Source: a virus
DNA: 37,266 nt
Direction: 5' to 3' (one strand)
Virus record (IMG/VR): IMGVR_UViG_3300046171_000122
Span: 1 to 37,266 of that record
Shown here: positions 1-37,266 of the stretch, piece after piece
Numbering within the stretch: position 1 is the stretch's first letter
Layout of the letters: every line of letters begins with the position of its first letter
Program-made: the position numbers and the translations under genes
Notes under the pieces: generated by a model
What the model was told of the DNA's origin: nothing
Database searches by the model: none
The model's input: the letters and a program-made list of their open reading frames with translations, nothing else

Positions 1-3
1 CCA

Positions 4-105
4 CTAACTCTCATTGTTTATAAAATCTTGTAATAATAAGATTTGTTCGATTAGTTCAGAATTTGACCATTGTTGTAATTGGTTGTAGTCGAAGTTAGTA
101 GTCAT
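4..105 (-). CDS. Small divergent ORF, 33 aa, unknown function
   Basis: Read on the minus strand, an ATG at 105-103 opens a 33-codon frame that stops with TAG at 6-4. The product begins MTTNFDYNQLQQWSNSELIE and continues with an amphipathic, Leu/Ile-rich helix (QILLLQDFINN). The leader before this ATG, read on the minus strand, is A/T-only, like the leaders of the plus-strand genes. I do not recognise the family. Its main value is positional: it would be the first leftward gene facing the rightward late block, so the space between them would be a divergent control region. It is short enough that chance cannot be excluded. Confidence 0.45.
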   Translation of the reverse strand: MTTNFDYNQLQQWSNSELIEQILLLQDFINNES

Positions 106-479
106 AATTATTATTTTTTAGATTCATATATATTATCCACATGCAACTGTATTATGTCTGTAAAATATAAATAATAAAATTAGTTACTGTGGAAAAAGTC
201 TAAAATATCTACGTAAAACATTGATAATCTGGTAGATATATGGAAAAGCGGTGGAAAACTTGGGGGGCCCGGTGAAATAAAAATCGTTTTTGTAACAGAC
301 TGATAATCAATAATATAGGGGGTAACCCCATACCCCAATATTTCTAACGTAATTTTTTCACAAAGGGTGACATTAGGGTTATAAGTATATAGAGTAAGGG
401 GCTATTGTCACTATATAAGCCACTTGTAAACTATCGCTTTTACCTGTAAGTATATATCATATAAAAGAATTTAGAAAAT
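106..479. promoter_or_regulatory. Divergent intergenic control region
   Basis: This is the only gene-free stretch over 300 bases in the window. It lies between a leftward small ORF and the first rightward late gene. It contains three TGGAAAA direct repeats (190-196, 241-247, 252-258) and a G/C-rich patch around 263-273. At 318-329 a run of G faces a run of C across TAA (GGGG-TAA-CCCC), a possible operator or small hairpin. A 10-base direct repeat lies at 382-391 and 447-456. I see no tRNA and no coding frame of useful length. A bidirectional promoter or operator region is the likely role; no promoter was identified with certainty. Confidence 0.45.
382..456 (+). promoter_or_regulatory. Paired TAAGTATATA repeats, candidate late promoter elements
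   Basis: TAAGTATATA occurs at 382-391 and again at 447-456, 65 bases apart, the second copy ending 24 bases before the ATG at 480. The core AGTATATAGA of the first copy (384-393) recurs at 9057-9066, upstream of the gene that precedes groEL. Recurrence at two apparent transcription-unit starts suggests a phage promoter or activator site. In DNA this A/T-rich a 10-base match could also arise by chance. Confidence 0.3.
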
Positions 480-1079
480 ATGGCAATAATTTATTCATAC
501 CCTGCGATAGAGGAAATATCAGGTGGTGATCTTATACTTGTGTCAGATTCTAGCAAGAAAAATGCTACGAAATCTGCTACAGTAGATCAGCTAGATTCGT
601 ATATAAACACGGGTCAAGCAACTATAATACAGGTAGATGATCGTGTTGTAACAAGTGCATCGTTTAATACTAATGACGGTTTATTAACACTTACGCGTAA
701 TTCTGGTGATATACCAGATGTGACAGTTAATTTAGACAATAGATACTATTTATCTAGTAACCCTAGCAATTATACTTCTAACTTAGGTATAGTACAATCG
801 CTAACAACTACAGGAAACTCAGGCGCTGCTACACTTACAAACGGTGTTTTAAACATACCACAGTATTCTGGAGGCGGAAGCAGTGCGGTTGATTCTGTAA
901 ATAGCCAAACTGGGGTGGTTGTTTTAACAACTAGCGATCTTACAAACGATTCAGGTTATATAGAAGGAACAGCGTCAACAGATCCAAGTACGACAGCTAT
1001 AACAGAAATAATAACACTAACATCAGCTGAATACGCGGCTATAACGCCTGCAGCTGACGTAATGTACATAATTATATAA
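480..1079 (+). CDS. Tail appendage / fibre-like protein, 199 aa
   Basis: The N-terminus (MAIIYSYPAIEEISGGDLIL, then a short region ending VDQLDSYI) resembles that of the gene at 2304, suggesting a shared virion-attachment domain. The middle has a Gly/Ser linker (YSGGGSS, about residue 130) followed by VNSQTGVVVLTTSDLTNDSG, a motif common in phage tail-fibre proteins. The C-terminus (LTSAEYAAITPAADVMYIII) resembles terminal motifs of other phage appendage proteins. It has no signal peptide or membrane helix. It overlaps the next gene by one base (TAATG), so the two are probably translationally coupled. The likely role is a short fibre or adaptor that presents receptor-binding proteins. The class is fairly secure, the exact role is not. 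Confidence 0.7.
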   Translation: MAIIYSYPAIEEISGGDLILVSDSSKKNATKSATVDQLDSYINTGQATIIQVDDRVVTSASFNTNDGLLTLTRNSGDIPDVTVNLDNRYYLSSNPSNYTSNLGIVQSLTTTGNSGAATLTNGVLNIPQYSGGGSSAVDSVNSQTGVVVLTTSDLTNDSGYIEGTASTDPSTTAITEIITLTSAEYAAITPAADVMYIII

Positions 1080-2290
1080 TGGGTAGTTTAAAGATTGGGA
1101 ATAGACAACCATCTGTTGGCACTTTAAAACAAGGAAATACTAATATTTCTAAGATATATAAAGGAGATGATCTAGTATGGCCTTTAGGTGGTGAACCAGA
1201 TAACTATGAACCATTATCAGATGATAATGTTAGATTTGTTGGTCTTTACGATAAAAAATTAATTACATATTTTACCAACGTTGACACGCCATTCCCGTTT
1301 GATTCTCAGTATATAGATCAAGAAATAAGCTACACCGGTATGGAGTTTAGAATTTTTGATCAAATAACAGCTATTAGCGACAATATGGAATATATATACG
1401 CTATGTCTCGAACTTCATCAAGCGTAACATATCTTACATATAAAGGCACAGACAGCGGATCGGGTCTTTCTTTTACACTAATAAGCGATGTTGATGTTGT
1501 ACAAAGTATATCTAAAGATGGGCGGTATGTATATGGGTTATCTTTAGATAGTGGCGTTACAGACCGTACAATTTTAAAAATATCAAGCGATTATGGGCAA
1601 ACGTTTGGTAATGAAATAAATTTTAATGATACAAACAATCCGAACAATATAGTAGACAGCGTGGCTTGCTCTATGGGAGGTAAATATGTTTATGCTGTTT
1701 CTCAATTAGGACAAGATACTTTAGTATATAAAAGTAGTGATTACGGTTCTAGCTTTTCAAATATATCATCTATAACAGGTCTTGCGAGAGGTACATCTAG
1801 TTCACTAAGTTTTTTCCCAATAGTATCTGGTAATGGTCAATACGTGTATTTTTACGCACTCCATACCACCTCTACTAATTTACCTTCTGGAAATATTATC
1901 ACAATGTCTGATAATTTTGGTGCAAGCTTTTTTGAGATTTCGGTCGGTCTTAGAGGAGGCGGATTTGTGAATAATCAAACAGATAAGTTCGGAAAATATT
2001 TATTTTTATCAAACCAGGGTTCTGACCAAGAAGGTTTAGTAAGCACTAATTATGCGCAAACAACTCAAGGTCTAAATCTAAGCGGTTTTTCACTTGGCAC
2101 ACGCCAAACTAGTTTAAGCAACTTTGGAACAGTTGGACTGATGGAAACTAGCACAAGAATTACTACCTCAACCCCAATGCAAGAAGTAGCAACAAGTGTA
2201 GATTCTTTACAAAATTTTAATGAACTTGGTCAGTACGTTTTTTCTGCTTCAAACTACGGTCCTATTCAAAAAGTTGTTAATATAGAATAA
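1079..2290 (+). CDS. Tail protein with Asp-box (BNR) beta-propeller-like repeats
   Basis: The protein has 403 aa. Residues 1-38 (MGSLKIGNRQ..., ending KIYKGDDLVWPLGG) form a small phage-appendage motif often seen before receptor-binding domains. The rest is repetitive. Units of the type DGRYVYGLS, GGKYVYAVS and NGQYVYFYA alternate with Asp-box-like motifs SSDYGQTF (about 169-176), SSDYGSSF (219-226) and MSDNFGASF (276-284). Asp boxes (S-x-D-x-G-x-x-F/W) mark bladed propellers in sialidases and other BNR-repeat proteins. I infer a propeller used for glycan binding or possibly hydrolysis. I see no clear sialidase catalytic set, so binding is more likely. The ATG overlaps the upstream stop by one base. 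Confidence 0.65.
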   Translation: MGSLKIGNRQPSVGTLKQGNTNISKIYKGDDLVWPLGGEPDNYEPLSDDNVRFVGLYDKKLITYFTNVDTPFPFDSQYIDQEISYTGMEFRIFDQITAISDNMEYIYAMSRTSSSVTYLTYKGTDSGSGLSFTLISDVDVVQSISKDGRYVYGLSLDSGVTDRTILKISSDYGQTFGNEINFNDTNNPNNIVDSVACSMGGKYVYAVSQLGQDTLVYKSSDYGSSFSNISSITGLARGTSSSLSFFPIVSGNGQYVYFYALHTTSTNLPSGNIITMSDNFGASFFEISVGLRGGGFVNNQTDKFGKYLFLSNQGSDQEGLVSTNYAQTTQGLNLSGFSLGTRQTSLSNFGTVGLMETSTRITTSTPMQEVATSVDSLQNFNELGQYVFSASNYGPIQKVVNIE

Positions 2291-2303
2291 AAATAAAAGA
2301 CAC

Positions 2304-2642
2304 ATGCCGATAATATATTCATATCCGCCTACTACATTCTTGTCTGATGACGATACTTTTGTTATTACAAAGACTATAGAAGAAGAAAACACTATAGAAA
2401 CTAGAAGTGTATCTTTCGAGGATCTTAAGAAAAGTATAATATCTAATTCTACTTTTATATTTACACAAGGTGTCGCGGCGAGTGTTTGGGATATAACACA
2501 TAATATGAAAAAATTTCCTTCAGTAGAAGTAGTAGACACAGGTGAAACTTCTATATTAGGTTTTCAAATAGAATACATAAACAAAAACAGATTAACACTA
2601 AGCTTTATAACACCTTTTGCGGGCAAAGCATTTTTAAATTAA
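2304..2642 (+). CDS. Small tail appendage protein, 112 aa
   Basis: The N-terminus MPIIYSYPPTTFLSDDDTF matches the style of the protein at 480 (MAIIYSYP..., an acidic/Gly turn, then a hydrophobic strand), so the two probably share a virion-docking domain. The C-terminal half contains FTQGVAASVWDITHNMKKFP, followed by SVEVVDTG and, at the end, AGKAFLN. This matches a recurrent phage tail-fibre module that I recall as QGVASxxWxIxHNLGKxPSVxVVD. It lies between two larger fibre genes and is probably a structural piece of the same appendage. The A/T leader has no Shine-Dalgarno sequence. Confidence 0.65.
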   Translation: MPIIYSYPPTTFLSDDDTFVITKTIEEENTIETRSVSFEDLKKSIISNSTFIFTQGVAASVWDITHNMKKFPSVEVVDTGETSILGFQIEYINKNRLTLSFITPFAGKAFLN

Positions 2643-2646
2643 TAAC

Positions 2647-4155
2647 ATGGCAATAGCATTTTTAAACAACATAACATTCTCTGGCGGCGCGCAAGCTGAA
2701 AAACTAAGACTAGAAAATCTAGGAGCTGATCCAGCATCTGGAAACGAAGGGCAATTATATTTTAACACAGCAACTGATGTAGTTAAAGTATACGCGAACG
2801 GTTCTTGGGTGGAAGTAGGTGGCGGCGTAGAATCTGTAACAGCTGGAACTTACTTAACCAACGCTGGAACCGCAACAGCTGTAATTTTAAACCACGACAA
2901 TACAAGTAGAAGTGATACAACTTCAACTTCGTCTCCAGGATATGGCGGAACTATAAATGTTGTTAATACAGTAACTACAAACGCAACAGGTCACGTTACA
3001 GCTGTAGACATAGAAACCGTTACATTCCCAGCCGCAGAATCTTACACATGGACCTTAACAGGTGATAGTGGTTCTAATCAAACAGTTAATAGTGGTGATA
3101 CAGTAGATATTGCAGGTGGCACTAACATTACAACAGCTATTGGCGCAACTGATACTTTAACTGTAAACTTAAACGATAGTATTACTCTAGCTGGTGCACT
3201 CACCGTAAACGGTACGGGTCAATCAAGTTTCGGCGGCCAAGTAACAGTACCTACAACACCAAGCGCTGGAACTGACGCTGCTTCTAAATCTTATGTAGAT
3301 GGTTTAGTTGCTGGAGGCTTAACCTTTAAAGATGGGTTTAATGCTGAAACTGGTGCTATGGACGGTGGCGGTAACTTAACAACTGGAGCTTCTAGAGTTG
3401 CTATTTCAGTTGGTGACTTCTATGTTGTAACAACTGCTGGTAGTTTCTATGGTTCTGTTTTATTAGATGTTGGTGATTCGGTTATTGCAAAAGAAGATGC
3501 TGCGCAAGGAGCTTCAGATATAAATGACTGGGTAATTGTACAAGGTGATGAAGGTGTTACAACATTCTCTAATAGTAACGGTGGTACTTATGTAGCTTAT
3601 GGATCAATAAACTCAGGAGCTATAGGTGCTGTTGATATTGGCGATGTAGATTTAACAGCTGTCGACGGTACCTCTGATACTACTACAAGGTTCTTATCTA
3701 AAGACAACACATGGGATGTTCCTTCTTACACAACAAACACTGATGCTAAATATGCTTTAACAGCTGCTGCTAAAAGTGGTAGCAATGTTCCTCTTACACT
3801 TACAGGATCTGACGGTGGAGCTACTACTGTTGTAAATCTTACAGAAGGTTCCAATATAACCCTTACTAGAAATAGTTCAGGTCAAATTACAATTGCTTCT
3901 ACAGATACAGGTGCTTTAGGTGATAGAGTCTCACTAACAGGTGGTAGTCAAGCTGGTGGTTTGACAACGTTTACATACGACGTTACTAACTCTTTCACAG
4001 GTGCTAGCGCTATAGATGTTAAATGTGAAGTTATAAGTTCTGCGGGTGAAACAGTATACGCAAGCGTAACAAGATCAAGCGCGAATTTAAGTGTTGAATT
4101 TATAGGTTCAATATCTGACGGTGCTTACGAAGTATTACTTACATACGTAGGATAA
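2647..4155 (+). CDS. Tail fibre protein, 502 aa
   Basis: The protein starts MAIAFLNNITFSGGAQAEKL, sharing the M-x-I-x-FLNN opening with the giant fibre at 4176. It is rich in Gly, Thr, Ser and Ala, has almost no Cys, and is predicted beta-rich. Visible modules include LYFNTATDVVKVYANGSWVEV near residues 37-57, a central SKSYVDGLVAGGLTFKDGFN, and DTTTRFLSKDNTWDVPSYTT. All are common in long phage fibres and structural appendages. The C-terminal 80 residues (from about LGDRVSLTGGSQAGGLTTFT) may be a distinct beta domain at the tip. It is probably a trimeric fibre contributing to host recognition; no enzyme motif is seen. Confidence 0.7.
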   Translation: MAIAFLNNITFSGGAQAEKLRLENLGADPASGNEGQLYFNTATDVVKVYANGSWVEVGGGVESVTAGTYLTNAGTATAVILNHDNTSRSDTTSTSSPGYGGTINVVNTVTTNATGHVTAVDIETVTFPAAESYTWTLTGDSGSNQTVNSGDTVDIAGGTNITTAIGATDTLTVNLNDSITLAGALTVNGTGQSSFGGQVTVPTTPSAGTDAASKSYVDGLVAGGLTFKDGFNAETGAMDGGGNLTTGASRVAISVGDFYVVTTAGSFYGSVLLDVGDSVIAKEDAAQGASDINDWVIVQGDEGVTTFSNSNGGTYVAYGSINSGAIGAVDIGDVDLTAVDGTSDTTTRFLSKDNTWDVPSYTTNTDAKYALTAAAKSGSNVPLTLTGSDGGATTVVNLTEGSNITLTRNSSGQITIASTDTGALGDRVSLTGGSQAGGLTTFTYDVTNSFTGASAIDVKCEVISSAGETVYASVTRSSANLSVEFIGSISDGAYEVLLTYVG

Positions 4156-4175
4156 TAATAAAATAATCAAATAAT

Positions 4176-7100
4176 ATGCCAATTAAATTTCTTAATAATG
4201 TCGCTGTAGACAGTAGTGTTTTATATGTAGATACAATAAACGATAGGGTTGGTATTGGTACGACTAGTCCGGATGCTACTTTAAAAGTACAAGGCCCATC
4301 AGATACAGCAACTATTTCAACATCTTCAACTCCTGCTGCAAGAATTAATAATGGCGGAGCAATTTCACTCTGGATAGGCTCTAATTTTTACAATTATGGT
4401 TATGTACAATCTATACAAGACGATGGCTCTAATAATCTTAAACCTTTGTCACTGCAACCGCTTGGCGGCAACGTAGGTATAGGGACTACGAGTCCTGATG
4501 CTAAGTTAGATATCGAGGGAGATGAAGCTTCTTTAAGAATAAAAGATACAACTTCTGGTAAGGCGTGGGACTGGCAAATTCATGCGGGTTATATGGAGTT
4601 TGGTGAAGTCAATGTTGCAAACAACAGGCTAGTTATCAAAAACGGAGGCAACGTCGGGATCGGGACTACTAGTCCTGACGTTAAATTAGAAGTTATAGCC
4701 GCTTCACCCACTGATGGAATTATTGCTGACTTTGTAAATTCTACTAATGCAGGGGGAACAACTGCTGCTATAAAGTTATCAAATGCAGATTCTGAAGCTT
4801 GTGATGTTGTTTTAGGGGCTAACAGAGTTGGTGCTAATTTTGGTTCAGACTTTTTTATATCACTATCAGATAGTGTAGATGGAAGTAATCAAGAAAGGTT
4901 TAGAGTTACAGAAGCTGGAGCCGTAAAGTTCAACGCTTACAATTCTACTAACAACACAGGTACTCCAACATATTTACTAGGTACAGACGCTTCAGGTAAT
5001 ATTGTAAAAACTAATACAGTACCAGGTTCTGGCGCAGGTCCTTACCTACCACTGTCAGCTGGATCAAGTTATCCTTTGACAGGAGCATTATATTTAGAAA
5101 ATAGTAATACAGACGTAGTTATGTCTGGTAATACTTCAGGTAATTTTAATATTGATAACAATACCGGAAATATTGCATTTCTAGCAAACGGAAGTAGCGT
5201 TCAGTCTATGACTATAACCTCTAGTTTAATAACCATAAACGAGCCAACTAATTTTACCAATGGCAACGTCGGGATTGGGACTACAAGTCCTACGGCGAAG
5301 TTACACATTTCATCAGCTGAATCTGATCCTGGCGATCTTATGTTTTTGCATAATAGCACCAATGCCGCTGGCGCTACTATAAAATTTACTGATATTGCAG
5401 CAGGAACTAGCCAGTTTGGAAGAATAACATATAGGCATTCTGATGGTCAATCACAAGGCGGCGGCGCTTCTTTTCATTTTACCGCTGAACCAGATACGGT
5501 TTTAGTTGTAGGTGATAACACTAACAAAGGTAGAATAGCTGTGTCTAGCGCAGGTAATGTTAGTGAAGTTGATTACGGATTTAAAGATGATATTAATACT
5601 GGTATTTATAGAGCGGCAGGAGATACTATTGGTTTAGTTACAGCAGGCTCAGAACGAATGCGCATCACCTCTGCAGGCAACGTCGGGATTGGAACAACTA
5701 GTCCTGATGCTAAATTAAATATTACAGCAGGAGATAATGGGGCTGCTCTTTTATTAGAAGCAGAAAACTCCAATAACCTTTGGAAAAATATTACTTTTAA
5801 AACTTATGTTACAGAGTCGCAAGCGGCGAATTTTTCAGCTGGCTCGCATATTTATACTACATCTCCTGGTGGTGCAACAACATGGCCTTTTACTGAATAC
5901 GGGGCTTTAGTTATTGAAGGGAGAGATAACGCAAATGGCGGCATCGCTTTAAGGACAGGTACTGGTAATGGTCAAATTACAAGAATAGCTATAAAAGAAA
6001 GCGGCAACGTTGGGATTGGGACCACTAGTCCTTCTTCACAACTTAATGTACATAAAAACGCTTTATCTCCAGCTACATTAGAACTTTCTAATACGGTTGT
6101 CGGAGGTAATAACGGTGTAGTTGTAGCTCAAATAAAAGCAAACACTGTTAACGAGGAGTTGACTCGTATAGAAACACAAAACTCTTCAGATAGCCATGAT
6201 AACGGTAATTTGTTATTTTACAATAGAAATGGCTATACAAACACGTTTGCTGAAAGTATGCGTATTACTGGGGAAGGCGACGTCGGTATCGGGACGACTA
6301 GTCCTGGGGCAAAATTAGAAGTAAGGAGCGGCGTTGGTAAGCAATTAAGATTGTCAACTGGCGCAACAACTTATTGGGAATTAGGAAGGTCAACTTCAAC
6401 TGGAGATTTTGAAATTACAGAAGATAGCGGCGACACTTATTTTTTAATTGATAAATATAATGGCAACGTTGGGATCGGAACGACTAGCCCAAGTCAAAAA
6501 CTTCACGTATCAGGTAATGCAAGAGTAACTGGTGCTTACTACGATTCAAATAATTCACCAGGTACAGCAAACCAAGTATTAATTTCAACTGTCACTGGTA
6601 CTGATTGGGTTGATGGCTCAGCTATACCAGGTGTTCCAGATGGATCAGGCACCGCTGGCAAAATAGTTATGTGGCAAGATTCTGATACACTTACAGATTC
6701 TAAAATAACACAAACAGCAGGCAGCGAAACAAACTATGTAGATATTGATTTTGCAAATGTAGAAGATTTAACAATAACAGGTGATAGTAGCTTTAGTACT
6801 TTTACTGTTAATGCTTTTGATGCGGTTAATTTTTCAAATATTGAAAATAATTTTAATGTTGGAAGCGGTGACTTGAGTATAGCTACTGGTGATAATAGCA
6901 TGAGTCTTGGCACGACTACTGCTAATAGTGACACGTTAACAGTTGGATATACAAGTACTAGATTTATAGGAAGCGGCAACGTCGGGATTGGGACTACAAG
7001 CCCAGGTGCTAAGCTTGATGTTAATGGAAATATCGCTATAAATCCAGACCAAAAAATACAGCTCTCAGGAAGTGCAGATTCAACCCATCATATTTATCAT

Positions 7101-8609
7101 GACGCCTCTACTGATTATGATATTATTAATTACAGTACAGGATTTCAGCTAGAGCATTATGCACTTGGTATGCAGTTAACAGTAAAAGGTTCTAACGGTA
7201 ACGTCGGGATTGGAACGACTAGTCCAAGTGAAAAACTTCATGTTGTTGGCTCAGCTCTTATTGAGGGCTCAAGTACCGAATTAAAAGTAAAAGGAAGCGG
7301 GGGCTACGACACAGCTAATATTGTTATGGGTAACGCCGCTAAATCTGATATTTTTTCAATAGATACTCGAAACGATCCAGGCGGAAATTACACTACTCTC
7401 AGTTTTGATTCTTATCAGACAACGGGTACATCAACAATAACGCTTGGCGATAATTATGTAAATTTAGGTACAGCTGGCAGCTCAAGAGTAACTATTAATT
7501 CAACCGGAAACGTCGGGATTGGGACTACAGACCCAGCAGCGGACTTGCACATACATGATGAAGGCGGTTTAGCAGCAATTAGATTATCGGGTACTGCATC
7601 AGGAGCTGATAATTTTCAAATAACGCAGGGAGTTATAGGATTAAATAATGCAGGATTTAGTATTTATGATGTAGATGCAACGGCGAGTAGATTAGTTATT
7701 GATACTAGCGGAAACGTCGGGATTGGGACTACAGACCCACGGGTGCCCTTGCAAGTATCGTCTTCGGCAGTTGATACAGATTTTTTAATAGAATGCGGCA
7801 ATACGCAGGCTAGGATGTCGATAAACAATACTTCGACGGGTGACTCGCAAATTAATTTTCAGCTAGGTAACACTAGTAGATTTACTATGGGTGTGGACAA
7901 TTCCGATAGTGATAAGTTTAAAATATCAGGGGGCGCAGCCTTGGGGAGCAGTGATAGAATAGTTGTAGATTCTACTGGCAACGTTGGCATTGCAACGACT
8001 TCGCCTGGGGCTAAATTAGATGTTGATGGTAATTTTAAGTTAAGTGATTTTACGGCTACAGCGGTTGCAACATCAGGAAGTTTAAGCCCTAACCAAAATT
8101 ATCAAGCGTCATCACAAGATACTTTAGCTGATTTAGCTGTTGATCCAAGTGGTAATGTAGTAAGGGGCATGCAAGAAGGTACTTGGACTTTTACCGCAGC
8201 ACAATTAAACACCTCACTAGGAAATACTTTAATTGAAGCACCAGGCGTAAACAAAGCGGTTATAGTTTATGAATCTTCCTGGATGATAAAGTATAATGCG
8301 ACTGGAGCTATTAACGCAAACCAAAGATATGAAATACGACAGGCTAGCAATACAGGTATAGGCCCTATAACCCAGCTTCCTGGTGCTAAAATTAATGAAA
8401 TACTATCACAAGGGCAATCTATGCCTGGGGGAGGTGCTTCTGCTTACGGGTTCTATTCGAGAGACGTACCAGCAGATGCAGGAGGTAGGACTTTTAAAAC
8501 GAACACAGCTACAACATTGCATAGAAATACCAACTCTACTTTGCCGTCTGGAGTGCAGACTATTTCAATAAAGTTAAGATATAGAATATACAACGCAAAC
8601 ACATTTTAA
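4176..8609 (+). CDS. Giant tail fibre with 13 VGIGTTSP-type repeats, 1477 aa
   Basis: After a short N-terminal docking segment (MPIKFLNNVAVDSS), the protein contains 13 copies of a motif of the form G-N-V-G-I-G-T-T-S-P-x-x-K-L-x-V, spaced about 60-205 residues apart. Between them are variable beta-rich segments, some with SAGNVGIGTTSP-like lead-ins such as ERMRITSAG. This repeat is characteristic of fibre proteins of marine phages and of bacterial surface proteins. The last ~180 residues (from about SGSLSPNQNYQ) lack the repeat and are probably the tip or a chaperone-like trimerisation domain. The last repeat is degenerate (VGIATTSP). The modular build suggests easy gain, loss or exchange of segments, giving host-range variation. 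No catalytic motif is visible. Confidence 0.8.
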   Translation: MPIKFLNNVAVDSSVLYVDTINDRVGIGTTSPDATLKVQGPSDTATISTSSTPAARINNGGAISLWIGSNFYNYGYVQSIQDDGSNNLKPLSLQPLGGNVGIGTTSPDAKLDIEGDEASLRIKDTTSGKAWDWQIHAGYMEFGEVNVANNRLVIKNGGNVGIGTTSPDVKLEVIAASPTDGIIADFVNSTNAGGTTAAIKLSNADSEACDVVLGANRVGANFGSDFFISLSDSVDGSNQERFRVTEAGAVKFNAYNSTNNTGTPTYLLGTDASGNIVKTNTVPGSGAGPYLPLSAGSSYPLTGALYLENSNTDVVMSGNTSGNFNIDNNTGNIAFLANGSSVQSMTITSSLITINEPTNFTNGNVGIGTTSPTAKLHISSAESDPGDLMFLHNSTNAAGATIKFTDIAAGTSQFGRITYRHSDGQSQGGGASFHFTAEPDTVLVVGDNTNKGRIAVSSAGNVSEVDYGFKDDINTGIYRAAGDTIGLVTAGSERMRITSAGNVGIGTTSPDAKLNITAGDNGAALLLEAENSNNLWKNITFKTYVTESQAANFSAGSHIYTTSPGGATTWPFTEYGALVIEGRDNANGGIALRTGTGNGQITRIAIKESGNVGIGTTSPSSQLNVHKNALSPATLELSNTVVGGNNGVVVAQIKANTVNEELTRIETQNSSDSHDNGNLLFYNRNGYTNTFAESMRITGEGDVGIGTTSPGAKLEVRSGVGKQLRLSTGATTYWELGRSTSTGDFEITEDSGDTYFLIDKYNGNVGIGTTSPSQKLHVSGNARVTGAYYDSNNSPGTANQVLISTVTGTDWVDGSAIPGVPDGSGTAGKIVMWQDSDTLTDSKITQTAGSETNYVDIDFANVEDLTITGDSSFSTFTVNAFDAVNFSNIENNFNVGSGDLSIATGDNSMSLGTTTANSDTLTVGYTSTRFIGSGNVGIGTTSPGAKLDVNGNIAINPDQKIQLSGSADSTHHIYHDASTDYDIINYSTGFQLEHYALGMQLTVKGSNGNVGIGTTSPSEKLHVVGSALIEGSSTELKVKGSGGYDTANIVMGNAAKSDIFSIDTRNDPGGNYTTLSFDSYQTTGTSTITLGDNYVNLGTAGSSRVTINSTGNVGIGTTDPAADLHIHDEGGLAAIRLSGTASGADNFQITQGVIGLNNAGFSIYDVDATASRLVIDTSGNVGIGTTDPRVPLQVSSSAVDTDFLIECGNTQARMSINNTSTGDSQINFQLGNTSRFTMGVDNSDSDKFKISGGAALGSSDRIVVDSTGNVGIATTSPGAKLDVDGNFKLSDFTATAVATSGSLSPNQNYQASSQDTLADLAVDPSGNVVRGMQEGTWTFTAAQLNTSLGNTLIEAPGVNKAVIVYESSWMIKYNATGAINANQRYEIRQASNTGIGPITQLPGAKINEILSQGQSMPGGGASAYGFYSRDVPADAGGRTFKTNTATTLHRNTNSTLPSGVQTISIKLRYRIYNANTF
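4242..8006 (+). repeat. Thirteen in-frame dispersed repeats (VGIGTTSP units)
   Basis: Repeat units begin near 4242, 4467, 4647, 5262, 5676, 6003, 6276, 6462, 6975, 7197, 7506, 7710 and 7977, all in the same frame. The DNA core is conserved as well as the protein: many copies read AACGTCGGGATTGGGAC, which is more G/C-rich than the surroundings. Two copies (7505-7535 and 7709-7739) are identical over 31 bases. Irregular spacing and in-frame placement exclude a CRISPR array. Confidence 0.9.
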
Positions 8610-8688
8610 AATATAAAATTTAGAATCTAGAATACAAACTTTAGAAAAAAAATAAAATAAGTAATTAATAAATATAAACTAAACAAAA

Positions 8689-9033
8689 ATGGCAACAGTA
8701 TATAATTGGAACTGTAAAACAGTAGATGTACACCCGACAGAGGGTAGTGAAACAGATGTAGTGTATAATGTACACTGGATAGTAACGGGAGTTTCAGATG
8801 AGCTTAATCCAGAAGGAAATGCATATCAATCAACTAGTATTGGTACACAAACAGTACCTTTAGATCCTGAAAGTGAATTTATACCTTTTGAAGATCTAAC
8901 AAACGAAATAGTAGTTGAATGGACTAAAGAAGCTATGGGTGAAGAGCAAGTGACTTCTATAGAAGCTAGCATACAGCAAGCTATTGATTTAGAAATAAAT
9001 CCGACTTCTATAACTATGACAATAGCAGATTAA
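8689..9033 (+). CDS. Conserved phage protein, 114 aa, function unknown
   Basis: The protein starts MATVYNWNCKTVDVHPTEGS and continues TDVVYNVHWIVTGVSDE, with a C-terminal segment WTKEAMGEEQVTSIEASIQQ. I recall similar small proteins in marine phages, with an N-terminal YNW...V.P...TDVV..VHW strand pattern and a C-terminal helix including GEEQVxSIE. They are usually near tail-fibre genes, which fits its place just after the giant fibre. It may be a small virion or fibre-assembly protein; there is no direct evidence. The 79-base upstream gap is pure A/T-rich leader with no Shine-Dalgarno sequence. Confidence 0.7.
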   Translation: MATVYNWNCKTVDVHPTEGSETDVVYNVHWIVTGVSDELNPEGNAYQSTSIGTQTVPLDPESEFIPFEDLTNEIVVEWTKEAMGEEQVTSIEASIQQAIDLEINPTSITMTIAD

Positions 9034-9056
9034 GTAAAAATCACTAAAACCAAGTG

Positions 9057-9072
9057 AGTATATAGAATATAC
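9057..9072 (+). promoter_or_regulatory. Small inverted repeat and AGTATATAGA motif, promoter/operator candidate
   Basis: GTATAT (9058-9063) and ATATAC (9067-9072) form a perfect 6-base inverted repeat around AGA. The 10-base AGTATATAGA (9057-9066) also occurs at 384-393 in the left control region. The site lies about 48 bases upstream of the gene at 9120, in the gap between the tail-fibre block and the chaperonin block, where a new transcription unit would be expected. Confidence 0.3.
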
Positions 9073-9119
9073 CCGGCCAGGGAAATGGCAAACCAAATAG
9101 TAATTTAAAACCAAAACCA

Positions 9120-9410
9120 ATGACACTATTTTACCAGACTCAATCGTGGAGTAGTCAACCACAAATAAGCGAAGAAACCGTCAACCTTTGGAAGCATGTA
9201 TCTGAAAAGAAACACTGGCGTATAGTCCAACTACCAAACGGTTTCTACCAAACAGAATACCTAGATCCAAAAAAAGAAGATTCTTGGATCGACGTAACGA
9301 GACGCGAAACCCTCGAAGGAGCTGAGCAAGCAATAGATGCATCAATATCGCACTATGAAAAAAAGCTTGGTTACTTACGCGGACCACAAGTCGTTAAGAC
9401 GTTTGAATAA
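9120..9410 (+). CDS. Conserved phage hypothetical protein, 96 aa
   Basis: The protein is soluble, with no membrane helix, and rich in Trp and charged residues. The core WRIVQLPNGFYQTEYLDP, then SWIDVTRRETLEGAEQAIDA, resembles small proteins I recall from marine phages whose function is not known to me. It sits directly before groEL (32 bases apart) and may be co-transcribed with it. Its codons are somewhat more C-rich than those of the surrounding genes. A role linked to the chaperonin is only a guess from position. Confidence 0.65.
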   Translation: MTLFYQTQSWSSQPQISEETVNLWKHVSEKKHWRIVQLPNGFYQTEYLDPKKEDSWIDVTRRETLEGAEQAIDASISHYEKKLGYLRGPQVVKTFE

Positions 9411-9442
9411 ATAAAATAATATAATCTAATCAAATCAAATAA

Positions 9443-10999
9443 ATGTCAGACGCTATAGTTAAAAACCTTAACTTTGGTAGCGAAGCTCGCTCCAATGTAT
9501 TTAATGGTATTGATAAATTGACACAAGCTGTTAGCTCCACACTCGGAGCTAGCGGCAAATGTGTTATACTGGAAGATAACACCGGTCAGCCAGTAATAAC
9601 AAAAGACGGTGTAACAGTTGCAAACTCTATTATACTTAGAGACCCAGTAGAAAATATGGGTGCTACGCTTTTAAAAGAAGCTGCTAGAAAAACCGTCAAA
9701 GAAGCTGGCGATGGAACAACAACGGCTACGGTACTAGCGCACTCAATCTTAACAGAAGCTTATAAAATACTAGACAATGAAGGTTCTAGAGAAATGAAGC
9801 TTGGTATTAACAACGCTGTTAATAGAGTTATAAGATACTTAGAAGAAAACTCTGTTGAAGTTTCTGGGAATATGATAGATCAAGTTGCAACAATATCTAC
9901 AAATAACGACTCAGAGCTAGGTGAAATTATAGCCGATGCTTTCCGAGGTGTAGATGAAACTGGTATTGTTACAATGGAGCAAACAGCTGAAAGCGATACA
10001 AAAGTAGAAATAGTTGATGGTGTTGAATATGACAAAGGTCTTACTAACATGGCGTTTGTTACAAGTAAATCATCTAAAACTGCTGAGCTTGAAAACCCAC
10101 TGATACTCCTTGTAGAGTCACCAGTTGAAAGTATTAGAAAAATACAAAGCGTACTTGAGTACGTTATTAAATCTAATAAATCTTTACTCATTATAGCTGA
10201 CTGTGAACAAGCTGTTATATCAGCTTTAGCTATGAACAAAACAAAGGGTAATATAAAAGTAAACGTTATTAACGCACCTACATATGGTGTTAATAAAAAA
10301 GATACATTAAATGATTTAGCTCTATTAACTGGAGCTACTGTTATAAATGAAGATCTTGGTGATGACGTTGATTTGATTACACCTGATATGTTAGGTACTT
10401 GTATTAAAAGTGTAACTAGTCAAAATGATACTATACTGCAAGTAACTAAAGATAACGAAGAGGTTGAAAACCTTATAAAAGAAATTAAAGATCGCATAGC
10501 AAATACAAAAAATGCTGGTGCTATAATTAAGTTAGAAAAAAGACTATCAAGACTTTCTGCTAAAGTAGCTATTGTTAAAGTAGGTGCTAATTCAGAAATT
10601 GAGTTAAAGGAAAAAACAGACAGAGTTGAAGACGCTGTTTGCGCTACCAAAGCTGCTATTAAAGAAGGTATAGTACCTGGTGGTGGTATAGCTTTACTCA
10701 ACGCTTCGCTTAAGATTAAACCTAAAAGTAAAAGCGAGGAAGTACTTTTGAAAGCCATACAAGCTCCGTTTAAAACTATATTAAAAAACGCCGGCATTGA
10801 AACGTATGAAATGCCTAAGGTAAAAGGCAAAGGATTAGATGTGGTTACAGGAAATATGGTAAATATGATTAAGTCAGGTATTATCGATCCTTTGCTAGTT
10901 ACCAAGTCTGCACTTAGAAACGCAGCGTCAGTAGCTACCACTATTCTTTCAACAGATTGTGTAATCAATAATTTAAGAATAGATGAAGGCGGTAGGTAA
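9443..10999 (+). CDS. groEL: Phage-encoded chaperonin GroEL (Hsp60)
   Basis: The protein has 518 aa against about 548 for E. coli GroEL. It is an ATP-driven folding chamber, expected to form heptameric rings in the cytoplasm. Conserved features are TKDGVTVA with Asp55, GDGTTTATVLAH at 89-100 with Asp90, KRLSRLSAKVAIVKVGA (366-382), and RVEDAVCATKAAIKEGIVPG with Asp397, equivalent to E. coli Asp398. PGGGIALL follows. The equatorial, intermediate and apical domains are therefore all present with the ATPase residues. It lacks the C-terminal Gly-Gly-Met tail and ends IDEGGR. The apical substrate-binding stretch differs from E. coli: GLTNMAF (199-205) replaces GYLSPYF. The last 17 bases overlap groES. 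The start follows an A/T leader (CAAATCAAATAA). The likely clients are capsid or tail proteins. Confidence 0.96.
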   Translation: MSDAIVKNLNFGSEARSNVFNGIDKLTQAVSSTLGASGKCVILEDNTGQPVITKDGVTVANSIILRDPVENMGATLLKEAARKTVKEAGDGTTTATVLAHSILTEAYKILDNEGSREMKLGINNAVNRVIRYLEENSVEVSGNMIDQVATISTNNDSELGEIIADAFRGVDETGIVTMEQTAESDTKVEIVDGVEYDKGLTNMAFVTSKSSKTAELENPLILLVESPVESIRKIQSVLEYVIKSNKSLLIIADCEQAVISALAMNKTKGNIKVNVINAPTYGVNKKDTLNDLALLTGATVINEDLGDDVDLITPDMLGTCIKSVTSQNDTILQVTKDNEEVENLIKEIKDRIANTKNAGAIIKLEKRLSRLSAKVAIVKVGANSEIELKEKTDRVEDAVCATKAAIKEGIVPGGGIALLNASLKIKPKSKSEEVLLKAIQAPFKTILKNAGIETYEMPKVKGKGLDVVTGNMVNMIKSGIIDPLLVTKSALRNAASVATTILSTDCVINNLRIDEGGR

Positions 11000-11243
11000 A
11001 AACTTAATTATAAAAATAGAAAAAGAAGTGTCCACCAAAACAAAAGGTGGACTGCTTCTTGCTGAAAGCCATAGAGAAGATATACGTTACAGAAAAGCTG
11101 AAGTATTAAATACGGGTGATGAAATCGTAGGTATAAAAGATGGTGATAAAATATATTTTGATCGTCATGCTGGTCATGGTATAGAAATAGATAAAGAAAA
11201 GTTTCACGTTATAAAACTACAAGACGTTGTTGTAATACTATGA
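10983..11243 (+). CDS. groES: Phage-encoded cochaperonin GroES
   Basis: The protein has 86 aa, slightly shorter than bacterial GroES (97). It caps the GroEL chamber. The N-terminal strand is NLIIKIEKEV. A mobile-loop region STKTKGGLLLAESHRED follows (about 17-33), with the hydrophobic tripeptide LLL corresponding to IVL of E. coli. The barrel core is KAEVLNTGDEI...IKDGDKIYFDRHAG, and the end is KFHVIKLQDVVVIL, equivalent to the SESDILAIV strand. The ATG lies inside the 3' end of groEL (17-base overlap), and the gene overlaps the next by four bases (ATGA), so all three are probably translated in a coupled way. The order groEL-groES is the reverse of the usual bacterial operon. Confidence 0.9.
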   Translation: MKAVGKNLIIKIEKEVSTKTKGGLLLAESHREDIRYRKAEVLNTGDEIVGIKDGDKIYFDRHAGHGIEIDKEKFHVIKLQDVVVIL

Positions 11244-11689
11244 GGCGAAGACTAGAAGCTAGTGATATTAAAGATTTAAATATTTTAAAACACTATCGGA
11301 TAATTCGCAAATGGGCTTGTAGAAATAATGGTTTAAACGATGCAGAGCTAGAGCTTTTAATATACTTAGACTGCATGAACCATTTCACTAAAAAAGATTT
11401 TGAGATGGGTTGTTACTCATTTAGTTGGGACAATAGAAGATGGAATAGACTTCTTAAACAAGGTTGGATAGTAGTGTGGCGTGAAAGAAACAGAACGACA
11501 CAGAAGTATAACATATATAAAGTTTCGTTTAAATGTAAAAGGCTAATCAATACTATGTATAAGATTATGGTTGGCGAGGAAGACATTCCAATTAGTGAAA
11601 GACGAAATAAGATAATGCGCGGACAAACCTATACCGATAAAGTATTAATGACCTCTGTGTATAACGTAAACAAAGATAAAGAAAGATAA
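11240..11689 (+). CDS. Winged-helix (MarR-like) DNA-binding protein candidate
   Basis: The protein has 149 aa and is basic. The N-terminal helices (ILKHYRIIRKWACRNNGLND, then AELELLIYLDCMNHFTKKDF) are followed by a region RRWNRLLKQGWIVVWRERNR and a strand KYNIYKVSFKCKRLI. This is the pattern of a winged-helix domain: packed helices, then a wing with Gly-Trp-Ile and Arg-rich strands. I recall comparable MarR-like proteins in other marine phages. It starts inside the stop of groES (ATGA overlap), so it belongs to the chaperonin operon and might regulate late or chaperonin transcription. Target and effect are unknown; a structural role is not excluded. Confidence 0.6.
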   Translation: MRRRLEASDIKDLNILKHYRIIRKWACRNNGLNDAELELLIYLDCMNHFTKKDFEMGCYSFSWDNRRWNRLLKQGWIVVWRERNRTTQKYNIYKVSFKCKRLINTMYKIMVGEEDIPISERRNKIMRGQTYTDKVLMTSVYNVNKDKER

Positions 11690-11690
11690 T

Positions 11691-11993
11691 ATGGACCACA
11701 AAAATCCTTTAAAAATGATAGACCCATTAACTGGTATGGAGATGACAATGCAACCACCAGTGCCAGCTAATCAGATGGGTATTGCTAAGCCTGTATTTAA
11801 TCCGCAAGTTCAAGGCATGGCGCAAACAATTTATGGCACACCTGAGCAACGGCAAATGTCTATGGGACAGCAAGCACCTGTGTTTATGAAAAGTCCTTTA
11901 GAAGGAAATGCTTTTATTGGAGCTAAAATAGCTGCTGAAAAAGCTGGTGAGTCTACTTTTGAAGTTGATGGAAAAACATTTAATGTAAAATAA
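11691..11993 (+). CDS. Small Met/Pro/Gln-rich phage protein, 100 aa
   Basis: The N-terminal two thirds are low-complexity, with many Met, Pro and Gln (for example GMEMTMQPPVPANQMG), and probably unstructured. The C-terminal part (FMKSPLEGNAFIGAKIAAEK, then AGESTFEVDGKTFNVK) is a compact motif that I recall in many marine phage small proteins, where SPL...GNAF...A...G...F.V.GK.Y/F.V is typical. It begins one base after the preceding stop. It may be a minor virion protein; no function is known to me. Confidence 0.65.
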   Translation: MDHKNPLKMIDPLTGMEMTMQPPVPANQMGIAKPVFNPQVQGMAQTIYGTPEQRQMSMGQQAPVFMKSPLEGNAFIGAKIAAEKAGESTFEVDGKTFNVK

Positions 11994-11999
11994 ATAATT

Positions 12000-12203
12000 A
12001 TGGATCACAATATAAGTAAATTACTAGGCAAACCCACGTTGGAAGGTCAAGTAGGAGAATCACACGTTTGGGACGGGCCATTAGATACTAGTGGTTTTCC
12101 AATGGGTCAAGGTAGTAGCTCTGGAATTAAAGGTATGCAAGTAAAAAAATACCCTTGCAAATATCAAGCTGGACCTATAACACAACGCGCTAAAGGATTG
12201 TAA
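12000..12203 (+). CDS. Hypothetical protein, 67 aa
   Basis: This is a Gly/Lys/Ser-rich small protein beginning MDHNISKLLGKPTLEGQVGE, without membrane helix, signal or recognised motif. Its start MDH resembles that of the preceding gene (MDHKNP), perhaps by chance. It lies between the Met/Pro-rich protein and the holin candidate, with gaps of six bases and one base. Reading-frame continuity and packing support it as a real gene; I cannot assign a role. Confidence 0.55.
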   Translation: MDHNISKLLGKPTLEGQVGESHVWDGPLDTSGFPMGQGSSSGIKGMQVKKYPCKYQAGPITQRAKGL

Positions 12204-12204
12204 G

Positions 12205-12360
12205 ATGAGTATTAATGATTTTAAACTTTACGCTATAAACACAACAACACTAGGGGTTACAACATTCGCTGAGATAGAAATGGGTTTAAAATTATTATTG
12301 TTAGTAGTAACCATTGGTTACACTATAAATAAATGGATGCAGCTTAAAAATAAAAAATAA
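12205..12360 (+). CDS. One-helix membrane protein, holin candidate, 51 aa
   Basis: The ATG at 12205 opens MSINDFKLYAINTTTLGVTT, then FAEIEMGLKLLLLVVTIGYT, and ends with the basic tail INKWMQLKNKK. It has one hydrophobic helix at about residues 27-41 and a positively charged C-terminus. Small proteins with this layout commonly stand beside endolysin genes in T7-like and marine phages and act as holins. Here its stop overlaps the ATG of the M15 peptidase by one base (TAATG), which supports a lysis cassette. A second holin candidate lies at 14557. It is short but has good coding character and position. Confidence 0.65.
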   Translation: MSINDFKLYAINTTTLGVTTFAEIEMGLKLLLLVVTIGYTINKWMQLKNKK

Positions 12361-12722
12361 TGTTTAAGTATTTTACTTACGAAGAGTTCGATTCGCCTGA
12401 CGTACAGGGTAGCGGGCAGATGATGAGTAAGGATCTTATACTTATACTTGAAAGTGTTAGAGCTGAGCTTGGTAAACCTGTTGTTATAACCTCAGGTTAT
12501 CGCACTCCAGCGCATAACGAAAAAGTAGGTGGGAAACCTAACTCATCTCATTTAAAAGGTCTAGCGGTTGATATAGATTGCAAAGACAGTAGATATAGAT
12601 TTAAACTTCTACAAGAATTAATGGAACACGGTATAGACCGTATAGGTATTGGTGATAGTTTTATTCATATAGATATTGATAATGATAAATCACCTGATGT
12701 AATTTGGACATATGGCAACTGA
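12360..12722 (+). CDS. Peptidase M15 family endolysin (zinc D,D-peptidase)
   Basis: The protein has 120 aa, typical for the single-domain M15 peptidases that cut peptide cross-links in peptidoglycan. The motif SGYRTPAHNEKVGGKPNSSH leads into LKGLAVDID. The zinc ligands are His64 and Asp71 of SxHxxGxAxD, plus His103 of FIHIDID; Asp105 follows. It has no signal peptide, so it needs a holin to reach the wall. The one-base overlap with the upstream one-helix protein fits that. The last 11 bases overlap the next gene. The class is very likely; the exact bond cut is inference. Confidence 0.88.
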   Translation: MFKYFTYEEFDSPDVQGSGQMMSKDLILILESVRAELGKPVVITSGYRTPAHNEKVGGKPNSSHLKGLAVDIDCKDSRYRFKLLQELMEHGIDRIGIGDSFIHIDIDNDKSPDVIWTYGN

Positions 12723-12972
12723 TAAAAAAACACTTAAGTGTAATAAACCTCGGCGTACGCCAGATCATAAAACTAAATCACATATAGTTAAAGCTTGTTC
12801 TGCAGGTAAAGAAAAAATTATAAGGTTTGGTCAACAAGGTGTAACAACTGCTGGTAAAAAAACAGACGCTAAGTCTAAAGCTCGTAGAGCTAGTTTTAAA
12901 GCTCGCCACGCTAAAAATATTAAAAAAGGTAAAATGTCTGCTGCCTATTGGGCTGACAAAGTAAAATGGTAA
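12712..12972 (+). CDS. Small basic phage protein, 86 aa
   Basis: The protein is very rich in Lys, Arg and His. It contains GKEKIIRFGQQGVTTAGKK and the C-terminal signature SFKARHAKNIKKGKMSAAYW followed by ADKVKW. I recall this C-terminal motif from short proteins of phages and of large algal viruses; no function is established to my knowledge. The basic charge would suit nucleic-acid binding or a minor virion role. It starts inside the endolysin gene (11-base overlap). Confidence 0.7.
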   Translation: MATDKKTLKCNKPRRTPDHKTKSHIVKACSAGKEKIIRFGQQGVTTAGKKTDAKSKARRASFKARHAKNIKKGKMSAAYWADKVKW

Positions 12973-12974
12973 TT

Positions 12975-13229
12975 ATGAATAAGTATGTTAAAGATATGAT
13001 GCATGAGAGAGAGTTAATCTACGATGCAAAGAAAGCAATACACAAAGAAGATAAAAAATACAAAGCTGTTTTTGAAATGAAAGGATCTTTACTACATATG
13101 GGCCATAGCCCTATGCACAAGCATTGCACTTCTGCTTTACGTTATAAAACTCCTATGAAAATGGAAAACGTAATTGATAGAGATGCTAAATCTTCTGGTA
13201 AAAACCAGTATGATAAATACGGAAAATAA
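12975..13229 (+). CDS. Small basic phage protein, 84 aa
   Basis: It begins MNKYVKDMMHERELIYDAKK and is rich in Lys, Met and His. It contains EMKGSLLHMGHSPMHKHCTS, then ALRYKTPMKME. An alternative in-frame ATG at 12966 (giving MVIMNKY...) overlaps the upstream stop codon. I prefer 12975 because it follows TAATT directly after the upstream gene ends, like other starts here. The SPMHKHCTSALRYKTPMK stretch has the look of a short virion motif seen near 13765 (GSAAHMDSAIKK) and in marine phages generally. No function is assigned. Confidence 0.55.
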   Translation: MNKYVKDMMHERELIYDAKKAIHKEDKKYKAVFEMKGSLLHMGHSPMHKHCTSALRYKTPMKMENVIDRDAKSSGKNQYDKYGK

Positions 13230-13385
13230 ATGAAATCAAAAGGTTTAGGAGACGACATAGCAAAATTTACCAAGGCTACAGGTATTAAAACTGTAGTTGA
13301 TAAACTTTCAGAAGGATTAAATATTCCTTGTGGTTGCTCTGCTAGACAAGCTTGGTTTAATGATAAAGTACCTTACAACAAATAA
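13230..13385 (+). CDS. Small CGC-motif phage protein, 51 aa
   Basis: It starts with ATG immediately after the upstream TAA and encodes MKSKGLGDDIAKFTKATGIK, then a helix TVVDKLSEGLNI and PCGCSARQAWFNDKVPYNK. The pattern GLGDxIAKxTxATGI...CGC..RQ...N...PY is one I recall from many phages of marine bacteria; its function is unknown to me. The two close Cys residues could bind a metal, but with only two this is weak. Good frame and family resemblance make it a real gene. Confidence 0.65.
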   Translation: MKSKGLGDDIAKFTKATGIKTVVDKLSEGLNIPCGCSARQAWFNDKVPYNK

Positions 13386-13386
13386 T

Positions 13387-13470
13387 ATGGCTTTTAAATT
13401 AACACCACCATTTTCAATAGACAATACTCCTGTTATACAGTGTAGATATGGAGGACGGCGTGTTAGGTAA
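13387..13470 (+). other. Out-of-frame 5' part of the HExxH gene (probable frameshift)
   Basis: The ATG at 13387 opens MAFKLTPPFSIDNTPV, which reads like the natural N-terminus of the protein in the downstream frame. The frame then turns to nonsense and stops at 13468-13470. Removing one base near 13433-13435 would join NTPV directly to YSVDMEDGV. The sequence GTTATAC here would be GTATAC if one T of a TT pair were extra. Confidence 0.5.
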
Positions 13471-13696
13471 AGCTAATAATAACGGTACTATCATTATAAA
13501 CAAAGATGTACCGTGTGGTAAAATACAAGAAGTTATAAACCACGAAATGGTTCATATAGATCAAATGCGTAGAGGTGATCTTGATTATGACGATAAATAT
13601 GTATACTGGAAAGGTAAAAAAATACCAAGATCTAGTATGAATGAAGGGGCAAAGGATTTGCCTTGGGAAAAAGAAGCTTACAATAAAACAAAATAA
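13448..13696 (+). CDS. Small HExxH zincin-like protein, 82 aa (N-terminus frameshifted)
   Basis: The uninterrupted frame begins MEDGVLGKANNNGTIIINKD and has an HExxH motif, NHEMVHIDQM with His32, Glu33 and His36. RGDLDYDDKYVYWKGKKIPR and a conserved end LPWEKEAYNK follow. HExxH is the zinc-binding catalytic motif of zincin metallopeptidases. I recall related small phage proteins with the fuller N-terminus xPPFxIDNTPxYxVDMEDGV, so this ATG is probably internal and the true start is at 13387 in another frame. The substrate is unknown. It might process a virion protein or host peptide, or be inactive. Confidence 0.6.
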   Translation: MEDGVLGKANNNGTIIINKDVPCGKIQEVINHEMVHIDQMRRGDLDYDDKYVYWKGKKIPRSSMNEGAKDLPWEKEAYNKTK

Positions 13697-13707
13697 AAAA
13701 AAACAAA

Positions 13708-14553
13708 ATGCCTTACAGAAAAAGTCCCGCTTCTTTTAAGAAGCACAAAAGCAAAGCCGTAGGATATATGGCAGAAGGATCAGCCGCACATATGGATTCT
13801 GCAATTAAAAAAACAAATTTAGATGAGTTTGGTAATCCAATACCAGAAGACTTTAAAGCTGACGCTCCTGGGGTAACAGGAACAGTAAGAAGAGTAACCT
13901 CAAAACCTATTGAGTTTGGAGATCACGGTTATGGTATTGGTAATCCACAAGTTAGAGATATTGAAGGTAAAATTATCAGAGAAGCTGGAAGAGATCTTAG
14001 AGATATGCAAGATCCTAAAGCATCTAGACCAAATTACAAAGGTCTTATTCCTTCTGAAGAATTAAAAGGTAAAAAATATATTACAACTTCAATTGATAAT
14101 AGAGGTATTGGTCAAATGTCTCCGTATAAAATGCATGGAGATCCAGACACGCCACATGCAGATTCTACTGACGGTAAAAAAGAATATGATAAAAAAGAAC
14201 GAGGAAACGTTCTGAGAAATGTTATGGATTCATTACAAACAGTTGAACAAGAAGGTGAACTAGCTGCAGCAAAAAAATATGGTAACTTTACAAGAGCAAT
14301 ATCAGAAGGTAACTTACCATCTATAACTAGAGGAAACACAAGGGGTAGAAGCGTGAGCACTTCAGACGTAGGATATCTTGATACAAATAGGTCTCCTTAT
14401 GGCAAAGGATTACCAACAGATGGATCTGAGTCAACTAGTACGACTAAGGTTTTTCAAAAACAACAAGACGAAAAGGCTAAGGAAAAACCTAAAACTTTTC
14501 CATCACTAAGAGATGCTGTGAGAGGAACATTTCAAGGTTATAGAAATTGGTAA
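13708..14553 (+). CDS. Hydrophilic phage protein, 281 aa, probable minor virion protein
   Basis: The product is basic and mostly disordered in appearance, rich in Lys, Asp, Gly and Ser. The N-terminus (MPYRKSPASFKKHKSKAVGY, then MAEGSAAHMDSAIKK) carries a motif I recall from small proteins of marine phages. The middle has long polar stretches and GNPQVRDIEGKI. The C-terminus is KTFPSLRDAVRGTFQGYRNW. There is no membrane helix, signal peptide or enzyme motif. It lies between the HExxH protein and a holin. A structural or DNA-associated role is plausible but not shown. Confidence 0.55.
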   Translation: MPYRKSPASFKKHKSKAVGYMAEGSAAHMDSAIKKTNLDEFGNPIPEDFKADAPGVTGTVRRVTSKPIEFGDHGYGIGNPQVRDIEGKIIREAGRDLRDMQDPKASRPNYKGLIPSEELKGKKYITTSIDNRGIGQMSPYKMHGDPDTPHADSTDGKKEYDKKERGNVLRNVMDSLQTVEQEGELAAAKKYGNFTRAISEGNLPSITRGNTRGRSVSTSDVGYLDTNRSPYGKGLPTDGSESTSTTKVFQKQQDEKAKEKPKTFPSLRDAVRGTFQGYRNW

Positions 14554-14556
14554 TTA

Positions 14557-14961
14557 ATGAATAAAATTCTTCAATTTATAACCGGGGGTCTCATTAAAGA
14601 TGTTGGTAAAGTTATAGATAACTTAACAACTACAGATGAAGAAAGGCTTGCGGCTAAACTAAAAGTTGAAGAGTTGCTAGAGCAGGCTGATAAAGATGCT
14701 CAAGATCAAGTAACAGCGAGATGGGAATCGGATATGAGCTCTGATTCCTTCTTATCTAAAAATATAAGACCAATAGTTCTTATATATCTTACTGTTATAT
14801 TTACTATATTATCTTTTTTTGATGGTAATATAGGTGAATTTAAAATAGCAGAGCAATATATACCAATATTCCAGTCGCTATTAATAACTGTTTATGGCGC
14901 GTATTTTGTAGGGCGAACTTGGGAAAAAGGTAAAAAAATAAGTAATAATAAAGACAAGTAA
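14557..14961 (+). CDS. Holin-like protein of the 3TM/GTA-holin type, 134 aa
   Basis: The N-terminal amphipathic part (MNKILQFITGGLIKDVGKVI) is followed by a charged helix (DEERLAAKLKVEELLEQADK) and by ARWESDMSSDSFLSKNIRPI. Two membrane helices are at about 71-88 and 101-118, and the tail is basic (TWEKGKKISNNKDK). This order, with RWE.DM.SD.FLSKNIRP before the first helix, matches the holin family described from gene-transfer agents and many phages. It would form the inner-membrane lesion that lets the M15 peptidase out. It stands about 1.8 kb from the endolysin, and the one-helix protein at 12205 is another candidate, so which is the main holin is unclear. Confidence 0.78.
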   Translation: MNKILQFITGGLIKDVGKVIDNLTTTDEERLAAKLKVEELLEQADKDAQDQVTARWESDMSSDSFLSKNIRPIVLIYLTVIFTILSFFDGNIGEFKIAEQYIPIFQSLLITVYGAYFVGRTWEKGKKISNNKDK

Positions 14962-14991
14962 TTAAATATAAATTAAATTAAATTAAATCAA

Positions 14992-15258
14992 ATGGCAAAA
15001 ATTACAGATGAGCAACTGGAATCAGTTGTTAAACAACAAGAAGAGTTAGGCGGACTATTAAATCAAATAGGTGCTTTGGAAGCTAACAAACATTCACTGC
15101 TTCATAAAATAGCAACTGTAAATGAAAGTATAGAAAAGACTAAACAAGATCTTGAAAAAGAATACGGCAATATAAGTATCGATCTTAAAACCGGTGAATA
15201 TACTATTATAGAAACCGAAGAAGAAGAGGATCTAACTGTAGTTAAATCAGAGGACTAA
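14992..15258 (+). CDS. Small coiled-coil protein, 88 aa
   Basis: Residues 4-55 (MAKITDEQLESVVKQQEELG and on through LEANKHSLLHKIATVNESIE) form a long heptad-like helix. An acidic tail follows, with GNISIDLKTGEYTIIETEEE. I recall similar proteins in marine phages without known function. The start follows repeated AAATT units and the leader AAATCAAATG seen elsewhere in the window. It may be an assembly factor or a minor head protein. There is no signal or lipobox, so it is not a spanin. Confidence 0.65.
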   Translation: MAKITDEQLESVVKQQEELGGLLNQIGALEANKHSLLHKIATVNESIEKTKQDLEKEYGNISIDLKTGEYTIIETEEEEDLTVVKSED

Positions 15259-15259
15259 A

Positions 15260-15487
15260 ATGGATTCTGTTATAAGAAAAATCAGTATTGGATCTGACTA
15301 TAAAAACGATGCTATGCACTACTCTGTAGGCCAAGATGTTTATGGGGGTCATAGTATAGCTTATATTTTATTTGACAATAAAGATAATTCTTATAATATT
15401 CATATAAAGAAAAACAACGAGGTATTGCCATGGAAGAAGTTTAATTCTAACATGGCTATATCTGTTGAGTATGATTTAGAATATTAA
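15260..15487 (+). CDS. Conserved phage hypothetical protein, 75 aa
   Basis: The protein begins MDSVIRKISIGSDYKNDAMH, continues YSVGQDVYGG and ends FNSNMAISVEYDLEY. It is predicted mostly beta-strand, with no membrane helix. I recall the pattern ...VIKKVSVGPDYK.AMHY.VGQ.V... from other marine phage genomes; the function is unknown to me. The stop overlaps the ATG of the tandem GroES-like gene by one base (TAATG). That coupling suggests the two products are made together and may act together. Confidence 0.65.
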   Translation: MDSVIRKISIGSDYKNDAMHYSVGQDVYGGHSIAYILFDNKDNSYNIHIKKNNEVLPWKKFNSNMAISVEYDLEY

Positions 15488-16092
15488 TGAAAAGCGTATA
15501 CGATTTTATTATAAAACCTATTGGTAAGGTTTATGATAATTCTATAGATGTAGATGGCAAAGAGCTTTTGCTAAATACTAGTATTGAAAAACATAAGTTT
15601 GTAAATAACAAAGCTATTGTAATTTCTACACCACTTGCTTTTGACACACCTATAGAAGAAGGTGATGAAATTATAGTTCACCATAATATCTTTAGAAGGT
15701 ATTATAACATAAAAGGTAAAGAAGTTAATAGCAGCAAGTACTTTAAAGAAGATTTTTACTTTTGTCAAGTAGATCAAATATATTTATATAAAAAAATATA
15801 CAAATGGTATGCATTTGCTGATAGATGCTTTGCTATGCCAATTGAAAATAATAATGATTTAGAGCTCGATAAAGAGCAAAAGCTTATTGGTGTACTAAAG
15901 TACGGTAATAAGTCCTTAGAAGCTAAGGGAATAAACGAGGGAGATACTATAGGGTTTACACCCAACAGTGAGTTTGAGTTTATCGTAAATGACCAACGGC
16001 TTTATTGTATGAAATCAAATGATATTGTAATTAAGTATGAGCACCAAGAAAACCAAGTTGAATATAATCCAAGCTGGGCAAAGAGCAGTTGA
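15487..16092 (+). CDS. Tandem GroES-like two-domain protein, 201 aa (cochaperonin candidate)
   Basis: Compared by eye with E. coli GroES, the sequence reads as two barrel domains. Domain 1 (about 1-103) has FIIKPIG, a loop VDGKELLLNTSIEKHKF, NKAIVISTPLA with IEEGDEIIVHHN, and FYFCQVDQIYLYK. Domain 2 (about 105-186) has DRCFAMPI, KLIGVLKYGN with INEGDTIGFTPN, and RLYCMKSNDIVIKYE. These track DRVIVKR, GEVLAVGNG, VKVGDIVIF and EEVLIMSESDILAIVE of GroES. Domain 1 keeps a mobile-loop-like LLL; domain 2 has only a short loop. The same genome encodes a standard GroES, so this could be a second, asymmetric cochaperonin, or a barrel protein used elsewhere. Homologues exist in marine phages as I recall, without assigned function. 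The 3' end overlaps the next gene by 56 bases. Confidence 0.6.
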   Translation: MKSVYDFIIKPIGKVYDNSIDVDGKELLLNTSIEKHKFVNNKAIVISTPLAFDTPIEEGDEIIVHHNIFRRYYNIKGKEVNSSKYFKEDFYFCQVDQIYLYKKIYKWYAFADRCFAMPIENNNDLELDKEQKLIGVLKYGNKSLEAKGINEGDTIGFTPNSEFEFIVNDQRLYCMKSNDIVIKYEHQENQVEYNPSWAKSS

Positions 16093-16309
16093 GGAATTAA
16101 TTAAGGTAGCTAAAGAACCTATTGTAGATTCAGATGATGACATCTCAGCTGATCGTTTGAAAAACGCGGCTGCAACAAAAAAGTTAGCTATATTCGATGC
16201 GTTTGAAATACTTAATCGCATTGAAGAGGAAAAGAATATGCTTGAAGATAAACCAAGCGATAGTAAACAAAAATCCTTTAAGGGTTTTGCAGAAGGTAGA
16301 TCTAAGTAA
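16037..16309 (+). CDS. Small protein upstream of TerL, possible small terminase subunit
   Basis: The protein has 90 aa and is helical. It begins MSTKKTKLNIIQAGQRAVEE, then has an acidic stretch (VDSDDDISADRLKNAAATKK) and a coiled region AIFDAFEILNRIEEEKNMLE, ending SFKGFAEGRSK. Its ATG lies within the preceding gene (56-base overlap). No other in-frame start would keep the conserved-looking N-terminus, so I keep it. It overlaps terL by one base (TAATG). Position immediately before TerL is where small terminase subunits usually lie. I do not see a clear helix-turn-helix, so TerS is inference; a TerL cofactor is an alternative. Confidence 0.55.
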   Translation: MSTKKTKLNIIQAGQRAVEELIKVAKEPIVDSDDDISADRLKNAAATKKLAIFDAFEILNRIEEEKNMLEDKPSDSKQKSFKGFAEGRSK

Positions 16310-18513
16310 TGTACAAGCAAACTTTATTTACTGTACTTACAGATTACATAAAACCCCACGTGCTTAAAAGAAATAACAAAAGCAAAAAGTGGGAGTACGG
16401 TTATAACAAAGAACACGATATAGTTGTTATAAGTAAGACTGGTCAAATAGGTGAGATATACGAAATACAAAACCTTAAAATAGCATTACCACCTTTTAAA
16501 GGTAAACTAAACAAGGATAAAGACAAATGGTCTAAAGAGGAATATCCTAAAGAATTAAATAAAATTAAAAGTGTATTTGAGTGGAATAAATACCCGGATC
16601 ACTTTAAAGAAAAATGGTATGAGTATATCGACGAAGAGTTTAAACGCCGTGACGAAGGTCACTGGTTTAATAACAAAGGTATTGCTACTTACCTCACTGG
16701 TACTCACTACATGTACTTGCAGTGGAGTAAAATTGATGTTGGGGCAGCAGATTTTAGGGAGTCAAACAGATTATTCTTTATATTCTGGGAAGCTTGCAAA
16801 GCAGATCAAAGATGCTACGGTATGTGCTACCTCAAAAACAGACGATCAGGTTTCTCATTCATGGCATCAGGCGAAACTGTTAACCTGGCAACAATCAGTT
16901 CAGATTCAAGATTCGGTATCTTATCAAAATCAGGGGCTGATGCTAAAAAAATGTTTACAGATAAGGTAGTACCCATATCAATTAACTACCCGTTCTTTTT
17001 TAAACCAATACAAGACGGTATGGACCGTCCAAAAACAGAACTAGCGTACAGAGTACCAGCGTCAAAGTTAACTCGTAGAAAACTAGATCAAGGTGAAACG
17101 CCTGACGAAGTAGTAGGTCTTGATACAACTATTGACTGGAAAAATACAGGTGACAACAGTTATGATGGTGAAAAACTAAAACTGCTTGTACACGATGAAT
17201 CAGGTAAATGGGAAAGACCTGATAACATATTGAATAACTGGAGGGTTACAAAAACAACCCTTAGATTAGGTAGTAGAATTGTCGGTAAGTGTATGATGGG
17301 ATCAACGAGCAATGCTCTTGATAAAGGTGGTGAAAACTTTAAAAAATTATACTATGCTTCAGACGTTACAAAAAGAAACCGCAATGGACAGACTAGCTCA
17401 GGACTATATTCTTTGTTCATACCTATGGAGTGGAATTACGAAGGATTCATTGATGCTTATGGACACCCTGTCTTTGATACGCCAAAAGAATCAGTTGAAG
17501 GCGCCGACGGGCTTCAAGTTGAAGTAGGTGTTATAAACCATTGGGAAAACGAAGTTGAAGGTTTAAAAGGTGATCAAGATAGTTTAAATGAATATTATAG
17601 GCAGTTTCCTCGTACAGAGCAGCATGCTTTTAGAGATGAGACAAAAGAATCTTTATTTAATCTAACTAAGATATACGAGCAGATAGATTATAACGATGAG
17701 TCTGATAACTCTAAATTAGTAACAAGAGGTAATTTTTCTTGGCAAGGTGGTATAAAAGATACTATTGTTAATTTTATGCCAAATAAAAATGGTAGGTTCT
17801 TAGTTTCATGGGTTCCACCTATACAATTACAAAATCGTGTAATAATAAAGAATGGAGTTAAATATCCTGGTAACGAGCACTGCGGTGCTTTTGGATGTGA
17901 CTCATACGATATATCAGGTACAGTAGATAATAGAGGATCTAACGGAGCTCTTCACGGACTTACAAAATTCTCTATGGAAAACGTACCGGCTAATATGTTT
18001 TTCTTAGAATATATATCAAGACCTCCAACGGCTGAGATATTCTTTGAAGATGTACTTATGGCTTTACATTTTTACGGTATGCCATTATTAGCAGAAAATA
18101 ATAAACCTAGACTTTTGTATTATTTAAAACGTAGAGGTTACAGAGCTTTCTCAATGAACAGACCAGATAAATTAAAACTGTCTGTAGCGGAAAGAGAGAT
18201 AGGTGGAATACCTAACTCATCAGAAGATATTAAGCAAGCTCACGCCGCTGCTATAGAATCTTATATAGAAGATCACGTTGGGCTTAAAGAAACTATGTAT
18301 GGTAATATGTATTTTCAAGAAACGTTAGAAGACTGGGCTAAGTTTAATATAAACAATAGAACAAAACACGATGCTTCTATTAGTTCTGGTTTGGCTATAA
18401 TGGCTTGTAACAAAAACAAATATACACCAGTTTATAAATCAAAAAAACAGGCTGTTAATTTATCATTTAAAAAATATGATAATAAAGGCAATATTTCAAA
18501 AATAATAAAATAG
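16309..18513 (+). CDS. terL: Terminase large subunit (ATPase and nuclease)
   Basis: The protein has 734 aa. It is the packaging motor that pumps DNA into the prohead and cuts it. The ATPase half shows a Walker A position YLKNRRSGFSFMAS (about 174-187) that lacks the usual GK[ST], a Walker B LLVHDES (292-298), and a coupling motif MMGSTSNA (329-336). QFPRTEQHAFRDE (about 432-444) is a common TerL feature between domains. The nuclease half starts near 525 with GAFGCDSYD, whose Asp residues fit RNase H-like motif I. FFLEYISRPPTAEIFFEDVL follows, and a late acidic helix EDIKQAHAAAIESYIEDH. The length matches the large TerL proteins of crAss-like and related marine phages. The stop is directly followed by the portal ATG. 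Confidence 0.85.
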   Translation: MYKQTLFTVLTDYIKPHVLKRNNKSKKWEYGYNKEHDIVVISKTGQIGEIYEIQNLKIALPPFKGKLNKDKDKWSKEEYPKELNKIKSVFEWNKYPDHFKEKWYEYIDEEFKRRDEGHWFNNKGIATYLTGTHYMYLQWSKIDVGAADFRESNRLFFIFWEACKADQRCYGMCYLKNRRSGFSFMASGETVNLATISSDSRFGILSKSGADAKKMFTDKVVPISINYPFFFKPIQDGMDRPKTELAYRVPASKLTRRKLDQGETPDEVVGLDTTIDWKNTGDNSYDGEKLKLLVHDESGKWERPDNILNNWRVTKTTLRLGSRIVGKCMMGSTSNALDKGGENFKKLYYASDVTKRNRNGQTSSGLYSLFIPMEWNYEGFIDAYGHPVFDTPKESVEGADGLQVEVGVINHWENEVEGLKGDQDSLNEYYRQFPRTEQHAFRDETKESLFNLTKIYEQIDYNDESDNSKLVTRGNFSWQGGIKDTIVNFMPNKNGRFLVSWVPPIQLQNRVIIKNGVKYPGNEHCGAFGCDSYDISGTVDNRGSNGALHGLTKFSMENVPANMFFLEYISRPPTAEIFFEDVLMALHFYGMPLLAENNKPRLLYYLKRRGYRAFSMNRPDKLKLSVAEREIGGIPNSSEDIKQAHAAAIESYIEDHVGLKETMYGNMYFQETLEDWAKFNINNRTKHDASISSGLAIMACNKNKYTPVYKSKKQAVNLSFKKYDNKGNISKIIK

Positions 18514-20931
18514 ATGATTTACACTAATGTTAATAGTTCTTTCCCAAGTCAGGTAGTACCAGACGCAGAGAAAAAGACATATGATTATGGCTTAGCTGTA
18601 GGAAGAGCTATAGAAAACGAATGGTTTAGAGGCGACAGAGGTTTAGGAGCTGGAGGCCGTTTTGGTAATAGTTGGCAAGATTTTCATAGATTAAGACTAT
18701 ACGCTAGAGGTGAACAATCTGTAGCAAAGTATAAAGATGAATTATCTATTAACGGTGATTTATCTTATTTAAATTTAGACTGGAAACCAGTAGCTGTATT
18801 ATCTAAGTTTGTAGATATTGTTGTAAATGGTATGACTGACAAAGGTTATAAAATAAAATCTTTTGCTTCAGATCCATATGCTTTAAAAGAAAGAACTGAT
18901 TACGCTTTTAACGCTTTACGTGATATAACTAATAAAGATTTAATAGAAGAGTTTAATGAAATAACTGGTAAAAACTTTTTTAAGACACCAGATCCAGAAC
19001 AGCTTCCTGAAAATAAACAGGAATTAGACATGTACCTTCAGTTAAATTACAAGCAAGCTATTGAAATAGCAGAAGAAGAGGCTATATCTAATGTTTTTAA
19101 TTATAATAAATATGAAGAAGTAAAAAAACGTTTGGCTTCTGATTTAACCATTATAGGTATAGCTGCAACTAAAACTGATTTTAATTTAGCTAATGGCCTT
19201 ACAGTTGAATATGTAGATCCAGCTAATTTAGTTTATTCATATACTGAAGATCCTAATTTTGAAGATATATATTATGTAGGTGAAGTTAAAAGCGTTACTC
19301 TTGAAGAACTTAAAAAACAATTTCCTTATTTAACAGATTCTGATTTAGAAGAAATACAAAAATACCCAGGTAATGTAAATTACACTCGTGATTATTACGC
19401 TCAAGACGATCAACAAAGTCAAATTCAAGTATTGTATTTTGAATATAAAACTTATGAAAATCAAGTATTTAAAATAAAACAAACAGATCAAGGTCTTGAA
19501 AAAGCTTTAGAAAAACCAGACACGTTTGATCCACCTGAAAGTGATAACTTCAATAGAGTTCATAGAGCTATAGAGGTTTTATACAGCGGTGCTAAAATAC
19601 TTGGTCACGAAAAAATGCTTAAATGGGAATTGTCTGAAAATATGACAAGACCTTTTAGTAACCAGACTAAAGTTAAAATGAACTACAATATATCTGCACC
19701 TAGAATGTACAAAGGTCGTATTGAAAGTTTAGTTAGTAAATGTATTGGGTTTGCAGATATGATACAGTTAACACATTTAAAACTACAGCAAGTGTTATCA
19801 CGTATGGTACCTGATGGTGTTTACGTTGATGTAGATGGCTTAGCAGAAGTTGATCTTGGTAATGGAACTACTTATAATCCTCAAGAAGCTTTGAATATGT
19901 ATTTTCAAACTGGTAGTATTGTAGGTAGAAGTTTAACACAAGATGGTGATCCTAATAGAGGTAAAGTACCTATACAAGAATTACAAACATCTTCTGGTAT
20001 GGCTAAAATACAAGCGTTAGTACAAACGTATCAATATTATTTACAAATGATACGTGATGTAACGGGGCTTAACGAAGCTAGAGATGGTAGTCAACCAGCA
20101 AAGGATTCGTTAGTAGGTTTACAAAAATTAGCGGCTGCAGCTTCTAATACAGCGACTAAACACATATTACAATCGTTAATGTATTTAACGGTTCGTAATG
20201 CAGAAAATATAAGTTTAAGAATATCAGACATGCTTAATTTCCCTTTAACCAAAGAAGCATTACTTAGTTCTATAAATCAATTTAATGTTTCTACATTAGA
20301 AGATATAGAAAAATTAAACACTCATGAGTTTGGTATTTTCTTAGAGTTAGAACCAGACGAGGAAGAGCAACAAAGATTAGAGCAAAATATTCAAGTTGCT
20401 CTGCAGGGTGGTCTTATAGATTTGTCTGATGCTATAGATATAAGACAAATTAGCAATTTAAAATTAGCTAATCAGTTTTTAAAATATAGACAAAAAGTAA
20501 AAGCTGAGCAAGTTAAACAAGCCCAATTACAAAATATACAAGCACAGGCCCAAGCAAACGCGGCTTCAGCTGAAAAAGCAGCTATGGCTGAAGTTCAAAA
20601 ACAACAAGCTTTAAATGAAGGTAAACTACAATTAGAGCAGGGTAAATCTCAGTTTGAAATACAAAGAATGCAAACAGAAGCTGAGATAAAAAGACAATTA
20701 ATGGAACAAGAGTTTCAATATAACTTACAGTTAGCACAAGCTAGAGCTAATGTTGAAAAAGCTAAAGAACAAGAAATAGAAGATCGTAAAGACGAGCGTG
20801 CTAGAATTATAGGTACACAGCAATCAGAAATGATTTCGCAGCGTCAAAACGATGAACTACCTAAAAACTTTGAGTCATCTGGATTTGACTCACTAGGGGG
20901 ATTTGGACTAGAACAGTTTGAGCCTCGTTGA
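18514..20931 (+). CDS. Portal protein, 805 aa
   Basis: This protein would form the dodecameric ring at the capsid vertex through which DNA passes. It directly follows terL and precedes the scaffold and capsid genes, the normal portal position. The N-terminal part has SYLNLDWKPVAVLSKFVDIV and VNGMTDKGYKIKSF, a pattern I recall from portals of crAss-like and marine phages. The centre (about 430-560) carries LTHLKLQQVLSRMVPDGVYV and DVTGLNEARDGSQPAKDSLV, typical portal clip/stem motifs (VTGLNEARDG). From about residue 620 a long Gln/Ala/Glu/Lys-rich coiled coil runs nearly to the end, like the internal barrel of large podophage portals. The length of about 800 residues agrees with that group. 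Confidence 0.85.
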   Translation: MIYTNVNSSFPSQVVPDAEKKTYDYGLAVGRAIENEWFRGDRGLGAGGRFGNSWQDFHRLRLYARGEQSVAKYKDELSINGDLSYLNLDWKPVAVLSKFVDIVVNGMTDKGYKIKSFASDPYALKERTDYAFNALRDITNKDLIEEFNEITGKNFFKTPDPEQLPENKQELDMYLQLNYKQAIEIAEEEAISNVFNYNKYEEVKKRLASDLTIIGIAATKTDFNLANGLTVEYVDPANLVYSYTEDPNFEDIYYVGEVKSVTLEELKKQFPYLTDSDLEEIQKYPGNVNYTRDYYAQDDQQSQIQVLYFEYKTYENQVFKIKQTDQGLEKALEKPDTFDPPESDNFNRVHRAIEVLYSGAKILGHEKMLKWELSENMTRPFSNQTKVKMNYNISAPRMYKGRIESLVSKCIGFADMIQLTHLKLQQVLSRMVPDGVYVDVDGLAEVDLGNGTTYNPQEALNMYFQTGSIVGRSLTQDGDPNRGKVPIQELQTSSGMAKIQALVQTYQYYLQMIRDVTGLNEARDGSQPAKDSLVGLQKLAAAASNTATKHILQSLMYLTVRNAENISLRISDMLNFPLTKEALLSSINQFNVSTLEDIEKLNTHEFGIFLELEPDEEEQQRLEQNIQVALQGGLIDLSDAIDIRQISNLKLANQFLKYRQKVKAEQVKQAQLQNIQAQAQANAASAEKAAMAEVQKQQALNEGKLQLEQGKSQFEIQRMQTEAEIKRQLMEQEFQYNLQLAQARANVEKAKEQEIEDRKDERARIIGTQQSEMISQRQNDELPKNFESSGFDSLGGFGLEQFEPR

Positions 20932-20964
20932 AAATAAAATCCTTTAATTTTATACTATTATATT

Positions 20965-22152
20965 ATGTCAGAAGAAGTAAAACAAGAAGGAGAGTTTAAA
21001 ATAAAAACCCCTTCAAAACCTAAAAATTTAGGTAAATCAAGTAATGAAGTTACTAAGGTTAATATTAAAGAACCTTTAATAGAAACAGAACCAGAAGTTA
21101 CTAAAGTAATAATAAAAGAAGAAGACGATGCCGTTCAAACACAAGAGACAAATGATAGCAATGCTATTATCGAAAAGCACGAAGACAGTGGCAACAGCGA
21201 AGAAGTGGTTGAAGAAGTACGGACCCCCGACAAAGAAGTAGAATCTCCTTTAACTGTAATTGAAGATACTGAAGAAGAACAAAAACAAAACGAAGTAACT
21301 AAAGAAGTAGAACAAGCCGTGCAAGAGCAAAGGGTTCTACCTGAAAATATTGAAAAACTAGTTTCTTTCATGGAAGAGACTGGTGGAACTGTACAAGACT
21401 ATGTTAGGCTTAATGCAGATTATACCAACGTTGATAATAAAACTTTAATTAGAGAATATTATAAACAAACTAAACCACATTTAGATTCTGAAGATGTAAG
21501 TCTTTTATTAGAAGACTTTGATTACGATGAAGATATAGATGAACCAAAAGATATACGCAAAAAGAAAATTGCGTTTAAAGAGGAGGCTGCAAAAGCTAAA
21601 GACTTTCTTGAAAGCTTAAAAAGTAAATACTACGACGAGATCAAGTTGAGACCGGGCGTAACTCAAGAGCAACAAAAAGCTACAGACTTTTTCAACCGAT
21701 ACAACGAAGAGCAAGACTCTATAAAGCAAAAACAGGATATTTTTTTAAACAAAACATCTAATCTTTTCACTGATGATTTCGAAGGTTTCGATTTTAATGT
21801 TAGTGAAAAAAAATTTAGATATAATATTAAAAATCCTAAACAGGTAGCAGAGCAACAATCTGATATTACTAATTTTGTTAAGACGTTCTTAAATGAAAAA
21901 GGAGAAATATCAGATGCTAAAGGTTACCACAAAGCTTTATACGCAGCGCGTAATGCTGACACTATAGCACAACATTTTTATGAGCAAGGCAAAGCCGATG
22001 CTGTGAAAGATGTTATGGTTAAATCTAAAAATATAAGTACAGAACCTAGGCAAACAGCTTCTGGTAATGTATTTGTTAACGGATTAAAAGTTAAAGCAAT
22101 TAGCGGTCTTGATTCTTCAAAATTAAAAATCAAAACTAAAAAATTTAACTAA
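20965..22152 (+). CDS. Scaffolding-type protein, 395 aa
   Basis: The protein is very acidic in its first ~130 residues, mostly Glu, Lys, Thr and Val in low-complexity order, with a partial internal repeat (NEVTKVNIKE and PEVTKVIIKE). It then becomes helical and charged (FKEEAAKAKDFLESLKSKYY) and ends in the basic tail SSKLKIKTKKFN. Position between portal and major capsid gene, acidic helical composition and basic C-terminus fit a capsid scaffold whose tail contacts the shell protein. I see no protease motif. It is not recognised by sequence signature, so the call rests on context. Confidence 0.65.
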   Translation: MSEEVKQEGEFKIKTPSKPKNLGKSSNEVTKVNIKEPLIETEPEVTKVIIKEEDDAVQTQETNDSNAIIEKHEDSGNSEEVVEEVRTPDKEVESPLTVIEDTEEEQKQNEVTKEVEQAVQEQRVLPENIEKLVSFMEETGGTVQDYVRLNADYTNVDNKTLIREYYKQTKPHLDSEDVSLLLEDFDYDEDIDEPKDIRKKKIAFKEEAAKAKDFLESLKSKYYDEIKLRPGVTQEQQKATDFFNRYNEEQDSIKQKQDIFLNKTSNLFTDDFEGFDFNVSEKKFRYNIKNPKQVAEQQSDITNFVKTFLNEKGEISDAKGYHKALYAARNADTIAQHFYEQGKADAVKDVMVKSKNISTEPRQTASGNVFVNGLKVKAISGLDSSKLKIKTKKFN

Positions 22153-22167
22153 CAAAAACTTATCATT

Positions 22168-23637
22168 ATGAGTTTAACTCCAACATTTGGTACTTTAGTA
22201 CCATCTCAAAAACAACAAGCTTTAGCTGATAACTATCTAAAGTTTAACGACGGTTCAGGTAATGACTTTGCACAGCAATATCTACCTGAAATCTATGAGC
22301 AAGAAGTAGAGCGTTACGGTAACCGTACACTATCTGGATTCTTACGTATGGTAGGCGCTGAAATGCCAATGACATCTGATCAAGTAATTTGGTCTGAACA
22401 AAACCGTCTACACATTTCTTATACAGCCGTAGCTGCAAACCTATCTAACGCAACACACTTAGACCTTACAACTGTAAACGGAACTACTGTAGTAAACGTA
22501 ATCTCTATTAACGATACTATCGTTATTATGGACGTTTCAGACGGTGGTGAAGCTAAAGGTATTGTAACTGACGTGCCTACAATTAACGGTGGTACTCTTG
22601 CTGATGCTGGTCATATCGCTGTACAGCTTTATGGAGGTTCAGACGTACAAACTGTATTTGCTTCAGCAACTGATTTGAAAATCTTTGTGTATGGATCTGA
22701 CTATACTAAAGGTACTTCAATTGGTACTGGCGCTGGTAACTCAGCTACACGTGTAAGCGTAACTCCACAGCTAACTCAATATAGCAACTCTCCAGTAATT
22801 ATTCGTAATCAATATGTAGTATCAGGATCTGACGCTGCTCAAATTGGTTGGGTGGAAGTAGCAACTGAAGACGGAACTTCTGGATATCTATGGTATCTAA
22901 AAGCTGAGTCTGAAACTCGTCTACGTTTCGAAGATTACTTAGAAATGGCTTTGGTTGAAGGCGAATTAAACACTAATGCTGGTGCTGGAGCATATCAAGC
23001 TAGCAAACTTCCTGGCACGCAAGGTTTATTTGCTGCTATCGAAGAGCGTGGTAATAAGCTTGTAGGCTTCACTGCTTCTGGTAACGACGGTTTAGCTGAT
23101 TTTGATGCTATCCTTAAAAACCTAGACACTCAAGGTGCTATTGAAGAAAACATGCTTTTCTTAAATCGCCAAACATCTCTAGATTTTGATGATATGCTAG
23201 CTGGCTTAAACGGTGGAAACACTGGTGCTGGTGCTGCTTACGGTTTGTTTGAAAACTCTGAAGACATGGCATTAAACCTTGGCTTTAGCGGTTTCCGTAG
23301 AGGTTCTTATGACTTCTATAAAACTGACTGGAAATATCTAAATGACGCTTCAACTCGTGGCGCTATTGATGGAATTAGTTCTGTCGAAGGTGTATTAGTT
23401 CCTGCTGGTACTTCAACTGTATATGACCAAATTCTTGGTACTAACATCCGTCGTCCATTCTTACACGTGCGATATAGAGCATCACAAAGTGATGATCGTC
23501 GTATGAAGACTTGGTTGACTGGTTCAGTTGGTGGTGCTTATACCTCAACTCTTGATGCAATGGAAGTAAACTTCCTATCTGAAAGATGTTTGATTACTCA
23601 AGGTGCTAACAACTTTGTTATTTTCAAAGGAGTGTAA
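22168..23637 (+). CDS. Major capsid protein, 489 aa
   Basis: The protein starts MSLTPTFGTLVPSQKQQALA and includes LPEIYEQEVERYGNRTLSGF and LYWYLKAESETRLRFEDYLE-like helices in the middle. It ends with VNFLSERCLITQGANNFVIF followed by KGV, a C-terminus I recall from capsid proteins of crAss-like and marine phages. About 490 residues is typical there. Position after portal and scaffold, and a strong inverted repeat right after the stop, support a highly expressed shell protein. Codon use differs from its neighbours: Arg is mostly CGT, and AAC and GAC are common, whereas nearby genes favour AGA. That fits selection for fast translation. It is expected to have the HK97 fold. Confidence 0.85.
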   Translation: MSLTPTFGTLVPSQKQQALADNYLKFNDGSGNDFAQQYLPEIYEQEVERYGNRTLSGFLRMVGAEMPMTSDQVIWSEQNRLHISYTAVAANLSNATHLDLTTVNGTTVVNVISINDTIVIMDVSDGGEAKGIVTDVPTINGGTLADAGHIAVQLYGGSDVQTVFASATDLKIFVYGSDYTKGTSIGTGAGNSATRVSVTPQLTQYSNSPVIIRNQYVVSGSDAAQIGWVEVATEDGTSGYLWYLKAESETRLRFEDYLEMALVEGELNTNAGAGAYQASKLPGTQGLFAAIEERGNKLVGFTASGNDGLADFDAILKNLDTQGAIEENMLFLNRQTSLDFDDMLAGLNGGNTGAGAAYGLFENSEDMALNLGFSGFRRGSYDFYKTDWKYLNDASTRGAIDGISSVEGVLVPAGTSTVYDQILGTNIRRPFLHVRYRASQSDDRRMKTWLTGSVGGAYTSTLDAMEVNFLSERCLITQGANNFVIFKGV

Positions 23638-23644
23638 TTACATA

Positions 23645-23687
23645 GGTAAGACTTACCCCTGATGTAATTTCAGGGGTAATACTTACC
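23645..23687 (+). terminator. Long inverted repeat after the capsid gene, terminator/attenuator
   Basis: Bases 23645-23662 (GGTAAGACTTACCCCTGA) pair with 23670-23687 across a 7-base loop (TGTAATT). It is an 18-base stem with two mismatches, whose inner 10 bases are perfect. The left arm also contains its own small inverted repeat (GGTAAG-A-CTTACC). No clear T-run follows, so it may be a partial terminator, an mRNA-stabilising 3' hairpin, or an attenuator that sets capsid output apart from downstream genes. Confidence 0.75.
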
Positions 23688-23715
23688 CTTATTAACTATT
23701 TAATTTTATTATATC

Positions 23716-24543
23716 ATGGCTAAAGAAGCTAAAGCAGTAGAAACAATTGAGGTTGCACCTCAAAAAACAGTTAAGGCTAAAACTGTAGAGAAAAAACCAA
23801 GTAAACCTGAATGGGAAATTAAAGATAGAGTTTATTATTTAAAAGGAAATAAATCACCTTTAACATTAACTATTCCCAGTAGGCATACACGAAAGCACGC
23901 TTTAATTTATTTTGACGCTGAAACAGGTGTGCAAAAAGAATTAAGATATGCAACTAATCAAGACTCACCTTTTGTTTCAGAACAAAAAGGAGAATCAACA
24001 TTAGGACATATAATGTTTAAAAACGGATCTTTACAGGTTACTAAAGAAAAACAAAACCTACAAAAACTACTTTCATTATATCACCCATTAAGAGGTAGAA
24101 TGTATGAAGAGTTTAGCGCGGTAGCAGAAGCTGAAGATGAATTAGATGTTATTGAACTTCAGGTAGATGCACTAAACGCTGCGAGAGAAATGGACGTAGA
24201 TCAATCAGAAGCTATAATGCGTGTTGAGTTAGGTTCTAAAGTATCTAAGATGAGTTCTAAAGAACTTAAACGAGACTTATTATTATTCGCTAAGAAAAAC
24301 CCTAGTTTGTTTTTAGAATTAGCAAATGATGAAAACGTACAACTAAGAAATATAGCAATTGTTGCTGCGGAATCTGGCATAGTCAAACTATCGCAAGACC
24401 AAAGAACATTCACTTGGGGTAGCAATGGAAGAAAATTAATGAACGTACCGTTCGAAGAAAACCCATATTCAGCAATGGCTGCGTGGTTCAAAACTGACGA
24501 GGGTGTTGAAGTTTACAAATCAATAGAGAAAAAACTTCTATAA
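23716..24543 (+). CDS. Conserved head/tail-junction region protein, 275 aa
   Basis: The protein has a Lys/Ala-rich N-terminal 30 residues, then a conserved body: WEIKDRVYYLKGNKSPLTLT, RYATNQDSPFVSEQKGESTL, and helices DELDVIELQVDALNAAREMD and KMSSKELKRDLLLFAKKNPS. The end is NPYSAMAAWFKTDEGVEVYK. I recall near relatives directly downstream of capsid genes in marine phages, always without known function. The N-terminal tail and conserved position suggest a virion head-completion or adaptor protein. No enzyme motif is visible. It lies between two hairpins (23645 and 24559), so its expression may be set separately. Confidence 0.65.
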   Translation: MAKEAKAVETIEVAPQKTVKAKTVEKKPSKPEWEIKDRVYYLKGNKSPLTLTIPSRHTRKHALIYFDAETGVQKELRYATNQDSPFVSEQKGESTLGHIMFKNGSLQVTKEKQNLQKLLSLYHPLRGRMYEEFSAVAEAEDELDVIELQVDALNAAREMDVDQSEAIMRVELGSKVSKMSSKELKRDLLLFAKKNPSLFLELANDENVQLRNIAIVAAESGIVKLSQDQRTFTWGSNGRKLMNVPFEENPYSAMAAWFKTDEGVEVYKSIEKKLL

Positions 24544-24558
24544 CATGTAATAATATAT

Positions 24559-24579
24559 CAGGGCGTGTAATACGCCCTG
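24559..24579 (+). terminator. Hairpin terminator candidate
   Basis: CAGGGCGT (24559-24566) and ACGCCCTG (24572-24579) form a perfect 8-base G/C-rich stem around GTAAT. A bulged A/T extension and A/T-rich sequence follow. It is located 15 bases after the stop of the 275-aa protein and 20 bases before the next ATG. A transcription terminator or mRNA 3' end structure is likely. Confidence 0.7.
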
Positions 24580-24598
24580 TATATAAATAAAAATATAA

Positions 24599-25360
24599 AT
24601 GGCAATAAACGTAAACACTGTATATCAAACCGTTTTACTTATACTCAATAAAGAACAGCGTGGTTATATTACACCTGACGAGTTTAACAAAACAGCTACA
24701 CAGGTTCAGTTAGATATATTCGAACAATACTTTGATGATTTGAACCAGCAATTACGAGTGCCACAAGCAGATTATGATTACTCTGATAGGCAAATAAATA
24801 TAGATGAAAACATATCTATTTTTAAAGCTGTTGGTACTTGCGGTTTTAGTACTAATCATTTTAATTTACCAACTACAGACACAATAAGTGGAGCTACCGT
24901 GGTTTATAATGACAATCCTGGAAATGATGAGATAGCTTTTTATAGACTTGGAACAGTTACATACACGCCTGTAGTAGGTGATCAAGTAGAATTACAAAGA
25001 TTACAACGTAATGAATTCTACAATATACAAGCATCTCCACTTACAAAATCAACAAAATCATTTCCTACATACTTATATGAAAATAATAAATTATTTGTAA
25101 GACCTACTGAACTTACTTCTGGTATAGAAGCTTCTTTTATTAGAAAACCGCTTAATGTAACTTGGGCTTTTTCTACTGGAAATTTAGGTCAATATGTTTA
25201 CGACCCTAATAACTCTCAAAACTTTGAGATAAATAACAATGAACAAGTAGAAGTTATTTTAAGAATACTACAATATTCAGGTATTATAATTAGAGATCCT
25301 CAAATAATACAAGCTGCGGCTAGCGAAATACAACAAGACGAAATAAATCAAAAAAGTTAA
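24599..25360 (+). CDS. Tail ring / connector-like protein, 253 aa
   Basis: It opens MAINVNTVYQTVLLILNKEQ, then RGYITPDEFNKTATQVQLDI and FEQYFDDLNQQLR. This helical N-terminus is one I recall from many marine and crAss-like phages in the head-to-tail region. A beta-rich centre follows (FSTNHFNLPTTDTISGATVV) and a helical end (QVEVILRILQYSGIIIRDPQ). It starts after a hairpin and is followed by another tail gene two codons later. By analogy with short-tailed phages it would be one of the stacked ring proteins below the portal. The exact ring is unknown. Confidence 0.65.
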   Translation: MAINVNTVYQTVLLILNKEQRGYITPDEFNKTATQVQLDIFEQYFDDLNQQLRVPQADYDYSDRQINIDENISIFKAVGTCGFSTNHFNLPTTDTISGATVVYNDNPGNDEIAFYRLGTVTYTPVVGDQVELQRLQRNEFYNIQASPLTKSTKSFPTYLYENNKLFVRPTELTSGIEASFIRKPLNVTWAFSTGNLGQYVYDPNNSQNFEINNNEQVEVILRILQYSGIIIRDPQIIQAAASEIQQDEINQKS

Positions 25361-25363
25361 TAA

Positions 25364-26578
25364 ATGGCATTACTTACAGAAAACAATAGACAATATTACG
25401 AAGGCGCACAAAGCTTTCAAGCAATTGGCACTGTTGGTGGTGGTGAAACTTTTACTACAACCTTTGATACTAACTTAATATTTTACGCTGTATCTTCTTC
25501 AACACCTAGCTACAGTCAAAACAATTTTAAATTATACACAAGTTCAACAGGTTTAGCCGGTACATACACTGAGTATACTAGCGCATATACTGTTTCAGGT
25601 AATACAATAACAATAACAGCTGAGCTAGCTGTTAACACATATGTAGTTGTACAGCTTAAAAAATTAGATGGAGGTAACTACGGTAATACAGTTGCTGAAA
25701 AAGCTTTTGGTGACGTTGTAGAAGATAATTGGGGTTCTTATTCTTATGTGTCTTTAAATGATATTATAAACAATTTTCAAATAGCTTATGTCGGTGCTGG
25801 TAAACTAATACCAAGTGTCAAAAGAACTGATATTATATTTCACGCTAAAAGAGGTTTACAAGAGTTTAGTTACGATACTTTAAAAAGTATTAAATCACAA
25901 GAACTAACAATACCGCATAGTTTAAGTATTCCACTACCACAAGATTATGTAAACTATACTAATATATATTGGATTGATAGCTCAGGTGCTCAGCATATTA
26001 TAATGCCTTCAAATACACTTCATCAAAGTCCGACTGAGTTACCAGTTCAAGATACAGAAGGCGTCCCTATACAAGACTCATTTGACAACAACATACAATC
26101 GGGAAGTTCTATTATAGATGACAGGTGGAACACTAACGGTTTAAAAAACAGAACAGAACTTGCTAATGATTTAGGAGCTGCTGAATTTTATAACGATTAT
26201 TCTTTAGCATATGGCCAACAATATGGCATAGATCCTCAATACGCTAATCTAAATGGTTTCTTTAATATAAACGAAAGAACTAACACCATATCTTTTTCTA
26301 ATGATTTGGTAGATAAAATTATAAACTTTCAATATATATCTGATGGTTTAGCTTTAGATGTTGATAGTAAAATACCAAAGATGGCAGAAGAAGCTATCTA
26401 TGCTTATATACTACATGCTATAGTTTCTACTAGAATAAACCAACCTGAGTACGTAGTACAAAGACTTAAAAAAGAAAAAAGTGCCAAACTTCGCAATGCT
26501 AAAATACGTTTGTCTAATATCAAACTAAACGAAATAGTTCAAGTTATGCGAGGTAAATCTAAATGGATTAAACACTAA
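25364..26578 (+). CDS. Tail tube/ring protein with N-terminal beta insertion, 404 aa
   Basis: Residues 1-20 (MALLTENNRQYYEGAQSFQA) and the body from about 125 (YSYVSLNDIINNFQIAYVGA, then RGLQEFSYDTLKSIKSQELT) resemble tail-tube or ring proteins of short-tailed marine phages. Between them, about 22-115, is a Thr/Ser/Tyr-rich beta segment (GGGETFTTTFDTNLIF, then KLYTSSTGLAGTYTEYTSAY) that looks like an inserted adhesion-type domain. The C-terminal helices (VVQRLKKEKSAKLRNAKIRL and VMRGKSKWIKH) are strongly basic. A role equivalent to the T7 gp11 tube ring is inference. It begins two stop codons after the previous gene. Confidence 0.65.
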   Translation: MALLTENNRQYYEGAQSFQAIGTVGGGETFTTTFDTNLIFYAVSSSTPSYSQNNFKLYTSSTGLAGTYTEYTSAYTVSGNTITITAELAVNTYVVVQLKKLDGGNYGNTVAEKAFGDVVEDNWGSYSYVSLNDIINNFQIAYVGAGKLIPSVKRTDIIFHAKRGLQEFSYDTLKSIKSQELTIPHSLSIPLPQDYVNYTNIYWIDSSGAQHIIMPSNTLHQSPTELPVQDTEGVPIQDSFDNNIQSGSSIIDDRWNTNGLKNRTELANDLGAAEFYNDYSLAYGQQYGIDPQYANLNGFFNINERTNTISFSNDLVDKIINFQYISDGLALDVDSKIPKMAEEAIYAYILHAIVSTRINQPEYVVQRLKKEKSAKLRNAKIRLSNIKLNEIVQVMRGKSKWIKH

Positions 26579-26584
26579 AATTAA

Positions 26585-29500
26585 ATGGCTGAAGTTAAAA
26601 ACGCGTTCATCAAATCAAAGATGAACAAAGACCTTGATGCTAGACTTATACCACAAGGTGAATATCGCAACGCTGTAAACATACAGGTTAGTAAGTCAGA
26701 AGGTGATGATGTCGGCGCGTTAGAAAATGTATTAGGTAATAAATCTATGGCTGATTTTAATACTGCTAATGGTGGTGTTTCTGTAGGTAGTTGTATAGGT
26801 TTTTTTGTAGATGAGTTTAACAGCACTGTGTATTTATTTTTTACAGACTATACAGATCCATATACTGATAATGTATCTACTTACAATAAAAATGCTAAAA
26901 ATTTTATATTTAGTTTTAACACTAGAAATAGTATTATTACTAAATTAGTACAAGGTTCTTTTTTAAATTTTTCTACTAACAAACCTATTATAGGTGTAAA
27001 CCTATTAGAAAATTTATTATTTTTTACAGATAATAGAAATCAACCTAGAAAAATAAATATTCAATTAGCTAAAGACGAAGGTGTAGGTTATTACAATACA
27101 GAAGATAAAATATCTGTAGCTAAATATAATCCTCACCAATCTATTCAAGTTATAAAAGAAACATCTTCTGGGTCTGGAGTTTATGAAACTACAATGAAAG
27201 ATAGGTTTAGTGAGTATATTCCTTTAAACGATAGCACTTCACCTAACGTACAAAACCCGTATTGGGCAGGTGAAGATCCTAGTGGTAACCCTAACTTTGC
27301 TGGAGATCCTCAGTACTTAGAAGATAAATTTGTAAGATTTAGTTATAGATTTAAATTTGTAGATGGTGAATATTCTATATTTGCTCCATTTACACAAGAG
27401 TGTTTTATACCTAAACAAGATGGTTATTTTTTATCTGGTGACGAACGCCAAACTTTTACAAGTACAGTTGTAGAGTTTATGGAAAATAAAGTAAATCAAA
27501 TAGATTTACAAATACCATTACCAACTGGTAAATCTACTTTAAATTCTAATTTTCAAATAACTGAAATAGATATTTTATATAAAGAATCAGATTCTTTAGC
27601 AACTCAAGTGGTAGAAACTATACAAGTTGTTGGTAATCCTTTATTTACTGGAACAGATACTATGTTTGAATATTCGTACTTATCTACAAAACCTTACAGA
27701 ACTCTTCCAGAAGCAGAGCTTATTAGAGTATATGATAAAATTCCAGTAAAAGCTTTTGGTCAAGAAGTTATTAGTAACAGGGTTGTTTATAGTAATTTTC
27801 AAGATAAGCACACTCCTCCTCCAGCTATTGATTATCAAGTTTCTGTAACTCCTAAATATGGTAATACTGAAACTTATACTTCTTTATCTCAAGTTGAATA
27901 TCCAAACCACAGCGTAAAACAAAATAGAAACTATCAAGTAGGTATTGTATTAGCTGATAAATACGGTAGACAATCAACAACTTTACTTTCAAATAATACT
28001 GACGCTTCTAGCGAAACGTTTAGAGCTGATACTGTTTATCTTCCTTACGAAGATTCTAATAACTCTATAACTTTTCCAGGAGATTCTTTAAAAGTTCAAT
28101 TTAATACACTGTTTGTAGGAAATGGATTTGATAAAGACGAACTTACTGGAATACCTGGTTTATACAATGGAGATCCTACAAGTGATGGCTATAATCCACT
28201 TGGTTGGTATAGTTATAAAATTGTAGTTAAGCAACTAGAGCAAGAGTATTACAATGTATACACAGCTGGTGCTATAAAAGGAACTCCATATTATAGTACG
28301 ACTACATCTCCACCAGTTCCGCTTTCAGATCAAAACTCTACATTTATAACATTGTTAAATGATAATATAAACAAAGTGCCTAGAGATTTAACAGAAGTTG
28401 GAGCTCAAGACAAACAGTTTAGAAGTTCTGTTAGGCTTTTTGGTAGAGTTGTTAACACTAATATAGAATTTAGCAATGTTGGTAACGAACAATATTTTCC
28501 AGGAAGAAAATCTTTTACTGTAAATCAAATTGAAGATTTGTTTGACGCTTTCGATGTATTACAGCTTAAAAACAACAGTGGAGATATAATACCAGTTACT
28601 AGTCCTAAAAGTCCTTATTACGCTTTTTTTAGATCTGAATCAAACCCTTTTATAGCAGAGTTTGTTACTTCACAAACAACAGCCGATCAATTCGGTGTTG
28701 TTAATTTAGAGTATCAAAATAATGGTAATACAGATTATTTAAGATTTGAAAACTTAAACATTTTAGAAACTAAACCTACAGTTTCAAGATTAGATATATT
28801 TTGGGAATCTAGTACAACAGGTTTAATATCAGTATTAAACACAGCTATAGATGCGGGTGGTGGTGGAAGTGCTGGTGTTGGAAATTTCACACCTACACTA
28901 ACAGAAGCTACTTCACCCGGTGATGTGATTGTAGATAATTTTTTCTTTACAGATTTAGTTGGTAATCCACTTAGTCCTAACCCAACAACGGTTACTTTAG
29001 TTAGACAGTATAACAACGCTACGGGTACTGATGTAACAAAGTTTAACCTTGTTAATAATGGTGATGGTACTTATGATATAACAGTACAAGCTGGAGAATA
29101 TTTTTACTATGGTTCAAATGGAACTACATATGCTTTAGAATTTAATGTAGATGGTGGAAGTCCAAACTTTACAAGAACAATATCTATTGGTAATATAGCT
29201 CCTTCTATAACTAATACTCCAACGACTATCGCTGCCACAAAAGGCCAAGTTAATATACTAGCACCAATAACGGGTGTTAATGGTTCTAATCCTTCAGGAG
29301 GTCAATCTACTGTAGGTTTAACATACTCTATTACTTCGCAAAGTGGTAGTGGTAATTTTGTAATATCAAGTGGTAATGTAACTAACAATGATTCTACAGC
29401 TGAAGGTACTGGTACGTTTACACTACAAGTAACAGACGCTGGTGGCGCTATTGGATCAACAACGTTTACTGTAAATTTTACAGCTCCTACAGTTCCTAGT

Positions 29501-30706
29501 AATTTTAGTGATAATAGCATGGATTTAACAATGAAGGATGGTGAAGGTGCTTCGTTATATTTTGCTAGTAATGCTACTGGTATTTCTACAAGCGCAACTA
29601 CAGTTGTTAACTCTGGAACTACTAATAACTATATGCAAGGATTTAGTTCTTTAAGCGCTTTAGACGTTGCGTTGACAAACAACATATGTACTTCTGGTAG
29701 TAATTATACTGGGCAATATACAAATATATCTTCATCACCAGGTTTAACACAAGGCACTTTTTATGTTATTTTAAAACTTAATAATTTATATCCTATATCA
29801 GCGGGAACTCCAGGTGGTGTTTCATCTTTTACTTCTGAAATAAATCAAAGGTTTGCAATACAGTACAGAGCTAATTCAAATAACTCTTGGCAAGCTGCTA
29901 ATGATTTAAACGGAGATTCTATACAATATAATGGAGGTACATATGAAAACAGCTCTGCTAGTTTAACGGGTATGACAAACACGACTAATACCTCAACAAG
30001 TTTTGGTACAAATGGTATAGGTGTTAATCAAACGGTAATATCTACATCTGTTAATGATATATTTAGGTTTTCACCAGCTGGTAGAGTTTTCGCGTTTAAT
30101 AATGTTGGTGATTATAGATTTTTATTTGGTAATTTAGCTGGTGGCGGAGGTATTACACACCCGTTTCCTTACGATAACCCACCAACATTAGTAGCAAGTC
30201 CATTTCTTTTAAATGGAACTGTTAATTGCAATGTTCCTTTTTATTATACTAATGGTGCTATGACTCAACAAGTTGTTTTCGGTGATTTTAATTCTCCAAC
30301 TAGCGCTTCTGGTATAATACAAATAGCACCTGAGTTTTCAACTTATGGAAGTGTTTATAAATATAGAATATCATCAACTGGTAGCGCCACCGTTTTAACA
30401 AACCCAAATATTGATAGCACAGCTATAAATCCACCAACTGGATTTACAGATGTATATGCTGCTGAACCTTTTGCTAAATACGCAACTCAATTTTATACAG
30501 ATGTAAATCTTACTACTAAATTTACAGCTACTAATAATTATTATTATTATTTTTGTAGATTACAATATATAGATCCAAATAGTCAACCTTTCCCGGTACA
30601 ATTTGCATCTAATTATGAAACTAACAAAGGTGGTGTTTATCAAACTAGATTAAATTCAACAGGTTTAAATATTGATTCAACACCTATAATTAGCTTATAC
30701 ACTTAA
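26585..30706 (+). CDS. Giant tail protein (muzzle/stabilisation type), 1373 aa
   Basis: The N-terminus AEVKNAFIKSKMNKDLDARL, then IPQGEYRNAVNIQVSKSEGD and ALENVLGN, is a signature I recall from the large tail 'stabilisation' or muzzle proteins of crAss-like and marine phages. The first ~760 residues are beta-rich (NLLENLLFFTDNRNQPRKIN, FVRFSYRFKFVDGEYSIFAP). A segment at about 774-971 looks like one or two Ig/cadherin-type domains (NIAPSITNTPTTIAATKGQV..., TGTFTLQVTDAGGAIGSTTF). The last ~400 residues are Ser/Thr/Asn-rich and may form a surface-exposed tip. It would build the distal short tail. The ATG lies seven bases after the preceding stop. Confidence 0.7.
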   Translation: MAEVKNAFIKSKMNKDLDARLIPQGEYRNAVNIQVSKSEGDDVGALENVLGNKSMADFNTANGGVSVGSCIGFFVDEFNSTVYLFFTDYTDPYTDNVSTYNKNAKNFIFSFNTRNSIITKLVQGSFLNFSTNKPIIGVNLLENLLFFTDNRNQPRKINIQLAKDEGVGYYNTEDKISVAKYNPHQSIQVIKETSSGSGVYETTMKDRFSEYIPLNDSTSPNVQNPYWAGEDPSGNPNFAGDPQYLEDKFVRFSYRFKFVDGEYSIFAPFTQECFIPKQDGYFLSGDERQTFTSTVVEFMENKVNQIDLQIPLPTGKSTLNSNFQITEIDILYKESDSLATQVVETIQVVGNPLFTGTDTMFEYSYLSTKPYRTLPEAELIRVYDKIPVKAFGQEVISNRVVYSNFQDKHTPPPAIDYQVSVTPKYGNTETYTSLSQVEYPNHSVKQNRNYQVGIVLADKYGRQSTTLLSNNTDASSETFRADTVYLPYEDSNNSITFPGDSLKVQFNTLFVGNGFDKDELTGIPGLYNGDPTSDGYNPLGWYSYKIVVKQLEQEYYNVYTAGAIKGTPYYSTTTSPPVPLSDQNSTFITLLNDNINKVPRDLTEVGAQDKQFRSSVRLFGRVVNTNIEFSNVGNEQYFPGRKSFTVNQIEDLFDAFDVLQLKNNSGDIIPVTSPKSPYYAFFRSESNPFIAEFVTSQTTADQFGVVNLEYQNNGNTDYLRFENLNILETKPTVSRLDIFWESSTTGLISVLNTAIDAGGGGSAGVGNFTPTLTEATSPGDVIVDNFFFTDLVGNPLSPNPTTVTLVRQYNNATGTDVTKFNLVNNGDGTYDITVQAGEYFYYGSNGTTYALEFNVDGGSPNFTRTISIGNIAPSITNTPTTIAATKGQVNILAPITGVNGSNPSGGQSTVGLTYSITSQSGSGNFVISSGNVTNNDSTAEGTGTFTLQVTDAGGAIGSTTFTVNFTAPTVPSNFSDNSMDLTMKDGEGASLYFASNATGISTSATTVVNSGTTNNYMQGFSSLSALDVALTNNICTSGSNYTGQYTNISSSPGLTQGTFYVILKLNNLYPISAGTPGGVSSFTSEINQRFAIQYRANSNNSWQAANDLNGDSIQYNGGTYENSSASLTGMTNTTNTSTSFGTNGIGVNQTVISTSVNDIFRFSPAGRVFAFNNVGDYRFLFGNLAGGGGITHPFPYDNPPTLVASPFLLNGTVNCNVPFYYTNGAMTQQVVFGDFNSPTSASGIIQIAPEFSTYGSVYKYRISSTGSATVLTNPNIDSTAINPPTGFTDVYAAEPFAKYATQFYTDVNLTTKFTATNNYYYYFCRLQYIDPNSQPFPVQFASNYETNKGGVYQTRLNSTGLNIDSTPIISLYT

Positions 30707-30709
30707 AAT

Positions 30710-31999
30710 ATGGCAGCAGTAGTAGAAGTAAAATATTTTAATTCCTTTTTATTAAAAAAGACAATGCCTACTGGAGCGACTAGCACTACAGATCCTATAT
30801 GGATGGGTAGCACGGGTGTTCCGTCTGGTTCTAATGGTAGTTACCCTGTAACAGCTGTTAGTGGTACAGATCAAGCTAATAGCTGGGGTATTGAAGAAGC
30901 TAGAATAAGGGGTGGTTTTAACAACACTAATGTATCTTACGGCGCTAAAGCTTATTTAGTAGAAGATGAACCAAACGCATCTGACAGAACCAATAGTATG
31001 ATATACTCTGGTGTGTTTAATTCTAGAACAGGTGTTAATGATACTAATGTATTTAGCGTAGGTGAAGATATAACTAGATCTGTAGATCCTGCAAATGGTA
31101 GTATACAAAAACTATATGCTGAAGATACAAACCTTATTATATTCCAAGAAAATAAAGTTAGTAAAGCTTTAATAGATAAAGACGCTATATACTCTGCAGA
31201 AGGACAAGGATCTGCGGTTAGTACGCTTAACTTAGTTATAGGTCAAATAGTACCTTACGCTGGTAACTTTGGTATTAGTAAAAATCCAGAAAGCTTTGCT
31301 GTGTATGGATATAGAAAATATTTTACAGATAAAAATAGAAATGCTGTAATGCGTTTATCTCAAGACGGTCTTACTGAAATATCTAACTATGGCATGATAG
31401 ACTATTTTAGAGATGAGTTTAAAAATTTAGATACAGTAGCTGTTAATGGAAAAGCTATTGGTGCTTGGGATATATACACAAAGCAATATGTATTAAGCTT
31501 GCAAGGTTCTAATATTATAAACACATACCAAACTTTGGCTTTTGATGAGTCTGTTAGAGGTTGGACTAGTTTTTACACATATAAACCTGAACAAACTTTT
31601 AGTGTACAGAGTAATTACTTTAGCATTAAAAACGGTCAACTATGGCGTCATAATAATGAAACAGGTCAAAACAACGATAGATCTATATTTTACGGAGTTT
31701 ATTCTGATTCTTCAATTACATTTATATTTAATCCTCAAGTTAGCTTGTCTAAGGTTTTTAAAACTGTAAACTACGAAGGATCAACAGGTTGGGAAGTTTC
31801 AGGTTTTAATGCTGCTAGAAGTTTTGATTTAAATGATACTTCTAATTTAGTTTATAGCTATGACGAAGGAGCTTATCTAGATCCAAATACAGGTATACAG
31901 TATTACGCAGGTTTTTACAAAAAAGAAGGAAAGTATTTTGCTAATTTAATTAATAGTAGTCAAGCTACTTCTGGCGAGGTTGTTTTTGGAACAGCATGA
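30710..31999 (+). CDS. Tail protein, 429 aa, paired with the muzzle-type protein
   Basis: It starts MAAVVEVKYFNSFLLKKTMP three bases after the giant tail gene. Conserved-looking blocks are EEARIRGGFNNTNVSYGAKA, YLVEDEPNASDRTNSMIYSG, QKLYAEDTNLIIFQENKVSK and GYRKYFTDKNRNAVMRLSQD. I recall these from proteins that follow the stabilisation protein in marine phages. It is probably part of the distal tail. The end GEVVFGTA is immediately followed, in another frame, by MTGVKGYYSTVTIRTDN, which reads like its natural C-terminus (see 31996-32127). So the gene is probably cut short by a one-base frameshift at the GCATGA junction. Confidence 0.7.
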   Translation: MAAVVEVKYFNSFLLKKTMPTGATSTTDPIWMGSTGVPSGSNGSYPVTAVSGTDQANSWGIEEARIRGGFNNTNVSYGAKAYLVEDEPNASDRTNSMIYSGVFNSRTGVNDTNVFSVGEDITRSVDPANGSIQKLYAEDTNLIIFQENKVSKALIDKDAIYSAEGQGSAVSTLNLVIGQIVPYAGNFGISKNPESFAVYGYRKYFTDKNRNAVMRLSQDGLTEISNYGMIDYFRDEFKNLDTVAVNGKAIGAWDIYTKQYVLSLQGSNIINTYQTLAFDESVRGWTSFYTYKPEQTFSVQSNYFSIKNGQLWRHNNETGQNNDRSIFYGVYSDSSITFIFNPQVSLSKVFKTVNYEGSTGWEVSGFNAARSFDLNDTSNLVYSYDEGAYLDPNTGIQYYAGFYKKEGKYFANLINSSQATSGEVVFGTA

Positions 32000-32127
32000 C
32001 AGGTGTAAAAGGTTATTATTCTACTGTAACTATAAGAACAGATAATAGCACTCAAGTAGCTGGACTAGGTGGTAAAGCTAGAGAATTGTTTGCTGTATCT
32101 TCTGAATATGTAGAATCAGCTTATTAA
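31996..32127 (+). CDS. Short ORF, probable detached C-terminus of the 429-aa tail protein
   Basis: The ATG overlaps the TGA of the upstream gene (ATGA). The 43-residue product, MTGVKGYYSTVTIRTDNSTQ and on to ELFAVSSEYVESAY, has the style of the C-terminal end I recall for that tail-protein family. Adding one A (GCATGA to GCAATGA) would fuse the frames without a stop. The alternatives are a real separate gene translated by stop-start coupling, or ribosomal frameshifting. Confidence 0.55.
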   Translation: MTGVKGYYSTVTIRTDNSTQVAGLGGKARELFAVSSEYVESAY

Positions 32128-32132
32128 ATCAA

Positions 32133-32540
32133 ATGAAAATACGTCAAGAAAATATAGAAAACTTTTACCCAACAATGTTAAAATGGGCAGACGCGCACAT
32201 GTTTGCTTTGCCTGATAGAGCTTTAATGCCTTGGGATATATTTGTTTTAAGCGATGACGAAGGAGTAGATAAATATTGTGTAGGTTTGTGGATAGCTAGC
32301 CATGTGGCTATAACAGCTTTTCCATTATCTAACATAGAAGCAAAGCCTAGTGTTAAAAATCTATATAAACTTTACGAATATTTAGAAGAGTACATAAAAA
32401 AATTAAATCAGTTAGAAGAATATAATATACATATATTTTGGACTACAGCTGGGAAAGATGGGTATAAAAAATTTTTAGAAAAAAACAAATGGATTAAAAC
32501 GTTAACTTGTGAAGATCATTTTGTTAAAATAATTAATTAA
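32133..32540 (+). CDS. Phage protein of acetyltransferase-like appearance, 135 aa
   Basis: The sequence starts MKIRQENIENFYPTMLKWAD and has GLWIASHVAITAFPLSN, then LYEYLEEYIKKLNQLEEYNI and HIFWTTAGKDGYKKFLEKNK. Alternating strands and helices, ending in a helix after a strand carrying FWTTA, resemble small GNAT-like phage proteins. I see no clear acetyl-CoA loop (R/QxxGxG/A), so catalytic activity is doubtful. The A/T leader TTAAATCAAATG is shared with other genes here. It stands between tail and internal virion genes. The function remains open. Confidence 0.5.
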   Translation: MKIRQENIENFYPTMLKWADAHMFALPDRALMPWDIFVLSDDEGVDKYCVGLWIASHVAITAFPLSNIEAKPSVKNLYKLYEYLEEYIKKLNQLEEYNIHIFWTTAGKDGYKKFLEKNKWIKTLTCEDHFVKIIN

Positions 32541-32542
32541 CT

Positions 32543-33010
32543 ATGGGAGATGTAGGAAAATCAGTACAAGCAGGTGCAGATCTAGCTATTGGAATGGCGC
32601 AGGTTGGTCTTGGGTATGCTGGATTAAGTTTTCAAAAGCAGCAATATAGAGACGCTAGAAGACGTGAACAAGGTTTGATGGCAGAAATGGAAGAGATAGA
32701 AAACACAAGGCAAGATGTTATAAACCCTTATGAAGGTGTAGAAGACTTGACTGGTATGATTTCTAATCCTATGGCAACTTTATCTGTAGCCACACAAGCA
32801 GCTGAATTCCAAGCTGAAGAAGCTGATATATCACTAGCCAATACCTTAGACACGCTTAGAGCTACAGGCGCGTCAGCTGGTGGAGCTACTGCTCTTGCCC
32901 AAGCAGCATTACAAAGTAAGCGTGGTATATCTGCAAGTTTAGAACAGCAAGAGGTTAATAACGAAAAACTTAGAGCACAGGTGAAGCTAAAGTTATGCAA
33001 GCTAGAATAG
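32543..33010 (+). CDS. Internal virion/ejection-type protein, N-terminal part, 155 aa
   Basis: The protein starts MGDVGKSVQAGADLAIGMAQ with a glycine-rich hydrophobic stretch, then helical QQYRDARRREQGLMAEMEEI and Ala-rich TLRATGASAGGATALAQAAL. It ends SASLEQQEVNNEKLRAQ followed by VKLKLCKLE, which looks like frame noise. Adding one G at CAGGTG (near 32981) would continue the frame as GEAKVMQARIAEAQRMQQAD, joining the next ORF. Ala/Gln-rich helical proteins after the tail genes are typical internal or cargo proteins of short-tailed phages. The gene is probably one 258-residue protein split by a one-base loss. Confidence 0.6.
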   Translation: MGDVGKSVQAGADLAIGMAQVGLGYAGLSFQKQQYRDARRREQGLMAEMEEIENTRQDVINPYEGVEDLTGMISNPMATLSVATQAAEFQAEEADISLANTLDTLRATGASAGGATALAQAALQSKRGISASLEQQEVNNEKLRAQVKLKLCKLE

Positions 33011-33315
33011 CTGAAGCACAGCGCATGCAGCAGGCGGATGTATTAGGTAGAGAGTTTGTATATGGTGAAGAAGAAAGAAGGGATATGGAGCAACTAAATA
33101 GGCTGCAAGCGCAAATAACAGGTCAACAACAAGCCCAAACAGCCGCCACACAAGGAGTAGCCGCTGTAACAGGTTCTACTATAGGAGCTCTTCAAGGACT
33201 TGGCGATACTATCGGCAGCACGGATTTTGCTACAAGAAGCAGCAGTGGTCAGAGTTATAGTGACTATAAAAAAGGTGGGGGAACTATGAGTAGAAAAGAT
33301 TTTAGAGGAAGTTAG
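32995..33315 (+). CDS. C-terminal part of the internal virion protein, 106 aa
   Basis: It overlaps the preceding ORF by 16 bases. The product MQARIAEAQRMQQADVLGRE, then FVYGEEERRDMEQLNRLQAQ, continues the same Gln/Ala/Glu-rich helix as the upstream frame. It ends in a Gly/Ser-rich tail SYSDYKKGGGTMSRKDFRGS. The ATG is probably an internal Met of one longer protein rather than a real start. If the frameshift is real, the two pieces could still be translated in a coupled manner. Confidence 0.55.
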   Translation: MQARIAEAQRMQQADVLGREFVYGEEERRDMEQLNRLQAQITGQQQAQTAATQGVAAVTGSTIGALQGLGDTIGSTDFATRSSSGQSYSDYKKGGGTMSRKDFRGS

Positions 33316-33317
33316 AT

Positions 33318-34877
33318 ATGGCACAATTACCAAGATTTTCAAGAAACTACGGGCGTTCAGGCGCTTACGAAAACCCAGCTACAGTTGTTGATACAAAAAC
33401 AGCTCAGATATGGGCTAATGTTATAGACAATATAGGCAAACAAACACAAGCTAGATTAGCAAGTAAAAGAAAAGCTGAAGCTGCAGTAGTAAAAGAAACG
33501 CAAGATAAAATTGCTTACAGTATTAAACAACGTAAGGAAAATGCTAAAGAAGTTTATAAATTTCTAGGTGTAAATGGTCTTAACAACCCAGCGCTTATTG
33601 ATTATGCTACAGAACAAATAGATACGCTTACAAAAATAGACATGGAGTCTTATAAGGCCACTGATCCAAGAGAAGCTAATGAGTTTGCTAAACAATACGA
33701 TGCGCAGTACCAAAGCATGCTTAGCATGAAAGGTGTTCTTACTTCAATGAAAGAATCTGATGCTATGTGGAAAGCTGGTTTAGGTAGTGAATCTACAGTT
33801 CTTGGTGTTGGCAGTCCAGGTGGTTTATCTGCTTACAGTGATAAAGATCGCCAGTATATTTATGGAAACATGATAAGAAGTGGTATGGGTGATGGTGGTA
33901 CTGAAAGATTTTATAAAGATGAAGCTGGTACTATGATGGTTGAATATAAAGGCGGTGTTGCTGGTAAAGAAGGTTTTACAGTTGTAGCTGAAGATTTCTT
34001 TAATTACATGCCTGAAACAGTTCCAGACGATAAAACTGATCTTACTAGTAGACTTCAAAAAAGTAACGTTATAACTAAAGACTTAACTATTAGCCCAACT
34101 CTTAGAGAAAAACAAAACGGTGAAGATATTGTTAGATCGGATATAGATCGTAACACTCAAAGTCTAGTTACTTTTTCACCTTTAAATACTTCACAAATAG
34201 CAGCTTCTTCTGCTACAATTTCTAAAGCATTAGCTACAAATAGATTAATGTCTGTAGCTGCTCAAAACTCTTACACACAAAACGTAAGACCATTTTTAGA
34301 AAGTAGAGGTATTACACAAGAAGACGGTAGTGAATGGCCAAAAGAATTAGAAACTGGAGATGGTATAAACGGTAAAAGTTTTTATAGTGATAAATCACAA
34401 GGAATATATAAACAAGCTTTAACAGCTTATACAGAAAACATGTTTGGTTTAAATAAAACAAATCAAGTTATATCAACAACTAAACTTACTGACTCTGAAT
34501 TTAAACGTCGTCTTGGTATTGTAGATGATAAAGATAAACAAACCAAAATAGATATTAGCTATATAGATGAATTAAAAATACCTATACAGTCTGGTCCAGC
34601 CCTAGAGTCAGGCCAAAGACCAGTTGACTTAGAAGAGTTAGAATTATCATTAAACAACGAGGGTTTTAGGGTTACTAAATCAGAAGAAGTAGGTAGAAGA
34701 GGTGTTAATAAAATTACTATAACTAAATCTATAGGTGGAGCTGATAACCAAGCTGTTATTACAGAGGAAATGACTCCTCAAGATATTAAACGTCAACTTG
34801 AATTAGTTGAAACTGGTAAAATGCCAATTAGAAAAGAAGATGAAGATTTTAGTCTTTATAAAATACAAAACCAATAA
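33318..34877 (+). CDS. Internal virion / cargo-type protein, 519 aa
   Basis: The sequence starts MAQLPRFSRNYGRSGAYENP, then a long charged helix (ANVIDNIGKQTQARLASKRK and AEAAVVKETQDKIAYSIKQR). Further helices carry YATEQIDTLTKIDMESYKAT and EFAKQYDAQYQSMLSMKGVL. The C-terminal third is beta-rich with repeated acidic and Ile/Thr strands (NKITITKSIGGADNQAVITE). I see no enzyme motif or membrane helix. Located between the Ala/Gln-rich protein and the large partial protein, it fits the set of internal proteins ejected with the DNA in short-tailed phages. Confidence 0.55.
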   Translation: MAQLPRFSRNYGRSGAYENPATVVDTKTAQIWANVIDNIGKQTQARLASKRKAEAAVVKETQDKIAYSIKQRKENAKEVYKFLGVNGLNNPALIDYATEQIDTLTKIDMESYKATDPREANEFAKQYDAQYQSMLSMKGVLTSMKESDAMWKAGLGSESTVLGVGSPGGLSAYSDKDRQYIYGNMIRSGMGDGGTERFYKDEAGTMMVEYKGGVAGKEGFTVVAEDFFNYMPETVPDDKTDLTSRLQKSNVITKDLTISPTLREKQNGEDIVRSDIDRNTQSLVTFSPLNTSQIAASSATISKALATNRLMSVAAQNSYTQNVRPFLESRGITQEDGSEWPKELETGDGINGKSFYSDKSQGIYKQALTAYTENMFGLNKTNQVISTTKLTDSEFKRRLGIVDDKDKQTKIDISYIDELKIPIQSGPALESGQRPVDLEELELSLNNEGFRVTKSEEVGRRGVNKITITKSIGGADNQAVITEEMTPQDIKRQLELVETGKMPIRKEDEDFSLYKIQNQ

Positions 34878-34886
34878 AATATAATT

Positions 34887-37266
34887 ATGGCTAAATACAA
34901 GATTGGTACGGATCTATATGATTTACCTGAAGAAAAAGTAGAATCTTTTTTGTCTAAATATCCTGATGCTGTAGAAGTTACAGAAGAAATACAAACTGAC
35001 CCTGAGGGAAAGACAACGGTGCTGTGGCAACAGGGATGCGGCTGTAGCACCAGTAACAACCCCAAGCAGAGCATCATGATTGTAGATGCTCAACCAGAGA
35101 GTACGGAATTAGAATCGGTAGATACTTCTGGGGAATTACAACCAGGTGAGCAAGGTTACTATAGGCAAGAAAAAAGAAAAGAAAAAGCAGCTAAAGAAAG
35201 TCAACAAGATAAATCTAACTGGGAAAGATTTGATTTTTTAGATGATGCTGGACAAAGATTTAAAATATCTTTAAAAAGTATAGAGCAAGGTATAACTAGA
35301 ATACCAACTCTTATCAATGAAGTTAAATTTTCTATATTAAAACCTTTTTTATCAGAAGAAGATCAGGAAAAATTTAATGACTTAAACGCGGAAGAACAAC
35401 AAGCTTTTGTAAATAGACTAGGGTCTGCGCAGCAACAAGCTATGAGTTCTTTTGGTATAGCGACAATACCTGTAGATGCTCAAAAAAGTTTAGAAAAATC
35501 TGAAGAAGCAAGATTACAGTTGGAAGATTTAGAATCTGAATTAGTTCAATTTGAAAATACAATAGGTCAAGATATAGCTGATGGAAATTTAGGTAGAGCT
35601 GTAACGAGAACTGCTTCTCAAGCCATAGGTACTATACCATCTTTAGTACAAGCTTTTATTCCTTATGTTGGTATACCTAGTATAGTTGCTGGCGAAGCTG
35701 CTAAAGCATCTGGAGAGGCACAAAGAAAAGGCAAAGATATAGATCTTAAAACTATAGGTTATAGTTCTGTTATAGGAGCATCAGAAGGTTTGCTAGAAAT
35801 ATTTACAAAGAAATTAGGTAAAAATGTTTTTAAAAGTTTAGTAAATAGTCCTAAAGAAGTTGTAGAAAAAAACATTAAAGACGTAGTTTTAAACGTTAGC
35901 AAAAGCGCAGGTGGAGAGGGTCTTTCTGAAAGTGGTACTCTTACTATAAATAAAATGGCTGATGCTATATATCGTGTAGATGAAAAAGCTTTTGATAACT
36001 ATGTGCTTGATTTAGTAGATACGTTTATTTTAGGCACTGCTGTTGGTGGACCATTAAGAGGCACTGGCGAGGCAGGTGGTTTATTAAAAAATGCAGCAGA
36101 AGCTAGAAGCGTAAACAAAGAGCTAAAAGAATCACAATACGAAAATTTAACAGAAGTTTTTAGAGACCCTACTGTAGATGAAGGAACTGTTAAATTAAGT
36201 GAAAATAAATTTACAGAAAAGTTTTTAGATTTTGATTTAAAACAAAAGCTAAACTCTGGTGATATTACCACTGAAGAAGCTGCAGGAATAAAAACTAATT
36301 TTATACAAACACAAGGAGCGATCAACAGTTTGAAGCCTTTAAACTTATCAACTACAGATAGAGCAGAGGTTATAGAACTTTCTAAAGAAAAAAAATCTTT
36401 AGAAAATACTATAAAGCAAGTAGATGATAAAGCGTTGACTGAACCTCAAGATCAAAGAGTTAAAGAAATAAATGAACTTCTTAGAGGTTATAGTGCTAGA
36501 GCTAAAACAGCTGAAACAGCTAAGGTTGGCCAAGCTATTAGCCAATTAGAAAAAGTAGGTATACAAACTTTATCTACAGAGGAAATACAAAGCTATCTAC
36601 AAAACAATAACCTTGTAGAAAATCAAGAAGACGCTATTAAAAAATCTGGTGAAGGTGCTTTTATAATACAAAATCCAGATACAAAAGAACAAGAGATAAT
36701 AGTTAACAAAGATATAGGTAGCATATCAGATCCTTCGCATGAAGGTTTACATGCTCTTATATTCCAAACAGTTAGAAAAAGTCCTGATACAGCTAGAAGA
36801 CTAAGCGAGTCGTTACAAGAGCAATTAAATAAAGTTGATCCTAATTTAATAGAAGATTCTGGTATACGTGAAAGATTAGAGTTATACAGTAAAGATCCTA
36901 CAGCAGTACAAATGGAAGAAGTATTAACTTTATTTTCTGACACTGTTAGAAATGGCACTGTAAAATTTAATGATAGTACATTTACAAAAATAGGTGATTT
37001 TATTCGTCAGTTTTTAAGCAAGCTAGGTGTTAAAGCTAAGTTCAATAATGGTCGTGATGTATATAACTTTATAAAAGATTACAATAAAAGTATTGAGTCT
37101 GGTAAATTAACTAGAGGTCAAGTACGTGCAGCTAAAGAAGGTGTAAGAGGTAAACTTGTTGGTCCTAAAATAGAAACATTTGATGACGCTGCAATTATAA
37201 AAGAAGCTAGATCAGATGAAGCGTCACAACGTGTTCAAGATATATACGAGCAACAAGGTGAAGCTG
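34887..37266 (+). CDS. Large virion protein with HExxH motif, cut by the window edge (793+ aa)
   Basis: The ATG at 34887 opens MAKYKIGTDLYDLPEEKVES, then FLSKYPDAVEV, an N-terminus I recall from large internal virion proteins of marine phages. QQGCGC follows near residue 50. A hydrophobic Ala/Ile/Gly-rich part (RTASQAIGTIPSLVQAFIPY) lies near 230-260. At 618-622 is HEGLH within DPSHEGLHALIFQTVRKSP, an HExxH zincin motif, with EE near 677-678 in MEEVLTLFSDTV as a possible third-ligand helix. The next part ends DVYNFIKDYNKS. The frame stays open to the last base, so the end is missing. It is likely an ejected protein with a metallopeptidase-like domain; its length suits the largest cargo proteins. 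The activity is inferred. Confidence 0.65.
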   Translation, partial: MAKYKIGTDLYDLPEEKVESFLSKYPDAVEVTEEIQTDPEGKTTVLWQQGCGCSTSNNPKQSIMIVDAQPESTELESVDTSGELQPGEQGYYRQEKRKEKAAKESQQDKSNWERFDFLDDAGQRFKISLKSIEQGITRIPTLINEVKFSILKPFLSEEDQEKFNDLNAEEQQAFVNRLGSAQQQAMSSFGIATIPVDAQKSLEKSEEARLQLEDLESELVQFENTIGQDIADGNLGRAVTRTASQAIGTIPSLVQAFIPYVGIPSIVAGEAAKASGEAQRKGKDIDLKTIGYSSVIGASEGLLEIFTKKLGKNVFKSLVNSPKEVVEKNIKDVVLNVSKSAGGEGLSESGTLTINKMADAIYRVDEKAFDNYVLDLVDTFILGTAVGGPLRGTGEAGGLLKNAAEARSVNKELKESQYENLTEVFRDPTVDEGTVKLSENKFTEKFLDFDLKQKLNSGDITTEEAAGIKTNFIQTQGAINSLKPLNLSTTDRAEVIELSKEKKSLENTIKQVDDKALTEPQDQRVKEINELLRGYSARAKTAETAKVGQAISQLEKVGIQTLSTEEIQSYLQNNNLVENQEDAIKKSGEGAFIIQNPDTKEQEIIVNKDIGSISDPSHEGLHALIFQTVRKSPDTARRLSESLQEQLNKVDPNLIEDSGIRERLELYSKDPTAVQMEEVLTLFSDTVRNGTVKFNDSTFTKIGDFIRQFLSKLGVKAKFNNGRDVYNFIKDYNKSIESGKLTRGQVRAAKEGVRGKLVGPKIETFDDAAIIKEARSDEASQRVQDIYEQQGEA

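Follow-up and report, generated by a model that had tools for sequence, protein, structure and literature searches.

Gene content of the window

The window, that is, the whole stretch of DNA analysed, is a marine phage record of 37,266 bases which stops inside its last gene, so that the reading frame at 34887-37265 has no 3' end. The features of this gene and of the virion gene run that precedes it are as follows.

16309..23637, + strand: terminase large subunit, portal, an intervening gene and a virion structural (capsid-like) protein, by PHROGs matches; the virion gene run begins with these
26585..31999, + strand: two virion-region genes, of which 30710-31999 matches phrog_14478 'virion structural protein' (6.7e-46)
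32543..33315, + strand: two small upstream virion-region genes, 32543 with homologs in 63 of 89 loci and 32995 with homologs in 32
33318..34877, + strand: virion-region gene upstream that diverges fast; 7 of 89 loci have a detectable homolog, which adjoins the giant gene where seen
34887..37265, + strand: truncated gene of a giant protein, of which it encodes the first 793 aa; open at the 3' end; intact relatives have 2,193-3,593 aa
36504..37196, + strand: region modelled as a zincin metallopeptidase domain, residues 540-770 (alignment A1, 70 rows; AlphaFold2 mean pLDDT 82.6)
36729-36764, + strand: DPSHEGLHALIF, residues 615-626 of the 793-residue ORF
36738..36752, + strand: HEGLH (HExxH), residues 618-622, comprising the two His predicted to bind zinc and the general-base Glu; H, E and H are each conserved in 80 of 80 relatives
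36912-36947, + strand: MEEVLTLFSDTV, residues 676-687 of the 793-residue ORF
36915..36920, + strand: E677-E678 in the second helix, E678 being the predicted third ligand; 80 of 80 relatives, and EE 50, DE 4, TE 1, HE 1, gap 1 in a separate set of 57
37062..37085, + strand: YNFIKDYN helix, which closes the domain; invariant in the first set of relatives (it was one of its search patterns), strict form in 29 of 80 in the second

Elsewhere in the window, positions 9443-11243 encode a GroEL-like protein (Pfam Cpn60_TCP1, 1.1e-56) adjoining a gene judged by sequence to be GroES-like; the GroEL of Cellulophaga phage phi38:1 is among the methylated proteins listed for free virions in PMC13288928. A tail-fibre-like protein of 1,477 aa with many GNVGIGTTSP-type repeats is found at 4176-8609, and a second, short HExxH protein (82 aa, HEMVH) at 13448-13696, with matches to DUF6782 (7.4e-4) and phrog_16532 (7e-11).

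The giant protein and its C-terminal block

Relatives of the giant were collected as a first set, the best 80 of 85 confirmed IMG/VR loci; a pattern scan of genome contigs gave 2 relatives among 153 pattern matches. In the first set 62 ORFs are complete at both ends and span 2,056-3,593 aa; the shortest of them (L024) is broken by a frameshift, which raises the intact minimum to 2,193 aa. The C-terminal block of ~630 aa is found in 62 of the 63 ORFs uncut at the 3' end (in partial form in L024), the exception being L080, where the block sits in the next frame. The split genes of L024 and L080 were considered as a sign of natural processing and rejected, as each gene is interrupted within the conserved C-terminal block, apparently by a frameshift.

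Upstream of the giant gene, homologs of window gene 30710 were detected in 70 of the 89 loci and those of 32543 in 63. The giant is thus encoded among late virion genes, and its zincin region is one part of a large multidomain protein. Other enzyme-like domains occur in relatives of the window's giant, whose own downstream domains lie beyond the end of the record: in the 17 giants scanned, Zeta_toxin/AAA_33 was matched in two (Pfam) and the phrog_415 polynucleotide kinase in five (PHROGs). The giants of L024 and L065 contain the Walker A motifs GGPGAGKT and GGAGSGKS. Residues about 1501-1691 of the L003 giant match phrog_415 'polynucleotide kinase' (7.7e-7) and hold a FDFDDTL...FVLTARP stretch, which we take to be HAD-phosphatase-like.

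Four of the six named phage records, namely elemoE, phi38:1, phi13:2 and Gundel_1, have counterparts annotated as structural, and the giants lie at the equivalent place in the first three and elsewhere in the genome of Gundel_1. The other labels are 'tRNA methyltransferase' (Panino) and 'reticulocyte binding/rhoptry protein' (ctfjg026). The structural label in the phi38:1 record is given as 'based on similarity to phi18:1_gp101'; proteomics by Holmfeldt et al. in 2013 is said to lie behind structural labels such as this one. The model of the C-terminal block (pLDDT 80.9) gave no firm structural match, the longest alignment among the top rows being a weak one to a PhiM1 ejectosome chain (Z 4.3 over 170 residues), and a tblastn search of the L003 C-terminal part against phages gave no match.

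The giant is likely to be present in the virion. The initial annotation had proposed a large, probably ejected virion protein, and a large protein encoded together with virion genes is indeed what the locus holds; that it is ejected is suggested by the gene order, the counterparts annotated as structural, the likeness to the virion RNA polymerase (vRNAP) of phage N4 and the single weak structural match mentioned above.

Conservation of the motif

The HExxH motif with a Glu about 55 residues downstream, on which the initial annotation was built, was confirmed as HEGLH at 36738-36752 and a Glu pair at 36915-36920, with a spacing of 56 residues between H622 and E678. None of the patterns used to collect the first set contained HExxH or the EE pair, and the residues were compared in blastp alignments with the window protein, which are not anchored on the motif. 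All 80 relatives share H618, E619, H622, E677, E678 and S684 with the window protein. In the same set the invariance of YNFIKDYN is selected for, as this octapeptide served as one of the search patterns. A second set of 80 relatives, found only by the pattern EE[x][LI]T[LV][FM]S[DE], has HExxH in all 80 and the strict YNFIKDYN in 29; 28 of its 80 cores are identical to a first-set core. For a third set the patterns were drawn from the C-terminal block only, and all 57 rows that align to the A1 profile at 1e-3 contain HExxH, the Glu pair reading EE in 50, DE in four, TE and HE in one each and being a gap in one. Since the second of the two Glu positions is the less variable in this set, which is not selected on Glu, E678 is likely the better candidate for the third ligand than E677. 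A comparison of the window with L002 over 223 codons (NG86) gave dN 0.077 and dS 0.64, which corresponds to purifying selection.

A sequence as short as HExxH may also arise by chance within a structural protein. From the own composition of the window protein, however, only 0.0005 occurrences are expected, and given the conservation in 80 of 80 relatives and the zincin layout of the predicted fold this explanation is so improbable that it was rejected.

Predicted fold and family matches

An AlphaFold2 model was built from alignment A1 (mean pLDDT 82.6, about 80-93 locally around the motifs). In the numbering of the model, strands 18-23, 52-56 and 63-68 form a three-stranded sheet and are followed by helix 77-91, which carries the HExxH at 79-83, and by helix 133-149 with the Glu pair at 138-139. 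The metallopeptidase with a downstream Glu ligand of the initial annotation is therefore supported as regards a zincin-type domain, both by the alignments and by this order of elements, which is that of zincins, and it would be expected to bind zinc and to act as a protease.

Searches against structures and families returned few matches. Foldseek comparison of the zincin-domain and C-terminal models with the PDB gave no match at E 0.001, and the best rows against BFVD, which include structural proteins of Flavobacterium phage elemoC, Tenacibaculum phage Gundel_1 and Cellulophaga phage phi17:2, ranged from 1.5e-3 to 1e-2, none reaching 0.001 or better. The best seven rows of VIA-align are lethal-factor chains (Z 4.9-6.3), two of which align over the catalytic-domain range 599-776 and five of which begin on the N-terminal domain (residue 59); they are followed by a YbeY-like protein (1oz9, Z 3.9) and by collagenase and MATCAP peptidases around Z 3. 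This ranking agrees with a zincin, although the Z scores are modest, staying below 8 and short of the value regarded as firm. Scanned against Pfam and PHROGs, the window protein gave nothing significant; Peptidase_M78 (ImmA/IrrE) matched 20 of the 70 members of A1, the best of them with E 1.2e-4, whereas the window sequence itself gave no such match at E 1. PDB sequence searches were without match, for the profile even at E 1.

Sequence similarity to the zincin region of N4 vRNAP was assessed with a profile of 13 rows; IMG/VR gave one locus, N4 itself, and 12 relatives were taken from named phage records. The hhalign comparison with A1 gave a score of 38.0, E 1.6e-4 (as one comparison) and a probability of about 50%. 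It exceeded the scores of all 100 full column shuffles (mean 14.1) as well as those of all 100 shuffles in which the HExxH block was kept (mean 29.6, maximum 34.2). As judged by the high mean of the block-kept shuffles, the motif block accounts for the larger part of the score, and some signal lies outside it. Taken together, the domain in the window is very probably a zincin of the metallopeptidase (MPTase) kind known from polyvalent proteins.

Forms lacking the first His and exchange of front halves

Sampling by the C-terminal block confirmed at least 518 relatives, of which the best 80 form a sample that leans to close relatives of L003. In 77 of these 80 the 5' end lies in the locus, and after two fragments following a stop (L197, L229) were left out 75 giants remained. 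The zincin slot is recognisable in all 75: it is of the A1 type in 56 and has another HExxH in ten (66 of 75 with HExxH), and one (L236) has the HExxxH form HEMVGH. In the remaining eight the first His is missing, the motif reading EELFH in L186, L187, L198, L201, L207 and L208 and QEVGH in L215 and L265. These forms keep the second His and the general-base Glu, followed by the Glu-bearing second helix, and the simplest reading of their sequences is that normal zinc binding has been lost. As eight giants with the same C-terminal block lack this His, protease activity does not seem to be always needed. A label tree made by a quick method gave two changes for EExxH, a single origin being still compatible with the starred branches, but it does not date the loss of the His because front halves recombine. 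The zincin slot is constant, and its occupant is variable.

Exchange of the front half is seen in the comparison of L003 with L186. Their nucleotide identity is 88.7% in an upstream flank of 1,658 bases and 91.8% in a second flank of 6,005 bases that starts inside the giant, while between these flanks ~6.3 kb and ~7.6 kb, which hold the front of the giant, are without a blastn match; tblastx found one piece of 92 codons (49%) in this stretch. The C-terminal blocks of the two are 98% identical and their zincin regions have no blastp match. The converse is found in the pair L186/L198, with front parts 74-80% identical and a C-terminal block at 70%. Across 128 distinct giants, zincin regions are less than 45% identical in 12 of the 47 pairs with a C-terminal identity of at least 90%, and in 37 of the 96 pairs in which it is at least 80%, the pairs being not independent and the zincin window being placed by motif search. 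Inspection of nine pairs revealed clear front replacement in seven, partial replacement in one (L259/L261) and none in one (L053/L056, collinear, 67%). We did not encounter front-half exchange of this kind in the literature as far as it was accessible to our search, which does not prove that it is unpublished. It is this pattern of exchange that is unusual; the kind of zincin itself is already known.

Proposed role and alternative explanations

The last gene of the window would encode the front part of a giant protein, probably packaged in the virion, with an embedded zincin of the MPTase kind. The giant would be carried in the particle and leave it together with the DNA, whereupon the zincin may cleave a protein of the newly infected cell, for which the initial annotation had proposed a host envelope or defence protein. 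Phages would swap the front half of the giant, i.e. the N-terminal region with the zincin, because the substrate varies between hosts, and the C-terminal block would be kept as an anchor in the particle. Both the host protein as substrate and the anchoring role of the C-terminal block are presumed. The chain as a whole is put forward tentatively and falls somewhat short of being probable, since the argument rests on pattern: a substrate that changes with the host would best account both for the forms without the first His and for the otherwise strict retention of HExxH and Glu. The modest structural and profile scores, the eight giants without the first His and the giants of isolates without HExxH speak against it, and exchange of the front half would likewise be expected of a part in contact with a variable receptor or membrane.

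The zincin might instead be a self-processing protease that cuts the giant before packaging, in the head or after ejection, thereby freeing other domains. Iyer et al. (PMC5512222) can be counted in favour of such a role, as can the enzyme-like domains present in some giants (Zeta_toxin/AAA_33, phrog_415). N4 vRNAP, however, is reported to be packaged unprocessed and to show no evidence of degradation (PMC12633501). Moreover, obligatory self-maturation would make forms without the first His rare or compensated, whereas the domain is kept without this residue in eight of 75 giants, and three giants of isolates have no HExxH. Self-processing is thus rather unlikely, and these forms, together with the exchange of front halves, favour a target that is specific to the lineage, and probably host-directed, over obligatory self-maturation. 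A mainly architectural domain, which would serve encapsidation, folding or autoinhibition and whose proteolysis would be secondary or lost, would agree with the recognisable slot in all 75 giants, including those lacking the first His. It would also agree with N4, where the MPTase-bearing region is required for encapsidation (PMC5512222) and the C-terminal domain with the HExxH subdomain regulates the polymerase (PMC12633501). Yet in a purely structural domain, which needs neither HExxH nor the Glu, both should drift; among close and mid-range relatives they are identical without exception (80 of 80), and divergent zincins retain them, so that we regard this explanation as unlikely, too.

Ejected podovirus proteins frequently contain wall-degrading domains, and the initial annotation had suggested a target in the envelope. 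Cleavage of peptidoglycan or of an envelope protein could help the DNA to cross the cell wall, but Pfam and PHROGs scans revealed no wall-binding or lytic domain in the giants examined, and in 16 of the 89 loci a homolog of window 12360-12722, which is wall-enzyme-like, was detected as a gene apart from the giant. Hence an envelope enzyme appears very unlikely.

The host-cleavage reading has a further extension, which is speculative and rather doubtful at present: the giant may be a polymorphic particle-borne effector, whose constant C-terminal block would ride in the virion, while its front half would bear the zincin as a warhead and be swapped as hosts change the target. Phages otherwise about 90% identical would thus exchange fronts with different zincins, forms lacking the first His among them. 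If true, phage particles would carry interchangeable protease modules, a logic comparable to that of polymorphic toxins. Predictions of proteases that enter the host with phage DNA go back to 2017. Near-identical phages that differ in the zincin-bearing half, together with the natural forms lacking a predicted ligand, provide a natural comparison for finding the substrates of such proteases, and the same comparison could separate the self-processing, structural and host-cleaving hypotheses.

Comparison with known systems

Among solved structures the chains nearest by VIA-align are those of the lethal-factor family (M34), which shares HExxH and a downstream Glu with the domain described here. 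It differs in that there is no sequence match, the context is another one and the Z scores lie below the firm level.

The resemblance to the MPTase domains of polyvalent proteins is closer. According to Iyer et al. (2017, J Bacteriol, PMC5512222), zincin-like MPTase domains occur in polyvalent proteins, an HExxxH form exists, the MPTase domain is tied to lethal factor by HHpred, and the HExxH region of N4 vRNAP is zincin-like and related to lethal factor. The three-stranded sheet, the HExxH helix, the Glu helix and a variable insert between the helices recur in the predicted domain of the window, which likewise belongs to a large protein with other domains and is encoded among late virion genes; the HExxxH form has its counterpart in L236. 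In contrast, the window domain has no significant Pfam or PHROGs family match, and the exchange of front halves and the forms without the first His seen here are not met in the part of PMC5512222 available.

N4 vRNAP (gp50), as presented in PMC12633501, is a giant of 3,500 aa that is ejected and encoded last in the virion gene run. In it a zincin subdomain C1 with HExxH is followed by a large helical C-terminal part (PDB 9pnr and others), much as in the giants described here. In contrast to gp50, the giants scanned gave no match to an RNA polymerase domain, and the neighbouring genes and the C-terminal sequence differ.

The window protein itself gave a sole tblastn match against phages, to Maribacter phage Panino (residues 135-453, outside the zincin), and HExxH is absent from the giants of Panino, phi38:1 and phi13:2. 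The protein CDS0069 of L082 (PP540027.1), labelled 'tRNA methyltransferase', is 31% identical to the window giant in its N-terminal part (E 4e-27), and L086 (MW202828.1) encodes at 741-12320 a giant of 3,860 aa with two HEFGH segments, perhaps two zincins. The 'structural proteins' of the Flavobacterium elemo phages, Tenacibaculum phage Gundel_1 and Cellulophaga phages phi38:1 and phi13:2 represent the same kind of giant gene beside virion genes. The elemoE giant has an A1-like zincin (E 1.3e-5), and that of Gundel_1 has part of the C-terminal block in common (E 6.5e-13) and carries an HEFGH zincin-like segment. Related giants thus occur in isolated phages of culturable marine bacteria, which makes tests of the proposed role possible.
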